Assembly: GCA_017461565.1 (NCBI GenBank)
Contig: JAFTXQ010000002.1
Span: 1 to 64,000 of the forward strand
Direction: 5' to 3'
From: Oscillospiraceae bacterium
GTDB lineage: Bacteria; Bacillota; Clostridia; Oscillospirales; Ruminococcaceae
Length of the DNA stretch: 64,000 bases
A program made the translations under genes and the position numbers. Positions 1 through 64,000 of this stretch are shown here, in pieces (the first letter of the stretch is position 1; each line of letters opens with the position of its first letter). Below the pieces are notes generated by a model, which saw only the letters and a list, made by a program, of their open reading frames with translations, had not been told where the DNA came from and searched no databases.

Positions 1-1
1 G

Positions 2-307
2 CCGGAGCCTGCACCCGCAGTTGAGGAAGCACCTGCAAGCGGCGGCAAGATGTCACAGGACGACATAGCAGCGCTGTTCGCAGCAAATGCAGCTGCCGAG
101 CCAGAACCTGCTCCCGTAGTTGAAGAAGCGCCTACAAGCGGTGGCAAGATGTCGCAGGACGACATAGCAGCGCTGTTTGCAGCAAATGCAGCTGCCGAGC
201 CGGAGCCTGCACCCGCAGTTGAGGAAGCACCTGCAAGCGGTGGTAAGATGTCGCAGGACGCTATTGAGGCACTTCTGAGCGGTATGCAGGATGAAGTTAA
301 CAAATGA
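2..307 (+). CDS. C-terminal end of a protein with tandem FliM-like SQDDIAALF motifs (5' truncated)
   Basis: The reading frame enters from the left edge and ends at TGA 305-307, so only the last 101 residues are seen. They consist of a 33-residue (99 bp) repeat: a short motif MSQDDIAALFAAN, then an acidic Ala/Pro/Glu linker ending SGGK. Two full copies (50-148 and 149-247) follow a partial one, and the protein ends with a variant, MSQDAIEALLSGM. The motif resembles the N-terminal LSQDEIDALL peptide of FliM and FliY, which in those families binds phosphorylated CheY. The function of the whole protein is unknown because its body lies outside the window. The repeat is nearly identical at DNA level, so copy number may vary between strains. 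Confidence 0.8.
   Translation, partial: PEPAPAVEEAPASGGKMSQDDIAALFAANAAAEPEPAPVVEEAPTSGGKMSQDDIAALFAANAAAEPEPAPAVEEAPASGGKMSQDAIEALLSGMQDEVNK
50..247 (+). repeat. 99-bp tandem repeat, two full copies
   Basis: Positions 50-148 and 149-247 are two in-frame copies of a 99-base unit differing at a handful of bases. A third, partial copy precedes them and a diverged half-copy (248-304) follows. The unit encodes a short amphipathic motif plus an Ala/Pro/Glu linker. Confidence 0.9.
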
Positions 308-412
308 TTTCACAATAAATTCACATATTTGTTACACAAACGTGAATTGTATCTGTTAGAATATAAATATGGCTTTTAGCTTTCATGTTCTGAAAGGATA
401 TGATTATACATT

Positions 413-1111
413 ATGTTTAAACAAAAAAAGAAATTACAAATAGTCGAAGATGAGCTTCGTCCTGTACAGCAGCTTATTCCTATTGAGTCTCAGGAGATGA
501 TACTTAATCAGCTCTATCAGTTTACGGAGCTTGAGCATCTGTATGAGTCTGCGATACATGAAGTAAAAACAAAGCTTGAGATACTGGACAGCGAGTTCAA
601 GACAAAATACGACTACAATCCGATACATCATATCGAGGACAGACTCAAGTCGCCTCGCAGTATAATGGAAAAGCTCCAGCGAAAGGGAAAACCCTTCAAC
701 AGTGAAAACGCCCGTGCCATGTTAAACGATATAGCAGGAGTAAGGGTCATCTGTAACTATATCGAGGATATTTATGCGGTTGCGGAATTCCTTACAAAGC
801 AGGACGATGTTACGCTGCTAAAGACCAAGGATTATATAAAATCTCCTAAGCCTAATGGCTATCGCAGTCTGCATCTCGTTATACAGACGCCTGTGTTCCT
901 TTCGGATGGCAAAGAGCTTGTGAATGTTGAGGTGCAGATACGCACTATCGCTATGGATTTCTGGGCGAGTCTTGAGCATCAGCTGAAATACAAGACCGAC
1001 AGTGAGGTTTCTGCGGAGCTTGCGCAGCAGCTTAAGGACTGCGCCGAGACGATAGCGGCCACTGACATTAAAATGCAGAGCATCTATCAGACCCTTAAGG
1101 AGATCGATTGA
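413..1111 (+). CDS. relQ: Small alarmone synthetase, RelQ (YjbM) type GTP pyrophosphokinase
   Basis: The 232-residue protein carries only the RelA/SpoT synthetase domain, with no HD hydrolase, TGS or ACT domain, which is the size and layout of RelQ/YjbM small alarmone synthetases. Recognisable motifs are HHIEDRLKSPRSI, LNDIAGVRVIC, the GTP-binding segment KDYIKSPKPNGYRSLHLVI and EVQIRTIAMDFWASLEHQLK. It should transfer pyrophosphate from ATP to GDP or GTP to make (p)ppGpp in the cytoplasm. The start at 413 has an AAAGGA ribosome site about 15 bases upstream. The gene is followed by a strong terminator and so looks monocistronic. A full-length Rel protein is encoded at 35060, so this organism has at least two alarmone enzymes. 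Confidence 0.93.
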   Translation: MFKQKKKLQIVEDELRPVQQLIPIESQEMILNQLYQFTELEHLYESAIHEVKTKLEILDSEFKTKYDYNPIHHIEDRLKSPRSIMEKLQRKGKPFNSENARAMLNDIAGVRVICNYIEDIYAVAEFLTKQDDVTLLKTKDYIKSPKPNGYRSLHLVIQTPVFLSDGKELVNVEVQIRTIAMDFWASLEHQLKYKTDSEVSAELAQQLKDCAETIAATDIKMQSIYQTLKEID

Positions 1112-1127
1112 TCTTTGAAATAAAACC

Positions 1128-1160
1128 GATCCCGCACGGATAAAACGTGCGGGATCTTGT
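1128..1160 (+). terminator. Rho-independent terminator after relQ
   Basis: An 11-bp perfect stem GATCCCGCACG / CGTGCGGGATC (1128-1138, 1146-1156) with a 7-base loop is followed by a short T-rich run. Confidence 0.8.
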
Positions 1161-1177
1161 TATCGGCAGGATATGAC

Positions 1178-1216
1178 AAACTCCGCTTCCGTTTTATCGG
1201 AAGCGGAGTTTTTAGT
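1178..1216. terminator. Convergent terminator between relQ and purL
   Basis: A 13-bp stem AAACTCCGCTTCC / GGAAGCGGAGTTT (1178-1190, 1199-1211) lies between converging genes. The T run is better on the plus strand (TTTTT) but the hairpin could also end purL transcripts. Confidence 0.7.
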
Positions 1217-1233
1217 ATATCTGAACTTATATA

Positions 1234-4200
1234 TCAGCCTCTGAAGTAGTCTACGCCGCCCTTGAACAGGAGCTGCTCCTTGTTGCCGTCAACGTTCTTT
1301 GCAACATTGGGGGTAAGACGCTCTGTATGGCCCATCTTACCGAGCACACGTCCGTCGGGAGAGATGATACCCTCGATAGCGTACATGGAGCTGTTGGGGT
1401 TGTATGCAACATCCATTGTGGGATTGCCCTTAAGGTCAACATACTGTGTTGCTACCTGACCGTTTGCGATAAGCTCTCTGATAACAGCCTCGGGAGCTAC
1501 AAAGCGGCCCTCGCCGTGGGAGATCGGGATATTGTGCAGGTCGCCTACCTTTGTGTGCATCAGCCAGGGGGACTTGTTGGTGCAGATCCTTGTCATAGTC
1601 ATCTGGGACTGGTGACGGCCGATGGTGTTGTATGTAAGTGTGGGGCTTTCTGCGGTAAGGGGAACGATCTTTCCGAAGGGCACAAGACCAAGCTTGATGA
1701 GTGCCTGGAAACCGTTGCATATACCGATCATAAGACCGTCACGGTTGTACAGCATCTCTTCTACTGCTTCCTTTATCATGGGGTTGCGGAAGAATGCGTT
1801 GATGAACTTTGCGGAACCCTCGGGCTCGTCACCGCCGGAGAAGCCGCCGGGGATAGCCACCATCTGGGACTGCTTGATGAGGCGTGTGAACTCTGCCACG
1901 CTCTCTTCCATATCCTTTGCGGACAGGTTGCGGATAACGAAGATCTCGCTGTCGCCGCCGTAGCGGTTGAATGCGTTGGCCATATCGTACTCGCAGTTTG
2001 TGCCGGGGAATACGGGGATGAGTACCTTAGGCTTTGCGATCTTGGGGCAGGTATGTGTCTCGATAAGCTCACAGCCCTTGTCGTAAGCGATGGTCTCGGG
2101 TGCGGGCATTGCGGGAAGCTGTGCCTTGAAGATAGGCTCAAGAACGTCGTTCCACTTCTTCTCGAGGGATGCGATGTCAAGCTTAACGCCGCCGCAGGTG
2201 ATCTCGTACTCGGTGATGGTTTCACCAATGGTGCGGATGCCGTCGATATCGCCGTCCATTTCGAGGACGAATGCGCCGTATACGGGTGTGAACAGCTCAT
2301 CGTCTGTAAGCTCGACAAGGCTTGCACCTACACGGTTTCCGAGGGTCATCTTGAATACGCCTTCTGCAAGACCGCCGTTTGCAACGGACCATGCGGACAT
2401 GATCTTCTTTTCCTTGATAAGCTTTGTGATCTTTCTGAATACAGCCTTAACGCTGTCGAAGTTCGGCAGGCCGTTCTCATCGTATTCGGGAGCGATATAG
2501 CCGATCTTGCTGAGGGGGCACTTGAACTCTGCGGAGATGATGTCCTCTGCCTTTGCTGTGGAAACTGCGAAGGATACGAGGGTGGGAGGTACATCGATAT
2601 CCTCGAAGGTACCGCTCATGGAGTCCTTGCCGCCGATAGCGCCGCAGCCCATCTCGAGCTGTGCCTTATATGCGCCGAGCAGTGCGGAGAAGGGCTTGCC
2701 CCAACGCTCTGCCTTGCCCTGTGTTCTTTCAAAATACTCCTGGAAGGTCAGCCAGCACTTTTCGCTGTCGCCGCCTGCCGCAACTACCTTTGCGATACTC
2801 TCTACAACTGCACATACAGCACCGTGGTAGGGGGACTGCTCGGAGATAGCGGGGTTGAAGCCCCAGCCCATTATGGATGCTGTGCTTGTGGTTGCGTTTA
2901 TCATGGGGATCTTGGCAGCCATAGCCTGTACGGGGGTCTGCTGCGTTCTGCCCGAGAAAGGCATCAGTACAGTCGCACCGCCGATGGAGGAGTCGAATCT
3001 CTGTACAAGTCCTCTCTGGGAGCATACATTAAGATCTGTTACAAGGCTCTCCCAATCCTTTGCGGTGTTGGTGCGGCCTGTGGAATAGCTTACATTTACT
3101 GCGGGAACAGCTACCTTTGTGTGCTTTTCTGCACCGTTGGAGTTAAGGAACTCTCTGCTGATATCGCAGATGGTCTTGCCGTTCCAGTTCATGCGGAGTC
3201 TTGCTTCTTCCTTTACTACAGCAACGGGAGTGGACTCGAGGTTCTCCTGAGAAGCCAGTGCACGGAATTTGTCAGCGTCCTCAGCGGCAACCACAACAGC
3301 CATTCTCTCCTGAGATTCGGAGATAGCAAGCTCTGTGCCGTCAAGGCCGTCATACTTCTTGGGAACTGCGTTGAGGTCGATCTCAAGGCCGTCAGCCAGC
3401 TCGCCGATGGCAACGGAAACGCCGCCTGCGCCGAAGTCGTTGCAGCGCTTGATAAGGCGTGTAGCCTCGGGGTTTCTGAACAGACGCTGGAGCTTTCTCT
3501 CCTCGGGAGCGTTACCCTTCTGTACCTCTGCGCCGCAGGACTCGAGGGACTGTACGCTGTGGGACTTGGAGGAGCCTGTTGCACCGCCGCAGCCGTCACG
3601 GCCTGTACGTCCGCCAAGCAGGATGATAACATCGCCGGGAGCGGGTCTCTCACGTCTTACATTCTCGATGGGAGCGGCACCTACAACAGCACCGATCTCC
3701 ATTCTCTTAGCCATGTAGCCGGGGTGGTAGATCTCTGCAACATGACCTGTTGCAAGACCGATCTGGTTACCGTAGGAGGAGTAGCCTGCCGCAGCGGTAG
3801 TTGTGATCTTTCTGGGGGGCAGCTTGCCCTTGATGGTCTTTTCAACGGGGAGCAGGGGATCGGATGCGCCTGTTACACGCATAGCCTGATATACATATGA
3901 GCGTCCCGAGAGCGGGTCACGGATAGCACCGCCGAGGCAGGTAGCCGCACCGCCGAAGGGCTCGATCTCTGTGGGGTGGTTGTGAGTTTCGTTCTTGAAC
4001 ATCAGCAGCCATTCCTGATCCTCTCCGTCAACGTCAACTGTGATCTTAACGGAGCAGGCATTGATCTCCTCGGACTCGTCGAGGTCGTTCAGCTTGCCGT
4101 CAGCCTTGAGCTTCTTAGCGGCAAGGGTAGCGATGTCCATAAGGCAGATGGGCTTGCTGCCTCTGCCAAGCTCCTCACGGTCAGCCTTGTACTCTGCATA

Positions 4201-4941
4201 AGTATCGGCGATGTATGCGGGAGCGATGTCAGCATCATCGATGATAGTGCCGAATGTGGTGTGACGGCAGTGGTCGGACCAGTAGGTATCTATCATTCTG
4301 ATCTCTGTGATAGTGGGATTTCTGTTCTCGCTCTTGAAGTAATCCTGACAGAACTTGATGTCATCGTTGTCCATAGCAAGGCCGTACTTCACTACAAAGT
4401 CGGCAAGCTCTGCGTCAGTCTTGTCGATAAAGCCGTCAAGGGTCTCAACCGAAGTGGGGATTTCGTACTTTACTTCAAGGGTCTGGTACTCCTCAAAGCC
4501 GCACTCACGGGATTCCACAGCGTTGATGAGATAGTGCTTGATCTTGTCGAACTCCTCATCTGTGATCTTGCCCTTGAGGATATAGATCTTTGCGTACTTT
4601 ACAACAGGTCTGTCGCCCTTGCACAGCATCTGGATGCACTGTGCTGCGGAATCTGCTCTCTGGTCGAACTGACCGGGAAGGAATTCCACTGCGAACATAC
4701 GCTCGTCCGCTGCAAGCTCGGGAAGCTGCTCGAACACCTCGTCAACGGGCGGCTCGGAAAATACTGTGGGGATAGCCTTGTCAAAATTCTCTCTGGGAAG
4801 CTGCTCTGCGTCATAACGGTTGATGATGCGTACATCCTCCACCGACTTGATGCCGAGGGCAACGGTGAGGTCGGAAAGGGTAGCCTTTCCGTCAACCGCA
4901 AACTCGGGCTTCTTCTCCACATAGATACGATAAACTGCCAT
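1234..4941 (-). CDS. purL: Phosphoribosylformylglycinamidine synthase, large single-chain type
   Basis: This is the FGAM synthase of purine biosynthesis: FGAR + glutamine + ATP to FGAM. At 1235 residues it is the single-chain form with the synthetase and a C-terminal class I glutamine amidotransferase fused. The C-terminal domain shows VLIPVFPGTNCEYD, the nucleophile-elbow GICNGFQALIKLG (Cys about residue 1075) and the HGEGRF His/Glu motif. The synthetase part shows KNETHNHPTEIEPFGGAAT and GGRTGRDGCGGATGSS. The start chosen is the ATG at 4941, preceded at 7 bases by GGAGG; an in-frame TTG at 4965 has no comparable site. It lies 53 bases downstream of mtaB, with a weak hairpin between them. 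Confidence 0.96.
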   Translation of the reverse strand: MAVYRIYVEKKPEFAVDGKATLSDLTVALGIKSVEDVRIINRYDAEQLPRENFDKAIPTVFSEPPVDEVFEQLPELAADERMFAVEFLPGQFDQRADSAAQCIQMLCKGDRPVVKYAKIYILKGKITDEEFDKIKHYLINAVESRECGFEEYQTLEVKYEIPTSVETLDGFIDKTDAELADFVVKYGLAMDNDDIKFCQDYFKSENRNPTITEIRMIDTYWSDHCRHTTFGTIIDDADIAPAYIADTYAEYKADREELGRGSKPICLMDIATLAAKKLKADGKLNDLDESEEINACSVKITVDVDGEDQEWLLMFKNETHNHPTEIEPFGGAATCLGGAIRDPLSGRSYVYQAMRVTGASDPLLPVEKTIKGKLPPRKITTTAAAGYSSYGNQIGLATGHVAEIYHPGYMAKRMEIGAVVGAAPIENVRRERPAPGDVIILLGGRTGRDGCGGATGSSKSHSVQSLESCGAEVQKGNAPEERKLQRLFRNPEATRLIKRCNDFGAGGVSVAIGELADGLEIDLNAVPKKYDGLDGTELAISESQERMAVVVAAEDADKFRALASQENLESTPVAVVKEEARLRMNWNGKTICDISREFLNSNGAEKHTKVAVPAVNVSYSTGRTNTAKDWESLVTDLNVCSQRGLVQRFDSSIGGATVLMPFSGRTQQTPVQAMAAKIPMINATTSTASIMGWGFNPAISEQSPYHGAVCAVVESIAKVVAAGGDSEKCWLTFQEYFERTQGKAERWGKPFSALLGAYKAQLEMGCGAIGGKDSMSGTFEDIDVPPTLVSFAVSTAKAEDIISAEFKCPLSKIGYIAPEYDENGLPNFDSVKAVFRKITKLIKEKKIMSAWSVANGGLAEGVFKMTLGNRVGASLVELTDDELFTPVYGAFVLEMDGDIDGIRTIGETITEYEITCGGVKLDIASLEKKWNDVLEPIFKAQLPAMPAPETIAYDKGCELIETHTCPKIAKPKVLIPVFPGTNCEYDMANAFNRYGGDSEIFVIRNLSAKDMEESVAEFTRLIKQSQMVAIPGGFSGGDEPEGSAKFINAFFRNPMIKEAVEEMLYNRDGLMIGICNGFQALIKLGLVPFGKIVPLTAESPTLTYNTIGRHQSQMTMTRICTNKSPWLMHTKVGDLHNIPISHGEGRFVAPEAVIRELIANGQVATQYVDLKGNPTMDVAYNPNSSMYAIEGIISPDGRVLGKMGHTERLTPNVAKNVDGNKEQLLFKGGVDYFRG

Positions 4942-4965
4942 TTCTTTGTCCTCCATTATGTTCAA

Positions 4966-4986
4966 AAGGAGCTTTTTTGCTCCTTA
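4966..4986 (-). terminator. Possible weak terminator between mtaB and purL
   Basis: On the minus strand AAGGAGC AAAAAA GCTCCTT forms a 7-bp stem followed by TTTTG. The stem is short, so some read-through into purL is likely. Confidence 0.4.
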
Positions 4987-4994
4987 TTTTTTAC

Positions 4995-6272
4995 TCAGAT
5001 GATCTCTGCGGTGCAATACTGTTCCGCAGCGCCTGTTATCTTCACTCTTACGAGTGAGTGTCTTTCTATCTGCTCTCCGTATATCCTGACGGGAATATAA
5101 CTCTCTGTAAATCCATTGCTATACTCGTCGGATTGAGGTTTTTCGATAAGAACTGTGAATTCCTTGCCGATCTGTTTTTTCAGAAATTCCTGCTCCAGCC
5201 GTTTTGCAGTTTCGTTCATCTGCTTTGCACGGGCGGATTTTACGTGAGGCACCACATGGTCGCCCCTCATGGCTGCCACAGTTCCCATTCTTATAGAATA
5301 AGGAAAAACGTGTATCTTTGCAAAGCCTGTCTTCTCGGCGAAGCTTGCTGTTTCGGCGAATTCGGAATCCGTCTCGCCTGCAAAGCCCACCATTATATCG
5401 GTGGTTATCGAGCAGTCGGGGTAAGCTCTCCTTAGCTTATCGCAGACCTCCTCATACTGGGCGGTGTCATATCTGCGGCGCATACGCTTAAGTACGCTGT
5501 CGCTTCCGCTCTGCAGTGAAAGATGGAAGTGCGGGCACAGCTTCGGACATTCAAGGAGCTTTGCTATCTCTCCGTCCGTCATCATATCAGGCTCCAGCGA
5601 GCCGAGGCGTATCCGCTCTATTCCGTCCACATCGGCGGCTTTGACTGCGTCGCCGAGGGTGAGGTCAAGCTCCTGTCCGTAGCAGCTCAGGTTTATTCCC
5701 GTCAGGACTATCTCCTTGTGTCCGCTTTGTGCGGCAAGCTGTGCCTGTCGGGTTATCTCGCTGAGTGGCATCGAACGGACCCTGCCACGGGCTGTCGGGA
5801 TTATACAATATGTACAGAAACGGTCACAGCCGTCCTCTATTTTAATAAAAGCACGGGTACGATCGAGATCTGCTTCTGCACAAAGCATATCAAACTCTCT
5901 CGGCAGAGGGTTTATGTACACTGTTTTTCCAGGCTTTTCCAGATACTCTTTGAGCAGATGCGGAATATATGCCTTTGCGCCGTTTCCGACGATAATATCT
6001 GCTTCTGTCTGTGCAGAATCTTCGGGATAGGCCTGCGGGAAGCAGCCGCACAATACCACGACGCTGTCAGGGTTGTCCTTTTTGCAGCGTGAAATATGGA
6101 GACGTGCTTTTTTTACGCTCATGCTTGTTACGGCGCAGGAGTTTATTATGCAGATATCTGCCGAAGCTTCAGCGTCTGCTTTTTCAAAACCCGCATCGAG
6201 CATACTTTTTATTATTGCGGCGCTTTCGCAGGAATTGACTTTACATCCGAGTGTGTACACCGAAAACGTCAT
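4995..6272 (-). CDS. mtaB: tRNA (N6-threonylcarbamoyladenosine-37) methylthiotransferase MtaB
   Basis: A 425-residue radical-SAM methylthiotransferase that converts t6A37 to ms2t6A37 in tRNA. The N-terminal UPF0004 domain has the three cluster-binding cysteines (C10 in TLGCKVN, C46 in NSCAVT, C77 in GCFPQ). The radical SAM motif is GCDRFCTYC (C149, C153, C156), followed by the IPTARGRVRS segment, and the C-terminus is a TRAM-like domain. TLGCKVN and the length fit MtaB better than MiaB or RimO. The start at 6272 (MTFSVYTLG) is chosen for its AGGAG site 7 bases upstream; a longer upstream frame has none. It is transcribed from a promoter divergent from the HPr-like genes. Confidence 0.93.
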   Translation of the reverse strand: MTFSVYTLGCKVNSCESAAIIKSMLDAGFEKADAEASADICIINSCAVTSMSVKKARLHISRCKKDNPDSVVVLCGCFPQAYPEDSAQTEADIIVGNGAKAYIPHLLKEYLEKPGKTVYINPLPREFDMLCAEADLDRTRAFIKIEDGCDRFCTYCIIPTARGRVRSMPLSEITRQAQLAAQSGHKEIVLTGINLSCYGQELDLTLGDAVKAADVDGIERIRLGSLEPDMMTDGEIAKLLECPKLCPHFHLSLQSGSDSVLKRMRRRYDTAQYEEVCDKLRRAYPDCSITTDIMVGFAGETDSEFAETASFAEKTGFAKIHVFPYSIRMGTVAAMRGDHVVPHVKSARAKQMNETAKRLEQEFLKKQIGKEFTVLIEKPQSDEYSNGFTESYIPVRIYGEQIERHSLVRVKITGAAEQYCTAEII

Positions 6273-6369
6273 GAATATGCTCCTTTCGCAAAGTCTTTTA
6301 GGCAAATTACATTAAATTAAGCTGTTGGTTTTGACATTTTACACAAAAACCAATTTCCTATATATATTT

Positions 6370-6398
6370 ATTATACTTGATTATTCCGAATTTTGCAA
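6370..6398 (-). promoter_or_regulatory. Sigma-A promoter for mtaB
   Basis: On the minus strand TTGCAA (6393-6398), a 17-base spacer and TATAAT (6370-6375) point toward mtaB. It sits back to back with the promoter at 6406. Confidence 0.7.
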
Positions 6399-6405
6399 TA
6401 AGCTA

Positions 6406-6434
6406 TTGACTATTTTTTATTTTGTTGCTATATT
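6406..6434 (+). promoter_or_regulatory. Sigma-A promoter for the first HPr-like gene
   Basis: TTGACT (6406-6411), a 17-base spacer and TATATT (6429-6434), about 100 bases upstream of the start codon. Confidence 0.75.
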
Positions 6435-6534
6435 TATATTGAGGTTAGCAAAAATAACCGAAAAGACAGATAAAGACTTGTACACAAAGACAACAAAAGA
6501 CAACTAAACAAAACAATGAAAGGCGGCGATTTTA

Positions 6535-6771
6535 ATGAAGGAACTCAAAATTATGCTTGGCACGATCGAAGACGTAAAGGAATTTGTAAACATCACCAAC
6601 AAGTATGAATTCGACTGTGATCTGATCTCAGGCAGATACGCAGTGGACGCAAAGTCTATCATGGGTATCTTCAGCCTTGATCTCGCAAAGCCCCTCGATA
6701 TGGTCATCAGAGGCGAGGGTAAGAGCACAGAAGAGCTTTACGAGGAGATCGCAAAATTCGCAGCAAAATAA
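6535..6771 (+). CDS. HPr-like protein lacking the phosphorylatable histidine (copy 1)
   Basis: A 78-residue protein with the HPr fold. The conserved segment around the regulatory serine, AKSIMGIFSLDLAK, matches KSIMGVMSLGIAK of Bacillus HPr. The active-site segment GIHARPA of true HPr is replaced by GTIEDVKEFV, so His15 is absent and the protein cannot act in PTS phosphotransfer. Bacillus Crh similarly lacks His15 and works as a regulator through its Ser46. The ribosome site is AAGGCGGCG. A second paralogue follows at 6861 with its own promoter. A Crh-like regulatory or protein-binding role is inference. Confidence 0.85.
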   Translation: MKELKIMLGTIEDVKEFVNITNKYEFDCDLISGRYAVDAKSIMGIFSLDLAKPLDMVIRGEGKSTEELYEEIAKFAAK

Positions 6772-6794
6772 GTGAAAAAACGGCAGAATTCCCG

Positions 6795-6823
6795 TTGACA
6801 AAAGAAAAATGATGTGGTATCAT
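6795..6823 (+). promoter_or_regulatory. Sigma-A promoter for the second HPr-like gene
   Basis: TTGACA (6795-6800), a 17-base spacer and TATCAT (6818-6823), between the two paralogous genes, so they can be expressed independently. Confidence 0.75.
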
Positions 6824-6860
6824 ACAGAAAACCACAGAAGTACAGAAAGGACGTAAAATT

Positions 6861-7091
6861 ATGACAACAGCTAAGATCAACATCAACACAATCAATGACG
6901 TTAAGAATTTCGTGAACATCGTTACAAAGTGCGACTACGATGTAGACATCATCTCCGGAAGATATGCTATCGATGCAAAGTCCATCATGGGTATCTTCAG
7001 CCTCGACCTCTCCAAGGAGCTTACACTGAATATCCACAGCGACGCTTGCGATGATTTCCTTGCTGAGATCGGCGAGTATATCGTTAAGTAA
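6861..7091 (+). CDS. HPr-like protein lacking the phosphorylatable histidine (copy 2)
   Basis: A 76-residue paralogue of the preceding protein. Both share SGRYA(V/I)DAKSIMGIFSLDL. The region equivalent to GIHARPA reads NTINDVKNFV, again without His15, while the Ser46-equivalent serine is kept. The start is preceded by GAAAGGACG. The gene has its own promoter at 6795 and ends at a strong terminator. The two copies differ mostly in the N-terminal and C-terminal thirds, which suggests an old duplication. Its role is unknown; possible substrates include HPr kinase, but no gene for that enzyme is in the window. Confidence 0.85.
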   Translation: MTTAKININTINDVKNFVNIVTKCDYDVDIISGRYAIDAKSIMGIFSLDLSKELTLNIHSDACDDFLAEIGEYIVK

Positions 7092-7115
7092 TTCGCAGAA
7101 CTGAAAAGGTGCGAA

Positions 7116-7153
7116 AAGACGGCACTGCTTTGGCAGTGTCGTCTTGTTTTTTT
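7116..7153 (+). terminator. Terminator after the HPr-like pair
   Basis: Stem AAGACGGCACTGC / GCAGTGTCGTCTT with one G-T pair and a small loop, followed by TTGTTTTTTT. Confidence 0.85.
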
Positions 7154-7228
7154 GTCTAAGATTTTGAACTTCATGTTGTTAAAATATCCAAAATTAGATG
7201 CCGATACAAAAAAATATTGTGAAATATG

Positions 7229-7257
7229 GTGACAAAAACGGGCTTCTGTGCTATAAT
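7229..7257 (+). promoter_or_regulatory. Sigma-A promoter for the cytidylate-kinase-like gene
   Basis: GTGACA (7229-7234), a 17-base spacer and a perfect TATAAT (7252-7257), 38 bases from the start codon. Confidence 0.75.
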
Positions 7258-7295
7258 GAAAGCGTAGAAATATATGTATACACGGAGGTGTTATT

Positions 7296-7895
7296 ATGTC
7301 AAGAAAGATCATCACCATAACAAGACAGTACGGAAGCGGAGGCAGAGAGATAGGTGAAAAGCTCGCCAAGTCGCTTGGAGTGGAATTTTACGATAATAAG
7401 CTTCTGGAGCTTGCTGCGGAGCACAGCGGCATCCATAAAAATCATTTTGAAGAAAACGATGAAAAGCGTACCAACAGCTTTTTGTATCTGCTTTCAACGA
7501 CTTATGGCCAGGGCGGTATTCCGTTTGACGATACATTGTTCTTTGCACAGCTCAATGCTATCCAGAAGATAGCTTCGGAGCAATCCTGCGTTATTATCGG
7601 CAGATGTGCCGATTATGCACTGCGTGATTTCAACGGAGTAATAAATCTGTTTATATCGGCACCGTTTGAGCAGAGGGTAAAGCGTGCGATAGAGGTGTAT
7701 GGCATAGAAGAACGCCACGCCGAGAACTATGTGAAGCGTGTGGATAAGCAGCGCACTTCCTATTATAATTACTATACGGATAAACGCTGGGGTCAGCCGC
7801 AGAACTATCAGCTATGCCTCGACAGCTCGGTGCTTGGTATCGATGGCTCGGTAAAGCTTGCCGAGGATTTTATAAAAATGTACTATAACGATTGA
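7296..7895 (+). CDS. Cytidylate kinase-like family protein
   Basis: A 199-residue P-loop protein. The N-terminus ITITRQYGSGGREIGEKLA is the glycine-rich nucleotide loop typical of the cytidylate-kinase-like family (the AAA_33/Cytidylate_kin2 group) common in Clostridia. Further segments are VIIGRCADYAL and the lid-like KRVDKQRTSYYNYYT. It probably phosphorylates a nucleoside monophosphate, but these short relatives of Cmk are not biochemically defined and substrate specificity cannot be read here. The start has GGAGGTGTTATT upstream. It is a single-gene unit between its own promoter and terminator. Confidence 0.85.
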   Translation: MSRKIITITRQYGSGGREIGEKLAKSLGVEFYDNKLLELAAEHSGIHKNHFEENDEKRTNSFLYLLSTTYGQGGIPFDDTLFFAQLNAIQKIASEQSCVIIGRCADYALRDFNGVINLFISAPFEQRVKRAIEVYGIEERHAENYVKRVDKQRTSYYNYYTDKRWGQPQNYQLCLDSSVLGIDGSVKLAEDFIKMYYND

Positions 7896-7914
7896 TACTA
7901 TTATAATATATATT

Positions 7915-7940
7915 AAAGAGGGCTTAATGCCCTCTTTTTA
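7915..7940. terminator. Bidirectional terminator
   Basis: AAAGAGGGC TTAAT GCCCTCTTTTT is flanked by A and T runs and lies between convergent genes. Confidence 0.85.
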
Positions 7941-8456
7941 TTTGTTCAGCGTGAATTTCCACTTACAGCAGCAGGTGTTGTCGGTAATGTCGGGGTAGCA
8001 GCTTATACACTCGCAGGTGAATCGGTCGTCTATCTCCTTTGCAAAGCCGCTGTATTCAATGATACCAACGCTCTTGCAGGGGTGGAACGGCATTCCCTTT
8101 CGTTCTCTTGCACGCTGTACACGGCAATCAACTGAGGTGTATATAAGAGTATCTCCGTTTATCTCGATAGTATCTTTGTTGATGTTGGCATAAAATCTGA
8201 GCTTCAGCGCCTGCGCAAGCCCATCTATGCCTGAGTTGTCGGGAAGCTTCAGAAATGCCTTGATCTTTCTCGCTTCGATAACAGTGAAGCGGCGCCAGGC
8301 TTCGGCGTCGTGATACATCGCCTCGTCCATTCCCAGCTTACTTTCGATGGACTGAAACCACACGCCGTCCATAGCAAGCCAGTTCTTGGAATATATTTCG
8401 ATCAGCTGTATCAGTTCGTCTTTGGTGTAGGTTGAAAGATGTTCGTAGTTGTTCAT
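7938..8456 (-). CDS. Uncharacterised cysteine-rich protein (DUF6125-like)
   Basis: A 172-residue cytoplasmic protein without signal peptide. The N-terminal half is helical (LSTYTKDELIQLIEIYSKNW, WFQSIESKLGMDEAM, WRRFTVIEARKIKAFL). The C-terminal half is beta-rich and ends in a cysteine cluster (CRVQRARE, CECISCYPDI, CCCKW), probably a metal site. It resembles a family I recall as DUF6125, whose function is unknown; that match is from memory and unverified. The start at 8456 has AAAGGACTTATT just upstream, better than the in-frame ATG seven codons earlier. Confidence 0.7.
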   Translation of the reverse strand: MNNYEHLSTYTKDELIQLIEIYSKNWLAMDGVWFQSIESKLGMDEAMYHDAEAWRRFTVIEARKIKAFLKLPDNSGIDGLAQALKLRFYANINKDTIEINGDTLIYTSVDCRVQRARERKGMPFHPCKSVGIIEYSGFAKEIDDRFTCECISCYPDITDNTCCCKWKFTLNK

Positions 8457-8532
8457 AATAAGTCCTTTCGTGTGCATTTGAGTAATTTTGAAAAAGGCGG
8501 ATACTACATAGAGACTTTTTTAAAGATCAGGG

Positions 8533-8566
8533 GAAAAAGCGCTGCAACGTCCAAAAAAGCCACGCA
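8533..8566 (+). repeat. 34-bp direct repeat, copy 1
   Basis: It runs from GAAAAAGCGCTGCAACG through AAAGCCACGCA and is identical to 8657-8690. It contains the left arm of the tRNA-Arg terminator but no right arm. Confidence 0.85.
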
Positions 8567-8656
8567 GGCAGGTTGCTCGTCAAAAAAGGAGAGCAGCACG
8601 GCGGCGTTTTTGCGGTCTCGCAAAGCGAGATCGATCTTCCATAAGGGAAGATCGAA

Positions 8657-8690
8657 GAAAAAGCGCTGCAACGTCCAAAAAAGCCACGCA
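8657..8690 (+). repeat. 34-bp direct repeat, copy 2
   Basis: Identical to 8533-8566. This copy overlaps the intact hairpin that terminates the tRNA-Arg transcript. Confidence 0.85.
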
Positions 8691-8709
8691 AAGCGTGGCT
8701 TTTTTGGAC
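8673..8709 (-). terminator. Terminator of tRNA-Arg
   Basis: A perfect 17-bp stem (8673-8689 and 8693-8709) with a 3-base loop, GC-rich at the tip and with A/T runs at the base. It lies immediately downstream of the tRNA on the minus strand and gives a TTTTTT tail there. Confidence 0.85.
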
Positions 8710-8711
8710 TG

Positions 8712-8786
8712 TGGCACCCCTTGTAGGAATCGAACCTACAACTGCCCCTTAGGAGGGGGCTGTTATATCCATTTAACTAAAGAGGC
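8712..8786 (-). tRNA. tRNA-Arg (anticodon CCT)
   Basis: The minus strand folds as a cloverleaf: acceptor GCCTCTT / AAGGGGT, anticodon stem GCCCC / GGGGC with loop CTCCTAA (anticodon CCT, reading AGG), T arm GTAGGTTCGATTCCTAC and an encoded CCA (8712-8714). Confidence 0.93.
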
Positions 8787-8802
8787 GTATGTGACAGGAT
8801 TT

Positions 8803-8831
8803 AGTATAACACAGAACGAAGTTTTTTTCAA
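8803..8831 (-). promoter_or_regulatory. Sigma-A promoter for tRNA-Arg
   Basis: On the minus strand TTGAAA (8826-8831), a 17-base spacer and TATACT (8803-8808), 16 bases before the tRNA 5' end. Confidence 0.75.
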
Positions 8832-9076
8832 GTGCTTTTGCTTGATTTGCATTAAAAAATATTGCAAAATCTAAGTGGGATAGCTTGAAACAAAGTAAAA
8901 TTGTAATTTTTTTGTCGAATTTAAGTGCCGAGCTCGAATTTTAATCGGCTTTAGGCAATTTACTTAAACACTCTTAAATGGCATAACAGAGCCGTTTTCG
9001 GCGCTTTTAAAAAGTAAAAATAGTTAAGTTGCACAATTCTTCTAAAAACAAAACAAAGATTTATACAAATTGCACA
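8832..9076. other. AT-rich intergenic stretch, nothing recognised
   Basis: I see no open reading frame with a ribosome site, no RNA gene and no repeat here. It separates the tRNA-Arg promoter from the promoter of the first secreted-protein gene. Confidence 0.5.
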
Positions 9077-9106
9077 TTGACGAAATGGACTTAAAAATGG
9101 TATATT
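9077..9106 (+). promoter_or_regulatory. Promoter for the SPDTG-anchored protein gene
   Basis: TTGACG (9077-9082), an 18-base spacer and TATATT (9101-9106), leaving a 5' leader of about 105 bases. Confidence 0.65.
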
Positions 9107-9113
9107 GATATAC

Positions 9114-9216
9114 AAGGGTAGCTATGTCCCGATGCATAGCTTAACCTTAGCTAAGGTAAATTTCCGCTGCTATTCAGAGCAACGGAGCCACAAATTTTTA
9201 AGGAGGATTTTTCGTT
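9114..9216 (+). promoter_or_regulatory. Structured 5' leader, unidentified
   Basis: Three hairpins can be drawn in order: TAGCTATG / TGCATAGCT, the palindrome ACCTTAGCTAAGGT, and CCGCTGCT / AGAGCAACGG. A strong AAGGAGG ribosome site follows. It does not fit the c-di-GMP, c-di-AMP or other riboswitch consensus I know. It may simply stabilise a highly expressed mRNA. Confidence 0.45.
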
Positions 9217-10056
9217 ATGAAGATCACAAAGATTCTTTCCGCAGTTACCGCAGTAGCTGCAGCTGCTACAATGGCAGTTTCCGCAAGCGCAAACTATGCT
9301 CCTGTTTCCGGCGCACAGTCCTGGGTTGACACATCCAGCAACCAGAACTTCATGGTAACACTGTACAGCACCGACGAGGCTAATCCCGTTGATTTCGGTA
9401 TCGACATCGCAGCTCTTGACAGCGTAACCTACACATTCACATTTGCTGAGCCCGAGTGGATCGACGGCAACGTAGGCGGCTGGATCGGTTCTTCCTGGCA
9501 CAACACAACTCTGTACCCCGCTGGTTCTGACGTTTACAACGCATACAACTGGGTAACAGGCGGCGAGTTCTGGGGCATCACAGATGACGCTCTCACAGAC
9601 GCTGAGGGTAACCCCATGGATACACAGGCTGCTGCTGCTAAGCCCACACAGACAGTTAAGGTTGGCGAGTACACATACTCTGTAACAGAGAAGCTCGTAA
9701 ACCCCCTTGCTAACGGCGATATGGAGAGCCTTGAGCTGGTTCGTATCTTCATGTCCGAGTGGGGCGCTGTAATGTCTGAGACTGTTGTTACACAGATCGA
9801 CTTCAAGGACGCTTCCGGTGCAGTTATGCTCTCCATGGACGGTCTGGGCAACGTTATCGCAGGCGGCGGTGACACAGGTTCCGCTGGTGGCAACGACGCT
9901 TCCGGTTCTGAGGGCGGTTCCGACGCTGCAGGCGACGTTAACGCTCCCACAACTGACAAGCAGTCTCCCGATACAGGCGTTGAGGGTGTTGCTGCTGTTG
10001 CAGGTCTTGCAGTTGTAGCTGCAGGCGCAGTTGTTCTTTCCAAGAAGAGAAAGTAA
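9217..10056 (+). CDS. Secreted surface protein with C-terminal SPDTG anchor
   Basis: A 279-residue exported protein. Residues 1-25 form a signal peptide (basic start, Ala-rich core, cleavage near SASAN). Residues about 30-210 are a compact beta-rich domain with many aromatics (TYTFTFAEPEW, GGWIGSSWH, YNAYNWVTGGEFWG), possibly carbohydrate-binding, though I cannot name a family. A Gly/Ser/Asp linker follows. The C-terminus is a sorting-type signal: SPDTG (from residue 250), a hydrophobic span and KKRK. The SPDTG motif is an LPXTG/NPXTG-like variant. Very restricted codon use (GCT, GAC, AAG) implies high expression. The ribosome site is AAGGAGG. Confidence 0.85.
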   Translation: MKITKILSAVTAVAAAATMAVSASANYAPVSGAQSWVDTSSNQNFMVTLYSTDEANPVDFGIDIAALDSVTYTFTFAEPEWIDGNVGGWIGSSWHNTTLYPAGSDVYNAYNWVTGGEFWGITDDALTDAEGNPMDTQAAAAKPTQTVKVGEYTYSVTEKLVNPLANGDMESLELVRIFMSEWGAVMSETVVTQIDFKDASGAVMLSMDGLGNVIAGGGDTGSAGGNDASGSEGGSDAAGDVNAPTTDKQSPDTGVEGVAAVAGLAVVAAGAVVLSKKRK

Positions 10057-10095
10057 TTTAACTGCCACAGGATTTTTGAAATTTTTCAAAAATAT

Positions 10096-10217
10096 CTGAA
10101 ACTTTTATGAATTTTCCTGTGACTACCGTGGTGTAGCAAAAAAATCGAAAAAATTCTGAAATTTTCTGAAACTTTTTCGGTTTTGCCGCCGACTACGGTA
10201 GTGGACGGTGAAAAAAT
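10096..10217 (+). repeat. Imperfect ~50-bp tandem repeat in the intergenic region
   Basis: Unit 1 (10096-10145) and unit 2 (10166-10217) both begin CTGAAACTTTT and then carry GACTACCGTGGTG or GACTACGGTAGTG, ending in an A run. Both contain inverted repeats. They may serve as terminator or mRNA-stabilising structures. Confidence 0.6.
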
Positions 10218-10224
10218 ACTTCCG

Positions 10225-10289
10225 TTAAACACATCCGAGTGCCCGATAACTCAGAGATGTTTTAAAACAAACTTTTTAGGAGGACTATT
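10225..10289 (+). promoter_or_regulatory. Leader hairpin and ribosome site of the dockerin gene
   Basis: ACATCCGAGT / ACTCAGAGATGT pairs with a two-base bulge, followed by TTTTTAGGAGG seven bases before the ATG. No clear promoter is seen between this gene and the one before it. Confidence 0.4.
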
Positions 10290-12908
10290 ATGTTAAGAAG
10301 AAGAATCTTTTCTTCCGCAATGGCTTCTGTAATGGCACTTACTTCCATCGCAGTAGTTGCTAATGCAGAAGAGACAAAGCAGACTTACACAATTGACGCT
10401 GTAAAAGACACTGCTGACTACGTAAAGACTGAAGCTGACCTCAAGGCTCTCTGCGATCTGTTCGATGACGCTTGGCAGCTGACAAAGGCTGAGGAAGAGT
10501 ACACAGAGGAGAACCTCGCTCTGCTGAACGACGCTCTTGCTTATGCTGACTCTGTTCTCAACCCCGCTGTTGGCGCTGATCCCTCTACATCTGCTGACTA
10601 CACAGTAGCTTGGAGAATGGTATACGCTTGCGCAATCAGAGTTAAGGAAGTTAAGGGCCCCTGCCACGACCTCGCTGACCTGAAGGCTAGACTTGATGAC
10701 GCTAAGAAGATCATCGATACAAACAACATCTATCAGGAAGAAATCATGGACAGACTGTATGATGCAGATACTTTCCAGAATCTCCGTGATGTATACAGCA
10801 CTCTGATCGCTGATTGGGATTACCACATCCAGATCGGTCTCGCTGCTGACGCTCCCGAGGGCTATGTTGAGTCTCTCGACGCTAAGGAGATCGACAGCGC
10901 TTGGCACGCAATCGACAAGGCTATCAACGATCTCAAGACTCTTGATAAGGTAACAAAGTCTGACTTCGTTAAGGCTATCACAGAGTACCAGGAGCTGCTC
11001 ACTAAGAAGTATGCTTATGAGTCCTGGAGACGTAACGCTTCCTTCGGTCCCACAGACTGGAGAACATACGGCGATGCATTCGATACTCTCGAGGCTGCTG
11101 ATAATGCTTACCTGATCACCGAGAACTACGAAGAGCTGATCGGCTACAAGAACATCAAGGATACAACTAAGGAAGATATCGTTAAGGCATACAAGGACTG
11201 CCTCGATGCTATCGCTAAGTTCAAGACCTGGAAGGCTGACTCTGTAACAGCTACAACAAAGATCGCTGTTCTCAGACTCATGAACGACTACTCCAAGCAG
11301 TTCGCTTACGCTGCTATGCTGGCTGGCCAGACATCCTGCGAGGATCTGTACGATGCAATCGTTGAGTTCGTTGGCGAAGATAACGTTACAACAACAGCAT
11401 TTGACTGGGTAATCAATGATGATTACGATATCTCCGGCAAGATCGGCCAGAACAAGGCTATGATCCTCCTCAAGGGTAAGGACAACGACGTATTCGTTCC
11501 CCTGGACAAGGATGGCAAGTGGGTAGGTTCTGATGTTGCTCCTCTCTCTGCTGACAATGTAGACGCTAAGGACTATGTTGAGGGCGTTGAGGGCTACCAG
11601 AGAATCTCCGGTACAATCGAGTTTGACCTCGCTACACTCATCAAGGCTGACTTCGGTACTGAGGGTGAGATGTTCCACGATTGTCCTCTGCTCGCAGGCG
11701 ACAACGGCCAGTCTCCCACAATCGAGTACGCTTACTACCTCGCTAACGAGTACATCGCTGGTAACTTCTCTCTGGATGATGCTATCGATACAAGAGGCGT
11801 TATCGATGTAACTAAGGATCTCGGTGAAGGTCTTGGTAAGGAGTGGGATGTTGTATACCGTTATGTAACATACGCTATCAACGATCACTTCACAAAGCTC
11901 GGCTTCAATGAGGTTGGCGTTTCCGGTGACTTCCACAACCGTGCACAGATCCAGAGCCTGCTCAAGAAGTGCTACGCACTCATCGAGGAGACAGCTCACG
12001 CTCCTATCTTCTCCGCTGCTAACAAGAATCTCGTTGATACTTGTGAGTGGGTACAGGAGTGGCTCGGTCAGACTCTCGCTGACAAGAACTACAAGGATTA
12101 CAAGGCTGGCTACATCGTAGGCGGCGTTGAGGATGATATCTTCGACGGCGAAGCAGACGGTATGTACCTCGACTCCAGCACTGTATATCACAAGCTCAGC
12201 AACAACATCTTCGGTCTCGATGATGATGCTTACTATGGTTCCGCTACAAAGGCTTGTGCTTCCACAATCACAGGCGCTTACGATCAGCTCCTCTCCGAGT
12301 ACCTCGCTCTCAAGCTTGAGTACCAGGATGTATACGATATGATCGCTAAGGTTTCCGCTCAGATCGACGAGGGTATCGTTGAGGGCAACGCTACAGTTCT
12401 TGCTGCTCTTAATGACGCTGCATTCTATCTGAACGCTATCGACGATGTTCTGTACTACATCGACGGCGAGTACTATGATAACGCTGCATTCAACGACCTG
12501 AGAGACAAGTTCCTCGGTACAAACCGTGTTATCACAAACCAGAAGTGGGATAAGTCCACATACATCATGACTCTCGAGGGCTCCATCTATGCTTACTCCG
12601 GTAAGGATGCTAGCGGCAACGATGTAACTCTCAACGATTCTCACTACAACCTCTACAACGCTTACAACACACTGGTTAACACAGCTGCTGGTAACGTTGT
12701 TCCCGAGTATGAGAAGGGTGACGTTGACAAAAATGGTTCTGTAAACGTACTCGACGCTTCCGCTGTTCTGAAGCACATCGCTAAGATCGCTACTCTGGAT
12801 GCAGAGCAGCTCGAGCTTGCTGATATGGGCAACGACGGTGGCGATCCCACAGTAATGGATGCTTCTGAGATCCTCAAGATCGCAAAGGCAAACGCTGCTA
12901 AGGCATAA
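10290..12908 (+). CDS. Large secreted helical protein with C-terminal dockerin-like domain
   Basis: An 872-residue exported protein. Residues 1-26 are a signal peptide (VANAEE cleavage region). Residues about 30-380 are repeated helical segments reminiscent of FIVAR-type repeats (YTEENLALLNDALAYADSVL, DLADLKARLDDAKKI). The rest to residue 800 is mixed alpha/beta with no recognised catalytic motif. Residues about 809-872 look like a type I dockerin: loop 1 GDVDKNGSVNVLDASAVLK is canonical, while loop 2 (DMGNDGGDPTVMDASEILK) keeps the helix but has an altered calcium loop. Dockerins bind cohesins. A cohesin-like wall-anchored protein is encoded immediately downstream, so the pair may assemble. 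Codon use is strongly biased. Confidence 0.8.
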   Translation: MLRRRIFSSAMASVMALTSIAVVANAEETKQTYTIDAVKDTADYVKTEADLKALCDLFDDAWQLTKAEEEYTEENLALLNDALAYADSVLNPAVGADPSTSADYTVAWRMVYACAIRVKEVKGPCHDLADLKARLDDAKKIIDTNNIYQEEIMDRLYDADTFQNLRDVYSTLIADWDYHIQIGLAADAPEGYVESLDAKEIDSAWHAIDKAINDLKTLDKVTKSDFVKAITEYQELLTKKYAYESWRRNASFGPTDWRTYGDAFDTLEAADNAYLITENYEELIGYKNIKDTTKEDIVKAYKDCLDAIAKFKTWKADSVTATTKIAVLRLMNDYSKQFAYAAMLAGQTSCEDLYDAIVEFVGEDNVTTTAFDWVINDDYDISGKIGQNKAMILLKGKDNDVFVPLDKDGKWVGSDVAPLSADNVDAKDYVEGVEGYQRISGTIEFDLATLIKADFGTEGEMFHDCPLLAGDNGQSPTIEYAYYLANEYIAGNFSLDDAIDTRGVIDVTKDLGEGLGKEWDVVYRYVTYAINDHFTKLGFNEVGVSGDFHNRAQIQSLLKKCYALIEETAHAPIFSAANKNLVDTCEWVQEWLGQTLADKNYKDYKAGYIVGGVEDDIFDGEADGMYLDSSTVYHKLSNNIFGLDDDAYYGSATKACASTITGAYDQLLSEYLALKLEYQDVYDMIAKVSAQIDEGIVEGNATVLAALNDAAFYLNAIDDVLYYIDGEYYDNAAFNDLRDKFLGTNRVITNQKWDKSTYIMTLEGSIYAYSGKDASGNDVTLNDSHYNLYNAYNTLVNTAAGNVVPEYEKGDVDKNGSVNVLDASAVLKHIAKIATLDAEQLELADMGNDGGDPTVMDASEILKIAKANAAKA

Positions 12909-12935
12909 TTCATCTTTTCAAGTTTTGTGATCATT

Positions 12936-12968
12936 TCCCACGCCGAGGCTTCGGCCTCGGTTATGGGA
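12936..12968 (+). terminator. UUCG-capped hairpin between dockerin and cohesin-like genes
   Basis: CCGAGGC TTCG GCCTCGG (12943-12960) is a perfect stem with a stable tetraloop, extended by TCCCA / TGGGA. No T run follows, so it may be an mRNA-processing or stability element rather than a true terminator. Confidence 0.5.
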
Positions 12969-13004
12969 TGGTTATATAAACAAAAATTTATGGAGGAAAA
13001 TAAT

Positions 13005-13733
13005 ATGAAGAAGATTTTATCTCTCGGCGCAGCTGCTGCTGTTCTTTCTATGACAGCCGTTGCAGCTTCCGCTGCTATCGCTCCTGTGATGGTTGAAGAC
13101 GCAGCTATCGCAGGCGAGACAATCACTGTTGAGCTCACTGCTAATGGCATGACAACAACAGGTACACAGCTCACTGTTAACGCTTCTGAGAACCTCGAGT
13201 TCGTAGATTTCGTTAAGGGCGACGCTCTTTCTGACTGGGCACTCGTAGTATTCGAGGATAACTACCTCCTCTATGCTGACGTTGAGGCTCCTGCTGATGG
13301 TACAGTTATCGGTACAATCACATACAACGTAATCGGCGAGGCTGATGACGTTGTTACTATCGATCTCGTTGCTGACGCTGGCTTCGAGGCTGACGTTACT
13401 GAGGATTCTGCTCTCGAGGTAGTAATCATCTCTGACGAGACACAGGCTGGTGACATCACAGTTGACACAGCTGATACAGCTGATACTGCTGACACTGCTG
13501 ATACAGCTGATACAGCTGACACTGCTGATACAGCTGACACTGCTGATACAGCTGATACATCTGATGAGACTGTTGGCATCAGCGGCGTAACAGAGGATAC
13601 AGCTGATACAGCTGATACAGCTGATACAGCTGACACTACCGATACTTCTTCTCCTGACACAGGTATCGCTCTTGCAGTAGTTCCCGCAGTTCTCGCTGGC
13701 GCTGCTATCATCGTAGCTAAGAAGAGATCCTAA
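13005..13733 (+). CDS. Cohesin-like, SPDTG-anchored surface protein with TAD-repeat stalk
   Basis: A 242-residue exported protein. Residues 1-23 are a signal peptide. Residues about 25-146 have the sequence texture of a single cohesin module: AGETITVELTANGM, then LEFVDFVKGDALS (compare LEFVSVxxGD in cohesins), then DGTVIGTITYNVIGEADD. A stalk of Thr-Ala-Asp triplets follows (ten plus four units). The end is SPDTG, a hydrophobic span and KKRS, an anchor like that of the protein at 9217. The start at 13005 is fixed by GGAGG eight bases upstream. Directly after a dockerin gene, it is a plausible anchoring scaffoldin with one cohesin. The cohesin call is by eye and needs a profile search. Confidence 0.7.
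   Translation: MKKILSLGAAAAVLSMTAVAASAAIAPVMVEDAAIAGETITVELTANGMTTTGTQLTVNASENLEFVDFVKGDALSDWALVVFEDNYLLYADVEAPADGTVIGTITYNVIGEADDVVTIDLVADAGFEADVTEDSALEVVIISDETQAGDITVDTADTADTADTADTADTADTADTADTADTADTSDETVGISGVTEDTADTADTADTADTTDTSSPDTGIALAVVPAVLAGAAIIVAKKRS
13467..13643 (+). repeat. 9-bp coding minisatellite (Thr-Ala-Asp)n
   Basis: Ten TAD codon triplets at 13467-13556 plus a TSD variant, then four more at 13599-13634 plus TTD. Units alternate ACAGCTGAT and ACTGCTGAC spellings, so length change by slippage or recombination would keep frame. Confidence 0.9.
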
Positions 13734-13776
13734 TTCAGAGTTGATCTGAAAAAAATCTTATTCTAACTAAGACATG

Positions 13777-13806
13777 ACCTCCCCGAAAGGGGAGGTTTTT
13801 GTTTTT
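13777..13806 (+). terminator. Terminator after the cohesin-like gene
   Basis: ACCTCCCC GAAA GGGGAGGT is a perfect 8-bp stem with a tetraloop, followed by TTTTGTTTTT. Confidence 0.95.
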
Positions 13807-14055
13807 GGAAGTTATTGTAGACAAATCACGTGACTCAATTTCGTTAAAAACGCCGAAATTTAACAGATGTACTGCACAGCATCGATTTAATCCTGAATGC
13901 TGACATAATGTTTATCAATATCTTGTACATAAAAATAGTTGCGTTTTCAAAGCGTACAAAATATAGGTACGAGGAGATCAGCTGGCAACATATTTTGGAT
14001 AAAATTGCAACCTTTAGTTGTTTTAGATAAAGTGCATAAAAAAAATTAAATCTTA
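13807..14055. other. Intergenic stretch, nothing recognised
   Basis: No supported gene, repeat or RNA is seen between the terminator and the promoter at 14056. Confidence 0.5.
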
Positions 14056-14084
14056 TTGACAATAGAGTATAAATTTGATATAAT
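14056..14084 (+). promoter_or_regulatory. Consensus sigma-A promoter of the large ABC locus
   Basis: TTGACA (14056-14061), exactly 17 bases, TATAAT (14079-14084). A match this perfect suggests strong or repressor-controlled transcription of the genes from 14160 onward. Confidence 0.9.
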
Positions 14085-14159
14085 TAATACGGTATATATG
14101 ATAGCGGTGTTATGACTTTGTGTAAATAACACCTGTTTCCTGCGGGCGAAAGGACTAAA

Positions 14160-14885
14160 ATGGAACATATTATCGAAGCAAACAACGTCTGCATGGATTT
14201 CCAGATCGGCGACGGCAGCGTTGTTCATGCCCTTAAGGGCATAAATCTGCAGATACAGCCTAACAAGCTGTCTGTGCTGCGTGGGCGTTCCGGCTCGGGC
14301 AAGACCACGCTGATCAATATACTTGGCGCACTGGACCGCCCCACTTCGGGAGAGGTTCGGTTCCTTACTGATGATAACGATATCACAAAGCTGCCCGATA
14401 CTGCAAGGGATAAGCTCAGGCGTGGCGATATGGCGTTTGTTTTCCAGTCGGTTGCGTTGATATCCACTATGACTGCCTTTGAAAACGTTGAATTTGCGCT
14501 GAGGCTTACAAAACTGCCTTATCGGGAGCGTGTTGAGCGTGCAAAGCAGAGCCTTATTCAGGTGGGTCTTGAGAAGCGTATGTACCATCGTCCCGGTGAA
14601 ATGTCGGGTGGTGAGCAGCAGCGTGTCGCAATTGCAAGGGCAATCGCAACCTCGCCGAAGATCATTTTTGCGGATGAGCCCACTGCGGAGCTGGACTCCC
14701 CCACAGGCTTTGCCGTGATGAAGCTGTTTAAGGATCTGGTGAGGAATAACGACCTCACTATCGTCATGACAACACATGATACCTCTATGATGGAGGTCGC
14801 TGATATCGTTTACACACTGGAGGATGGCGTGATAAGCGACATTACAGTGAACCCTGACGTTGACGAGGAGGGAACGGATGCCTAA
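14160..14885 (+). CDS. ABC transporter ATP-binding protein, LolD/MacB type (first)
   Basis: A 241-residue ABC ATPase. Walker A is GRSGSGKT (residues 42-49), the Q-loop is VFQSVALI, the signature MSGGEQQRVAIARA (from 148), Walker B IIFADEPTAELDS and the H-loop MTTHD. The length and the SGEV/ALDRPTSG spacing are those of the LolD/FtsE/MacB subfamily, not of the longer MalK/MsmK sugar-importer ATPases, which carry a regulatory domain. It is the first gene after a consensus promoter and overlaps the next ATPase gene by 8 bases. Within this locus the only permeases are of MalF/MalG type, so its partner is uncertain. Confidence 0.9.
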   Translation: MEHIIEANNVCMDFQIGDGSVVHALKGINLQIQPNKLSVLRGRSGSGKTTLINILGALDRPTSGEVRFLTDDNDITKLPDTARDKLRRGDMAFVFQSVALISTMTAFENVEFALRLTKLPYRERVERAKQSLIQVGLEKRMYHRPGEMSGGEQQRVAIARAIATSPKIIFADEPTAELDSPTGFAVMKLFKDLVRNNDLTIVMTTHDTSMMEVADIVYTLEDGVISDITVNPDVDEEGTDA

Positions 14886-15789
14886 AAAAGTTATGCTGGC
14901 TCCGCCTGAAAACGTCATGGTGCAGGCGGACAATCTGGTAAAAATCTACAAATCCTCGGATGTTGAGGTTATGGCGCTTCAGGGACTTGATCTTACGGTC
15001 GAGCGTGGAGAGCTGATGGGTATTGTTGGTGCCAGCGGCAGCGGTAAATCAACACTGCTGAATATGCTGGGCGGACTTGATCGTCCCTCTGCAGGCAGCC
15101 TTTTCATCGACGGAAAGGATATGCTTAAGTTCAGCGAGGCAGACTTTATCGAATACAAGCGAAAAACAGTCGGGTTTGTGTGGCAGAATAATGCACGCAA
15201 CCTTATTCCGTATTTAACGGCGGTTCAGAATGTTGAGATGCCTCTGCTTCTCTCGGGTTTCTCGGGCAGACGTCAAAGGGCGATAGAGCTTCTTGACATG
15301 GTTGGGCTTTCTCACAGAAAGAACAGCAGGCTGGACCAGATGTCGGGTGGCGAGCAGCAAAGAGTTGCGATAGCGATAGCGCTTTCAAACAATCCGAAGC
15401 TTCTGCTTGCGGATGAGCCCACGGGTTCGGTGGATACCGCAACCGCAAAGCTTATTCTTGATGTTTTCCGCAATCTTAACAAGGTCATGGGCGTTACCAT
15501 TATAATAGTAACGCATGATACAAAGCTTTCTGCCGAGATCGATCGTGTCGTTGCAATACGTGACGGTAAGACCTCGACGGAATTTGTTCGTAAGGCATCT
15601 GTACTGAAGTCCTTCGGCGAGCTTTCAGAAGCCGCTGCAGATGCAGGACACGAGGAGCTTTCTGTGCTTGACCGTGCAGGACGTCTCCAGATCCCCAAGG
15701 AATATCTTGAGGAGCTTGGGCTCAAGGGCGGCGATAAGGTCCGTGTTGAGCTTGACGACGGAAGGATCTGCATTTATCCCCGTCTGTAA
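14878..15789 (+). CDS. ABC ATPase of LolD/MacB type with C-terminal AbrB-like domain (second)
   Basis: A 303-residue protein. Residues about 15-240 are an ABC ATPase: Walker A GASGSGKS, signature MSGGEQQRVAIAIALS, Walker B LLLADEPTGSVD, H-loop VTHD. A linker follows, and residues about 262-303 (DRAGRLQIPKEYLEELGLKG, then DKVRVELDDGRICI) match the SpoVT/AbrB swapped-hairpin fold normally found in DNA-binding or antitoxin proteins. The start is the ATG at 14878 with GAGGAGGG six bases upstream, overlapping the previous gene by 8 bases, so the two ATPases are coupled and may heterodimerise. The AbrB-like tail could mediate oligomerisation or regulation; that is inference. Confidence 0.88.
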   Translation: MPKKVMLAPPENVMVQADNLVKIYKSSDVEVMALQGLDLTVERGELMGIVGASGSGKSTLLNMLGGLDRPSAGSLFIDGKDMLKFSEADFIEYKRKTVGFVWQNNARNLIPYLTAVQNVEMPLLLSGFSGRRQRAIELLDMVGLSHRKNSRLDQMSGGEQQRVAIAIALSNNPKLLLADEPTGSVDTATAKLILDVFRNLNKVMGVTIIIVTHDTKLSAEIDRVVAIRDGKTSTEFVRKASVLKSFGELSEAAADAGHEELSVLDRAGRLQIPKEYLEELGLKGGDKVRVELDDGRICIYPRL

Positions 15790-15873
15790 AATATAATGTA
15801 TCTTTGATCGGGCAGGGAGAAGCCCGGTTACGATATGCTGCAAAACAGTAAACTAGGAAAGGTGGAAAATACT

Positions 15874-18819
15874 GTGGCAAACATGCAAGGTATGAAGCTG
15901 AAAAGAATAACATCATTGTTTTTGTCTGCAATGATGCTTACAACTTCTGTTCAGTTTCAGATGACGGTTGGCGCAGCTGCTGCGGAAGAGAGCAGTTCAA
16001 CCACATCGTCATCGGTAAGCGCTGACATGGTAGGCATGTCCAGCAAAGAGGATGCGTATAAAAGCTATATCGAAAAGCACGCTGACGCACCCAAGCCTAT
16101 GGAGGAGATAATCGTTGATGTCACCGATTATGAAGCTTCCGACGGCGCAATCACTGAGGTCAAGGATTTCCAGGGCGAAGAGGATTGCGTTTCCTGGCTT
16201 GATAGCGAGGGAACTATCACATGGAAATTCAACGTAAAGACAGCAGGTCTTTATAACCTTAAAATGAAGTATTATGCAGTGTCCGGTCAGAACACCACCG
16301 TTGAGGTGGGTCTTAAGATCGACGGTGAGAATCCCTTTGACGAGGTTCAGCTTGTTGAGCTTGACCGTTACTGGCACAGCGAAACTGCTATCGAATATGA
16401 CGCAAAGAAGAAGAATCAGAAGCGTCCTCCCCAGGTAGAGTACGATGAGCTGTGGGTGGATTATCCTATCAAGGATAAGGACGGTCTGATCAATACTCCG
16501 TATTTCTTCTACCTTTCCGAGGGTGAACATACATTAGCGCTTGAAGGTGTCAAGACAAACATCTACATGAAGGATATACGCTTCTTCAACAGCGAGGAGC
16601 TTCCTGATTACGCTGATATCAAGCCTGCTCAGGATCAGATCGACAGCACGCCTGCTCTCTCCGATGGCAACGCTATCCTGATCGAGGCAGAGTCCCCCAA
16701 GTACACAACAGCTTCCACGCTGTATCCTACATACGACAGAACAGACTATACTGTCAGCCCCTCACATCCCGTTAACAAGCGCTATAACACGATCGGCCTT
16801 GATACATGGGATCAGGCTACACAGTCTATCTGCTGGGAATTTGATGTTCCTGCAGCGGGATATTATTCCATCCGCCTCAAGGCACGCCAGAGCACGATGC
16901 GTGGTTTCTTCTCCAACCGCCGTGTGTACATAAATGGCGTGGTTCCCTGCAAGGAGCTTGACGACGTAAAGATCAAGTATGACCCCAACTGGCAGGGCGT
17001 TGAGTTCTGTGATGCTAACGGTGAGGCAATTTACGTTTACCTCAACGAGGGCAAGAACCAGATCATGCTGGAAGCCATTCCCGGTGAGATCGGTGAAGTA
17101 ATGCAGCGACTGGATGACCTGATCTTCGATCTTAACTACTATTACAGACGTATTCTGATGATTACAGGTCCCAGCCCTGATGAGTTCAACGACTACTTCC
17201 TTGACGAGCAGATCCCCAACCTGCTGGACGTTTTCCAGAATGCCATCGATACCCTTTATGAGGAAAAGGCATTTATCGAGAGAATGACAGGAGAGGGCTC
17301 TGAGGCTTCTACACTTCAGACAATGGCAGTCATCCTTGAGATGGCTGTTGAAGAGCCTGATGAGATCCCCCTGATGCTCGGAAGCATCAAGGATCAGATC
17401 TCTGCGGTGTCTGCATGGATGCGTGACTACCGTGACCAGCCCCTTGAGCTTGACTACATCGAAGTAAAGACGGCTCATGACCAGTATAAGGATATGGGCT
17501 CCAACTTCTTCGCAGCATTTGTATTCGGCTTCCAGGCATTTATCGGATCTTTCTTTGAGGACTACACTTCCATCTCCGATTCTACAACAAAGGCGCTGAA
17601 TGTATGGGTATCCCTCGGTCGTGACCAGGCAACCGTAGTAAACGAGCTTGTAAGCTCCGAGTACAACCCCAACCACTCAACTCAGATCGCTATCAGCCTT
17701 GTACAGGGTGCTGTGCTCGAGGCTACTCTCGCAGGCAAGGGTCCTGAGGTCGCACTGTTCATCGGCGGCGACTTCCCCGTAGTATGCGCTTCCAGAGGAC
17801 TTCTGGTGAACATGAAGGACTTCACTGACTATAACGAAGTCATTTCAAGATTCTCCGAAGATATCACAACGCTTTACGAGTTCAACAATGGCGTTTATGG
17901 TATCCCGCTGACCCAGAACTTCCCGATGCTGTTCTATCGTACCGACGTTCTTGAAGAGCTCGGTTACACAGAGCCTCCGGAGTCATGGGATACACTGATC
18001 AATATGCTCCCTGATCTTCAGAGAAAGTACCTTGAGGTTGGTCTGCTCCTGCCCTCCAACGTTTCTTCTCAGGTATTTGACGCAGGTAACACCTTCGTTC
18101 TTCTGATGAACCAGACCGGTCAGAGCTTCTACAACGATACACTGACCGCTACAACATTCGAGACAGAGGCTGCTGTTGAAGCGTTCACAAAGTGGACAAA
18201 GTTCTACACCGTTTACGACTTCGACCAGACCTATGACGCATTCACACGTTTCAGAACAGGTGAGATGCCAATTTGTATACAGGCTTACACATTCTATAAC
18301 CAGCTGAACGTAGCTGCTCCCGAGATCAAGGGTCTGTGGGACTTCACCCACGTTCCCGGCTCCTACAGAACTGACGAGAACGGTAAGAAGATTCTCGACT
18401 ATACCGCAAACTCCGGTTCCGCAGGTGCAGTTATCTTCCAGTCCTGCTCCGACAAACAGGCTGCATGGGACTTCATCAAGTGGTTTACAGAGACCGATAC
18501 ACAGGTTGAGTACGGTAAGACGATCGAGGCTATCATGGGCCCGCTCGGCCGTTACGACACCGCAAACGTAGAGGCTCTTTCCAAGCTCAACTGGTCAACA
18601 GCTGAGTACAACAAGATCCACGATCAGATGATGAACCTTCAGGAGGTTCCGATCATCCCCGCTTCCTACGCTGTAACACGTAACGTTTACAACGCATTCA
18701 GAGCGGTAGTAAACAACCAGAAGAACCCCAGATATCAGCTCAGCTCTTACAACAGAGATATCAACTCTGAGATCGTAAGAAAGCTCAAGGAGCTTGGCTT
18801 CTACACAGAAGAGAATTGA
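15874..18819 (+). CDS. Very large extracellular solute-binding protein with two carbohydrate-binding-like modules
   Basis: A 981-residue exported protein. A GTG at 15874 is taken as start because AAGGTGG lies eight bases before it; an in-frame ATG at 15835 has no site. A signal peptide (residues about 1-35) is followed by a Ser/Thr stretch. Two beta-sandwich modules resembling CBM6/35-like galactose-binding folds span roughly residues 78-236 (WKFNVKTAGLYNLKMKYYAV) and 266-425 (ILIEAESPKY, WEFDVPAAGYYSIRLKA). Residues about 569-981 form a family 1 solute-binding protein (ALNVWVSLGRD, YGIPLTQNFPMLFYRTDVLEELG). No lipobox is seen, so retention at the surface is unexplained. It is about twice the usual SBP length. 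It precedes the first permease pair. Confidence 0.88.
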   Translation: MANMQGMKLKRITSLFLSAMMLTTSVQFQMTVGAAAAEESSSTTSSSVSADMVGMSSKEDAYKSYIEKHADAPKPMEEIIVDVTDYEASDGAITEVKDFQGEEDCVSWLDSEGTITWKFNVKTAGLYNLKMKYYAVSGQNTTVEVGLKIDGENPFDEVQLVELDRYWHSETAIEYDAKKKNQKRPPQVEYDELWVDYPIKDKDGLINTPYFFYLSEGEHTLALEGVKTNIYMKDIRFFNSEELPDYADIKPAQDQIDSTPALSDGNAILIEAESPKYTTASTLYPTYDRTDYTVSPSHPVNKRYNTIGLDTWDQATQSICWEFDVPAAGYYSIRLKARQSTMRGFFSNRRVYINGVVPCKELDDVKIKYDPNWQGVEFCDANGEAIYVYLNEGKNQIMLEAIPGEIGEVMQRLDDLIFDLNYYYRRILMITGPSPDEFNDYFLDEQIPNLLDVFQNAIDTLYEEKAFIERMTGEGSEASTLQTMAVILEMAVEEPDEIPLMLGSIKDQISAVSAWMRDYRDQPLELDYIEVKTAHDQYKDMGSNFFAAFVFGFQAFIGSFFEDYTSISDSTTKALNVWVSLGRDQATVVNELVSSEYNPNHSTQIAISLVQGAVLEATLAGKGPEVALFIGGDFPVVCASRGLLVNMKDFTDYNEVISRFSEDITTLYEFNNGVYGIPLTQNFPMLFYRTDVLEELGYTEPPESWDTLINMLPDLQRKYLEVGLLLPSNVSSQVFDAGNTFVLLMNQTGQSFYNDTLTATTFETEAAVEAFTKWTKFYTVYDFDQTYDAFTRFRTGEMPICIQAYTFYNQLNVAAPEIKGLWDFTHVPGSYRTDENGKKILDYTANSGSAGAVIFQSCSDKQAAWDFIKWFTETDTQVEYGKTIEAIMGPLGRYDTANVEALSKLNWSTAEYNKIHDQMMNLQEVPIIPASYAVTRNVYNAFRAVVNNQKNPRYQLSSYNRDINSEIVRKLKELGFYTEEN

Positions 18820-18869
18820 CCGTTTTCTGTGGTCATCGCTCTCCCCAATAAAAATTAGGAGGAATCAGC

Positions 18870-19808
18870 TTGTTCGGTAAAGAAAAATCGCAGTATATCG
18901 AAGACAGTAAGTTTCGTTATACGATGCGTGAGATCAAAAAGAACGGCAGCGCATACATACTCGCACTTCCGTACTTCATTCTGTTCCTGATCTTTACGGG
19001 TATTCCTGTTCTTATCTCCCTCCCTATCGGCTTCACCAGCTTCAACATGGTACAGTTCCCGACATGGGTGGGACTAAGCAACTTCTATACTCTGTTCCTT
19101 CAGGATGACGTTTTCCTTATTGCTATTCAGAATACACTTGTATTCGCTATCATCACAGGCCCCGTCAGCTACGTGCTCTGCTTCCTGCTGGCATGGCTCA
19201 TCAATGAGATGCCCGGTGCGCTCAAGACTGTATTTACTTACATTTTCTACGCTCCCACACTTGCAGGTAACATCTTTGCAACATGGCAGCTCATATTCTC
19301 GGGCGATACATACGGCTTCCTTAACTCCACTCTGATGGATCTCGGTCTTATCAAGGGTCCTCAGCAGTGGCTGACTGACGCAAGATACATCCTCATGTGC
19401 GTTATCGTCGTACAGATGTGGATGTCCCTCGGTGCAGGCTTCCTGTCGCTCCGTGCGGGCTTCCAGGGAATTGACCGTTCCGGTTACGAGGCAGGCGCTA
19501 TCGAGGGTATCAAGAACCGCTGGCAGGAACTGCTGTACATCACTATCCCCAGCATGGGCCCGCAGCTTCTGTTCGCAGCTGTAATGCAGATAACATCCTC
19601 CTTCACCGCCGGTGATATCGGACGTTCTCTGACAGCATTCCCCTCTACTGATTACGCAGCGCACACGATCATGACCCACGCATTCGACTACGGTTCCATC
19701 CGTTACGAGATGGGTTATGCCTGCGCAGTCTGCTTCCTGCTCTTCGTTGTCATGCTGCTCGTTAACAACGTAATACGCAAGGCAATGAGCGGAATTTTGG
19801 ATACTTAA
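18870..19808 (+). CDS. ABC sugar-type permease, MalF/UgpA family (pair 1)
   Basis: A 312-residue membrane protein with six predicted transmembrane spans (first at YILALPYFILFLIFTGIPVL). The cytoplasmic coupling loop EAA motif is YEAGAIEGIKNRWQELLYIT followed by IP, so it should contact an ATPase. Translation starts at TTG 18870, preceded by AGGAGG seven bases upstream. It follows the solute-binding protein by 50 bases and is 12 bases from its MalG-type partner, as in CUT1 oligosaccharide importers. Confidence 0.92.
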   Translation: MFGKEKSQYIEDSKFRYTMREIKKNGSAYILALPYFILFLIFTGIPVLISLPIGFTSFNMVQFPTWVGLSNFYTLFLQDDVFLIAIQNTLVFAIITGPVSYVLCFLLAWLINEMPGALKTVFTYIFYAPTLAGNIFATWQLIFSGDTYGFLNSTLMDLGLIKGPQQWLTDARYILMCVIVVQMWMSLGAGFLSLRAGFQGIDRSGYEAGAIEGIKNRWQELLYITIPSMGPQLLFAAVMQITSSFTAGDIGRSLTAFPSTDYAAHTIMTHAFDYGSIRYEMGYACAVCFLLFVVMLLVNNVIRKAMSGILDT

Positions 19809-19820
19809 GGAGGACAGAGC

Positions 19821-20681
19821 ATGCGTATTATACAGAAAAGAAAGAAGTGGGGCGGCTCACGTGGAGGCGACATTGCGATATTCATTATCCTGTGCCTTAT
19901 CGGCGTGTTCATGCTGTTCCCCATCTACCTGTCCGTTATCCAGTCAATAAAGCCTGTTGAGGAACTCTTCGTGTTCCCTCCCAAGCTTTATGTACAGCGT
20001 CCCACCTCCCAGAACTTTGAGGATATGCTCAAGGTTGCGGGTAGCCTGGACGTTCCCTTCTCAAGATATGTATTCAACTCGGTATTCGTATCCGTTGTTG
20101 TAACGATCGCTCAGCTGTTCCTTTCCTCTTCTGCGGCTTATGTGCTTGCAAAGGTAAAGGCACCCGGCATCAAGGCTATGAACAAGACGATCGACGTCGC
20201 TCTGCTGTTCACATCCTCCGTTACATACATCGTACAGTACATCGTAATGGCTACTCTCGGCATGATCGATACATACTGGGCTATCACACTGCCCTTTATC
20301 GCAACTCCTATGGGTCTGTTCCTTATGAAGCAGTTCATGGGCCAGATACCGGAAAGTATGATAGAGGCCGCAAAGCTCGACGGTGCGAGCCACCTCAGAG
20401 TATGCTGGCAGATCGTAATGCCCAACGTTAAGCCTGCTTGGCTGACACTGATGATCTTCGCTTTCCAGGGCGCTTGGCAGATCACAGGTTATCTCTTCGT
20501 TTATAGTGAGCAGCTTAAGCCTATCCCGATCGTAATGCAGCAGATCGCTGCTGCGGGTATTGCCCGTACCGGCGTATCCTCCGCAACGGTCGTAGTGCTG
20601 ATGTTACCTCCGATGATACTGTTCCTTATCCTGCAGTCCAACGTTGTTGAAACGATGGCTCACTCGGGTCTTAAGGATTGA
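19821..20681 (+). CDS. ABC sugar-type permease, MalG/UgpE family (pair 1)
   Basis: A 286-residue membrane protein with six predicted spans and the CUT1 EAA loop MIEAAKLDGASHLRVCWQIV followed by MP. AAGGAGG precedes the ATG by seven bases. With the gene before it, it forms a heterodimeric importer channel. No MsmK/UgpC-type ATPase is encoded in the window. Confidence 0.92.
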   Translation: MRIIQKRKKWGGSRGGDIAIFIILCLIGVFMLFPIYLSVIQSIKPVEELFVFPPKLYVQRPTSQNFEDMLKVAGSLDVPFSRYVFNSVFVSVVVTIAQLFLSSSAAYVLAKVKAPGIKAMNKTIDVALLFTSSVTYIVQYIVMATLGMIDTYWAITLPFIATPMGLFLMKQFMGQIPESMIEAAKLDGASHLRVCWQIVMPNVKPAWLTLMIFAFQGAWQITGYLFVYSEQLKPIPIVMQQIAAAGIARTGVSSATVVVLMLPPMILFLILQSNVVETMAHSGLKD

Positions 20682-20710
20682 TGAATTAATTAACGAAAGG
20701 ATGATTTTGA

Positions 20711-22348
20711 GTGCCATCAATTAAGCGCATCGCAGTCCGTGCTGCGGCTGCGGTAATGGCTTCCGTAACACTTTTCACAAGCGTTGCTTATGCCGATGAG
20801 CCGTACGATGGCTACAACTACGACTGGTGGGGCGATCCCGTTCCCTCTCAGAACGGCTACGTTGTAGACAAGGTTATTACAGGCTCGGACATCGGCGTCG
20901 GAGCCCTTAACGAGCCCGGTGATATGTTCATTTCGGACAACGGCGATATATATATTGCAGATACTGCGTACAAGGGTACGCTCGACTCCAGCATGAAGGG
21001 CAGGATCGTTGTTACTGACAGCAATTTCCAGCACAAGACAACGATCGAGTATCTCGATTTTGGTGATGTCCAGGACTGGGTAGCAGAGCAGGATAACGCT
21101 CTCGCTTCCGGTGCTATCGATGATACACAGTACAAGAAAGTAACTGATATTTACTTCGACGGTCCTTCAGGTGTGTTTGTAGATGAGGATGTCATCTACG
21201 TGGCTGATAACTCCAACGACCGTGTGGTTTCCTTCACAGCGGAAACAGACGGAAACGGTGTAGGCTACGGTAAGGTAATCACCGTTTACACCCGTCCTGA
21301 CGCTGATGTTTACGACTCATCCACAACATTCAACCCCAGTAAGGTGCTGGTAGACGCTGCGGACAACGTTTATGTCTGCATCAAGTCCATCACAAAGGGT
21401 GCTGTTGTGTTCTCCCAGGATGGCGAGTTCAACGGCTTCTTCGGTGCAAACCGAGTTGAGGCGACCGCTGACGTTCTTCTCAACGCTTTCTGGAAGCTGA
21501 TATTCAGCCGTGAGCAGGTAAAGAAGATGAAGAGAAGCGTTCCTGTCGAGATCTCGAACTTCGACATCGACGAGGATAACTTCATCTACACCGTAACAGA
21601 GTCCAAGAATGTTGAAACAGACATTATCAAGAAACTCAACTCCGCAGGTACTAACATTTTCACAAACTTAGGTTATTCTGAAAATACCTTTGGTGACTAC
21701 CTTACAAAGTATTACCGTGGACAGACATACTCTTCACAGATCACAGACGTTGATATCGGTGAAAACGGAACCATCAACCTGCTTGACCTCAAGACAGGTC
21801 GTGTGTTCCAGTATGACAATGAGTGTAACCTGCTGTTCATCTTCGGCGGCAAGGGCTCCCAGAAGGGTACATTCACCACAGTAAACGCAGTAGAGAGCGT
21901 AGGTACAAACGTATATGTTCTCGACGGACGTAAGGCAAGCATCACAAAGTTCAAGCAGACAGAGTTCGGCTCCATCGTTCATGATGCGATCACCCTCTTC
22001 AACAGAGGTAAGTACGATGAGGCAAAGGCACCCTGGGAGGAAGCTCTCAGACGTGACTCTAACTACTGGCTCGCTTATATTGGTTTAGGTAATGCTTACC
22101 TTAACCAGGGCGAATACGAAGTTGCGATGGACTACTTCATGTACAACTCCAAGGTCGGATATAACGACGCTTTCAAGGGTTGGAGAATGGACTTCATCAG
22201 AGACAACTTCACACTGATCGCTGTTATCATCGTAGGTCTGCTCGTTCTTGTTTATGTTATCGCAGCGATAAGAGGCAAGGTGAGAGCTAAGAAGCGTGCC
22301 GAGGCTGAAAGGCTGTTCAAGGCACAGAATAAGGGAAGGGAGGACTAA
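20711..22348 (+). CDS. Exported NHL-type beta-propeller protein with TPRs and a C-terminal membrane anchor
   Basis: A 545-residue protein starting at GTG 20711 (AAAGGATG upstream). Residues 1-28 are a signal peptide. About 45-410 is an NHL-like propeller with repeated blades of the type LNEPGDMFISDNGDIYIAD, GPSGVFVDEDVIYVADNSN and DVDIGENGTINLLD. Residues about 423-483 are two TPR units (ALFNRGKYDEAKAPWEEAL, AYIGLGNAYLNQGEYEVAM). A single transmembrane span (499-521) and a basic tail follow. The propeller therefore lies outside the cell. It sits between the permease pairs and next to the Yip1 gene, suggesting a scaffold or sensor for the transporter. Confidence 0.85.
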   Translation: MPSIKRIAVRAAAAVMASVTLFTSVAYADEPYDGYNYDWWGDPVPSQNGYVVDKVITGSDIGVGALNEPGDMFISDNGDIYIADTAYKGTLDSSMKGRIVVTDSNFQHKTTIEYLDFGDVQDWVAEQDNALASGAIDDTQYKKVTDIYFDGPSGVFVDEDVIYVADNSNDRVVSFTAETDGNGVGYGKVITVYTRPDADVYDSSTTFNPSKVLVDAADNVYVCIKSITKGAVVFSQDGEFNGFFGANRVEATADVLLNAFWKLIFSREQVKKMKRSVPVEISNFDIDEDNFIYTVTESKNVETDIIKKLNSAGTNIFTNLGYSENTFGDYLTKYYRGQTYSSQITDVDIGENGTINLLDLKTGRVFQYDNECNLLFIFGGKGSQKGTFTTVNAVESVGTNVYVLDGRKASITKFKQTEFGSIVHDAITLFNRGKYDEAKAPWEEALRRDSNYWLAYIGLGNAYLNQGEYEVAMDYFMYNSKVGYNDAFKGWRMDFIRDNFTLIAVIIVGLLVLVYVIAAIRGKVRAKKRAEAERLFKAQNKGRED

Positions 22349-22351
22349 GCC

Positions 22352-23116
22352 ATGAGATTTGATCTCGATATGCCGGCTTGGAAATGGCCGTTCTACATTA
22401 TGGTCCACCCCTTCGAGGGCTTTGAGGACCTCAGATGGAAGAAAGCTTACAGCATGAGAGTTTCCATGGTCATCGTAGCACTGTTCTTTATCATCAGTGT
22501 ATGTGAGCAGCTCATGACAGGCTTCCTCTTCAACGAAAACTACGTTAAGATCTTTAACATCGTTCCTATCATTATCCAGACGATCGTACTGTTCTTTACA
22601 TGGGTAATCGGTAACTGGGCACTTTGTACACTGTTCGACGGCGAGGGTACAATGAAGAACATCTGCGTTAACACTGCTTATGCTCTTGTACCTCTTCTGA
22701 TCGGTAAGGTCGTAAACATTATACTCAGTAACTGCCTGTTAAGAACAGAGTCAGCATTCATCACCTTTGTTGGTTATCTTACCATACTCTGGTCGGTGGT
22801 ACTGCTGATTTCGGGCATGAGAACGGTTCACCAGTATTCAATACCTAAGACCCTTCTGTTTATGCTGATAACAGTCTTTGCGATGGTAGTTATCATCATA
22901 CTGCTCGTGCTTCTCGTTTCGCTCTTCCAGCAGGTATATGTATTCATATACTCCATTTATACAGAGCTGCTGTACAGATTCTCAAATCTGGAACCCACTG
23001 CTCTTATTCTGATATTCATCGGCGTTATCGTTGTCGTTGCTACCATCGTTATTGCAGCCTACACTGCGTTTGAGAAGTATCAGCTGAAGAAGGAGCTTCA
23101 GAAGCTTAAATCCTGA
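22352..23116 (+). CDS. Yip1-family integral membrane protein
   Basis: A 254-residue protein with five hydrophobic spans. The N-terminal region WPFYIMVHPFEGFEDLRWK is typical of bacterial YIP1-domain proteins, which have no established role. It begins three bases after the preceding gene stops and is probably translationally coupled to it. In this locus it may help assemble the multi-permease complex, but that is only inference from position. Confidence 0.85.
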   Translation: MRFDLDMPAWKWPFYIMVHPFEGFEDLRWKKAYSMRVSMVIVALFFIISVCEQLMTGFLFNENYVKIFNIVPIIIQTIVLFFTWVIGNWALCTLFDGEGTMKNICVNTAYALVPLLIGKVVNIILSNCLLRTESAFITFVGYLTILWSVVLLISGMRTVHQYSIPKTLLFMLITVFAMVVIIILLVLLVSLFQQVYVFIYSIYTELLYRFSNLEPTALILIFIGVIVVVATIVIAAYTAFEKYQLKKELQKLKS

Positions 23117-23168
23117 TCGAACAGTAAAATAGACTAAGGCTTTTAATATTGAAAATGGTGGTGTAAAA

Positions 23169-25523
23169 ATGCTTCAATTACGCAAGAAAATACTTGCCGG
23201 CGTGCTTTGCTCAGCACTTGCACTTTCGGCAAGCCAGAGCGTTGCATGGTCGGAGAACGCAGATGTTCTCGCCGAAGCCGGCACTGTCGAGTCCGCTGAT
23301 GCTGCTGATACAGCAACAGACGCAGGCGCAGCCGATGACGAAGCTGCTGCCCCTGTGACCGAAGCAGAGGCTCTCGCACAGTGCACGCTTTATGGCGAGA
23401 CAGCAACACACGAATTGTATGTGAATGAGACCACATGCGTATTCGCTGTGAAGAATAAGTCCACCGGATACTGCTGGTGGAGCAATCCTTTCGCTGCTGA
23501 TTCCGATCCCATTGCAAAAGGTGCTAACTTAGCCGGCCTTAAATCCGCTTTCTGCATTGATGCCGTTAAGGTAACCGATACAGAAGCTCCCAAGACCGCT
23601 GTCAAGTCCTTCAGCGAGTGTATCGACAAGGACAACTTCACATTAGAGAAGATCGACAATGGCTTTAAGGCTGTATATGAATTCAAGACACAGGGTATCA
23701 CATTACCCTATACCGTTAAGCTCGTTGATGATTATTTCGAGGTTTCCGTACCTGTTCAGGAGATAGTTGAGCAGGAGATGCAGGGCAACACCTCAGAGAG
23801 TATGCGTTCTGTTGTTGTTCTGAGCATGTTCAAGGACCTCGGCGCAGGCTCCTTCGACGAGGATGGCTACATAATCACTCCCGACGGCTCCGGTGCTGTT
23901 ATCAACTTCAACAACGGTAAGACAAAGGCAGCTGAGTATTCTCAGAGGCTGTATGGCAGAGATATTGCCATAAGCTCTGACATGGCTCCTGCCAAGACAG
24001 AGCAGGCTTACCTGCCTGTTATGGGTATCGTTAAGGAAGACAACGCACTTCTGGCGGTAGTTACCGAGGGCGAGGCTTATGCGACAGCAAGAGCGAGCGT
24101 CAACGGACAGGGCGCAAACAGCTACAACTCCGCTTGGTTTGATTTCAACCTGCGTTCCTCCGATTCCTACTTCATGGGACAGAGCAACTCCGCTCTTGAG
24201 GCTTATGAGACAAACATAATCCCCGAGGAGAACGTTACTGTACGTTACTATCCCATCGCTGAAGAGGATGCAAGCTACGTTGATGTGGCTCTCCGTTATC
24301 AGAAGCACCTTGTAGATACAGGTGTTCTGGCTGATGGCAAGACACAGGATGCCGACGCTCCCTTCTATCTCGATCTGTTTGGCGGTACTGTTAAGCAGCA
24401 GTCTGTTATGGGCTTCCCCATTTCTCTTGAAACTGCAGCTACTACATACGAGGAAGCTAAGCAGATAATCGAAAAGCTCAACAGCCTCGGAGTTGATGAT
24501 ATGATCATCACTTATGAGGACTTTAACAAAGCCGGCATCACAAGCAGGATCTCAGGCGGCGTTGATTATGCCGGTACACTTGGCGGCAAGTCCAAGTTCA
24601 CACTGCTTGCTGACTACTGCAACAGCATAGGTGCAGTGCTTGCCCCTAGCGTTGACATAATGGAGTATGAGAGATCGGGCAACGGCTTCTCCAAGACCGG
24701 AGCTTCTGCGATCCGTGTTACCAAGGCTTATGCAACTCTCAACGAGTACGAGCGTGCTTTCGGTACACCGCACGATACCAGAACCAGCTGGTACATCCTT
24801 ACTCCCGCTTACTATGTCAAGGCGGTGACAAATATCGTTGACAGCTATGTAAAGGAAGGCCTGACAGCGATCTCGCTTGAGCAGGCGACAAATATGCTGT
24901 ACAGCGACTTTACCGCAAACGTAAACAAAAAGACATCAAGACAGCAGGCAGTGGATTATCTGAAGCAGTGCTATCAGATAATCAAGGATAATAATCTCAC
25001 ATTTGTTGCAGACGCCTGCAACAACTACGCACTGCAGTATGTCGACTTCATCAGAAATGTTCCGCTTTACAGCTCCAATTTTGATGTATATGATTATGAC
25101 ATTCCGCTGTACGAGATCGTTATCCACGGCTACATCCCCTACACCACAAAGGCTAAGAATGCAAGCTCTGGTGCGGATGAGCTGTTCCTCCTCTCTGTTG
25201 CAACAGGTACTCCTGTTCACTATGAGGTAATGCACGAGAACCCCAACGAGTTCACAGACTGCGCTTATGATACTCTGTTCTACACCTACTACGAGGGCTG
25301 GCTGGAAATAGCAGCAGCAGAGTACAAGCTGATCCAGGATCACATCAAGGATCTGTCTGATGAAACTATTACAGATTTCGAGTATGTAGAGGCTGATGTT
25401 GTCAAGACAACATTCTCCGATGGTACAGTTATCAAGGCTGACCTCGATAACCTTACACTTGAGATCAACGGCAGCGAAGTAAAGCTTGCCGACTACGGAC
25501 TGAAAGGAGCGACAACTAACTGA
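23169..25523 (+). CDS. Exported DUF5696-like protein (glycosidase-like barrel)
   Basis: A 784-residue exported protein. A signal peptide (1-26) is followed by an Ala/Glu/Asp-rich linker (30-65). Residues about 70-400 are beta-rich with the signature PDGSGAVINFNNGK near residue 240 and YSQRLYGRDIA after it, which I associate with DUF5696. Residues about 410-700 look like a TIM barrel (EEAKQIIEKLNSLGVDDMII, TISLEQATN-like acidic segments) resembling glycoside hydrolases, but catalytic residues cannot be assigned. The C-terminal 40 residues are a small beta domain. It overlaps the next permease gene by one base. It may process the ligand captured by the solute-binding protein. Confidence 0.8.
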   Translation: MLQLRKKILAGVLCSALALSASQSVAWSENADVLAEAGTVESADAADTATDAGAADDEAAAPVTEAEALAQCTLYGETATHELYVNETTCVFAVKNKSTGYCWWSNPFAADSDPIAKGANLAGLKSAFCIDAVKVTDTEAPKTAVKSFSECIDKDNFTLEKIDNGFKAVYEFKTQGITLPYTVKLVDDYFEVSVPVQEIVEQEMQGNTSESMRSVVVLSMFKDLGAGSFDEDGYIITPDGSGAVINFNNGKTKAAEYSQRLYGRDIAISSDMAPAKTEQAYLPVMGIVKEDNALLAVVTEGEAYATARASVNGQGANSYNSAWFDFNLRSSDSYFMGQSNSALEAYETNIIPEENVTVRYYPIAEEDASYVDVALRYQKHLVDTGVLADGKTQDADAPFYLDLFGGTVKQQSVMGFPISLETAATTYEEAKQIIEKLNSLGVDDMIITYEDFNKAGITSRISGGVDYAGTLGGKSKFTLLADYCNSIGAVLAPSVDIMEYERSGNGFSKTGASAIRVTKAYATLNEYERAFGTPHDTRTSWYILTPAYYVKAVTNIVDSYVKEGLTAISLEQATNMLYSDFTANVNKKTSRQQAVDYLKQCYQIIKDNNLTFVADACNNYALQYVDFIRNVPLYSSNFDVYDYDIPLYEIVIHGYIPYTTKAKNASSGADELFLLSVATGTPVHYEVMHENPNEFTDCAYDTLFYTYYEGWLEIAAAEYKLIQDHIKDLSDETITDFEYVEADVVKTTFSDGTVIKADLDNLTLEINGSEVKLADYGLKGATTN

Positions 25524-26737
25524 TGAGTGACGAAAGAAATTTCGACCTTGCAGGCGAAGCTGAGGTTAACACTGAAGCGGCAGAAGAAGTTGTAACTGCT
25601 CCTGCTGAAGCTGAAGCCGCTCCTGCGGCTGAGGCGGCTCCTGTGGCTGAGGCCGCAGCTGAAACACCTGTCGAGGAGACAGCAGAGCCCGCTGCTCCTG
25701 TAAGAGTATCTGCGCATAACACTGCCGCTGCTGCTGCATTCAATGCTGCCAACGAGGAAGTGGATGTCCGCAGAAAGAACGGCGAAAAAGTACAGCGCAA
25801 GATCAAGACTACAAAGATCTCCTATGAGAGAAAGAAGAGCCTTTACGGCTACGGATTTATCGCACTCTGGGCGATCGGTACAGTATGGCTGTTCCTTATC
25901 CCTGTTATCACATCTTTGTGGTATTCACTTTCCGATACGTTCCTGTATGCAAAGCAGGACGCTCTGATGCACGGTATGACCACTGCAGGTATCTATACCG
26001 AGTGGAACGACTTCGGAAACTATATCAAGGCATTTACAAGCGATACAACGTTCCTGCCTAACCTCGGTACAGCTCTTGCCGATATCGGACCCAAGGCGGT
26101 CGTTATCCTTATTTTCTCTCTGTTCATTGCGGTTATCCTTAACCAGAAGTTCAGAGGAAGAACGCTTGCAAGATCTATCTTCTTCCTGCCCGTGCTTATC
26201 GCAACAGGTCCCGTTATCAGCGTTATCAACGGTGATATGGCGTCCCAGGGCGTATCCGAGGCTTCCCAGTTCAGCACACTGTTCAAGACTGACCTTGTAA
26301 CTGAGCTGATGGAGTTCATCGGTATCTACAATATCAACCAGACATTCACGGATGTTATCAAGGATATCACCAGTGACGTACTTAACCTTGTATGGAACTC
26401 CGGTATCCAGATCCTGATCTTCCTGTCCGCTCTGCAGACAATTCCTCCTTCTGCGAAGGAAGCTGCAAGCATGGAGGGTGCTACCGCCTGGGAGTTCTTC
26501 TGGAAGATCACATTCCCCTACATCAGCCCGATGATCCTTTCCAACCTGGTATATACCATCATCGACGCATTCGTTTCTACGGACAACGTTGTAATGGAAC
26601 AGGTACTCGGACTGTCCAGAGACTGGGAGTACGGTTACTCCGCAGCACTGGCATGGATCTACTTTGCGATCATAGCAGCCTGCCTTGGCGTTATTACTGT
26701 GATAGTAAACAGATTCGTATTCTACGAGAATGATTAA
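25523..26737 (+). CDS. ABC sugar-type permease, MalF family, with acidic N-terminal extension (pair 2)
   Basis: A 404-residue membrane protein. Residues about 8-57 are a low-complexity Glu/Ala/Pro extension in the cytoplasm, followed by a basic linker and six predicted spans. The EAA loop is AKEAASMEGATAWEFFWKIT followed by FP. Its ATG overlaps the TGA of the upstream gene. The first periplasmic loop is longer than in pair 1. The extension is unusual for CUT1 permeases and might dock a cytoplasmic partner. It forms a heterodimer with the following gene. Confidence 0.9.
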   Translation: MSDERNFDLAGEAEVNTEAAEEVVTAPAEAEAAPAAEAAPVAEAAAETPVEETAEPAAPVRVSAHNTAAAAAFNAANEEVDVRRKNGEKVQRKIKTTKISYERKKSLYGYGFIALWAIGTVWLFLIPVITSLWYSLSDTFLYAKQDALMHGMTTAGIYTEWNDFGNYIKAFTSDTTFLPNLGTALADIGPKAVVILIFSLFIAVILNQKFRGRTLARSIFFLPVLIATGPVISVINGDMASQGVSEASQFSTLFKTDLVTELMEFIGIYNINQTFTDVIKDITSDVLNLVWNSGIQILIFLSALQTIPPSAKEAASMEGATAWEFFWKITFPYISPMILSNLVYTIIDAFVSTDNVVMEQVLGLSRDWEYGYSAALAWIYFAIIAACLGVITVIVNRFVFYEND

Positions 26738-26750
26738 GGAGGTTAGAGAA

Positions 26751-27941
26751 GTGACAGATAATAATATGGAATTTCCTACCCAGGAAAACGTAAATGTTGC
26801 TAATCAGCCTGCTGAAGATGTAACATCCGCTCCCCAGAGCGAGAATATGACCGCTGCTGAAGCAATGGGTGATGCCGCTGCTGCTGTTGCGGTAGCTCCT
26901 ATCGAAACAAAGAAACCCAAAAAGGAAAAGAAAAAGAAGGACGATTACCGTGTGTCCAACTTTGATATCATCAAGAATTACCGCCACTATTCTGCCAAGG
27001 AGAAGAAGCACTACCGCTACATCTTCTGGCGCAGAGTTTCTAGCTGGGTATGGCCGTTCTTCAGATTCATTATTGTATTCGGTCTTTCGTTCGTAATCCT
27101 TTATCCTATCCTTTACATGATCTCCACGGCTATCCGTCCTCAGGCTGAGATGAACGACCCCTCAGTAATGTGGATCCCCAAGACTATCCGTTTTGAGAAC
27201 TTCGTTGAGATCTGGAACGCTATCGACTATCCCAACACCCTTTGGAACACGCTGGTTCTGAATATCGTATCCTCTATCCTTCAGGTTGCCACCTGTGCGA
27301 TGACAGGCTACGGTTTTGCACGTTTCAAGTTCAAGGGTAAGGGTATCCTGTTCGGCATCGTTATCATGCAGATCATCGTTCCTACACAGATCATCCTGAT
27401 CCCTCAGTATATGCAGTTCAGATACTTTGACGTATTCGGTATCTTCAATGCGCTGCTGGGCGACTCTATCAGTCTTGTTGATACAAACTGGGCGATGTAC
27501 ATTCCTGCATTCTTCTGTAACGGTATCCGTGCCGGTCTGTTCATTTATCTGTTCAGACAGTTCTTCAGAGGACTTCCCAAGGAGCTCGAGGACGCTGCTT
27601 ATCTTGATGGCTGCGGTCCGTTCAAGACATTCATCAGCGTTATGGTTCCCAACGCAGCAAGCTCCTTCCTGACAGTATTTATCTTCTCGATCGTTTGGTA
27701 CTGGAACGACTACTATGTATCCTCCATGTACTTCACACAGGGCAATACCATTTCCCTTAAGATCGACAGTATTGCAACTCTGATCTCCATGTATCTGTAT
27801 AATGAGGTCAGAAACGCTTCCGACTTCCTTGTATGGATGGAAGCAGGATGCTTGCTTGCAATCGCTCCTATCGTTATCATGTATGTCTTCCTTCAGAAGT
27901 ACTTTACAGAGGGTATTGAGCGTGCAGGTCTTGCTAACTAA
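26751..27941 (+). CDS. ABC sugar-type permease, MalG family, with long N-terminal extension (pair 2)
   Basis: A 396-residue membrane protein. GTG 26751 is chosen because AAGGAGG lies eight bases upstream; the in-frame ATG at 26730 overlaps the previous gene and has no site. Residues 1-100 are cytoplasmic: an Ala/Glu/Gln stretch, then a lysine-rich segment (ETKKPKKEKKKKDDYR) and an aromatic-basic helix. Six spans follow, with EAA loop ELEDAAYLDGCGPFKTFISV. This is the last gene of the locus; a terminator follows 55 bases later. Confidence 0.9.
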   Translation: MTDNNMEFPTQENVNVANQPAEDVTSAPQSENMTAAEAMGDAAAAVAVAPIETKKPKKEKKKKDDYRVSNFDIIKNYRHYSAKEKKHYRYIFWRRVSSWVWPFFRFIIVFGLSFVILYPILYMISTAIRPQAEMNDPSVMWIPKTIRFENFVEIWNAIDYPNTLWNTLVLNIVSSILQVATCAMTGYGFARFKFKGKGILFGIVIMQIIVPTQIILIPQYMQFRYFDVFGIFNALLGDSISLVDTNWAMYIPAFFCNGIRAGLFIYLFRQFFRGLPKELEDAAYLDGCGPFKTFISVMVPNAASSFLTVFIFSIVWYWNDYYVSSMYFTQGNTISLKIDSIATLISMYLYNEVRNASDFLVWMEAGCLLAIAPIVIMYVFLQKYFTEGIERAGLAN

Positions 27942-27995
27942 TCAGTATATCCTGTCACTGTGACAATCGGATATGTCTGATACGGACAAAAACAT

Positions 27996-28027
27996 ACAGC
28001 CTTCGGAAACGGAGGCTGTTTTGTTTC
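27996..28027 (+). terminator. Terminator of the ABC locus
   Basis: ACAGCCTTC / GGAGGCTGT stem with a GGAAAC loop and a TTTTGTTT tail. Confidence 0.8.
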
Positions 28028-28056
28028 AAAGCATGATGACTTTTCGGGAGGATAAA

Positions 28057-28497
28057 ATGAAATTTGTAGAGATATTCACAGATGGAGCGTGCAGCGGAAA
28101 CCCCGGGCCGGGCGGATTTGGTGCTATCCTGCGCTGTGAGGGAAGAGAAAAGGAGCTAAGTGGGGGAGAACCGCATACAACAAATAATCGCATGGAGCTG
28201 ATGGGAGTAATTACTGCGCTGGAGGCGCTGAAATTCCCGTGCAAGGTGAAGCTCACAACTGACAGCAAGTACGTAGTGGACGGAATAACCAAGGGATGGG
28301 CTGTGGGCTGGAAGAAACGTGGCTGGAAAAAGGGAGACGGTAAGCCCGCACTCAACCCTGACTTGTGGGACAGGCTGCTTGGTTTGCTCGAGACGCATGA
28401 CGTTGAATTCTGCTGGATAAAGGGACACGCAGGTCACGAGGAGAACGAGCGCTGTGATCGTCTGGCTGTGATACAGAGGGACCTTAACTCAAAGTAG
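28057..28497 (+). CDS. rnhA: Ribonuclease HI
   Basis: A 146-residue enzyme that cleaves RNA in RNA-DNA hybrids. All four carboxylates of the active site are visible: D9 ([14 protein letters not shown]), E47 (NNRMELMG), D69 ([10 protein letters not shown]) and D134 (ENERCDRLA), along with the basic [13 protein letters not shown] handle. The start is the ATG at 28057 with GGGAGG six bases upstream; the longer in-frame extension overlaps the terminator of the preceding locus and is not translated. Confidence 0.96.
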
Positions 28498-28596
28498 CAT
28501 TTGCATATAACAACTGTGCCCCCGATGGGGATTTTTACCGCAAAGTTGTCTGAATTTATCGATAACTTACATTATTTCGTTTTTATCGCATAAAGC

Positions 28597-28628
28597 ACTA
28601 CCGCCCCACGATCCGGCATCGTGGGGCG
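28597..28628 (+). repeat. Inverted repeat with ACTACCGCCCCAC box
   Basis: CGCCCCACGAT / ATCGTGGGGCG is a perfect 11-bp stem around CCGGC. The upstream 13 bases ACTACCGCCCCAC recur at 29000-29012. No T run follows on either strand. Confidence 0.6.
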
Positions 28629-28674
28629 ATGTTGCTATATATTAACATAGATCGTATCGGGGGATCTTTTGTTT

Positions 28675-28956
28675 TTAATGTAAATCGTTCTTTTTAGACA
28701 GATATGTTTTTCTGAATTTTGAGATGCCCATAATGAGCATTAACAAAGCAAGCGCAATAAGCACTATACCCAGTATGAGATTTTGCTGAAATGATACAAT
28801 ACCCGCAAACATAATAATGCCGATTACACCGATAAAAAGCAATGCAATAATAACAATAAGAGGATATCTTATAAATTTAGGGACTTTTATGCTCTTGCTT
28901 AATTCGATGGTTCCTTCTAGGATCAATTCAATTATGAATTCAAATAAAATATCCAT
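28675..28956 (-). CDS. Small two-span membrane protein, unknown
   Basis: A 93-residue protein with an amphipathic N-terminal helix (ILFEFIIELILEGTIELSK), two hydrophobic spans (about 32-52 and 58-80) and a basic tail (SKFRKTYLSKKN). Minus-strand AGAGGTG lies four bases before the ATG. I recognise no family. It is flanked on both sides by hairpins starting with the same 13-base box. Confidence 0.65.
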   Translation of the reverse strand: MDILFEFIIELILEGTIELSKSIKVPKFIRYPLIVIIALLFIGVIGIIMFAGIVSFQQNLILGIVLIALALLMLIMGISKFRKTYLSKKNDLH

Positions 28957-28999
28957 CTTACACCTCTTTGTCAGATTACAGTATTTTGCACATTATAAA

Positions 29000-29046
29000 A
29001 CTACCGCCCCACAGGCTGTCGTCATCACAGACACTGTGGGGTGGTC
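29000..29046 (+). repeat. Second inverted repeat with ACTACCGCCCCAC box
   Basis: CCGCCCCACAG pairs with CTGTGGGGTGG across about 20 bases. It shares its 13-base left end with the hairpin at 28597. Confidence 0.55.
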
Positions 29047-29055
29047 TTATCTCAA

Positions 29056-29090
29056 CCCCGATACGGAACTGTGGCGGAACCGTATCGGGG
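29056..29090. terminator. Hairpin downstream of the DUF4097 gene
   Basis: A perfect 11-bp stem CCCCGATACGG / CCGTATCGGGG around a 13-base loop. It lies just beyond the stop of the leftward gene. The T tail is poor, so termination is uncertain. Confidence 0.5.
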
Positions 29091-29105
29091 AATATTTTCA
29101 GCGGT

Positions 29106-29948
29106 TTACTGCTGCATGATATTTACATTACCGCTGGTGAGGGAGATGCTAACCTTGTGGCAGTTTTCGCCGCCGATAACACCCGAAGTTCCCTTGCCGA
29201 GATTCATGCTCTGACCCTTTGCCATGCCGATGTCAGTGCGGAGATTTCCGGAAACGCCTTCAAACTTGATGTCTGCGCCTGAGTTTTCAGGAAGAGTGAT
29301 GTTGATTGTGCCGCTGATGGCGCTTATGTCAAGATCGTTGTTCCATTCGGCGTAATTCACGTTAACGCTGCCAGATGTGACTGCTATCTTGCCCTTGCCA
29401 GAAGCGCCGTTGTAAGTGGTCACGCCTGAAACGGAATGCACGCTGAACTCCTCTGCCTTGTAGCAGCTGATATCTGCGCTGCCCGAAACTGTGCATACAG
29501 TGACGGATTTTGCTGTCTTTTCCTCAGGACAGGTGAGTACGATATTTCCCGAGGCAGACTGGATCTTTACGCTTTCAAAGAAAGAGTTGATGTTAATATT
29601 GCCCGATGCTGTGTTAAGATCGAAGTCAGCCGCTGTGATGTCGTTGATCTCGACTCCGCCGCTTGCTGTGTTTACCTTGATCTTGCCGAACAGCTTTTTG
29701 GGAAGCATTACGGTGATGGTGTAGCCCTCTGTGGGCTTTGTGCCGAAGATGCTGAAGGAGAGCTTCTCCTTGAAGGTGAGTGTAGTACCGCTGAGAACAG
29801 CGCAGAATTCAGGAGAATCCTTGGGGTTGTCGTATTCAGCGTAGATCTCATCCGAGTCGTGGCTCTTCATGATGATCTTTGCTCCGAGAGAGCTTACCTC
29901 AACTGTTTCGATTGTGCCTGCGTTAAATCTGTAGATCTGCTTTTCCAT
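29106..29948 (-). CDS. DUF4097-family beta-repeat protein, cytoplasmic form
   Basis: A 280-residue protein of repeated short beta-strands with a SG or ASG turn (KVNTASGGVEINDI, DLNTASGNININ, KIQSASGNIVL, DISAISGTINITLP, VEGVSGN-like), the texture of DUF4097/adhesin-type right-handed beta-helix domains. It has no signal peptide or membrane span, unlike the related gene at 30094. DUF4097 proteins accompany PadR and HAAS (DUF1700) genes in envelope-stress operons in Firmicutes; a role here in sensing or membrane surveillance is inferred from that. It is the last gene of the leftward operon. Confidence 0.85.
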   Translation of the reverse strand: MEKQIYRFNAGTIETVEVSSLGAKIIMKSHDSDEIYAEYDNPKDSPEFCAVLSGTTLTFKEKLSFSIFGTKPTEGYTITVMLPKKLFGKIKVNTASGGVEINDITAADFDLNTASGNININSFFESVKIQSASGNIVLTCPEEKTAKSVTVCTVSGSADISCYKAEEFSVHSVSGVTTYNGASGKGKIAVTSGSVNVNYAEWNNDLDISAISGTINITLPENSGADIKFEGVSGNLRTDIGMAKGQSMNLGKGTSGVIGGENCHKVSISLTSGNVNIMQQ

Positions 29949-30093
29949 GATAAAATACTCCTTTCAAAAGTACAAAAATTGAATTTCAGTAAAAATATGG
30001 GTCTATTTTAAGCGCACCCGTGGTAGAGGGCTGCCGCTGCATTTTTCGTGCAGTCCTCATCAGGGTATGCTTTATTACGGTCGTTTGGTTTCG

Positions 30094-31257
30094 TTACCAG
30101 ATATCGATGTTGTCTATTGCGTTTTCGATCTCGTCGCCTGCTTTGTCGAGGGCGGCGGATATCTCATCGCCTGCTTCGTCAAGTGCGATGGTCACACTGT
30201 CGAGTTTTTCGGTGGCGTTTCCGATAGGGTCTACCACGATAGGCTCAACTACAATAGGCTCGGTCATACTTTGAACTATGTTGGTTGTTGAAGCTCCCAT
30301 ATCGACAGTGGGGAGTACGTCCGGAGAAGCAGGAGCTTCATGCTCCTTTACCTTATCGGAGATCTTTATGTCGCCTGCTGATACATGGGCTTTTATATCG
30401 TATTCTCCGCTGCCGAGGGTGATCTTATCGCCATCGTCCATATCCTCGTCAATATCACCGTGGTCGATATCGATATCGCCTGCGGACTTGTCACATTCTA
30501 TCACTGCCGAAGCGTCCTCGGGCAGGTTTACATCCAGGTTTCCTGCGCTGACATCGATCTCGATATCGCCGTTGAGATCGGCGTAATTGACAGTACCGTT
30601 ACCTGCGCTTAGGTGAAGCTTGCCTTCGCCTTCAAGCCCGTATACCTTTATGTTGCCTGCTGCCATATCTATGTCATAGCTGTGCGTGTTGGCACGGTAA
30701 ACCTTGCAGTTGCCTGCGTTTATGTTTACGGTAAGATCCTCACTTCTGAAGCCCTCGGGCTGAGCAAAGTTCAGGTTGCCTGCGTTGAGTGTAAGCTCTG
30801 CGATGGTGGCCGGTACATCGATTATATCGGTGTTTCCTGCGTTCACCTGTGCTTTTATGATGTCGTAGGTCTTGTCGGGAACATAGATCTCTACGGTGTT
30901 GTTATCGTTATTGAAAAGCTCAAAGAAATTCTTTATATCAAAGAAATTATTTCCCTTGATGCAGCAGTCCACCTTGAGAGTATCGCCGTCCACATAAGCG
31001 GCCACAGACTCCCTGGCCTTTTCGCTGGTACAGTGTACAACTGTGCGGTCTTCAGAGGTGGGATACAGTCTTACATTTGCGGCGGTGGAGTACACCTCGA
31101 TACGGCTGAACTCCTCGTCGATGTTTGTGATAATACTTTCAAGCTCGCCAAACTGAACACCGCTGTGTGAGTTGGTACCCAGCACCGCAACGGAAATGCC
31201 GAATGCAATGAATGAGAATATACACAGCATTATCATAAACGAAACTATATGTCGCAT
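30094..31257 (-). CDS. DUF4097-family beta-repeat protein with membrane anchor
   Basis: A 387-residue protein. One N-terminal span (IVSFMIMLCIFSFIAFGISVAVLG) acts as signal anchor, so the repeat domain is probably extracellular. Residues about 50-290 are beta-strand repeats with an AGN turn (AQVNAGNTDII, LTLNAGNLNF, NINAGNCKVY, DMAAGNIKVY, DVSAGNLDVNLP). The turn dipeptide is AG here and SG in the cytoplasmic paralogue. A C-terminal acidic helix with repeats (EAGDEISAALDKAGDEIENA) ends the protein. It begins 12 bases after the HAAS gene. Confidence 0.85.
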   Translation of the reverse strand: MRHIVSFMIMLCIFSFIAFGISVAVLGTNSHSGVQFGELESIITNIDEEFSRIEVYSTAANVRLYPTSEDRTVVHCTSEKARESVAAYVDGDTLKVDCCIKGNNFFDIKNFFELFNNDNNTVEIYVPDKTYDIIKAQVNAGNTDIIDVPATIAELTLNAGNLNFAQPEGFRSEDLTVNINAGNCKVYRANTHSYDIDMAAGNIKVYGLEGEGKLHLSAGNGTVNYADLNGDIEIDVSAGNLDVNLPEDASAVIECDKSAGDIDIDHGDIDEDMDDGDKITLGSGEYDIKAHVSAGDIKISDKVKEHEAPASPDVLPTVDMGASTTNIVQSMTEPIVVEPIVVDPIGNATEKLDSVTIALDEAGDEISAALDKAGDEIENAIDNIDIW

Positions 31258-31269
31258 TACAGCACCTCC

Positions 31270-32295
31270 TTACAGATCGTATATCGCCTTGACATGGGCG
31301 ATAACGATAGACTTGATGATCTTTATAAATCCCTTTACCATCTGCACACCGAGCAGTGCGAGCAGTACGGTAAGTGCTGCAAGACCTGCGCCGAGGAAGA
31401 TATTGCTTAAGAAGTGGAATATTGAGAAGCCTCCGAATATCGCACTGAGTGCGGCGCCGCCAACTCCGAATACCACTGTTGTGATAAAGCCGAAGATGAG
31501 GCTTGCCAGTATAGGAAGTGCCCAGGAGTAGATGCAGACATCAAGTACGATCTGTACTATCAGCTTGCCGATATTGATCTCTGCTTTTCTTCCCTTGATG
31601 TCGCTCCACTTGAAGCCCTCCTTGCCTTTGTTCTGCTGAGGAGGTATCTCTGCCTTGTGGGAGTTGTCTGTGCTGCTTGTTCCGCAGTATCCTGTATGGG
31701 TAGGGGATACGGGGATGGCATCGAACACCTGCTGGGGTTCGGACTTTTCTTCGATAGGCTTTTCCTGGGCGATGTGCTCGGGAGTTACCTCACGGGCAGT
31801 CTCGGAAGCCTCTGCGCTTACGGAGGGAGCGGGCTGTTCCTCTGCGATGTGCTCAGGAGTGATCTCACGTATGGGCTCCTCAGCGGCAGCTGCGCTTATG
31901 GAGGGAGCAGGCTGTTCTTCTGCGATATGCTCGGGGGTAAGCTCTCTGATAGGTGCGTTTTCGTCGTCCGCAGCAGGGAGCGATAAACGCTCGGCAGGGA
32001 CCGATACAGGAGTGGAGCGTCCCGGCTTTGTGAGACTTACGTGAGGTCTGCTGTCCTCTATCGCATTTGCTACGATGCTGTTTATCATTGTGCTGTCGAT
32101 GTCGATGTAGCTTCTTGCTATCTCCTTTACATCGCCGAGCTTTGCGCAGGTCTCTTCCTCGGTCATGCCCTGCTCTGCGCTGGCACGGAAGTGCTCTTCA
32201 AAATCCGCAAAAATATCCTCGTTATCATCAACGCCTATTCTGTGAAGCTCGTGATGGAGCTGAAACAAAAAGTCGTCCTTATTCTTCGCTGTCAT
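31270..32295 (-). CDS. HAAS (DUF1700)-like membrane protein with TPEHIA repeats
   Basis: A 341-residue protein. Residues 1-80 match the HAAS signalling domain (FLFQLHHELHRI, EDIFADFEEHFRASAEQG, EEETCAKLGDVKEIARSYI). Residues 116-181 hold three copies of REITPEHIAEEQPAPSVSA-like repeats, an acidic Pro-rich linker. Three to four hydrophobic spans follow. Its ATG overlaps the padR stop by 17 bases, so the two are translationally coupled. HAAS proteins are regulated by and act with PadR-type repressors in several Firmicutes. Confidence 0.85.
   Translation of the reverse strand: MTAKNKDDFLFQLHHELHRIGVDDNEDIFADFEEHFRASAEQGMTEEETCAKLGDVKEIARSYIDIDSTMINSIVANAIEDSRPHVSLTKPGRSTPVSVPAERLSLPAADDENAPIRELTPEHIAEEQPAPSISAAAAEEPIREITPEHIAEEQPAPSVSAEASETAREVTPEHIAQEKPIEEKSEPQQVFDAIPVSPTHTGYCGTSSTDNSHKAEIPPQQNKGKEGFKWSDIKGRKAEINIGKLIVQIVLDVCIYSWALPILASLIFGFITTVVFGVGGAALSAIFGGFSIFHFLSNIFLGAGLAALTVLLALLGVQMVKGFIKIIKSIVIAHVKAIYDL
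31753..31950 (-). repeat. Three-fold coding repeat (TPEHIA units)
   Basis: Encodes RELTPEHIAEEQ, REITPEHIAEEQ and REVTPEHIAQEK at 26-residue spacing within the HAAS protein linker. Confidence 0.8.
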
Positions 32296-32611
32296 AGCTG
32301 TATTCCCCTTTCAATAGCCTGTTTACACTTGTTACAAATTCAAACCATTCTGTTGATAGCCGTTCAAGCTCTGTTCTGCCCGTATCGGTGATCTTGTAGT
32401 ATTTCCTCGGCGGACCTTCCTGAGACTCAACTATGTAGGAGTCTATCGTATCAGAGTCCTTAAGGCGCTTCATCAGTGGATATATCGTTCCCTCTGTGAC
32501 GTGCATACATACCGAGATCTTGCTGACAAGCTCATATCCGTAGCAATCGCTGCTGTTGAGTATTGACAGAACGCAAAGCTCCAGCGTGCCTCGTTTAAGC
32601 TGAGAATTCAT
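32279..32611 (-). CDS. PadR-family transcriptional regulator
   Basis: A 110-residue winged-helix repressor: LKRGTLELCVLSILNSSD, YGYELVSKIS and VTEGTIYPLMKRLKDSD are typical of PadR N-terminal domains, and GPPRKYYKITDTGR is the wing. The start at 32611 is fixed by GGGAGG five bases upstream; a longer frame reads through the operator. It is first gene of the operon with HAAS and two DUF4097 genes and probably represses its own promoter through the repeats at 32639 and 32729. Confidence 0.93.
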   Translation of the reverse strand: MNSQLKRGTLELCVLSILNSSDCYGYELVSKISVCMHVTEGTIYPLMKRLKDSDTIDSYIVESQEGPPRKYYKITDTGRTELERLSTEWFEFVTSVNRLLKGEYSYDSEE

Positions 32612-32638
32612 GTATTCCTCCCGTTCTTTATAACACAC

Positions 32639-32661
32639 GGTATTTTGTGTTGCAAGGTAGT
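32639..32661 (-). promoter_or_regulatory. PadR operator-like element, proximal copy
   Basis: GGTATTTTGTGTTGCAAGGTA plus GT differs from the copy at 32729 at only two of 23 positions. It lies in the untranslated leader, 28 bases before the padR start. Confidence 0.65.
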
Positions 32662-32716
32662 CTGTTCTAAAAAAATGGAACATACGCATCCGGCGTTCTC
32701 TGTTCCTGTTGTACTA

Positions 32717-32745
32717 ATTATAGCACAAGGTATTTTGTTTTGCAA
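32717..32745 (-). promoter_or_regulatory. Promoter of the padR operon
   Basis: On the minus strand TTGCAA (32740-32745), a 17-base spacer and TATAAT (32717-32722). The -35 element lies inside the distal operator-like repeat. Confidence 0.8.
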
Positions 32746-32751
32746 GGTACT
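32729..32751 (-). promoter_or_regulatory. PadR operator-like element, distal copy
   Basis: GGTATTTTGTTTTGCAAGGTA plus CT covers the -35 box and part of the spacer of the padR promoter, an ideal place for repression. It is 90 bases from the proximal copy. Confidence 0.65.
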
Positions 32752-32826
32752 GTGTAAACAAAAGTAGTGGCACTTTTTTGTTTTTTCTTGTGCAGTATGC
32801 ACAAACAGTGTTGTAGAGAGGTCCAA

Positions 32827-32852
32827 AACCGCCTGTCGTGGCGGGGCTTTTT
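32827..32852 (+). terminator. Possible hairpin terminator
   Basis: CCGCC TGTCGT GGCGG followed by GGCTTTTT. No gene obviously ends here, so its role is unclear. Confidence 0.3.
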
Positions 32853-32863
32853 GGCGAAACCAC

Positions 32864-32892
32864 TTGTATAAATGCACCTTTTATGGTACAAT
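32864..32892 (+). promoter_or_regulatory. Promoter of the recJ-rel operon
   Basis: TTGTAT (32864-32869), a 17-base spacer and TACAAT (32887-32892), about 115 bases before recJ. It is divergent from the padR promoter. Confidence 0.65.
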
Positions 32893-33011
32893 AATTATAT
32901 ATTTTTATAAGTAATACTATGCCCTGAAGCGGTTTTATGTATAATAGATTTACATTGCGTAGCTTATATGGTTGCAACACTTTCCGAATAAATTTTTAAG
33001 GAGATCTGTTT

Positions 33012-35024
33012 TTGAAGAAATGGTTATGTCCTGAGCTCCCTGGCGAAAACGCAGAAATGGCAAGAGAGTTCGGAGATTTTTTGGGCGGTCTGCTTACACG
33101 CCGTGGAATACACTCGGTACAGCAGGCACAGGAATATTTTGCGTGCAGCTCGCTTACAGATCCTTTTCTTTTAAAGGATATGGATGCGGCAGTGGAGATG
33201 ATACGTTCTGCCCTTGACGAGGGCAGGAAGATCACCGTATACGGTGACTACGACTGCGATGGCGTGACCGCTACTGTTATGCTTTACAGCTATCTTGAGG
33301 CCATGGGCGCCGAGGTTGAGTTTTATATCCCTGACCGTGCCGAGGGTTACGGCATGAATATCGATGCGCTCAGGCGCATAATCGCAGGCGGTACAGAGCT
33401 TATCATAACGGTGGATAACGGTATTTCTGCCATAGAGGAGGCGGAATTTCTGCGGGAGCAGGGTATAGACCTTGTTATCACCGACCACCACCAGCCACCG
33501 CAGGACATTCCTGTGTGCGCTGCCTGTGTGGACCCTCATCGTGCAGATGACAGCTCGCCCTGCAAGGAGCTTTGCGGCGCAGGCATGGTGCTTAAGCTGC
33601 TTTGTGCGCTTGAAGAGGACGAGGAATTTGTGCTGGAGCAGTATGCCGAGCTTGCTGCGATAGGCACTATCGGCGATGTGATGCCGCTTACAGGCGAAAA
33701 CAGATATATCGTCCGCAGAGGACTTGAAAATATTCAGAGCTGTCAGAACATCGGACTGGAGCGTCTGCTCAAGACCGCAGGAGTATCTCCCGAGGGAATT
33801 ACGGCAAATTCTGTAGCTTATTACATAAGCCCCCGTATAAATGCCGCAGGACGTATGGCGCACGCAGACAAGGCGGCAAGGCTGCTGCTTGCGGATTCGC
33901 CCGAAACGGCCATGCTGCTGGCGGAGGAGCTTGAGCAGCTCAATACCGAGCGCCGCAGTGCGGAGAGCACTGTCTATGACGAGGTTACGACAAAGCTTAC
34001 GGAGCATCCGTCCATACTATCTCAACGTGTTATAGTGGTTTCGGGTGAGGGCTGGCATCACGGCATACTTGGAATAGTAAGCGCAAAGCTGCTTGAGAGA
34101 TACGGAAAGCCCGTGTTTGTCATCGGGACGGAAAACGGCGAGGGCAGAGGCTCGGCGAGAGGCATCGACGGTTTTTCGATACATAAACTGCTGGAGAATT
34201 GCAGTGACATACTTACAAAATACGGCGGACACCCCAAGGCTGGAGGATTTTCACTTCCTGCCGAAAGGATAGACGACTTTATTGAAAAGGTGAATGAGTA
34301 TTGCCGCCGCTGCTATCCCAAGATGCCTGTTTACACCGCAAGTGCGGATATGGAGGTATCCTGTGCACAGCTCACAAAGGATAATATAGAGCTTCTGTCA
34401 AGACTGGAGCCTTTCGGCGAGGGCAACAGACAGCCTGTATTCTTTATCAAGAACTGTACGGTGCGTTCAAAACGTGCGCTTAAGGACGGCAGGTTCACAA
34501 GCTTTGAGGCAGAATCGGGTGGTGCGGTGCTTAAGGCGCTTTGCTTCAGGATACCATTTGCGGAGTTCTATGCACAGGTGGGTGACAGGGTCGATATCAT
34601 GGCTGTCGCAGAGCTTAACGAATATAACGGAAACACTTCCGTGACGCTTAAGGTGCAGGAGCTGCGCCCCTCGGATTTCAACGAGGACAGGTTCTTCGCC
34701 GCAGCACGTGTTTATGAGGAGCTTATAAGAGGAGAAGGCTGCGACAGCCGCCTTGCACCCAGAGTGATACCCGACCGTGAGGCGCTCAAGGGTATTTACG
34801 ATATGGTCAGGAAAGATGGCGGACGTATGTCTGCCGAGGATATGTGCGTATACGGCGGCAATATCAACTATTGTATGCTGCGTATCGCACTGGACGCTTT
34901 TGCCGAGGCAGGGATGATCTCGCTTGCTCCGGGGGCAGAGCGCAGTACCGTGATCCCTGCGGGGGGGAAGAAGGATCTTTTCTCACAGGGACTTCTGGCA
35001 GAGCTTAAGGCTCAGTTGGTATGA
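33012..35024 (+). CDS. recJ: Single-stranded-DNA-specific exonuclease RecJ
   Basis: A 670-residue 5'-3' exonuclease of recombination and repair. The DHH domain shows VYGDYDCDGVTA (residues 76-87), TVDNGI and TDHH (157-160). The DHHA1 domain shows GGHPKAGGFSLP near residue 404, and a C-terminal OB-like domain follows. Translation starts at TTG 33012 with AAGGAG eight bases upstream. It is the first gene of an operon with rel and a GIY-YIG protein, an order found in other Clostridia. Confidence 0.95.
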   Translation: MKKWLCPELPGENAEMAREFGDFLGGLLTRRGIHSVQQAQEYFACSSLTDPFLLKDMDAAVEMIRSALDEGRKITVYGDYDCDGVTATVMLYSYLEAMGAEVEFYIPDRAEGYGMNIDALRRIIAGGTELIITVDNGISAIEEAEFLREQGIDLVITDHHQPPQDIPVCAACVDPHRADDSSPCKELCGAGMVLKLLCALEEDEEFVLEQYAELAAIGTIGDVMPLTGENRYIVRRGLENIQSCQNIGLERLLKTAGVSPEGITANSVAYYISPRINAAGRMAHADKAARLLLADSPETAMLLAEELEQLNTERRSAESTVYDEVTTKLTEHPSILSQRVIVVSGEGWHHGILGIVSAKLLERYGKPVFVIGTENGEGRGSARGIDGFSIHKLLENCSDILTKYGGHPKAGGFSLPAERIDDFIEKVNEYCRRCYPKMPVYTASADMEVSCAQLTKDNIELLSRLEPFGEGNRQPVFFIKNCTVRSKRALKDGRFTSFEAESGGAVLKALCFRIPFAEFYAQVGDRVDIMAVAELNEYNGNTSVTLKVQELRPSDFNEDRFFAAARVYEELIRGEGCDSRLAPRVIPDREALKGIYDMVRKDGGRMSAEDMCVYGGNINYCMLRIALDAFAEAGMISLAPGAERSTVIPAGGKKDLFSQGLLAELKAQLV

Positions 35025-35059
35025 CAATTAATCAAAGGTAACAGAAAGGGATATTCACT

Positions 35060-37234
35060 ATGCCATGTACTACCATAGAACAGCTTGTCGAAAGGCTGAA
35101 TTCGGTTGATAAGCAGTATGATGTGGAGAAGATAACGAAAGCCTATCGGCTTGCGGATGAGGCGCATCAGGGACAGATGCGCTCCTCGGGAGACCCTTAC
35201 ATCTCCCATCCGCTGGCGGTGGCTTCGATACTGCTGGATTACTGCATGGATACCGACACCATCGTTGCGGCGCTGCTGCATGATGTGGTGGAGGATACCG
35301 ATATCTCTCTTGAGGAGATACGCAAGAAGTTCGGCGATGACGTGGCACTTATGGTAGATGGTGTTACAAAGATCGGTCAGGTGCCCCTCAACAGCAAGGA
35401 GGAGCAACAGGCAGAGAATATACGTAAGATACTTATGGCGATGTCAAAGGACATCCGTGTAATAATCATCAAGCTTGCGGACAGACTGCACAATATGCGC
35501 ACCCTTGACGCAAGACCTCCTCACAAGCAGCGCAAGACATCCCTTGAAACGATGAACTTCTATGCGCCTATCGCTCACCGACTCGGTATGAGCGACGCCA
35601 AGGAGGAGATGGAGGATATCGCCATCCACTACCTTGACCCTTATGGCTGCAAGGAGATAGAGCGACTTATGGATCTCCACAAGGAGGAGCGTGACCGCTT
35701 CATCGATACCATCAAGAGCCGCATCAAGGAGCGTATCACGGATATAAAGCCCGAGCCTTTCATCGAGGGCAGAGTAAAGTCCGCATACAGCATCTATAAA
35801 AAGGTCTATGTAAAGAACAAGCCCTTTGACGAGATATACGATATCTATGCTGTGCGTGTTATCGTGCAGTCCGTTATCGAGTGCTATAATGTCCTCGGTG
35901 TTATCCACGATATGTTCCGCCCTATTCCGTACCGCTTCAAGGACTATATCGCTACCCCGAAGCCCAACCGCTACCAGTCGCTTCACACCACCGTTATCGG
36001 CAGGGAGGGCATCCCCTTTGAGGTGCAGATAAGAACGGTGGAGATGCACAACACCGCACAGTACGGCGTTGCTGCACACTGGAAGTATAAAGCAGGTATT
36101 AATAAGAGCGTTGCGGGAGAGCAGCGTTTCGACTGGATCAGACAGATACTTGAGCGTCAGCAGGAGGCTGACGATGTGGAGCAGATAGCGGACGCCATCA
36201 AGACGGACCTCGCTCCCGATGAGGTCTACGCATTCACGCCCAAGGGCGACGTATTTGCACTTCCCCTCGGCTCCACGGTCATCGATTTTGCCTATGCCAT
36301 CCACACACAGGTGGGAAATAAGATGACAGGCGCAAAGGTCGGAGGCAGAATGGTCTCCTTTGACTATGTAATAAAGACAGGCGACATCGTCGAGATACTT
36401 ACATCAAACTCCGCAAACTACGGTCCCAACCGCAACTGGCTTGAGATAGCAAAGACCACCTCGGCAAAGAGCAAGATACGCTCCTGGTTCAAGAAAGAAC
36501 GCCGTGAGGAGAATATCGAGCGTGGAAAGATGGATCTTGAGCATGAATTCAGGCGCAACGGAATAATCCCCGAGCAGGATATGCTGCAGGAGATAGCACA
36601 GCGTCAGCGCCTTGAAACGGTTGATGACCTTTATGCGGCAGTAGGCTATGGAGGAGTCTCCCTTTCAAAGATAATCCAGCGTATAAAGGAGACCCAGATA
36701 CGTCAGCAGAAGGAGCAGGCTGCGCTTAATCCGAAACCGTTCGAGGATATAGAGGCCAACACCCGTCGCAGCCGCAAAAAGGGTATCATCATCGAGGGCG
36801 TGGATAACTGCCTTGTTAAATTTGCGCAGTGCTGCAATCCGCTCCCGGGCGATCCCGTTATCGGATTCGTGACACGTGGCTTCGGTGTATCTATCCATAA
36901 GCTTGATTGTATAAACGTCATCAACAACATGGAGAGCGATGAGAACAAGGATCGCTGGATAAAGGCAAGCTGGGCAGGCGTGGATGATTCCACCTACCGT
37001 GCGACCATTGATATCATCACCGAGGACAGAACGGCGATGATAGCGGATGTTTCAGTGGCGATAGCAGGCAACCGCATCCCGATATATGAGATGAATGCAC
37101 ATCAGCTGAAAAACGGCAACGCAAGCCTTGTGGTGACTATCGAGGTAGCGGGCATGGAACAGCTTACAAACCTTATGGTAAAGCTCAAGAAGATCCCGGG
37201 CGTTATCTCGGTGGAGAGAACAGGAAAGCAGTAA
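35060..37234 (+). CDS. rel: Bifunctional (p)ppGpp synthetase/hydrolase Rel
   Basis: A 724-residue stringent-response enzyme. The hydrolase HD domain is intact (DPYISHPLAVASIL, LLHDVVEDT with H74/D75). The synthetase has RFKDYIATPKPNRYQSLH near residue 292, the RxKD form usual in bifunctional enzymes, and EVQIRTVEMHNTAQYGVAAH. TGS (VYAFTPKGDVFALPLGST, about 388), zinc-finger-like CCNPLPGDPVIGFVTRG and C-terminal ACT domains follow. The start has AGAAAGGG nine bases upstream. The stop overlaps the next start by one base. Confidence 0.97.
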   Translation: MPCTTIEQLVERLNSVDKQYDVEKITKAYRLADEAHQGQMRSSGDPYISHPLAVASILLDYCMDTDTIVAALLHDVVEDTDISLEEIRKKFGDDVALMVDGVTKIGQVPLNSKEEQQAENIRKILMAMSKDIRVIIIKLADRLHNMRTLDARPPHKQRKTSLETMNFYAPIAHRLGMSDAKEEMEDIAIHYLDPYGCKEIERLMDLHKEERDRFIDTIKSRIKERITDIKPEPFIEGRVKSAYSIYKKVYVKNKPFDEIYDIYAVRVIVQSVIECYNVLGVIHDMFRPIPYRFKDYIATPKPNRYQSLHTTVIGREGIPFEVQIRTVEMHNTAQYGVAAHWKYKAGINKSVAGEQRFDWIRQILERQQEADDVEQIADAIKTDLAPDEVYAFTPKGDVFALPLGSTVIDFAYAIHTQVGNKMTGAKVGGRMVSFDYVIKTGDIVEILTSNSANYGPNRNWLEIAKTTSAKSKIRSWFKKERREENIERGKMDLEHEFRRNGIIPEQDMLQEIAQRQRLETVDDLYAAVGYGGVSLSKIIQRIKETQIRQQKEQAALNPKPFEDIEANTRRSRKKGIIIEGVDNCLVKFAQCCNPLPGDPVIGFVTRGFGVSIHKLDCINVINNMESDENKDRWIKASWAGVDDSTYRATIDIITEDRTAMIADVSVAIAGNRIPIYEMNAHQLKNGNASLVVTIEVAGMEQLTNLMVKLKKIPGVISVERTGKQ

Positions 37235-37746
37235 TGGAGCTTACTCAGCAGCAGATACTTCTGCTAATTGCGCTTGCATTGCTGGTTATATTGTGGATAT
37301 CTGTACGCAGCGGCAAGCGTGCAACAAACGCACGGCTGCGCAAAAGGATACGCTCAGGAAAGTTCATCCACTACACCGAGTTTGAGGAGAACTGGCGCAC
37401 CCAGACGGAGGATGGCAGCCGCACAGGCTATAAGTATAATGACTTTTCAGGCTGCTATGTCATAATGATATTTTCCAAAAGGGTGTTTTTCGGGTCTTTT
37501 AAAAATTATGACAACATCTATATCGGGCAGTCGGTGAATGTGTGCCAGAGGGTGCATAATCACTTCTGCGGCAAGGGCAAGGGTGATGTCTATGCCGATA
37601 TCAAGTACGGCATGGAAGCGTATGTGCGCATCATCCCCTGCAAAGTGAAAAAGCTCAACGATATGGAGAAGAAGCTGATCGAGGCTTTCAATGCTACGGA
37701 TTCTTATAATAGAACGAGGGGCGGAGCAAAGCTGACTAAGAAGTGA
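37234..37746 (+). CDS. Membrane-anchored GIY-YIG domain protein
   Basis: A 170-residue protein. Residues 7-24 form a hydrophobic span (ILLLIALALLVILWISV) followed by a very basic stretch. Residues 73-165 match the GIY-YIG nuclease fold: GCYVIM (73-78) for GIY, IYIGQS (95-100) for YIG, R106, an E in NDMEKKLIEAF (145/150) and N159 (YNRTRGG). All expected active-site positions appear to be present. The start codon shares its A with the stop of rel (TAATG), so it is translationally coupled to the alarmone enzyme. Its substrate is unknown. Confidence 0.8.
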   Translation: MELTQQQILLLIALALLVILWISVRSGKRATNARLRKRIRSGKFIHYTEFEENWRTQTEDGSRTGYKYNDFSGCYVIMIFSKRVFFGSFKNYDNIYIGQSVNVCQRVHNHFCGKGKGDVYADIKYGMEAYVRIIPCKVKKLNDMEKKLIEAFNATDSYNRTRGGAKLTKK

Positions 37747-37788
37747 AGCATCTGTTTGTGATCGGTAAAAAACAGAAAGGATATGGAT

Positions 37789-38328
37789 ATGCTCAGACTC
37801 AGACCTTATAAGACAAGTGACGCTGATATCATCGTTTCGTGGTGTAAGGATGAAGAAACATTCAGAAAGTGGACATCTGACAGATATGACTCGTATCCTA
37901 TCACAGCTGTTGATATGAACGAAAAATACATATCGAACAATGGCGATTGCATTGAGCCCGACAACTTTTATCCAATGACAGCTTTCGATGAGAACGGTAT
38001 TGTAGGACATCTGATAATGCGATTTACAGATGAGAAAAAGTCAGTGCTGCGCTTTGGGTTTGTGATCGTCGATGACTCACGAAGAGGCATGGGATACGGC
38101 AGAGAGATGATCTCATTATCCCTTAAATATGCTTTTGAAATACTAAAAGTTGATAAAGTCACTATCGGGGTGTTTGAAAATAATATGTCTGCATATTGGT
38201 GTTATAAAGCTGTTGGCTTCAAAGACGCTGAAGCGGAAGATCACTCTTGTGACGTATTCGGAGAAGTATGGAAAGTTATAGAATTGCAGCTGACAAAAGA
38301 CGAATATGCACTGAATAATCAAAATTGA
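37789..38328 (+). CDS. GNAT-family N-acetyltransferase
   Basis: A 179-residue acetyltransferase of the RimJ/RimL-like type. The acetyl-CoA loop is RRGMGYGREMI after FGFVIVDDS, followed by KVDKVTIGVFENNMSAYWCY and VGFKDAE. The second of two close ATGs (37789) is chosen because AAAGG lies eight bases before it. The substrate cannot be inferred; relatives act on ribosomal proteins, amines or amino acids. Confidence 0.88.
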   Translation: MLRLRPYKTSDADIIVSWCKDEETFRKWTSDRYDSYPITAVDMNEKYISNNGDCIEPDNFYPMTAFDENGIVGHLIMRFTDEKKSVLRFGFVIVDDSRRGMGYGREMISLSLKYAFEILKVDKVTIGVFENNMSAYWCYKAVGFKDAEAEDHSCDVFGEVWKVIELQLTKDEYALNNQN

Positions 38329-38346
38329 CTTTATTAAGGAGAACCT

Positions 38347-38958
38347 ATGAAGATATACGAATTCCCCCTCGGGGCGCTTCATACCAACTGCTACATCCTC
38401 GGGGGCGAGGGCAACAAGGCGGTGGTGATAGACCCTGCAAGCAGCAGCGAGGTGCTGATGTTCCTTGAAAGCAAAGAGCTTTCTCTGGGAGCTATAATAC
38501 TGACCCACGGGCATTTCGACCACTTTGCCGGCGTGCCGGAGCTTGTACGACAGACAGGCTGCGAGGTCATCGGTGCAAAGGGCGACGAGGAGATGTTCAG
38601 AAGCGCTGCAAAGAGCTGGGCGGATTTCATGCCTTTCACTCCATTTGAGTCTGTCAGATTAGATCGCAGCTTTGCCGATGGCGATGAGTTTGAGGCGTGT
38701 GGAATAAAATTCCGTGCTATGGGCACTCCGGGGCATACGGCGGGCAGTTGTCTGCTGTTCTGCGATGATGTGATCTTTGCGGGAGATACGATATTCTGTG
38801 GCTCCATCGGCAGGACGGACGGCTATTCGGCAAGCGGAGCGGAAATGCGCCGTTCGCTTGATAAGATAGCTGCGCTTGAAGGCGATTATAAAATATATTC
38901 GGGTCATGGCGACCATACGACGCTGTCCTTTGAAAAGGACTATAATCCATACTTCTGA
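38347..38958 (+). CDS. MBL-fold metallo-hydrolase (glyoxalase II-like)
   Basis: A 203-residue metallo-beta-lactamase-fold protein with the zinc motif THGHFDHFAG, a second histidine in GTPGHTAGSCLLF, the aspartate in FAGDTIF and the final histidine in YSGHGDHT. The short length and GxxHTAGS motif suit the hydroxyacylglutathione-hydrolase-like branch common in anaerobes. AAGGAG precedes the ATG. It lies 18 bases after the GNAT gene. Confidence 0.9.
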   Translation: MKIYEFPLGALHTNCYILGGEGNKAVVIDPASSSEVLMFLESKELSLGAIILTHGHFDHFAGVPELVRQTGCEVIGAKGDEEMFRSAAKSWADFMPFTPFESVRLDRSFADGDEFEACGIKFRAMGTPGHTAGSCLLFCDDVIFAGDTIFCGSIGRTDGYSASGAEMRRSLDKIAALEGDYKIYSGHGDHTTLSFEKDYNPYF

Positions 38959-38981
38959 ACAGAGGGGAGAGAAACGGGGAC

Positions 38982-39257
38982 ATGAGAAGGATAACTCCGT
39001 CATCAGGTGTGGCTTCATGCAATTTCTTTGTTGCAATGTTTGTGATGCTTGGTGCGATATCGCTTAACAAATCGGTAGGACTTGCAGTTGCGGTGATTCT
39101 TATTGCGGTTTCGTCAGTGGTCGCAATAGCTGTGAATATATTGGTCTACAGGAAGCTTGGCGGCAGGGTCGGCGCTGTCAAATATATCTTCTTTTCTGCA
39201 CTTCCGTGGCTGCTGTGGATATTTGCGGGTGCGGTACTTATGTCAGGGGTAAAATAA
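38982..39257 (+). CDS. Small membrane protein, unknown
   Basis: A 91-residue protein with three hydrophobic spans (about 12-30, 32-52, 68-86) and a basic loop. AGGGGAGAG precedes the ATG. It sits between the metallo-hydrolase gene and hemZ, 11 bases before the latter. I recognise no family. Confidence 0.65.
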   Translation: MRRITPSSGVASCNFFVAMFVMLGAISLNKSVGLAVAVILIAVSSVVAIAVNILVYRKLGGRVGAVKYIFFSALPWLLWIFAGAVLMSGVK

Positions 39258-39268
39258 GCGAGGACGAT

Positions 39269-40690
39269 ATGACGTTAATTTTCCATAACCATAATTTCCA
39301 GTACGAGATGGAACGTTTGTTCCGCAGCTTTTTCCCACCAATCAAGATAAAGCTGTCTTACGACAAGACTGACGCTGTGGGCGACTACTGCCTGACAGAG
39401 CGCATTGAACTGGAGGAAAAGTATATCTTTTCGGTGCAGCTGTGTGCTGATGAAGAGCGCTATTGCTTTGAAGAGGATGTGCCAGAGGATACTCCTGTGA
39501 AAGAGCAGGAGCGTATAATGTCTGTAATGCTGTATAAGCTTCTGAGAGAATACACAGGCAAAGATATGCCCTGGGGAATACTTACGGGTGTGCGTCCTGT
39601 AAAGGTCATTTCGGGAATAAATGATGCGGATGCCGAGGAAAAATTGTGGATATCCCTTGATAAGATAGAGCTTGCACGCAAGATAAACAGAATACAGCGT
39701 CCGATGATCGACGATATACCTGAGAGATCGTTCAGCCTGTATGTTTCGATACCGTTTTGCCCTACAAGATGCAGCTATTGCAGCTTTGTGTCACATTCGG
39801 TGGATAAAGCCGCAGTGCGGATGGACGAGTACATAGACCGTCTTATTGAGGAAATGAGGCAGACTGCGGATATCGCAAAGCAGCTTGGCTTGCAGTTGGA
39901 TACGATATATTTTGGCGGAGGCACTCCTACGACGCTTTCGGCAGAGCAGCTTAAGCGGCTTTTCAGCGCACTTGATAGCTTTGACAGGAGCAGGGTAAGG
40001 GAATTTACTGTGGAAGCAGGCCGACCTGACACCATCACAAAAGAAAAGCTTACAGCAATAAAGGAAGCAGGTGCGGACAGGATATCCGTAAACCCACAGA
40101 CCATGCGTGACAGCGTGCTTGAGGCGATAGGAAGACGGCACACTGCTTTGCAGACGGAGGAGGCTTATGCTCTTGCGAGAGAGGTGGGCTTCCGTTGTAT
40201 CAATATGGATCTGATCGCAGGGCTGCCGACGGATGACATCGAGGGCTTCCGATACAGCCTTGACCGGGTGCGTGAGCTTTCTCCCGAAAACATCACGGTA
40301 CACAGTCTTTCACTGAAGCGTGCCGCAACGCTGTTCCGTGACAGGGATATGTGTGGCTCGGCAGGTGCGGCGGATATGATAGAATACACGCATCGTATGC
40401 TGCAAAATGACGGCTATGCGCCATATTATCTTTATCGTCAGAAGAATACTGCTGACAATCAGGAAAACACAGGCTATGCACTTCCCGATACTGAAAGCCT
40501 CTATAATATGTACATAATGGAGGAGCTCCAGACTATCCTCGCAGCAGGCGCAGGGGCGTGCACAAAGCTTGTGGATGCAGCAAACGGAAAGATACACAGG
40601 ATATCCAATCATAAATTCCCATACGAATATTTGGATAGATTTAATGATATAAGCTCGTCCAAAAAAGAGATTTTTGACTTTTTTGTATAA
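39269..40690 (+). CDS. hemZ: Oxygen-independent coproporphyrinogen III dehydrogenase-like, HemZ
   Basis: A 473-residue radical SAM protein. The cluster motif is CPTRCSYC (C164, C168, C171) after LYVSIPF, followed by TIYFGGGTPTTLSAEQL, EFTVEAGRPDTI and RISVNPQTM. An N-terminal domain of about 150 residues and the wording GVRPVKVI distinguish HemZ from HemN/HemW. HemZ is linked to haem or a related anaerobic radical pathway; its exact reaction is unsettled. The start is the ATG at 39269 with GAGG five bases upstream. The N-terminal extension present in frame belongs to the previous gene. Confidence 0.92.
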   Translation: MTLIFHNHNFQYEMERLFRSFFPPIKIKLSYDKTDAVGDYCLTERIELEEKYIFSVQLCADEERYCFEEDVPEDTPVKEQERIMSVMLYKLLREYTGKDMPWGILTGVRPVKVISGINDADAEEKLWISLDKIELARKINRIQRPMIDDIPERSFSLYVSIPFCPTRCSYCSFVSHSVDKAAVRMDEYIDRLIEEMRQTADIAKQLGLQLDTIYFGGGTPTTLSAEQLKRLFSALDSFDRSRVREFTVEAGRPDTITKEKLTAIKEAGADRISVNPQTMRDSVLEAIGRRHTALQTEEAYALAREVGFRCINMDLIAGLPTDDIEGFRYSLDRVRELSPENITVHSLSLKRAATLFRDRDMCGSAGAADMIEYTHRMLQNDGYAPYYLYRQKNTADNQENTGYALPDTESLYNMYIMEELQTILAAGAGACTKLVDAANGKIHRISNHKFPYEYLDRFNDISSSKKEIFDFFV

Positions 40691-40705
40691 ATTAAAATTA
40701 CCTTG

Positions 40706-40734
40706 TTGACAAAAGAGGCTTTTTGGTATATCTT
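40706..40734 (+). promoter_or_regulatory. Promoter of the DUF4870-like gene
   Basis: TTGACA (40706-40711), a 17-base spacer and TATCTT (40729-40734). Confidence 0.65.
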
Positions 40735-40790
40735 AGATATAGGCGGTTTGTGGCGCTGCCTATAAAAATACCCACAGGAGGTAATTATTT

Positions 40791-41120
40791 ATGGATTCCA
40801 ATGATAAGCTTTATGGTATTCTGGCGTATATCGGTATACTGGTGCTGATCCCGCTTCTCGCAGGTAAGACAGAGTTCACCCGTTATCACGCAAATCAGGG
40901 TCTTGTGTATCTGATAGTAGATGTTATTGCAGGCGCTGCTTTAGGCGTTGTATGCACTGTTCTCGCATTTATTCCGATCATCGGATGGATACTTGCAGCG
41001 ATCATTCCCGGTATCATAAGCCTGGGTCTGCTGGTACTTATGATCATGGGTATCGTTAACGCTGCTCAGGGTCAGATGAAGCCCCTGCCCCTTATCGGTC
41101 ATTTCCAGATACTTAAGTGA
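40791..41120 (+). CDS. DUF4870-like small membrane protein
   Basis: A 109-residue protein with three spans. The N-terminus KLYGILAYIGILVLIPLLAG and EFTRYHANQGLVYLI are the hallmark of the DUF4870/YvlD-neighbourhood family; the C-terminus GIVNAAQGQMKPLPLIG also fits. Its function is unknown. It has an AGGAGG site and its own promoter and terminator. Confidence 0.85.
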   Translation: MDSNDKLYGILAYIGILVLIPLLAGKTEFTRYHANQGLVYLIVDVIAGAALGVVCTVLAFIPIIGWILAAIIPGIISLGLLVLMIMGIVNAAQGQMKPLPLIGHFQILK

Positions 41121-41131
41121 TCACACTGAAA

Positions 41132-41176
41132 AATGCGCCGCAAAGCATGATTTTTGCGGCGCATTGTTTTTTTAAA
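41132..41176 (+). terminator. Terminator before the tRNA pair
   Basis: AATGCGCCGCAAA / TTTTTGCGGCGCATT forms a long GC-rich stem followed by GTTTTTTT. Confidence 0.92.
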
Positions 41177-41205
41177 AAAAACTTTAAAATTTTTTAAAAA
41201 AACGC

Positions 41206-41234
41206 TTGACAAATATAAAAGCTTGTGATATAAT
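41206..41234 (+). promoter_or_regulatory. Consensus promoter of the tRNA-Thr/tRNA-Tyr operon
   Basis: TTGACA (41206-41211), exactly 17 bases, TATAAT (41229-41234), 34 bases before the first tRNA. Confidence 0.92.
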
Positions 41235-41268
41235 ATACTAGTCGTCAGGGAACGACAAAAAGCAATAA

Positions 41269-41344
41269 GCTGGTGTAGCTCAGTTGGTAGAGCAGCTGAT
41301 TTGTAATCAGCAGGTCGGGGGTTCGAGTCCGTCCACCAGCTCCA
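41269..41344 (+). tRNA. tRNA-Thr (anticodon TGT)
   Basis: Acceptor GCTGGTG / CACCAGC, anticodon stem GCTGA / TCAGC with loop TTTGTAA, T loop TTCGAGT and encoded CCA. Confidence 0.95.
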
Positions 41345-41370
41345 ATTTTTTCTTAACAACTTAATATCAT

Positions 41371-41455
41371 GGGAGCGTTCCCGAGTGGCCAAAGGGGGCA
41401 GACTGTAAATCTGTTGCGTTTCGCTTCGGTGGTCCGAATCCACCCGCTCCCACCA
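41371..41455 (+). tRNA. tRNA-Tyr (anticodon GTA)
   Basis: Acceptor GGGAGCG / CGCTCCC, anticodon loop CTGTAAA, a long class II variable arm (TTGCGTTTCGCTTCGG region) and encoded CCA. It lies 26 bases after tRNA-Thr. Confidence 0.95.
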
Positions 41456-41456
41456 A

Positions 41457-41489
41457 CAAAAAGACCTTATCGAAAGATAGGGTCTTTTT
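41457..41489 (+). terminator. Terminator of the tRNA operon
   Basis: AAAAAGACC...GGTCTTTTT with an inner CTTATC/GATAG stem and GAAA-like loop. Confidence 0.85.
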
Positions 41490-41530
41490 GTTACTGTTTT
41501 TTGGGTGCGTTGTATGAAATGAGGTGTATT

Positions 41531-41740
41531 ATGAACAGCTACGAAAGAAAACATTTGTACGACGTTGAAGAAAAATGTCCATATTGCGGTGAAGAAACAG
41601 TCTTTATGTGCGAGGAATTTGATGCCGAGTTTTGTACAGAATGCGACAAGTGGCTTGAACCCAAATGCGGTGACCCGAGCTGTCCTTATTGTTCAAAAAG
41701 ACCTGGAAAACCATCGGATATTGTATATTTCTGCTTATAG
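41531..41740 (+). CDS. Small zinc-ribbon-like protein
   Basis: A 69-residue protein with three cysteine pairs, CPYCGEE, FCTECDKW and CGDPSCPYC, probably one or two zinc sites. The start at 41531 has GAGGTG four bases upstream. No family is recognised beyond the metal motif. It follows the tRNA operon terminator. Confidence 0.7.
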   Translation: MNSYERKHLYDVEEKCPYCGEETVFMCEEFDAEFCTECDKWLEPKCGDPSCPYCSKRPGKPSDIVYFCL

Positions 41741-41767
41741 AAAATCTATTTCGCTAAGCATAGACAA

Positions 41768-41802
41768 CAAAAATACCGTCTTGAAAAGGCGGCATTTTTG
41801 TT
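41768..41802 (+). terminator. Terminator after the zinc-ribbon gene
   Basis: AAAATACCGTCTT GAAA AGGCGGCATTTTTG forms a stem with G-T pairs and a T tail. Confidence 0.75.
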
Positions 41803-41920
41803 GGTGGCAAACGCTCAGTTTAATTGCCCTTAAGGCGTTTCGTTTTTGCTTTGCCCGTTCACGTTAGCAGGGTGGCTCTTCTATTATAGTGTGAAAATCT
41901 TTTTCAGAGGTGGATAATGT

Positions 41921-42130
41921 ATGGATGCTGAGCGCCAAAAAATAATTACAATGATACATAATGCTGATTTTTACGGTGCATACGCCTGTTTGAAGCGGTT
42001 TAGTGAAGCCGAGTAAAGAGATATATTACTTGAAGAGGCTTTTCAGACCGACAATATAAGAATACCAGTCTTTGTGTGGTTCGTGCTCTCACAGTATAAT
42101 TCTTATTTTGATCATGAATCAGCGGCTTAA
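41921..42130 (+). pseudogene. Small gene interrupted by an in-frame TAA
   Basis: From ATG 41921 (AGAGGTGG upstream) the frame reads MDAERQKIITMIHNADFYG and on to SEAE, then TAA at 42014. The same frame continues without another stop for 37 codons (RDILLEEAFQTDNI, FVWFVLSQYNSYFDHESAA) to TAA at 42128. Composition is protein-like on both sides, so a 69-codon gene seems to have been broken by one nonsense change. I recognise no family. Confidence 0.55.
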
Positions 42131-42260
42131 TTATATATTCAGATGTGGTTTATTGTCTTAAAAAGAAGCCGACTATAAGCCGGCTCTGGAAATATTAGAC
42201 GTTTGATTATAATGTATGATAGGCGGTCTCTTTTTTGCCGGAGACAGTCGAGAAGATATA

Positions 42261-42300
42261 AATAAGACCGCTTCTGTTATATATCAGAAGCGGTCTTATT
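42261..42300. terminator. Bidirectional terminator downstream of the NlpC/P60-like gene
   Basis: A perfect 16-bp stem AATAAGACCGCTTCTG / CAGAAGCGGTCTTATT around TTATATAT. It ends the leftward gene at 42305. A weaker hairpin AGCCGACTATAAGCCGGCT lies at about 42167-42186. Confidence 0.85.
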
Positions 42301-42304
42301 ATAT

Positions 42305-42961
42305 TTAAGTCAGGCTTATGCCCTTACAGAAATGATTTCTGTAATAGGGAGTGGTAATGTCGACTTCTTTCACCTGTGTTCCCGGCATAAGGCAGGCGAG
42401 CATTATGCCGTCGCCGCAGTAAATGCCGCCGAAGCCGATTGTTGCCATATCCTCCGCATAGAAAAATGCAAGATCGCCCGGGCGAAGTTCTTCGTAGCTG
42501 AGGGCTGTTCCCATCTGAGCTTGTGCGTTGAGTCCTCTCGGGCAGGTTATATAGCCGTTTTCACGCAGAACGTAGTAGATGAAGCCCGAATTATCAAAGC
42601 CGTAGTCGGGAGACGCCCCATCATCGGCGAAATCGATACCTATGAGAGAGTGGGCGGTGGAGATTATATCATCGGCAGCCTCGCTGTCATAGGGCTGACT
42701 GCTGCCGTCTGTTTCTGCAGGCGGAAGCGAGCTTTCTGCTTTGCTTGATGCAGTTGTGCTTGTGGAGGGCGGCGTGTTTGCTTCCTCTGTCGGGTCGGCA
42801 GAAGCGGATGTACCTTGCGTGATGCCAGAAGTTCCCTGCTGAGAGGAGCTGTCGGGCTTGCTGCTTTCAGTACCGCCTGCGCTGCTGATAAGCACGGTTG
42901 CCACTATTATTCCTATACTGATTATAGTAACTGCCAGAATAAGCAGGATGTTATTTTTCAT
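42305..42961 (-). CDS. NlpC/P60-like extracellular protein without catalytic Cys and His
   Basis: A 218-residue protein with an N-terminal signal anchor (ILLILAVTIISIGIIVATVLI), a Ser/Thr/Pro/Glu-rich linker (residues 28-95) and an NlpC/P60-like domain. The usual FDCSGFV motif reads FDNSGFIYYV, with Asn124 in place of the nucleophile. The usual HVGIYIG motif reads IGFGGIYCGDG, without the histidine. LRPGDLAFFYAED is kept. The fold is therefore recognisable but peptidase activity is unlikely; it may bind peptidoglycan or a partner. It is a single gene with its own promoter. Confidence 0.8.
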   Translation of the reverse strand: MKNNILLILAVTIISIGIIVATVLISSAGGTESSKPDSSSQQGTSGITQGTSASADPTEEANTPPSTSTTASSKAESSLPPAETDGSSQPYDSEAADDIISTAHSLIGIDFADDGASPDYGFDNSGFIYYVLRENGYITCPRGLNAQAQMGTALSYEELRPGDLAFFYAEDMATIGFGGIYCGDGIMLACLMPGTQVKEVDITTPYYRNHFCKGISLT

Positions 42962-43024
42962 GCGTCACCTCATGCTTTCTGTCTTTTAACTTCTTTATAT
43001 TTTCCCATTCTATCTGCATAATAT

Positions 43025-43054
43025 ATTATACAACATAATACAGCCAAAATTCAA
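43025..43054 (-). promoter_or_regulatory. Promoter of the NlpC/P60-like gene
   Basis: Minus strand TTGAAT (43049-43054), an 18-base spacer and TATAAT (43025-43030). Confidence 0.6.
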
Positions 43055-43146
43055 GTGTTATTCGGTTACAATTTTCTTACAAATCGGTTACAGGCGTTTC
43101 GGCTGTAAAAGTAAGCCTGCATCAATGTGCAGGCTTACGTTGTATG

Positions 43147-44616
43147 TTATCTGTAATAGGTCTCTGCGAGATATCTCAGCTTTTCTGCTCTTGCTGAGGT
43201 GGTGCAGCCCTGCTTCATACGCCAGTTCCAGTTGCCGCCGAGGGTAGAGGGGACATTCATCCTGCCCTCCTTGCCCAGTCCCAGTACATCCTGCATAGGG
43301 ATTATAGCAAGGCGTGAGGGGCTTGCGTAGACATTTCTTATAAAAGCCATATTCAGGCGCTCAAACAGGTGCGGATGAAGATATCGTCTTGCCATGGCAC
43401 GGGATTTTTCGTCAGCCTCCTTGTACCACTGCATGATAGTAGCGTTGTCGTGTGTGCCTGTGTATGCGCAGCTGTTCTCGGGGTAATGATGAGGAAGGTG
43501 GTCGTTGTCGCTGTTTTCGGGGTTGAAACCGAACTGAAGCACCCTCATTCCGGGGAAGCCGCTGTCTTTAAGCAGCTCCTTTACGCTGTCGAAAATGTCG
43601 CCGAGATCCTCTGCGATTATATTTACATCGCCTAGATCGTGCTTTATAGCGGTAAAAAGCTCCATGCCCGGGCCTTTTTCCCATGTTCCATGTTCTGCGG
43701 TCTTGTGACCGAACGGAATAGCATAGTAGGTATCGAATGCACGGAAATGGTCGATACGCAGCATATCAAAGCAGTCGGAAGCCTTGCCGATACGCTTCAG
43801 CCACCATTTGTAGCCTGTTTTCTTCATCTCGTCCCAGTTGTAGAGGGGATTGCCCCACAGCTGTCCCGTAGCGGAAAAGTAATCGGGGGGCACTCCTGCA
43901 ACACGGGAGGGGTTGCGGCGCTCGTCCAGCTCAAAAAGCTCGGGCTGCGCCCATACGTCTGCACAGTCGGGGGATACATATATCGGGATATCGCCTATGA
44001 TCTGTATCCCGTTTTTGTTACAGTAACGATGGAAGCGATCCCACTGACGATAGAAGATATATTGCACGAACTTTACAAAGCGTATATCCTCTGCCAGTTC
44101 CTTTTTATAAAGCTCTATCGCTTCGGGGCGGCGCATTTTTATATCCTCGTCCCACTCTGTCCAGGGACGTCCGCCGAATTTGTCCTTAAGCGCCGTAAAG
44201 AGCGCATAGTCCTCAAGCCAGTCACGCTCGTCTATTATGAACGAGGTGTAGCCTACATCGTCGGTAAAGCCTTTGAACGCTTCACGAAGAAGTGCGGTCT
44301 TGGTGCGGTTCACCTTTTCAAAATCCACATAGGAGGGGTCTGCACCGAAATCCGCTTCCTCACACATTTCACGGGTGATATAGCCGTTTTCGACAAGCTC
44401 GTCAAGGTCTATCAGAAGAGGGTTTCCTGCAAATGTAGAGAATGGCTGGTATGGCGAATCTCCGTATCCTGTTGGTCCTATCGGCAGCACCTGCCAGTAT
44501 TTCTGACCTGCGTCCTTAAGCCAGTCGGCAAATCTTTCCGCCTCCTTGCCGAAGGTTCCTATTCCGTAGGGCGAGGGCAGGCTGGTTATATGCATGAGTA
44601 TTCCGCAGCTGCGCAT
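43147..44616 (-). CDS. malQ: 4-alpha-glucanotransferase (GH77)
   Basis: A 489-residue amylomaltase that transfers alpha-1,4-glucan segments in maltodextrin metabolism. GH77 motifs are present: SLPSPYGIGTFG, GPTGYGDSPYQPFSTFAGNP, the nucleophile region MLRIDHFRAF, the acid region NIIAEDLGDI and YTGTHDNATIMQWY. No signal peptide, so it is cytoplasmic. The start at 44616 has AAGGAG eight bases upstream; the in-frame GTG at 44625 overlaps that site. It is expressed from a promoter divergent from the sensor gene. Confidence 0.96.
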   Translation of the reverse strand: MRSCGILMHITSLPSPYGIGTFGKEAERFADWLKDAGQKYWQVLPIGPTGYGDSPYQPFSTFAGNPLLIDLDELVENGYITREMCEEADFGADPSYVDFEKVNRTKTALLREAFKGFTDDVGYTSFIIDERDWLEDYALFTALKDKFGGRPWTEWDEDIKMRRPEAIELYKKELAEDIRFVKFVQYIFYRQWDRFHRYCNKNGIQIIGDIPIYVSPDCADVWAQPELFELDERRNPSRVAGVPPDYFSATGQLWGNPLYNWDEMKKTGYKWWLKRIGKASDCFDMLRIDHFRAFDTYYAIPFGHKTAEHGTWEKGPGMELFTAIKHDLGDVNIIAEDLGDIFDSVKELLKDSGFPGMRVLQFGFNPENSDNDHLPHHYPENSCAYTGTHDNATIMQWYKEADEKSRAMARRYLHPHLFERLNMAFIRNVYASPSRLAIIPMQDVLGLGKEGRMNVPSTLGGNWNWRMKQGCTTSARAEKLRYLAETYYR

Positions 44617-44659
44617 ATATGTCACTCCTTATATCTGCATGATACATTCATATATTTAA

Positions 44660-44688
44660 ATTATATCACTTTTCGATGAAAAATACAA
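44660..44688 (-). promoter_or_regulatory. Promoter of malQ
   Basis: Minus strand TTGTAT (44683-44688), a 17-base spacer and TATAAT (44660-44665). Confidence 0.7.
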
Positions 44689-44746
44689 CTGTTTTTTGTT
44701 CGGACGGCTTTATATTCTCGGTGCTGTCGGAACATTCGTTAAGCTA

Positions 44747-44775
44747 TTGCAAAAACGGTGAAAATATGATAAAAT
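44747..44775 (+). promoter_or_regulatory. Promoter of the propeller/HD-GYP gene
   Basis: TTGCAA (44747-44752), a 17-base spacer and TAAAAT (44770-44775). Confidence 0.55.
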
Positions 44776-44836
44776 ATAAAAGAGTATGTAAAAAAACGGT
44801 AGGACATATAAAAAGAAATATAAAAGGAGCATTTTT

Positions 44837-47782
44837 ATGAAAGCGAACCGAAGCGTCAAATATCTGATATCAATGATAATATCGCTTGCTATGCTTTTGT
44901 GTGCCGGCGGTGCGGTATATGCACAGGATGACGCCAATCACGTTATAACTGTATACAACGAGCAGAACGGACTTCCGACGGGAGAGGCGAACGTAGTTAT
45001 CCAGACAGCAGACGGCTACATCTGGATAGGAAGCTACGGAGGACTTATCCGTTATGACGGCACGACATTCCGCAATTACAGCCTTGAAGGTGCGATAGAG
45101 ACCTCTTCCATACGTGCGCTTTTCGAGGATTCCAAGGGCAGACTGTGGATAGGCTCAAATGACGCAGGCGTATTTCTGCTTGATGATAATGCCTTTGTTA
45201 AGATATCCTGTGAAGAAGAAAACGAATTTCTCTGTATAAGGGATTTTGCAGAGTCATCGGATGGCAGGATATATGCCGCTTCAAACTCAGGCATAGGCTA
45301 TATCGACGGCGAAATGCTCATCCCTTTCAGTGCGGACGGGATAGACGGTCAGACGTTTTATTCCGTTGCGACAGACACACACGGCAGGATATGGGGCGCC
45401 ACAACATCGGGAATGTGTGTGATGGCAAGTGCTGACGGTGAGATAATCAGACAGTTTACGTATGCCGATCTTGATCTCGGCTCCGATATATATTGTGTGC
45501 AGAACAACGCCGCCGGCGATATCTTTCTGGGTACGCTTGAAAACCGTATAGCAAGGGTATCATTTCCCTCGGAGAATCCCGAGCCGACCTCTTTTATTAT
45601 AACAAGGTACGACACGGGCAGCGTTACCACTCACAATCACATCAACGTCACAGAGGACGGAGACGTGCTGGTGAGCGGACTTTCGGGCTACGGGGTGCTT
45701 TATGCGGATGGTAGCTTCAGGGAGTTTGGCGAAAGCGAGCACGCCGTATCGCTCAACTGGTCGATACGGGACTATGAGGGTAACTACTGGCTTGCTTCTT
45801 CAAGCTACGGTATGATAAAATACAGCACAGGCTGCTTCAGCAACTCAAACGACGTTTCAGGGCTGGGTGACACAGCGATAAATGCCATTGCGTTAAGCGA
45901 TGGCAGATATTACATAGGTCTTGATACAGGTCTGCTTATCTTTGATGAAAGCTGGCAGCCTGTTGAAAACGAGCTTACCGCTCTCCTTTCGGGAGTGCGC
46001 ACCAGAAGCGTAATATCAGACAGCAGCGGCAGGATATGGGCGGCTGTCTACTCGGATGACTGCGTGATATGTTATGATCCCAAAAACGAAAGCATATTCA
46101 CATTCAATTCAAATGACGGCTTCATCAGCAACCGTGGTCGTGTGCTGCTGGAGCTTTCAAACGGTGATATTGCGGCAGGAACTCAGAACGGCGTTGCTAT
46201 CATCCGTAATGACAAGGTGGCAGCGACCTATACCGCAGAGGACGGACTTGACATTGCCTCTATCCTTTGTCTGCTGGAAAGCAGCAATGGAACTCTTTAT
46301 GCAGGCAGCGACGGCGGTGGAATTTATGAGATAACAGATGGCAAGGTTGAAAATCACGGTTTCGACTGTGGTCTTGGCGAGGGCGTCGTGCTGAGAATGG
46401 TAGAGGACACCGATGGCAAAGGGATTTTTGTAAGCGCAGGCAGCAGTTTGTATTTTTGGTCGGACAGCACCTTCCGCAAGCTTGATAATTTTGAAAAGAG
46501 CGCAGGAAGTATCTTTGATCTTTATGACAGAGACGGAAAGCTGTGGCTGCTTCAGAATAACGGTATACTGTCGGTGGATAAGGAGACCCTGCTTTCCGGC
46601 GCACAGACCGATACTGTGGAATACAGCTTTGAGCATGGTCTGACAGGCTCTCTTAATGCTAACACATGGAATTGTCTGTCCGAGGACGGTGTGCTTTTTA
46701 TGGCGACACGTCAGGGCGTAAATACATTCGGCTTTCATGGCGTCGACAACTGTCTGCCAAAGGGAGTCATCAACAGCGTGACGGTAGACGGAACGGTGTA
46801 TGAGCATCCGATCGCAATAACGCTTGCAAGCGGCGCACGCCGTATGAATATCGATTTTGCGGCGCTCAACTATACCGATACAACTCGTATAAATATCGGC
46901 TACAAGCTGGTTGGCTTTGACGCAGAGGAAACCATCCTGACAGATGTGAAAAATCTTGATATAAGCTACACAAATCTGCCGGGCGGCGAGTACAAATTCA
47001 ATGTTCGTATATTCGACCCGGAGAACGAAGCCGAAAGCACACTGCTCAGCCTTAATATCGTTAAGGCGAGGACGCTGTTTGAAGAAAGCTGGTTCTGGGT
47101 GCTGATGATAGTGCTGGTTGCTTCTGTTTCCTGCGGAGCGGCACTTCTGTTCTCCAGAAGGAAGATCAATACCATGCGCCGCCGTCAGAACGAGTACAAG
47201 GAGATAGTGGATCAGTCACTCAGAACATTTGCAAAGACGATCGACGCAAAGGATAATTACACAAAGGGACACTCGGTGCGTGTTGCACAGTATTCAAGGG
47301 AGATAGCACGCCGCATGAGGTTGTCCGAGGATGAGCAGGAGCGTATCTATTATGTGGCTCTGCTTCATGACATCGGAAAGATAGGTATTCCCGACAGCAT
47401 ACTCAACAAGCCCGATAAGCTTACCGAGGAAGAGCGTGCAGTCATCCAGACGCACAGCTCCATCGGAGGTGATATACTGAAAAACTTCACGGCGCTTGAC
47501 GGCATCTCGGAGGGTGCGAAATATCACCACGAGCGCTTTGACGGCAAAGGCTACTGTGAAAGGCTGAAGGGTGAGAACATACCGATAGTGGCACGCATAA
47601 TCGGTGTTGCGGATACTTACGACGCTATGTCCAGCGACCGATGCTACCGAAAAGCACTGCCTGCCGAGATCATCGTCAGGGAGCTGGAAAACGGCAAGGG
47701 AACGCAGTTCGATCCTGAGATCGTTCCTTATATGCTGCAAATGATAGAAGACGGCTTCGCCCCTCTTGATACCGAACGATGA
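44837..47782 (+). CDS. Two-component-type propeller sensor fused to an HD-GYP domain
   Basis: A 981-residue membrane protein. Signal peptide 1-30. Residues about 35-640 hold many Reg_prop blades (YIWIGSYGGLIRYDG, GRLWIGSNDAGVFLLDD, GRIWGATTSGM), forming extracellular propellers. Residues about 680-745 are the Y_Y_Y domain (ISYTNLPGGEYKFNVRIFD). One transmembrane span (752-773) is followed by an HD-GYP domain: H844-D845 in LLHDIGKIGIPD, YHHERFDGKGYCERLKG, and ARIIGVADTYDAMSSDR. HD-GYP proteins hydrolyse c-di-GMP. The GYP triplet reads GYC. Extracellular ligand, perhaps a glycan, would control c-di-GMP breakdown directly. Confidence 0.92.
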   Translation: MKANRSVKYLISMIISLAMLLCAGGAVYAQDDANHVITVYNEQNGLPTGEANVVIQTADGYIWIGSYGGLIRYDGTTFRNYSLEGAIETSSIRALFEDSKGRLWIGSNDAGVFLLDDNAFVKISCEEENEFLCIRDFAESSDGRIYAASNSGIGYIDGEMLIPFSADGIDGQTFYSVATDTHGRIWGATTSGMCVMASADGEIIRQFTYADLDLGSDIYCVQNNAAGDIFLGTLENRIARVSFPSENPEPTSFIITRYDTGSVTTHNHINVTEDGDVLVSGLSGYGVLYADGSFREFGESEHAVSLNWSIRDYEGNYWLASSSYGMIKYSTGCFSNSNDVSGLGDTAINAIALSDGRYYIGLDTGLLIFDESWQPVENELTALLSGVRTRSVISDSSGRIWAAVYSDDCVICYDPKNESIFTFNSNDGFISNRGRVLLELSNGDIAAGTQNGVAIIRNDKVAATYTAEDGLDIASILCLLESSNGTLYAGSDGGGIYEITDGKVENHGFDCGLGEGVVLRMVEDTDGKGIFVSAGSSLYFWSDSTFRKLDNFEKSAGSIFDLYDRDGKLWLLQNNGILSVDKETLLSGAQTDTVEYSFEHGLTGSLNANTWNCLSEDGVLFMATRQGVNTFGFHGVDNCLPKGVINSVTVDGTVYEHPIAITLASGARRMNIDFAALNYTDTTRINIGYKLVGFDAEETILTDVKNLDISYTNLPGGEYKFNVRIFDPENEAESTLLSLNIVKARTLFEESWFWVLMIVLVASVSCGAALLFSRRKINTMRRRQNEYKEIVDQSLRTFAKTIDAKDNYTKGHSVRVAQYSREIARRMRLSEDEQERIYYVALLHDIGKIGIPDSILNKPDKLTEEERAVIQTHSSIGGDILKNFTALDGISEGAKYHHERFDGKGYCERLKGENIPIVARIIGVADTYDAMSSDRCYRKALPAEIIVRELENGKGTQFDPEIVPYMLQMIEDGFAPLDTER

Positions 47783-47833
47783 TCGGAGCAGACAGCTTCC
47801 GATAAATCAGTCAGGGGCTGTCGGGGAGATACT

Positions 47834-48388
47834 ATGGTAAAACAAGATTCACGTGATGCGATAAGAAAAACGGTGCTTTCGGCATTGTTCATAGCTGTTG
47901 GTCTGGTGCTTCCGTTTTTCACGGCACAGATACCGCAGATAGGAAATCTGCTGCTGCCGATGCACATACCTGTACTGCTGTGCGGATTTGTCTGCGGATG
48001 GCAGTATGGAATAAGCGTGGGAGCAGTTCTTCCGCTTCTGCGCTCGCTTATGTTTTCTATGCCGCAGCTGTATCCGAATGCTCTTGCAATGTCGGCGGAG
48101 CTTGCGACATACGGACTTGTGTGCGGACTTATGTACAACAAGCTGCTCAGAAAGCAGAATATCCTGTCGGTATACATATCTCTTGTCAGCGCCATGCTGG
48201 CAGGTCGTGTGGTATGGGGAATCGCAGAGGTAACATTGCTGGGCGTCGGTGGCTTTACCTGGGAGATGTTCGCTGCCGGTGCATTTGTTAATGCCGTTCC
48301 CGGAATAATTCTGCAGCTGGTATTTATACCTGCGCTGTTGGAGGCGCTTAACAGAGCGGGATTTGTGCCGTTCGGAACAAACAACTGA
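47834..48388 (+). CDS. ECF transporter S-component (substrate unknown)
   Basis: A 184-residue membrane protein with five or six spans. LLPMHIPVLLCGFVCGWQYG and LRSLMFSMPQLYPNALAMS match a branch of substrate-binding S subunits of energy-coupling-factor vitamin transporters. The energising EcfA/T components are not in the window. The ligand cannot be deduced. The next gene, a uridine-kinase-like P-loop protein, starts 2 bases after its stop and may act on the imported compound. Confidence 0.82.
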   Translation: MVKQDSRDAIRKTVLSALFIAVGLVLPFFTAQIPQIGNLLLPMHIPVLLCGFVCGWQYGISVGAVLPLLRSLMFSMPQLYPNALAMSAELATYGLVCGLMYNKLLRKQNILSVYISLVSAMLAGRVVWGIAEVTLLGVGGFTWEMFAAGAFVNAVPGIILQLVFIPALLEALNRAGFVPFGTNN

Positions 48389-48389
48389 T

Positions 48390-48971
48390 ATGGATAATAT
48401 AACCTATACCTTATTGAAGCTTATAGCTGAAACGACTCCGCGGCAAGGACGTCTTATCGTTGCGATAGACGGCAGGTGTGCAGCGGGAAAGACGACTCTT
48501 GCGCAGCGCCTGAGCAAAGTGCTTGGATGCGGCGTGATACACATGGATCACTTTTTCCTGCGCCCAGAGCAGCGCACACAGGAGCGGCTGGCTACACCCG
48601 GCGGGAATGTAGATCATGAGCGTTTTCTGGAAGAGGTGCTGCTGCCCATTAAAACGGCCTGCGACATATCCTACTGTCCGTTTGACTGCAAAAAGCAGGC
48701 TCTTGCTGAGCCGATATCGATAAAGTGCGGAGATATCTGCATCGTAGAGGGTTCGTATTCCTGTCATCCTGTATTGGCAGGGCATTATCAGCTGCGTATA
48801 TTTCTTGATGTGTCGCCCGAAGAACAGCTCAGGCGCATCTTTCAGCGTGAGGGAGCAGATAAGGCTGAGATGTTCCGCTCAAAATGGATACCCATGGAAG
48901 AGAGATACTTTTCGGCGTTCAATATAGAGAGTGTATGTGATATCAGGCTCAGCACCGATCGCTCTGTATAA
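48390..48971 (+). CDS. Uridine kinase-like P-loop kinase
   Basis: A 193-residue kinase. Walker A IDGRCAAGKTTLAQRL, then IHMDHFFLRPEQR and FLEEVLLPI, and CIVEGSYSCHP. This arrangement is that of the uridine kinase/phosphoribulokinase family. The ATG at 48390, right after the stop of the S-component gene, has no clear ribosome site, so it is presumably coupled. A vitamin or nucleoside substrate linked to the ECF transporter is possible, not shown. Confidence 0.82.
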   Translation: MDNITYTLLKLIAETTPRQGRLIVAIDGRCAAGKTTLAQRLSKVLGCGVIHMDHFFLRPEQRTQERLATPGGNVDHERFLEEVLLPIKTACDISYCPFDCKKQALAEPISIKCGDICIVEGSYSCHPVLAGHYQLRIFLDVSPEEQLRRIFQREGADKAEMFRSKWIPMEERYFSAFNIESVCDIRLSTDRSV

Positions 48972-49000
48972 ATGTATTTTCTAAAAACGCCTCAAATCAA

Positions 49001-49029
49001 TTGACATAACATTTCAAATGTGTTACAAT
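49001..49029 (+). promoter_or_regulatory. Promoter of the AI-2E family gene
   Basis: TTGACA (49001-49006), a 17-base spacer and TACAAT (49024-49029). Confidence 0.8.
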
Positions 49030-49096
49030 ATACTTGCTTCTTTAGCGTGATATCAAACAGAAATGTATAAAGTATAAAATCAAGGGAGCTGATATT

Positions 49097-50401
49097 ATTA
49101 AACTCAACTGGAATAAAAAATATACCACAATAGCAGTGTACAGTCTGCTTGTGATAGTTGCGGCAGTGCTGTTTGTGGTATTCATATTCAAGTATGATTC
49201 GTTTGCGAGCGGTTTTTCATGGGTCGGTGGGGTCATTGCTCCGGTCGTATGCGGAATAGTAATCGCTTATATTATCAATCCGTTGGTGTGCTGGTTTGAA
49301 AATAAGGTGTTCAGAACGCTCCGTGAGGGCGAGGTAAAGATCGATCCCAAAGCCAAGAACGCCGAGAAGCGCATCCGTAAGATCAAGGATGTGCGCCGCA
49401 ACGCTGCAAAGGCTCTGGCGATAATCATTTCCTTTATAATCGTGCTCGCTGCGCTGACAGGTATCTGTATAGCAGTAGTGCCTAATGTTGCGGACAGCAT
49501 TATCGATCTTGCGAATCAGATGCCTACCTACGTCAAAAATGTAGAGGCTTTCCTTAAAAATACTTTTGCCAATAATCCCGATCTTGCGATGTACATTTCC
49601 GAGGAATTCAGTGAGCTAAGCAACATTGTGCTGAAGTTTTCCGAGATGATACAGCCGATGGCTTCGGATATCATCGGAAGCGTTTCCACGGGACTTGTTG
49701 CTTTCGTTTCCGACTTCTTTGCAGGCCTTAGCAATGTGGTGATAGGCTTCATTATCGCTATCTACTTCCTTTCAAGTAAGGAGCGCCTTATCGCTCAGAT
49801 GAAAAAAGTGATGTTTGCGCTGTTCAAGAATGACAAGTGCCAGCAGTTCTTATATGTCTGCCAGAAATGCAACAAAGTATTCAAGCATTATATCATTTCG
49901 GAGCTGCTTGATGCGGTAGTTGTATTCGTGCTGATGCTGGTAGGATGCCTTATTATGGATATGCCCTATGCCATGCTCATTGCAGTGGTGTGCGGTATTA
50001 CAAATCTCATACCGTTTTTTGGCCCGTTTATCGGCGGTATCCCCTGCGGTTTCCTTATATTGCTGGCAGATGAGCCTATCAAGGTGCTGTGGTTCGGCAT
50101 ATTTGTTCTGGTGCTCCAGCAGGTGGACGGCAATATCATCAAGCCTTTCCTTTGCGGAGAGACAATGGGCGTTCCTGCAATATGGGTGCTTATCTCCACG
50201 ATCATAGGAAGCGGACTTTTCGGAATCCCCGGAATGATACTCGGCGCCCCGGTGTTTGCGGTATTCTATCTGCTGTTCGCAGAATTCATATCAGCAAAAC
50301 TCAAGAAAAAAAATATGCCTACCAAAACGGATCGATATGTTACTACTGAGAAGTACAACAACGATTACGCAGAGATAGTCCCGGAAACTGACACGCAATA
50401 A
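49097..50401 (+). CDS. AI-2E family (TerC/YtvI-type) transporter with probable ATT start codon
   Basis: A 434-residue membrane protein of the AI-2E/PerM family with about eight spans; characteristic segments are VVIGFIIAIYFLSSKERL, ITNLIPFFGPFIGGIP and QQVDGNIIKPFLCGETMG. It may exchange small ions or signal molecules; functions in the family differ. The start is unusual: AAGGGAG (49082-49088) lies eight bases before ATT 49097, giving MKLNWNKKYTTIAVYSLLV, an N-terminus typical of clostridial homologues. The first ATG/GTG/TTG-type codon downstream (GTG 49136) has no ribosome site and would cut the first span short. A second ATT at 49094 is an alternative. Confidence 0.85.
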   Translation: MKLNWNKKYTTIAVYSLLVIVAAVLFVVFIFKYDSFASGFSWVGGVIAPVVCGIVIAYIINPLVCWFENKVFRTLREGEVKIDPKAKNAEKRIRKIKDVRRNAAKALAIIISFIIVLAALTGICIAVVPNVADSIIDLANQMPTYVKNVEAFLKNTFANNPDLAMYISEEFSELSNIVLKFSEMIQPMASDIIGSVSTGLVAFVSDFFAGLSNVVIGFIIAIYFLSSKERLIAQMKKVMFALFKNDKCQQFLYVCQKCNKVFKHYIISELLDAVVVFVLMLVGCLIMDMPYAMLIAVVCGITNLIPFFGPFIGGIPCGFLILLADEPIKVLWFGIFVLVLQQVDGNIIKPFLCGETMGVPAIWVLISTIIGSGLFGIPGMILGAPVFAVFYLLFAEFISAKLKKKNMPTKTDRYVTTEKYNNDYAEIVPETDTQ

Positions 50402-50406
50402 AATCT

Positions 50407-50438
50407 ACAGCGGAGCAAAAAAAGCTCCGCTGTTTTTG
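50407..50438 (+). terminator. Terminator after the AI-2E family gene
   Basis: ACAGCGGAGC / GCTCCGCTGT perfect 10-bp stem with an A7 loop and TTTTTGTT tail. Confidence 0.92.
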
Positions 50439-50472
50439 TTAAAAATGACAGGATACTAACACCTTCTATATA

Positions 50473-50502
50473 TTGACAACATGACGACCGATATGTTATA
50501 AT
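50473..50502 (+). promoter_or_regulatory. Promoter of the HAD-FapA-HD-GH2 gene cluster
   Basis: TTGACA (50473-50478), an 18-base spacer and TATAAT (50497-50502). Confidence 0.75.
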
Positions 50503-50559
50503 ATAATAAATATTATAAATTATGTTCGATTATTTTGTGCATTATAGTAAAAGGTGGAA

Positions 50560-51210
50560 ATGATTAAAGCAGTTATTTTTGATATGGACGGGCTGATACT
50601 CGACACTGAGAAGCTTCTTGTCAAGTATTGGTGCCAGGCGGCAAATGAGGCGGGATTTCCTATGCAGAGGGAACACGCTCTCAATATCCGCAGTCTCGCA
50701 CGTAAGTTTGCGATACCTTATCTTCAGGGTGAATTCGGCTCGGATTTTGATTATGTAAAGATACGCAGCCGCCGTATGGAGCTTATGGCAGAGGCGCTTG
50801 AGCGAGACGGCCTTGAGCTGAAAAAAGGTGTAAAAGAGCTGCTTGGGTACCTTAATGCGCATAATATCCCTGCTGCAGTCGCTACGGCAACGGATCATGA
50901 GCGTGCAAAGGCGTATCTCGAAAAAGCAGGCATATATGAGTATTTTGATAAGGTCGTCTGTGCCGCAATGGTCGAAAACGGTAAACCAAAGCCTGACATC
51001 TACCTTTATGCCGCAGAACAGCTCGGTTTTTCGCCAGAAGAGTGCGTGGCACTTGAGGACTCGCCGAACGGGGTCCGCTCCGCTGCCTCCGCAGGATGTG
51101 TGACGATAATGGTCCCCGACCTCACACAGCCTGATGAAGAGCTGAAAGAACTGATATTTGCAAAGGCTGACAGCCTGCTTGATGTACCACAGATTATCGA
51201 ACAGATCTGA
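50560..51210 (+). CDS. HAD-superfamily phosphatase, beta-phosphoglucomutase-like
   Basis: A 216-residue HAD subfamily I protein. Motif I FDMDGLILDTE with the nucleophilic Asp, motif II ATATDH, motif III around NGKPKPDIY and motif IV ALEDSPNGVRSAASAG are all present. It dephosphorylates or isomerises a small phosphorylated metabolite; the substrate is not predictable. ATG 50560 with AAAGG about six bases upstream is preferred over GTG 50554. Confidence 0.88.
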   Translation: MIKAVIFDMDGLILDTEKLLVKYWCQAANEAGFPMQREHALNIRSLARKFAIPYLQGEFGSDFDYVKIRSRRMELMAEALERDGLELKKGVKELLGYLNAHNIPAAVATATDHERAKAYLEKAGIYEYFDKVVCAAMVENGKPKPDIYLYAAEQLGFSPEECVALEDSPNGVRSAASAGCVTIMVPDLTQPDEELKELIFAKADSLLDVPQIIEQI

Positions 51211-51231
51211 ACTCCACCGACGGCGGAGTTC
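51209..51231 (+). terminator. Weak intergenic hairpin
   Basis: GAACTCC / GGAGTTC with a 9-base loop directly after the HAD gene; no T run, so transcription probably continues into the FapA-like gene. Confidence 0.3.
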
Positions 51232-51258
51232 GAAAAACTACGACGTTGGAGAAATAGT

Positions 51259-52695
51259 ATGTTTGACGAGAAGATTGAAAACCGCTTTGGCGAGCTTAAC
51301 GGACCCAAGATGGAACGTCCGCCCGTTATCGACGGACGTGTTGAGATAACCTTTGACAGCTCCGGTATGCTTGCCAATATGGTGATGCATCCTCCGCAGA
51401 ACGGCGGCAGACCTGTTACTATGGAGCTTGTTGCAAGTGAGCTTAAGTCCAAGGGAATAGTTTCGGGTATTGATGAATTTGAGATACGTGATATGGTGGA
51501 TCACCAGCAGTATGAGTCGTATCTGTGCATCGCAAGAGCCATACCCGCCAAGAACGGAATAAACGGCACTATTGAGTTCAGATATGAAAAGAAGCGTGTC
51601 ATCCAGCCGAAAACAGATGAATTCGGCGTAGCGAATTACCGTGAACTGGATACTATCGTGCCGATACGCCGTGGCGATATAATTGCGGATATCACTCCTC
51701 CCACCGAGGGAGAGCCCGGTACCAATATTTTCGGAGAGCCTATTCCTCCCGAGCCGGGCAGACCTGCAAAGCCTACTCTCGGTAAGAATTCCGTTATCTC
51801 GGCAGACGGCAAGCATATAATCGCTGCCTGTGACGGTCATATCAGATACGGCGTAGGCTGTTTCAATGTAGAGGACACCGTTACCATATTCAGCGACCTT
51901 GATATATCTGTCGGAAATATCGACTTTTTCGGAGATGTGCATATCAAAGGAAACGTTATGGAGGGCTTCTCTGTAAAAGCAGGTAAGAACATACGTATCG
52001 ACGGCACAGTCTTCTCCTCCGAGATAGTCGCAGGCGGAAATATAACGGTCGTCGGTGGAATAATCAGCAGCAATGTAAAGTGTGAGGGTCATGTTTCCGC
52101 AGGCTTCTGTCAAAGCTCCGAGATATCCGCAAAGGGCAATGTAGAGGCAAAGGAATTTGCGTTCTGCGATGTCTTCTGCTACGGCGAGCTTAAAGCGAAG
52201 GGTGCAAACGGTACTATCGTCGGCGGAAAGATCACCGCTATGAGAGATATCACCGCTGGTGTTATCGGCTCTGACAAATATACGCAGACTGTCATCAGCA
52301 TAGGTGACGGCTCTGTGACCTATGCAAGAAAGCGCAAGGCGGAGAGCGAGCTTGAGCAATATCAGGACCGCTACGAGAACGCAATGCGAAACCTTGAATA
52401 TCTCAAGCACCGCAAGAATGTACAGGGCGGCGTGCTTACCGAGGATCAGCAGCGCATGATGAAGCTTGAGACCCAGAACAAGCTGTTCAGCACCCTCAAG
52501 AAAAAGGAGCTTACTCTGCTGATATCACAGCTTGATGATGATATACAGAACAAGGATAACCTTTCTGCGGTATGTCAGGTGCTGTATCCGGGCGCAAGAT
52601 TCTGTATAAACTTCCTTACCATGGACGTCACCGAGACCTACGGCAGATCGAGAGTCACTGTGGTCAACGATCAGATCGTGGTGCTGCCAAACTGA
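51259..52695 (+). CDS. FapA-family (DUF342) protein
   Basis: A 478-residue cytoplasmic protein. The N-terminal half contains the FapA-specific region (RRGDIIADITPPTEGEPG, TNIFGEPIPPEPGRPAKP, VISADGKHIIAACDGHI). The C-terminal half is a right-handed beta-helix with regular repeats (DVHIKGNVMEGFSVKAGKNI, FSSEIVAGGNITVVGGI), then a coiled coil (RKRKAESELEQYQDRYENAM). FapA-family proteins are linked to polymer or envelope processes and DNA binding in different species; the function here is not known. Confidence 0.88.
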   Translation: MFDEKIENRFGELNGPKMERPPVIDGRVEITFDSSGMLANMVMHPPQNGGRPVTMELVASELKSKGIVSGIDEFEIRDMVDHQQYESYLCIARAIPAKNGINGTIEFRYEKKRVIQPKTDEFGVANYRELDTIVPIRRGDIIADITPPTEGEPGTNIFGEPIPPEPGRPAKPTLGKNSVISADGKHIIAACDGHIRYGVGCFNVEDTVTIFSDLDISVGNIDFFGDVHIKGNVMEGFSVKAGKNIRIDGTVFSSEIVAGGNITVVGGIISSNVKCEGHVSAGFCQSSEISAKGNVEAKEFAFCDVFCYGELKAKGANGTIVGGKITAMRDITAGVIGSDKYTQTVISIGDGSVTYARKRKAESELEQYQDRYENAMRNLEYLKHRKNVQGGVLTEDQQRMMKLETQNKLFSTLKKKELTLLISQLDDDIQNKDNLSAVCQVLYPGARFCINFLTMDVTETYGRSRVTVVNDQIVVLPN

Positions 52696-52705
52696 CGGAG
52701 GTTAG

Positions 52706-53248
52706 ATGATACCAAAAGATCACATATATACTTACAGCGGCGTGAGCTTCTCGCCGCTGTCTCCATCTGAAAAGGATATCTGTCCCGAGGATATTGCACA
52801 TGCGCTGTCCTATATCTGCCGTGCTAACGGACATTTCAAAAGCTTCTATTCCGTTGCGCAGCACTGCCTTTCCTGCGAACATGAGGCAAGGCTGAGGGGA
52901 TATTCCGACAAGATAAGGCTTGCCTGTCTGCTTCACGACGCAAGCGAGGCATTCATTTCCGATATAACCAGGCCTGTAAAACGGCAGCTTTCGGAATACA
53001 AGGCGATAGAGGATAAGCTTCAGCGTGTGATATACAAGCGCTTCGGAATAGACCCCGACGACAAAGAGATCATGTCAGCAGTGTCCGGAATAGACGATGC
53101 AATGCTTTATCATGAATTTCTTGCGCTTGGCGGGCTTGCTTTGTATGATGAAGCGCCCGAGATACTTTCACAGCCTGATTACAGCTTCGTACCGTTCGAG
53201 GAAACGAAAATGCTGTTTTTGAATACACTTGACAAATTGTACAAATAA
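52706..53248 (+). CDS. HD-domain phosphohydrolase (YfbR-like)
   Basis: A 180-residue HD-superfamily protein: FYSVAQHCLSCEHEAR, LLHDASEAFISDIT with the HD pair, and GIDDAMLYHEF supply the metal ligands. It resembles small 5'-nucleotidase-type HD hydrolases. GGAGG lies five bases before the ATG, and it follows the FapA-like gene by 10 bases. Confidence 0.85.
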   Translation: MIPKDHIYTYSGVSFSPLSPSEKDICPEDIAHALSYICRANGHFKSFYSVAQHCLSCEHEARLRGYSDKIRLACLLHDASEAFISDITRPVKRQLSEYKAIEDKLQRVIYKRFGIDPDDKEIMSAVSGIDDAMLYHEFLALGGLALYDEAPEILSQPDYSFVPFEETKMLFLNTLDKLYK

Positions 53249-53261
53249 CGGAGGACAACCG

Positions 53262-56200
53262 ATGCACTCAAAGGATATTCTTTTTAACGATAACTGGCAG
53301 TTCTGCCTTTGCGATATCGGCACGCAGTCCGCTGCTCTTGCCGACAAGAAGTGGTATAATGTAGAGCTTCCCCACGACTGGCTTATCGGTGACACAAAAA
53401 ATCTTTACGCAACAGGAGAGGGCTGGTACAGGCGCACGCTCGCAGTAACACCCGAACAGCTTTCGGGCAGAGTTTTCATCAATTTCGACGGAGTTTATAT
53501 GAACTCTACCGTTTACGTGAACGGTAAAGAGGCAGGTACATGGACGTATGGCTATTCGGCGTTTGAATACGACATTACCGGGCTTCTGCACGAGGGTGAT
53601 AACGAGATACTGGTGCGTGTAAAGCACGAGGCTCCCAATTCCCGTTGGTACTCGGGCGCAGGAATATTCCGTGATGTCACGCTTAAGTATCGTCATGCGA
53701 CCTATATCCGCACCAACGGCATATATATCCACTCCGAAAAGGGCGAGAATGGAACATGGCACACAGAGATCGACACCGATATCTGCGGCGAGGCAGCTGA
53801 CATCCGCATGGTGATAAGCCTGCTTGATCCTGACAGCAGTACCATAGCGGCATACGAACAGAAAGCGCACTTTGACGGCGGAACAGAGACTTTTTCAAAC
53901 AGCTTTGATATCACTGCTCCCGCAGTGTGGGATACAGACAATCCTGCCCTATATACGCTGGCAGTGGAGCTGTATAAAGGTGAGGAGTTCCTCGGTATCG
54001 AATACGTAGATCACGGCTACCGTACTGTGGAGTTCATCCCTGAAAAGGGTGTTGTGCTGAACGGCAGACAGATAAAGCTGCACGGCGTATGTATGCACCA
54101 CGATCTGGGCGCACTGGGTGCGGCATATAATTATGCTGCGCTGTACCGTCAGCTTTCGATAATGAAGGAAATGGGCTGCAACGCAGTGCGTACCGCACAC
54201 AATATGCCTGTAAAGCAGCTTGCAGGGATCTGCGATGAGTTGGGACTGCTGGTGAACAGCGAGTCCTTTGATATGTGGGAGAACTCCAAGACTGAATTTG
54301 ATAACCACCGCTTCTTTGTGCAGCATGCAGAGCGTGATGTGAGATCGTGGATAGAGCGTGACCGCAATCACCCCTCTGTGATCATGTGGAGCATAGGAAA
54401 CGAGATCAGCGATACAAATGATCCTCACGGAATAGAAATTACACAGCGCCTTTATGATTATGTTCAGAAGTATGATCCCAGGCATAACGCTTATGCTACC
54501 ATCGGTTCAAACTTCATGGGCAGCGAGAATGCGCAGAAGTGCTCGGATATAGTGAAGCTTGCAGGCTACAATTATTCTGAGCGTATGTATAAGGATCACC
54601 ATGAGAAGTACCCCAACTGGATGATCTACGGCAGCGAGACAGCCTCCGCTGTCCGTTCCAGAGGCATTTACCGCTTCCCTGCGGATGTTCCGCAGCTGAC
54701 GCACGAGGATCTTCAGTGCAGCTCGCTGGACAACAGCGTTGTGGGATGGGGCTCCTCCGCGATGAAGTCATGGCGCCTTGACCGTGATCATGATTTCTGC
54801 GGCGGTCAGTTCATCTGGACGGGCTTTGACTACATCGGCGAGCCTACGCCGTATTCGACAAAAAACAGTTATTTCGGCATTGTGGATACTGCAGGCTTCC
54901 CCAAGGATATCTATTATTTCTACCAGAGCGTCTGGACTGATAAGCCGATGATACACATCGCTCCCTCCTACTGGGATTTTAACGACGGCGATATCATCGA
55001 TGTCATCATATACAGCAACGCACATACAGTGGAGCTTTTCCTCAATGGAAACAGCATTGGAAAGCACGATATGGCGCTTTCCACCGACGAGCGTATGCGT
55101 GCCGAGTTCAAGGTTCCGTATAAGGCAGGCATCATCACAGCGAAGGGCTACGATGAAAACCAGAACGAGATCGTATCGCAGACGCTGGAAACTCCGTCCG
55201 ATCCCGTCGGCTTCTTTGTTTCCACAGGCAGAGAAGAGGATGTTATCTGTGCTGACGGCAGGGATATAATGTTCCTGGAGATTGGTGTATGCGATAAGGA
55301 CGGCATACCCGTCGGAAACGCAAGAAACCGTGTGAAGGTAGAGGTCAGCGGCGCAGGACGTCTTGTCGGACTTGATAACGGCGACAGCACCGACTATGAC
55401 AGCTACAAGGGCGATAACCGCAGACTGTTCAGCGGCAAGCTGCTTGCCATGATCCAATCGACCGACAAAGAGGGTGAGGTTACTGTAAGGCTCAGCTCCG
55501 AGGGCATCGAGACCGCAGAGTTCAGCTTCCGTACAGAGGGATGCGGCGGATGCGAGGGCGTATCGGTGGTATCAGATAACGCTTATCCCACAGCAAAGAC
55601 CGAATATATAAACGAGATACCCGTAAGAAAGATCGTAACTTTCTGCGATAACAGAGAGCTCAACGCAGACAGAAAGACCGCAGAGATAAACGTAAAGCTG
55701 CTTCCCGAAAATGCGACTTATTCCGACATCACATGGAAGTGCGTGCGCAGCAACGGTGTTGAGGTGGACTGTGCTTCGATAGAGTGGGAGGGAACAAAGG
55801 CAGTTGTTACCGCAATCGGTGACGGAGAGTTCTTCGCAAGAGCGTTCCTCAATAACGGAGCGTCTCAGCCGCAGGTATGCGCTGATGTGGCGATGACCGT
55901 GACAGGTCTTGGTCAGGCAACGAAGGATGCGTACAGCTTCATATCCGCAAGCAGGCTGGACGGTGCCAACGTTCCCGTGAGCATCATTGAGGACGGCGCT
56001 ATCAGCAACTTTGACGGTCAGACCATAATGATCTATAACAGCGTGGACTTCGGAAAGACAGGTACAGAGAAGCTCATCCTGCACATCGGTGCCTGCTTTG
56101 ACGCACCTGTTGAGGTGTGGGACGGTATGCCGGGCGACGAGGGTACGCTTATCGGTCGCTTTGATTTCAGAAATAACGGACACTGGTGTGGCTTTGCCGA

Positions 56201-56666
56201 GCAGTGCTATGATATCTCCCGTATCAGCGGCGTTCATACGATCTGTGTGGTCATCGACACCCGTGTCATCTTCGGCGGCTTTGAGTTCAGCGAGATAGAG
56301 CGTGCCTTTGATGTGAACTTTGCAGGTGACAGCGACAGTATCTACGGCGATGACTATAAGCTCAACGGTAAGATGGTGGAGAGCATAGGAAACAACGTTA
56401 TCCTTAATTATGACGCCCTTGATTTCGGCGAGAACGGCGCATCCGCCATTACGATATGCGGATACACTCCCAATCCGTCCAATGCGGTGCAGCTGAGATA
56501 TACCCCCGAGGGCGGCGAGCAGAGCAGTATGTTCCTTGAGTTCAGGAACTCCGACGGACAGAGCGAGCAGCGCTTTGATATACCGAAGCTTATCGGCGTG
56601 AACGATATCAGCTTTGTATTCCTGCCCGGCTCCAAATTTGATTTCAACTGGTTCAGATTTGAATGA
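53262..56666 (+). CDS. GH2 beta-galactosidase-like glycosidase with C-terminal accessory modules
   Basis: A 1134-residue glycoside hydrolase family 2 enzyme without signal peptide, so presumably cytoplasmic. Sugar-binding domain (WYNVELPHDWLI, GEGWYRRTL, NFDGVYMNSTVYVNG), immunoglobulin-like domain, then the TIM barrel with HGVCMHHDLGALGAAYN, acid/base E381 in MWSIGNEISD and nucleophile E459 in IYGSETAS. A DUF4982-like domain follows (about 570-650), then Ig-like and two galactose-binding-like modules (about 900-1134, e.g. LHIGACFDAPVEVWDG, IGRFDFRNNG). The start at 53262 (GGAGG six bases upstream) is preferred; the frame upstream overlaps the HD gene. Exact specificity (galactosidase, glucuronidase or mannosidase) is not certain. 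Confidence 0.92.
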   Translation: MHSKDILFNDNWQFCLCDIGTQSAALADKKWYNVELPHDWLIGDTKNLYATGEGWYRRTLAVTPEQLSGRVFINFDGVYMNSTVYVNGKEAGTWTYGYSAFEYDITGLLHEGDNEILVRVKHEAPNSRWYSGAGIFRDVTLKYRHATYIRTNGIYIHSEKGENGTWHTEIDTDICGEAADIRMVISLLDPDSSTIAAYEQKAHFDGGTETFSNSFDITAPAVWDTDNPALYTLAVELYKGEEFLGIEYVDHGYRTVEFIPEKGVVLNGRQIKLHGVCMHHDLGALGAAYNYAALYRQLSIMKEMGCNAVRTAHNMPVKQLAGICDELGLLVNSESFDMWENSKTEFDNHRFFVQHAERDVRSWIERDRNHPSVIMWSIGNEISDTNDPHGIEITQRLYDYVQKYDPRHNAYATIGSNFMGSENAQKCSDIVKLAGYNYSERMYKDHHEKYPNWMIYGSETASAVRSRGIYRFPADVPQLTHEDLQCSSLDNSVVGWGSSAMKSWRLDRDHDFCGGQFIWTGFDYIGEPTPYSTKNSYFGIVDTAGFPKDIYYFYQSVWTDKPMIHIAPSYWDFNDGDIIDVIIYSNAHTVELFLNGNSIGKHDMALSTDERMRAEFKVPYKAGIITAKGYDENQNEIVSQTLETPSDPVGFFVSTGREEDVICADGRDIMFLEIGVCDKDGIPVGNARNRVKVEVSGAGRLVGLDNGDSTDYDSYKGDNRRLFSGKLLAMIQSTDKEGEVTVRLSSEGIETAEFSFRTEGCGGCEGVSVVSDNAYPTAKTEYINEIPVRKIVTFCDNRELNADRKTAEINVKLLPENATYSDITWKCVRSNGVEVDCASIEWEGTKAVVTAIGDGEFFARAFLNNGASQPQVCADVAMTVTGLGQATKDAYSFISASRLDGANVPVSIIEDGAISNFDGQTIMIYNSVDFGKTGTEKLILHIGACFDAPVEVWDGMPGDEGTLIGRFDFRNNGHWCGFAEQCYDISRISGVHTICVVIDTRVIFGGFEFSEIERAFDVNFAGDSDSIYGDDYKLNGKMVESIGNNVILNYDALDFGENGASAITICGYTPNPSNAVQLRYTPEGGEQSSMFLEFRNSDGQSEQRFDIPKLIGVNDISFVFLPGSKFDFNWFRFE

Positions 56667-56678
56667 TAAATACAACAA

Positions 56679-56718
56679 AGCTCCCCGAGAGGCTTTCGCT
56701 TCACGGGGAGCTTCGTTT
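56679..56718. terminator. Bidirectional terminator after the GH2 gene
   Basis: AAGCTCCCCG / CGGGGAGCTT 10-bp stem (56679-56688, 56705-56714) between convergent genes. Confidence 0.85.
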
Positions 56719-56750
56719 ATGCAAACTGTTCTTTGATATGGAGAGAAAGA

Positions 56751-56957
56751 TCAGTCTGTAAGCTTAGTGGGGATGTCAGCGAGTTTAAATCCGAATACCT
56801 CGCCACATTTTTTGCAGGCAAGCGCCTTGATGTAGGAGCTTTTCTTTATGATACGGGTAACAGGCTGATCCTCAGGTGTAAACACTACGCCGCCTGTGGA
56901 CAGGAGTGTTCCTGTGATGATCTCTGTGCTGCCGCACACGGGGCATTTTCTTTCCAT
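56751..56957 (-). CDS. Small zinc-ribbon protein
   Basis: A 68-residue protein with two cysteine pairs, CPVCGS near the N-terminus and CKKCGEVFG, forming a likely zinc ribbon around a beta-rich core (GVVFTPEDQPVTRIIK). Its function is unknown. It lies downstream of the ABC exporter genes in the same direction, 18 bases after them; AAAGGAAT precedes its ATG. Confidence 0.75.
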   Translation of the reverse strand: MERKCPVCGSTEIITGTLLSTGGVVFTPEDQPVTRIIKKSSYIKALACKKCGEVFGFKLADIPTKLTD

Positions 56958-56975
56958 GATCTTAATTCCTTTCTG

Positions 56976-58358
56976 TTACTTTCTTGTTGCCATTCTGATG
57001 ATATCCTTGAACTTGATAAGGTTTCCGTTGTGCAGGATTATCATTTCGTATACCTTAGCCACTACCATAGCGATAAGCACCACGAACACTGCGAGGATAA
57101 GCACTGCGATGATGCACTGTACCATATCCATCGTACCCAGCAGCAGTGCGGAGGGCAGTGCAAAGGGGGAGGATACGGGGCAATAGTAGGAGAATATCTG
57201 GACGGGGTTTACAGTGGCTGCGCCCGACTCCATGGAGTCGATATTGAAGATAACGGGGAAGTATGCAAGGTACATACCTACAACACCGAGGAAGGACAGT
57301 GGCTGCATTGCCTGAGCCAGGTCCTCCATACGGCTTACGCTTGCGCCTGCGAGCGCTGCAATAAGCGCATAGAACAGGAAGCCGAGGATGAAGATAACGA
57401 AGATGAGTACGATAGACAGAGGGCTGATGCTGCCGAGGGTGTTGCCGATAGCCTCTGCTATCTCGGCACCCTCGCCTGTGAGGGCTTCTGTGCTGTTGAG
57501 CATATCCATGATCTCGCCGCCTATACCAAAGGAAGCAGTCGCCATAAATGATACTGCACCTACAACACCGATAAGTATGAACTGCGCAAGGGAGATAATT
57601 CCCATAGCCATTACCTTACCGATAACCACTGCGAGGGGTCTTACGGAAGTGAGCAGCAGCTCCATTACACGGGAGGTCTTTTCTGTCGCAATAGACTGCG
57701 CCACGGTCTGACCGTACACGAATATCAGCATGAACAGTACGAGGGAAACAACGATGGGAACGAAATAGTTGATAGCGCTCTCGAATATGTTCCATTCATC
57801 TGTACCTGCCGTGATCTTGGAGGTGGATACATAACGCTGTGTTGCGGCGTAATTCTCAGCGGAAACGCCTGCGTTCATCATGTTGCGGTAGTCCACCATC
57901 TGGGATGCCGCCATGGAGATGTAATCCACTGCCTCGCTGTCTGTGTCGGGAGCATAGTAGGTTTTTACGTTGTAGCCTACAACAATGTTTTCTGAGGTTA
58001 TCTCGCTTATGGAGATCATCGCTTCGTTGCTGCTTGTAATAAGCTTATCCAGCATATCATCGGCGCTCAGCTCTGTTTGGGCTATCTTTACGCCCATTGC
58101 TGTAAGTGAGGCGATATCCTCGTCGAGGAATATACCGCAGTTGTCGTAAATGTATACTGCATCGGGGGAGGACTGTGTTGTGGTCTCGCCGCCGATAACC
58201 TCTTCCTCGCCGCTGAGCAGCCCGGGGAGTATGTTGATGCCCGCTGTAAGCAATGCCACTAGCAGACACACTATGATAGTACCGATTATAAATGATTTTG
58301 TCTTGATATGCTGTATAAGCGTAAAGGTGAATACTTTCTGCCAGCCCTTAGTTTTCAT
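56976..58358 (-). CDS. ABC-2 type permease, NatB-like
   Basis: A 460-residue membrane protein: one N-terminal span (IIGTIIVCLLVALLTAGINI), a long extracellular domain (about 45-190) and five C-terminal spans, as in NatB/YhaP-type ABC-2 exporters. SIATEKTSRVMELLLTSVRP is the conserved cytoplasmic segment before the second span. ATG 58358 overlaps the upstream ATPase gene by 11 bases and has GGTAGGTG upstream. It probably exports a small molecule, ion or peptide with its partner. Confidence 0.9.
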   Translation of the reverse strand: MKTKGWQKVFTFTLIQHIKTKSFIIGTIIVCLLVALLTAGINILPGLLSGEEEVIGGETTTQSSPDAVYIYDNCGIFLDEDIASLTAMGVKIAQTELSADDMLDKLITSSNEAMISISEITSENIVVGYNVKTYYAPDTDSEAVDYISMAASQMVDYRNMMNAGVSAENYAATQRYVSTSKITAGTDEWNIFESAINYFVPIVVSLVLFMLIFVYGQTVAQSIATEKTSRVMELLLTSVRPLAVVIGKVMAMGIISLAQFILIGVVGAVSFMATASFGIGGEIMDMLNSTEALTGEGAEIAEAIGNTLGSISPLSIVLIFVIFILGFLFYALIAALAGASVSRMEDLAQAMQPLSFLGVVGMYLAYFPVIFNIDSMESGAATVNPVQIFSYYCPVSSPFALPSALLLGTMDMVQCIIAVLILAVFVVLIAMVVAKVYEMIILHNGNLIKFKDIIRMATRK

Positions 58359-59250
58359 TGTCAGCACCTACCTTTTCTATAAAGATCTCGTTGAGTGTAG
58401 GCTCACGCAGCTCGTAGCGGATGAGCGGCAGCCCCTGCTCCATTATCTTGTTGAGCAGGCTGTGCGCCTGCTGCTCGGAGGATACATTGTAGCTTACTCC
58501 GTTTGGAGTATCCTCGGTTGCGATAAGTCCGCACTGTGCCGCAAGGGATGTGATATCGCCCTCGCACTTTACGGTGAGCTTTACTCTGCCGTAGCCCTTC
58601 TTTATCTCGTTGAGGTTACCGTGAAGCACGGTGTTGCCCTTGTTCATTATTACGATGTCGCTGCAGAATTCCTCAATAGTGGGCATCTGGTGACTGGACA
58701 TGATGATGAACTTATCCTTTTTTATTTCCTCACGGATGACGGTCTTGAACAGCTCGGCGTTTACAGGGTCGAGGCCGCTTAGTGGCTCGTCAAGGATTAT
58801 AAGCTCGGGGTTTGGCGCAAGCGCTGCGATGAGCTGTATCTTCTGCTGGTTACCCTTGGAGAGCTGCTCTGCACGCTTGTTGCGATACTCGTTGACATTG
58901 AGGCGGTCGAACCAGTAATCCAGTGCCTTTATGGCCTCGGGACGCTTCATTCCCTTAAGTGAAGCAAAGTAGATGAGCTGATCCATTATCTTATATTTGG
59001 GATAAAGACCACGCTCCTCGGCAAGATAGCCTATCGGCTCGTTAGCGGCAAGGAAGCTCTTTCCGTTCCAGGTCACGCTTCCGCTGTCGCTGCTGAGCAT
59101 ACCGAGTATTATTCTGATAGTGGTGGTCTTGCCTGCGCCGTTTGTGCCAAGCAGTGCAAACACTCCGGGCTTTGTCATCTCAAAGCTCATGTTATTTACG
59201 GCGGTGTATTCGCCGTATTTTTTGACGATGCTGTCAACCTTTAATGACAT
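58348..59250 (-). CDS. ABC transporter ATP-binding protein, NatA-like
   Basis: A 300-residue ABC ATPase: Walker A GTNGAGKTTT, signature LSKGNQQKIQLIAAL, Walker B LIILDEPLSGLDPV and H-loop MSSHQ, then a C-terminal DUF4162-like domain. The pairing with an ABC-2 permease in an overlapping operon is the NatAB arrangement of Na+ or drug exporters. The substrate is undetermined. Confidence 0.92.
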   Translation of the reverse strand: MSLKVDSIVKKYGEYTAVNNMSFEMTKPGVFALLGTNGAGKTTTIRIILGMLSSDSGSVTWNGKSFLAANEPIGYLAEERGLYPKYKIMDQLIYFASLKGMKRPEAIKALDYWFDRLNVNEYRNKRAEQLSKGNQQKIQLIAALAPNPELIILDEPLSGLDPVNAELFKTVIREEIKKDKFIIMSSHQMPTIEEFCSDIVIMNKGNTVLHGNLNEIKKGYGRVKLTVKCEGDITSLAAQCGLIATEDTPNGVSYNVSSEQQAHSLLNKIMEQGLPLIRYELREPTLNEIFIEKVGADNEN

Positions 59251-59309
59251 TATTTATTCTCCTTTTCATATATTTGAATTTTCACCAGGTGTTTATGTGT
59301 TGTATATAC

Positions 59310-59338
59310 AGTATAATCTGTTGTTGCCGATTTGTCAA
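59310..59338 (-). promoter_or_regulatory. Promoter of the NatAB-like operon
   Basis: Minus strand TTGACA (59333-59338), a 17-base spacer and TATACT (59310-59315). Confidence 0.85.
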
Positions 59339-59465
59339 GGGGTTTTTGAAATTTTTTTCAAAAAAACAGGAAAACATCCTTCTGTGAACTGTCACCCTTT
59401 TTTGCTGCACGAATATTATGTAGTAATCACAGGAGCTTATCACACGACGGGGAGGTGCATGTGAA

Positions 59466-59633
59466 ATGCGCAGGCAAAGGAGAAAACGCAGCGGAAGCGG
59501 TATCTGTGCGCTGTTGGCAGTGGCTGCTTTTTTCGGGGCGATCATGTGTATCTCCTTTTTTTCGGTCAAGTTCCTGTTGTTTGCGGTCGCAGCACTGTTT
59601 ATAATCCTGGGTATCTTTTTGATCAGGCTTTGA
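59466..59633 (+). CDS. 55-residue basic membrane protein, unknown
   Basis: ATG 59466, preceded at ten bases by GGGGAGG, opens a 55-codon frame: a strongly basic start MRRQRRKRSGSG followed by two hydrophobic spans (ICALLAVAAFFGAIMCISFF and FLLFAVAALFIILGIFLI). It ends 15 bases before a spoVM-like gene, so the two are probably co-transcribed and may both belong to spore formation. No family is recognised. Confidence 0.6.
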   Translation: MRRQRRKRSGSGICALLAVAAFFGAIMCISFFSVKFLLFAVAALFIILGIFLIRL

Positions 59634-59648
59634 AAGGGGCGTTACATA

Positions 59649-59738
59649 ATGAAAATAGTGGTTTTGAAAAGTCCTAAGCTTTTTGCCGGGCTGCTTAGAG
59701 CGGTATTTGGTATAAAGAAGCATATTCCGGAGGAATAG
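59649..59738 (+). CDS. spoVM: SpoVM-like spore coat-assembly micropeptide
   Basis: A 29-codon gene with AGGGG nine bases before its ATG. The product MKIVVLKSPKLFAGLLRAVF plus a short basic tail aligns without gaps to Bacillus subtilis SpoVM: M-K at the start, K7, P9-K10, then a Gly and the R-A of the amphipathic helix all coincide. SpoVM is a 26-residue peptide that binds the convex forespore membrane and recruits SpoIVA to start coat assembly. The gene is too short for routine calling. It lies between a small membrane-protein gene and a terminator before prfB. Confidence 0.85.
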   Translation: MKIVVLKSPKLFAGLLRAVFGIKKHIPEE

Positions 59739-59750
59739 TTTTTTCATTAC

Positions 59751-59787
59751 GGGTCGGAGGCGTTTGCTGTCCGACCTGTGTTTTTTA
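59751..59787 (+). terminator. Terminator after spoVM
   Basis: GGTCGGA / TCCGACC stem with an 11-base loop, followed by TGTGTTTTTT. Confidence 0.75.
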
Positions 59788-59805
59788 AATAAATCGGCGT
59801 GGGTA

Positions 59806-59834
59806 TTGCAAAAAATCGGTAACTATGGTATACT
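59806..59834 (+). promoter_or_regulatory. Promoter of prfB
   Basis: TTGCAA (59806-59811), a 17-base spacer and TATACT (59829-59834). Confidence 0.75.
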
Positions 59835-59885
59835 ATATAGGATAATGGGATAATTCTCAAAAATTTTATTGAAACAGGAGTTTTT

Positions 59886-60998
59886 ATGATACAGTACGAT
59901 GAAATAAGACTTGCTATGGAGGCGCTCACCTCCGAAATAGAGGAGCTTAAGGGCGCTCTCAACCTTGAGGGCATAAAAATAAAGCTGGATGAGCTGGAGA
60001 TGAAGTCCACCGAGCCTACTTTCTGGAACGATCCCGAGTATGCTCAGGGCATCCAGCAGCAGATAGGTCAGTATAAGGCTACCATCAGCGGCTACGAGAA
60101 GCTTAAGACAAATCACGAGGATGTGCTCACCATGATAGAGCTTGCGGAGGAGTCCGAGGACGACAGCATGGTGGACGAGGTAAAGGAGCTTGCGGAATCT
60201 GTAAAGAACGAGCTTGAGTCCCAGAAGCTTGCTACCCTCCTCACAGGCGAGTACGACAGCTGCAACGCTATCGTGTCCTTTCACGCAGGCGCAGGCGGCA
60301 CCGAGGCGCAGGACTGGGTATCCATGCTGCTCAGAATGTATACAAAGTGGGCAGATGGTCACGGCTTCAAGACCGAGATACTTGATATCCTTGACGGTGA
60401 TGAGGCAGGCATCAAGAGTGCCTCTATCCATATCCAGGGCTACAATGCGTATGGCTTCCTGAAGTCTGAGCATGGCGTTCACAGACTTGTGCGTGTTTCT
60501 CCGTTTGACTCTGCGGGCAGACGTCAGACAAGCTTTGCTTCTGTCGAGGTAATGCCCGAGATCGAAAAGGATGTTTCCGTTGATATCCGTCCTGAGGATA
60601 TCGAGATGGAAGTGTTCAGAGCCAGTGGTGCAGGCGGTCAGCACATCAACAAGACCTCCTCTGCCGTAAGACTTATCCACAAGCCTACAGGCATCGTTGT
60701 TGCCTGCCAGACTCAGAGAAGTCAGGTGCAGAACCGTGAGTTCTGTATGAAGATGCTGATGGCGAAGCTGGTCGAGATCAAGGAGAGAGAGCACCTTGAC
60801 AAGATCAGCGATATCAAGGGTGAGCAGCTTAAGATCGAGTGGGGAAGCCAGATCCGTTCCTATGTGTTCATGCCCTACACCCTTGCAAAGGACCATAGAA
60901 GCAATTTCGAGAGCGGCAATATCAACGCAGTGATGGATGGCGATATAGACGGTTTCATCAATGCATTCCTCAAGGGCAGGAGCCTGGGTGAGTTTTAA
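59886..60998 (+). CDS. prfB: Peptide chain release factor 2
   Basis: A 370-residue RF2. The SPF stop-codon-reading tripeptide is at 205-207 (VSPFDSAGRR) and the GGQ catalytic motif at 250-252 (ASGAGGQHINKTS). The reading frame is continuous from the ATG (AGGAG seven bases upstream), with no internal TGA near codon 25, so there is no programmed +1 frameshift such as regulates RF2 in many bacteria. Its stop shares an A with the start of the methyltransferase gene. Confidence 0.97.
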   Translation: MIQYDEIRLAMEALTSEIEELKGALNLEGIKIKLDELEMKSTEPTFWNDPEYAQGIQQQIGQYKATISGYEKLKTNHEDVLTMIELAEESEDDSMVDEVKELAESVKNELESQKLATLLTGEYDSCNAIVSFHAGAGGTEAQDWVSMLLRMYTKWADGHGFKTEILDILDGDEAGIKSASIHIQGYNAYGFLKSEHGVHRLVRVSPFDSAGRRQTSFASVEVMPEIEKDVSVDIRPEDIEMEVFRASGAGGQHINKTSSAVRLIHKPTGIVVACQTQRSQVQNREFCMKMLMAKLVEIKEREHLDKISDIKGEQLKIEWGSQIRSYVFMPYTLAKDHRSNFESGNINAVMDGDIDGFINAFLKGRSLGEF

Positions 60999-62344
60999 TG
61001 GAAAAGAACGACGTTATCCGTCTTGAAATAACGGGACTCACCAACGAGGGCAGCGGCGTCGGCAGACATGAGGGCATGGCGGTGTTCGTGCCTATGACTG
61101 CCGTGGGAGATGTTATCTCCTGCAAGATAGTGAAGGTGATGAAAAGCTACGCCTACGGCAGAGTGGAGGAGATACTTACGTCCTCCCCCGACAGGATAGC
61201 TAATGACTGTCCCGTTTATGGCAGATGCGGCGGCTGTTCTTTCCGTCATATAAGCTATGAAGCGGAGCTTGCGGCGAAGGAGGGCTTCGTCCGTGACGCT
61301 TTTACAAGAATAGGAGGCCTGTCGCCCGAGTTTCTTCCGATATGCGGCAGCCCCGAGATAAACGGATATCGCAACAAGCTGCAGATGCCGCTGTCCCGTG
61401 ACAGGGACGGCCGTGCTGTCTGCGGCTTTTTTTCAGAAAGGAGCCACTCCGTGGTATCTGTGGAGCGCTGTATGCTCCAGCCTGAGATATTTGCGGAGAT
61501 AGTTTCCTTTGTCATGGAGCAGGCAAGGGCGCTTCGTATTTCTGTGTACAACGAGCAGAAGCACGAGGGTGTGCTGCGCCATATCTTCCTGCGCAAGGGT
61601 CACTACAGCGGAGAGATCTGCCTGTGCCTTGTTGCAAGGAGAAAGGTGCCCGAGTTCACAAGACTTGCCAAAAACGCTATGGAGCGTTTTCCGCAGATAA
61701 CAGGCGTTGTGCTGAACCTCAACAAGGAAAAGACGAACGTTATCCTTGGAAGCGAGGAAACGGTGCTTTGCGGTACTGCGGTGATCTCTGATACCATGTG
61801 TGGCAATCATGTTGAGATATCTCCACGCTCCTTTTATCAGGTGAACACTCCTGCAGCGGAAAATCTTTACCGACAGGCTGCGGAATTTGCCGAGCCTAAG
61901 GGAAAGCTGGTGCTTGACCTGTACTGCGGCGCAGGAACGATAGGTCTTTCGATGGCGAAAGAGGCGAAGAAGATCATCGGTGCGGAGATAGTTCCGGAGG
62001 CAGTGGAGAACGCTCAGGAAAACGCAAAGCGCAGTGGCTGCGGTAATGCCGAGTTCATCTGTGCAGACGCAGGACAGGCTGCTTCGCAGCTTGCTCAGCA
62101 GGGGCTGAAGCCCGATGTGATAGTTCTTGATCCGCCACGAAAGGGCTGTGACGAGGCTACGCTTTCCGCCTGTGCAGAGATGTCGTCCGAGCGCATCGTG
62201 ATGATCTCCTGCAATGCGGCGACCGCCGCAAGAGACTGCAAGCGCCTTGAAGAGCTTGGCTACCGTGCGGTAATGGCGAGGGCATTTGATCTGTTCCCGA
62301 GGACGACTCATGTGGAATGCGTTGTGCTTCTGAGCAAAAAATAA
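60998..62344 (+). CDS. rlmD: 23S rRNA (uracil-C5)-methyltransferase, RlmD/RlmCD type
   Basis: A 448-residue RumA-family enzyme. An N-terminal TRAM domain (GLTNEGSGVGRHEGMAVFVP) is followed by the Fe-S cysteines CPVYGRCGGC and a fourth in RCMLQP, then a Rossmann domain (VLDLYCGAGTIGLSMA), VLDPPRKGCDE and the catalytic cysteine in ISCNAATAARD. It methylates uracil in 23S rRNA with SAM. The Gram-positive enzyme (RlmCD) does both U747 and U1939; which applies here is not certain. It is coupled to prfB. Confidence 0.93.
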   Translation: MEKNDVIRLEITGLTNEGSGVGRHEGMAVFVPMTAVGDVISCKIVKVMKSYAYGRVEEILTSSPDRIANDCPVYGRCGGCSFRHISYEAELAAKEGFVRDAFTRIGGLSPEFLPICGSPEINGYRNKLQMPLSRDRDGRAVCGFFSERSHSVVSVERCMLQPEIFAEIVSFVMEQARALRISVYNEQKHEGVLRHIFLRKGHYSGEICLCLVARRKVPEFTRLAKNAMERFPQITGVVLNLNKEKTNVILGSEETVLCGTAVISDTMCGNHVEISPRSFYQVNTPAAENLYRQAAEFAEPKGKLVLDLYCGAGTIGLSMAKEAKKIIGAEIVPEAVENAQENAKRSGCGNAEFICADAGQAASQLAQQGLKPDVIVLDPPRKGCDEATLSACAEMSSERIVMISCNAATAARDCKRLEELGYRAVMARAFDLFPRTTHVECVVLLSKK

Positions 62345-62387
62345 GCTCAGCGATGATGAGAGCGGTTGATTTCGATGAGGTGATAAA

Positions 62388-62585
62388 ATGGCTCTTGATA
62401 AGATCAGGATAATGTGGTCTGTAAGTCTGATCGCAACAGGCATGGCAACATTCATACTGGCAGGCGCCAATGTCATAGGTGCACAGCTGCCTGATATCCT
62501 TGTCAGAGTGTTGGGCGTGATAGACCTTGTGGCGCTTCCTGTTCTGGCGTTTTCAACGATAAAGCTTGCAAAGGCGAACAAATAA
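62388..62585 (+). CDS. Small two-span membrane protein, unknown
   Basis: A 65-residue protein with two hydrophobic segments (VSLIATGMATFILAGANVIG and VLGVIDLVALPVLAFSTI) and a basic C-terminus. GAGGTG precedes the ATG by six bases. It is 43 bases after the methyltransferase gene and 20 bases before a lipoprotein gene. No family is recognised. Confidence 0.65.
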   Translation: MALDKIRIMWSVSLIATGMATFILAGANVIGAQLPDILVRVLGVIDLVALPVLAFSTIKLAKANK

Positions 62586-62605
62586 TATGCAAGGAGGGCG
62601 TGCCT

Positions 62606-63016
62606 GTGAAAAAATATGTAGTTGTCATCCTTGCTTTTTGTTGTGCGTTAAGTCTTGTCGGATGCGCAGACATTACAATATACGGAGCAGAATTGTTTGA
62701 AGGATCCGATATTCACAGAATTGAGGTAACATCGCTGCCTGAGGGGTATAATTATTTGTTTGACGGTGCGCAAACGGCTGTTGTTTCCGAGTATCTTGCA
62801 GGATTGACTCTGACCTCGGATTTTTCGGAGAACCCCAACGAATACTGTGGTATGACGTGGGTGATCTCGGTAGGATATGAGAATGGTGATATGACTACGA
62901 TATATCACTTCGGGAATATGTTTATCCGTGCTGATGACGGTCCGTGGTACAGGATGGACTATGACGAGGCCAAAAGGCTTTCCGAACTGCTTTATGATAC
63001 GGAAGCAGCAGAATGA
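62606..63016 (+). CDS. Putative lipoprotein, unknown
   Basis: A 136-residue protein. The GTG at 62606 has AAGGAGG eight bases upstream; another GTG at 62600 is too close to that site. Residues 1-20 are a lipoprotein signal ending in LVGC, so Cys 20 or so should be lipid-modified and the protein tethered outside the membrane. The mature part is a small alpha/beta domain (WVISVGYENGDMTTIYHFGN). I recognise no family. Confidence 0.78.
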   Translation: MKKYVVVILAFCCALSLVGCADITIYGAELFEGSDIHRIEVTSLPEGYNYLFDGAQTAVVSEYLAGLTLTSDFSENPNEYCGMTWVISVGYENGDMTTIYHFGNMFIRADDGPWYRMDYDEAKRLSELLYDTEAAE

Positions 63017-63104
63017 TATTATACTTTTTGGCCGAAAAGCTTTATTGTATAATTTTCGCCAGAGAGGCGATCGGAATATAAAAATAAAATCGGAGGTAAG
63101 TACC

Positions 63105-64000
63105 ATGAAAACCAGCGAAGAAAAGCAACTCGCAAAGCAGCAGCGTGCAGAAAAGCGTGCGGCAAAAAAGCAGATCAGAGAACAGGGCGTCAAAAAGCCC
63201 ATTACACATGAGAAGATCTTCAAGATAATGCTTTGGGTGACATTCATCGTGGCAGGCGCATTTTTTGTCATCAATCTCATAAAGCTGAATGTTCCGGGCA
63301 TTATTGCGATCGGCGGCAGTATCGTTGCATTTATCGTAACGCTGCTTATCATGAAATGGCGCCATACCAGAATGGTCACCAAGGAATTCGTTCTTGGTAT
63401 TGCTCTGGAGCTTATCATTTTTGCGATCTCCTTGTTCAGCGGCGAGAGCTACAGCGACGATTTTCCGATGTTCCTTGCCGTTATCGGTATGACGGGTATG
63501 TACATGGAGCCGAATTTCACAAAGGTGCAGATCGTTGTTGCGGATGTGCTGTTGACTATCATGTATATTATCAATCCCGGCAAGGCTGAAAGCCTCTCAC
63601 AGTACATACTTTGTATGGTGATATTTACGCTGGCAGCAGTTCTTGTGCTTCTGACCATCAAGCGTGGACGCTCCTTTATCGATATGAACCGTGAGCAGGC
63701 GCTGAAATCCGAGGAGCTGCTCTGGTCAATGCGTGAAATGGGTGAAAAGCTTGAGATGGACTTCAAAAAGTCCTCTGAGCGCATCGCCGATGGCACCAGA
63801 AACCTTGAAAAGGGCTCTGTTACAGTTATCCGTGGCGCTAGCGAGGTGTCTGACAGCTGCGGCAGTGTACAGGACAAGATACACAAGACTTCCGGCAACA
63901 TCAGCGAGCTTAACGATCAGGTGAAGAAGTTTGAGACTGCCCTTTCCGAGAACGGCACAAATATGCACGCTATGACAGTGCAGCTTGACGCTGTCAATGA
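63105..64000 (+). CDS. Membrane sensor with MCP-like coiled coil (3' truncated)
   Basis: The gene starts at ATG 63105 with GGAGG eight bases upstream and runs off the right edge (299 residues seen). A basic helical N-terminus (residues 1-35, KQQRAEKRAAKKQIRE) is followed by about six hydrophobic spans (from 41 to 195) and then a long cytoplasmic coiled coil (MREMGEKLEMDFKKSSERIA, GASEVSDSCGSVQDKIHKTS). This looks like a chemoreceptor-type membrane protein with the signalling tip still to come. The signalling hairpin is not in the window, so MCP identity is an inference. Confidence 0.7.
   Translation, partial: MKTSEEKQLAKQQRAEKRAAKKQIREQGVKKPITHEKIFKIMLWVTFIVAGAFFVINLIKLNVPGIIAIGGSIVAFIVTLLIMKWRHTRMVTKEFVLGIALELIIFAISLFSGESYSDDFPMFLAVIGMTGMYMEPNFTKVQIVVADVLLTIMYIINPGKAESLSQYILCMVIFTLAAVLVLLTIKRGRSFIDMNREQALKSEELLWSMREMGEKLEMDFKKSSERIADGTRNLEKGSVTVIRGASEVSDSCGSVQDKIHKTSGNISELNDQVKKFETALSENGTNMHAMTVQLDAVN

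What the first reader, a model, noticed from the sequence alone, without database searches (positions are those of the whole stretch)
14056..27941. Ten-gene envelope locus combining LolD/MacB-type ATPases with two MalF/MalG permease pairs
All ten genes run in one direction behind a perfect consensus promoter, with several overlaps, and end at a terminator. Four CUT1-type permeases with intact EAA loops are present but no MalK/MsmK ATPase; the only ATPases are two coupled LolD-like proteins. The remaining genes are a 981-residue solute-binding protein, an extracellular propeller-TPR protein, a Yip1 protein and a DUF5696-like barrel. This composition does not fit a standard sugar importer and could be a new type of glycan or polymer uptake or envelope-processing machine.
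Basis: partly seen in the sequence, partly recalled or inferred. Interest (0 to 1): 0.8.

Follow-up and report, generated by a model that had tools for sequence, protein, structure and literature searches.

The report
Glycan importer operon with misplaced exporter ATPases
This gut bacterium's ten-gene operon is a widespread, already partly described plant-glycan uptake module, with two ATPase genes at its head that appear to belong to a separate export pump encoded elsewhere in the genome.

Summary
The ten genes, promoter and terminator-like site are real. (1) Eight genes (solute-binding protein, F1, G1, NHL/TPR, Yip1, DUF5696, F2, G2) form a module found across Bacillota: 79 of 140 mapped loci visibly lack A1-A2, 33 have them, 28 cannot be judged. 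It matches the transporter part of the published Caldicellulosiruptor bescii xylan degradation locus (xloEFG-X-GH129-axoFG), where CUT1 uptake needs the unlinked shared ATPase MsmK. The window's genome has one MsmK-type ATPase. (2) ATPases A1-A2 go with a MacAB/YknXYZ-like exporter: distant homologues form a contiguous HlyD-like adaptor, FtsX permease, A1, A2 operon. In the window's family the adaptor and permease lie elsewhere, with no ATPase seen beside them. Among 80 DUF5696 genomes, a long permease match occurs in 28, all with A1-A2, and in none of the other 52. A1-A2 changed state at least five times on the DUF5696 tree. So A1-A2 very probably do not power the MalFG permeases. New is an exporter split so that its ATPase half is transcribed from a glycan-import operon. 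Its cargo, and any physical coupling, are unknown.

The parts
14056..14084 (+). sigma-70 consensus promoter (TTGACA-17-TATAAT, TG before the -10)
14160..14885 (+). A1: LolD/MacB-class ABC ATPase, assigned to the exporter
   Evidence: synteny with FtsX permease in relatives
14884..15789 (+). A2: LolD/MacB-class ABC ATPase with C-terminal MazE/SpoVT-AbrB-like tail, assigned to the exporter
   Evidence: co-occurrence with FtsX permease
15835..18819 (+). large solute-binding protein, CBM35-like N-terminal part (sub-threshold) plus SBP_bac_8 domain (XloE-like)
18870..19808 (+). F1: MalF-type CUT1 permease with EAA loop
19821..20681 (+). G1: MalG-type CUT1 permease with EAA loop
20711..22348 (+). 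NHL propeller-TPR protein with C-terminal TM segment (fused to Yip1 in 22 mapped relatives)
   Evidence: TM segment read from the sequence
22352..23116 (+). Yip1-domain membrane protein
23169..25523 (+). DUF5696 protein with signal-like N-terminus (the gene labelled GH129 in the C. bescii locus)
25523..26737 (+). F2: MalF-type CUT1 permease with long Ala/Glu/Pro-rich N-terminal extension
26730..27941 (+). G2: MalG-type CUT1 permease with EAA loop
27996..28019 (+). terminator-like hairpin (10 pairs, T-rich tail) before the RNase H gene

Best explanation
The operon carries parts of two systems. Genes 3-10 are a cell-surface oligosaccharide uptake module: the large SBP captures plant-glycan fragments, the NHL/TPR-Yip1 unit and the DUF5696 barrel act at the outer face of the membrane (scaffold and probable side-chain trimming), and two CUT1 permease pairs import the products using the genome's unlinked MsmK-type ATPase. 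Genes 1-2 encode the ATPase pair of a MacAB/YknXYZ-like exporter whose HlyD-like adaptor and double-FtsX permease are encoded on another contig, so the exporter's motor is made when the import operon is on. Shown: synteny, co-occurrence with FtsX, repeated joint absence of A1-A2 and FtsX, presence of a MsmK-type ATPase, homology to the C. bescii locus. Inferred: MsmK pairing in this species, substrate class, A1-A2 as a heterodimer, DUF5696 activity, exporter cargo.
For: Of 140 mapped loci, 33 carry A1-A2, 79 visibly do not (SBP with at least 1 kb shown upstream), 28 cannot be judged; SBP, F1, G1, NHL, DUF5696, F2 and G2 are all found in 113 of 140 (some genomes occur twice, some loci are cut by contig ends). 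The XynR operator of the C. bescii locus lies upstream of the module's SBP in L302 and L064, and the 14-gene order of L302 agrees with the published xloEFG-X-GH129-axoFGE-xyn order. In C. bescii the proximal XDL genes rise about 10-100-fold on xylan against cellobiose, and an msmK deletion is severely impaired on xylan, cellulose, pectin and cellobiose (PMC8579813, passages). MsmK-type ATPase: 1 found in own genome, 46 of 50 module genomes, near the module in 1 of 140 loci, L107. EAA loops alike with and without A1-A2. A1-A2: contiguous HlyD-like, FtsX, A1, A2 in G452, G439, G446; the FtsX permease is in 14 of 61 relatives = the 13 A2-positive ones plus G427, whose module contig starts at Yip1. 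In the 80 genome contigs genomes a match of at least 585 of 930 positions is in 26 of 26 with A1-A2 at the module and in two of the other 54, both A2-positive; none in the remaining 52. The HlyD-like gene is beside it in 28 of 28. The A1-A2 label needs 6 changes, at least 5 forced, on a DUF5696 tree, and the negatives nested among positives lack FtsX.
Against: No experiment in this organism. No MsmK-type match in 4 of 50 module genomes, 2 of them with A1-A2 (incomplete assemblies possible). The XynR operator is not in the window up to 3 mismatches, so xylan as substrate is not supported by it. In the genus A1-A2 lie beside the module in all 10 A2-positive genomes and in none of the 21 genomes without the module, so a functional tie to the importer is likely and this statement does not explain it. 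A2 was searched genome-wide in 40 of the 54 genome contigs genomes without A1-A2 at a visible locus; the other 14 were judged by locus. No second SBP lies next to F2-G2 in the window, though one does in relatives such as C. bescii.
Confidence: 0.82

Rival explanations
1. One reading: A1-A2 are the motor of the four MalFG-type permeases, replacing MsmK in a hybrid importer.
For: A1-A2 head the same operon in 33 of 140 loci with a median A2-SBP gap of 60 nt; none of the ten proteins is a MalK-type ATPase; 2 of 26 A1-A2 genomes tested showed no MsmK-type match.
Against: 79 of 140 loci visibly lack A1-A2 and absence arose several times on the tree; A1-A2 co-occur with an FtsX permease that their homologues neighbour; EAA loops do not differ with A1-A2; the C. 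bescii module has no ATPase gene among its 14 genes by my queries and CUT1 uptake there needs MsmK.
Confidence: 0.05
2. Importer and exporter form one functional machine: A1-A2 with the FtsX/HlyD-like complex act mechanically or by export on the surface glycan complex (assembling, releasing or cleaning it), which is why the ATPases sit in the import operon and are absent where it is absent.
For: Among 37 same-genus genomes A2 (10) and FtsX (11) occur only in the 16 that show the module, and A1-A2 lie directly before the module's SBP in all 10. FtsX-type systems are known for mechanotransmission (recalled).
Against: The module is kept without A1-A2 and FtsX in many lineages; in G452, G439 and G446 the contiguous exporter is not beside the module; no physical evidence.
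Confidence: 0.2
3. A1-A2 at the head of the module are tied to it by shared regulation only; the exporter expels toxic compounds met during plant-fibre growth (phenolics, bacteriocins), in the manner of YknXYZ of Bacillus subtilis (recalled).
For: HlyD-like, FtsX and LolD-class make-up; the FtsX locus in the own genome shows no glycan genes by reading the neighbours (a MATE-like transporter is next).
Against: No cargo evidence; in the genus seen only with the module.
Confidence: 0.35

Closest known systems
[quoted passage not shown]
   Same: Same order SBP-F-G-NHL/TPR(-Yip1)-DUF5696-F-G; operator and 14-gene order recovered in L302
   Different: There NHL/TPR is fused with Yip1, a second SBP and further genes (xylanases by the paper) follow, and no A1-A2 precede it
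Shared-ATPase CUT1 importers (MsmK/MsmX of C. bescii, Streptococcus pneumoniae, Bacillus subtilis, as named in PMC8579813)
   Same: CUT1 permeases without a MalK-type ATPase in the locus, one MsmK-type ATPase in the genome
   Different: Two permease pairs, a giant SBP and DUF5696, NHL and Yip1 proteins in one operon
MacAB / YknXYZ-type exporters (adaptor, FtsX-family permease, LolD-class ATPase; make-up recalled)
   Same: HlyD-like adaptor directly before an FtsX/MacB_PCD permease; LolD-class ATPases contiguous in three order relatives
   Different: Two ATPase genes, one with an AbrB-like tail; permease with two FtsX stretches; in this family the ATPases are encoded apart, in a CUT1 operon
GH129 / 3,6-anhydro-D-galactosidase (5opq)
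   Same: Weak collinear profile similarity of DUF5696 (E 0.041); authors' GH129 label in C. bescii
   Different: Pfam shows no glycosidase family for the window's or the L302 DUF5696 protein up to E 10; activity untested

Membership tests
CUT1 ABC importer | SBP plus MalF/MalG-type permeases with EAA coupling loops | tested here: met
CUT1 ABC importer | MalK/MsmK-type ATPase with OB domain available in the genome | tested here: met
   one UgpC/MsmK-type ATPase found, unlinked; genome about 93% complete
CUT1 ABC importer | permeases bind that ATPase | not testable with these tools
   inferred from the C. bescii msmK deletion
XDL-type SBP-F-G-NHL/Yip1-DUF5696-F-G module | conserved gene order | tested here: met
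   all seven non-Yip1 genes in 113 of 140 loci; L302 order
XDL-type SBP-F-G-NHL/Yip1-DUF5696-F-G module | XynR operator of C. bescii | tested here: not met
   0 matches in the window up to 3 mismatches; exact matches only in L064 and L302 of 303 loci. A different host would use its own regulator
XDL-type SBP-F-G-NHL/Yip1-DUF5696-F-G module | induction by xylan | not testable with these tools
   no expression data for this organism
MacAB/YknXYZ-like exporter (A1, A2) | LolD/MacB-class ATPase with intact Walker A, signature, Walker B and H-loop | tested here: met
   (33 of 33 for each, by pattern)
MacAB/YknXYZ-like exporter (A1, A2) | cognate FtsX permease and HlyD-like adaptor in the genome | tested here: met
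   on contig C17 of the own genome; co-occurrence
MacAB/YknXYZ-like exporter (A1, A2) | ATPase encoded beside the permease | tested here: not met
   split in this family; contiguous in G452, G439, G446
LolCDE lipoprotein release | LolD equivalog score | tested here: not met
   187.3 bits (A1) and 223.2 bits (A2) against a cut-off of 307.75
GH129 | GH129 family match and glycosidase activity | tested here: inconclusive
   activity not testable

The most novel reading that the evidence does not exclude
A1-A2 plus the unlinked FtsX/HlyD-like complex are an accessory engine of the surface glycan-import machine: an exporter or mechanotransmitter whose ATPases are delivered together with the importer, possibly regulated or dimerised through the AbrB-like tail of A2.
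Probability: 0.2. Interest if true: 0.75.

Novelty: new variant of a known kind. Interest (0 to 1): 0.45.

Why it matters
It shows that operon membership can mislead: ATPases next to permeases very probably belong to another transporter. It gives a clean case of a split exporter with its motor subunits placed in a glycan-uptake operon of gut fibre degraders, and it ties the DUF5696, NHL/TPR and Yip1 proteins, whose roles are unknown, to a xylan-responsive locus in an organism with genetic tools, so their roles can be tested.

Tried and rejected
Direct pairing of A1-A2 with MalFG: rejected (see rivals). 'No MsmK': rejected, one exists. The genome holds one other CUT1-type pair, on contig C4, so the permeases here need not be the only MsmK clients. 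A cohesin domain in the secreted protein at 12927-13733: no Pfam hit up to E 10, dropped. The divergent ATPase beside R. flavefaciens-type modules, labelled MSMK at 70-86 bits, is by its representative an ABC ATPase next to an ABC2_membrane gene (16 and 14 loci), not MsmK. Structure prediction of DUF5696 could not be run: the machine was busy. Literature, open-licence PMC full text only: DUF5696 gave 0 papers; searches aimed at the Yip1/NHL module, the split exporter, or an ABC ATPase with a SpoVT-AbrB tail gave 0, 1 (off topic), 0 and 0 papers. One search was seen as a listing only and not followed.
Full report
Observation. The ten ORFs, their common strand, short gaps and overlaps and the consensus promoter are confirmed; a terminator-like hairpin follows. 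A2 also has a MazE/SpoVT-AbrB-like tail, present in 32 of 33 module-linked A2 proteins and in three outgroup homologues. Walker A, signature, Walker B and H-loop patterns are found in 33 of 33 A1 and 33 of 33 A2 proteins.

The eight-gene module. DUF5696 was found in 46 of 398 sampled genomes of the phylum (39 over the family cut-off) and 29 of 61 relatives. 113 of 140 hold SBP, F1, G1, NHL, DUF5696, F2 and G2; 97 hold these and a separate Yip1; 31 hold all ten genes; 33 hold A1-A2. Of the other 107, 79 show the SBP with at least 1 kb upstream and no A1-A2, and 28 cannot be judged. Yip1 is a separate gene in 108 loci and fused to the NHL/TPR protein in 22, never both; three with a long NHL ORF have neither by this test, one of them (L096) with a short Yip1-like ORF. 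So these two proteins probably act as one unit. Neighbour clusters, named from one representative each, include a canonical SBP (25 loci), an ABC-2 exporter ATPase and membrane gene on the other strand (16 and 14), LacI regulators (11), a GDPD-type membrane protein (8), GH95 (7) and GH26-CBM35 (6). The SBP, LacI, GH95 and GH26 neighbours point to plant-glycan use.

A published homologue. In PMC8579813 (passages seen) the C. bescii xylan degradation locus reads xloEFG-X-GH129-axoFGE-xynF-xynE-xynD-xyn10A-xynX-xynB. The XynR operator printed in PMC12285236 (passages) matches exactly in L302 and L064 and in no other of 303 loci. In L302 it lies upstream of fourteen co-directional genes; the first eight fit that order, with X = NHL/TPR-Yip1 and GH129 = DUF5696; the last six were not annotated by me. 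The paper reports xylan induction of the locus, and that deletion of msmK severely impairs growth on xylan, cellulose, pectin and cellobiose; it says that the CUT1 transporters there lack dedicated ATPases. PMC11212667 (one passage) restates this. The operator itself is not in the window, so the substrate in this species is inferred only as plant oligosaccharide.

Energy source here. In the window's genome (92.8% complete) I found one MsmK-type ATPase, on another contig, and one further CUT1-type pair on contig C4. MsmK-type ATPases are in 46 of 50 module genomes tested, 24 of 26 with A1-A2 and 22 of 24 without (these 50 are 26 of 26 and 24 of 54 of the named set). In one of 140 loci (L107) a MsmK gene lies upstream of the module, with an opposite-strand ORF between. 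The EAA loops of all four permeases look the same with and without A1-A2.

What A1-A2 belong to. Distant A1-A2 pairs in G452, G439 and G446 directly follow a HlyD-like gene and an FtsX permease of about 930 residues; in G452 it has two FtsX stretches and a MacB_PCD domain. The HlyD-like matches there are weak (24-42 bits). That permease occurs in 14 of 61 relatives: the 13 with A2 and G427, whose module contig starts at Yip1. In the 80 genome contigs genomes a match of at least 585 of 930 positions is in all 26 with A1-A2 at the module, and in two of the other 30 searched, both A2-positive with A1-A2 before an SBP. Some of these matches are broken in two or cut by a contig end. The other 52 lack it, apart from a 43-residue stretch with a stop in G489. 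A2 was searched genome-wide in 40 of the 54 genomes without A1-A2 at the mapped locus, the other 14 being judged by locus; one further hit there, in G495 (44% identity, match ends before the tail), is a paralogue by my reading. In all 28 the HlyD-like gene is beside the permease, and no A1-, A2- or MsmK-like ORF shows in the flank of up to 1.5 kb held (a contig ends inside the gene in some). In the window's genome the pair lies near the end of contig C17, also with no ATPase beside it. On a quick tree of 77 DUF5696 rows (loci with unseen upstream and five duplicate loci left out) the A1-A2 label needs six changes, at least five forced. Negatives nested among positives also lack the permease: L145, L148, L176 (fragment only), L221, G416 and G420, L159 and L161. 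Repeated joint absence of unlinked genes is strong evidence that A1-A2 and FtsX work together, and that the importer works without them.

The tie that remains. Among 37 same-genus genomes, 16 show the module (15 by DUF5696, plus G405 by A1-A2-SBP at a contig end); A2 is in 10 and FtsX in 11, all within those 16, and in each of the 10 A1-A2 or A2 lies directly before the module's SBP. So the exporter may serve the importer; this is the open and more novel reading.

DUF5696. Similarity to solved structures is weak: two collinear segments of 3,6-anhydro-D-galactosidase (E 0.041; the top hit, a designer repeat protein at E 0.0013, is judged spurious), and sub-threshold overlap of its profile with alpha-amylase-type barrels and DUF6259. 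Conserved acids D580 (91%) and D642 (89%) in 141 sequences could be catalytic; this is inference.

Noticed in passing
10290-13733: A dockerin-type-I protein (872 aa) and a secreted protein with a DTA-rich tandem repeat and a C-terminal SPDTG-TM-KKRS end (read as a possible sortase signal) precede the operon; homologues precede A1 in same-genus A1-A2 loci.
   Followed up: partly
14884-15789: ABC ATPase A2 ends in a MazE/SpoVT-AbrB-like domain, present also in outgroups where the exporter is contiguous; function unknown.
   Followed up: partly
41206-41234: A second perfect TTGACA-17-TATAAT promoter lies just before the tRNA-Thr/tRNA-Tyr genes.
   Followed up: no
25523-27941: F2 and G2 have N-terminal extensions of about 100 residues (Ala/Glu/Pro-rich, in G2 also Lys-rich) that F1 and G1 lack (read).
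   Followed up: no
L176 genome (G489:C37:16122-16250): A 43-residue FtsX-permease-like stretch with an internal stop in a genome without A1-A2, possibly a decayed remnant.
   Followed up: no
29106-31257: Two minus-strand genes downstream of the operon encode repetitive, glycine- and serine-rich proteins of unchecked family (read).
   Followed up: no
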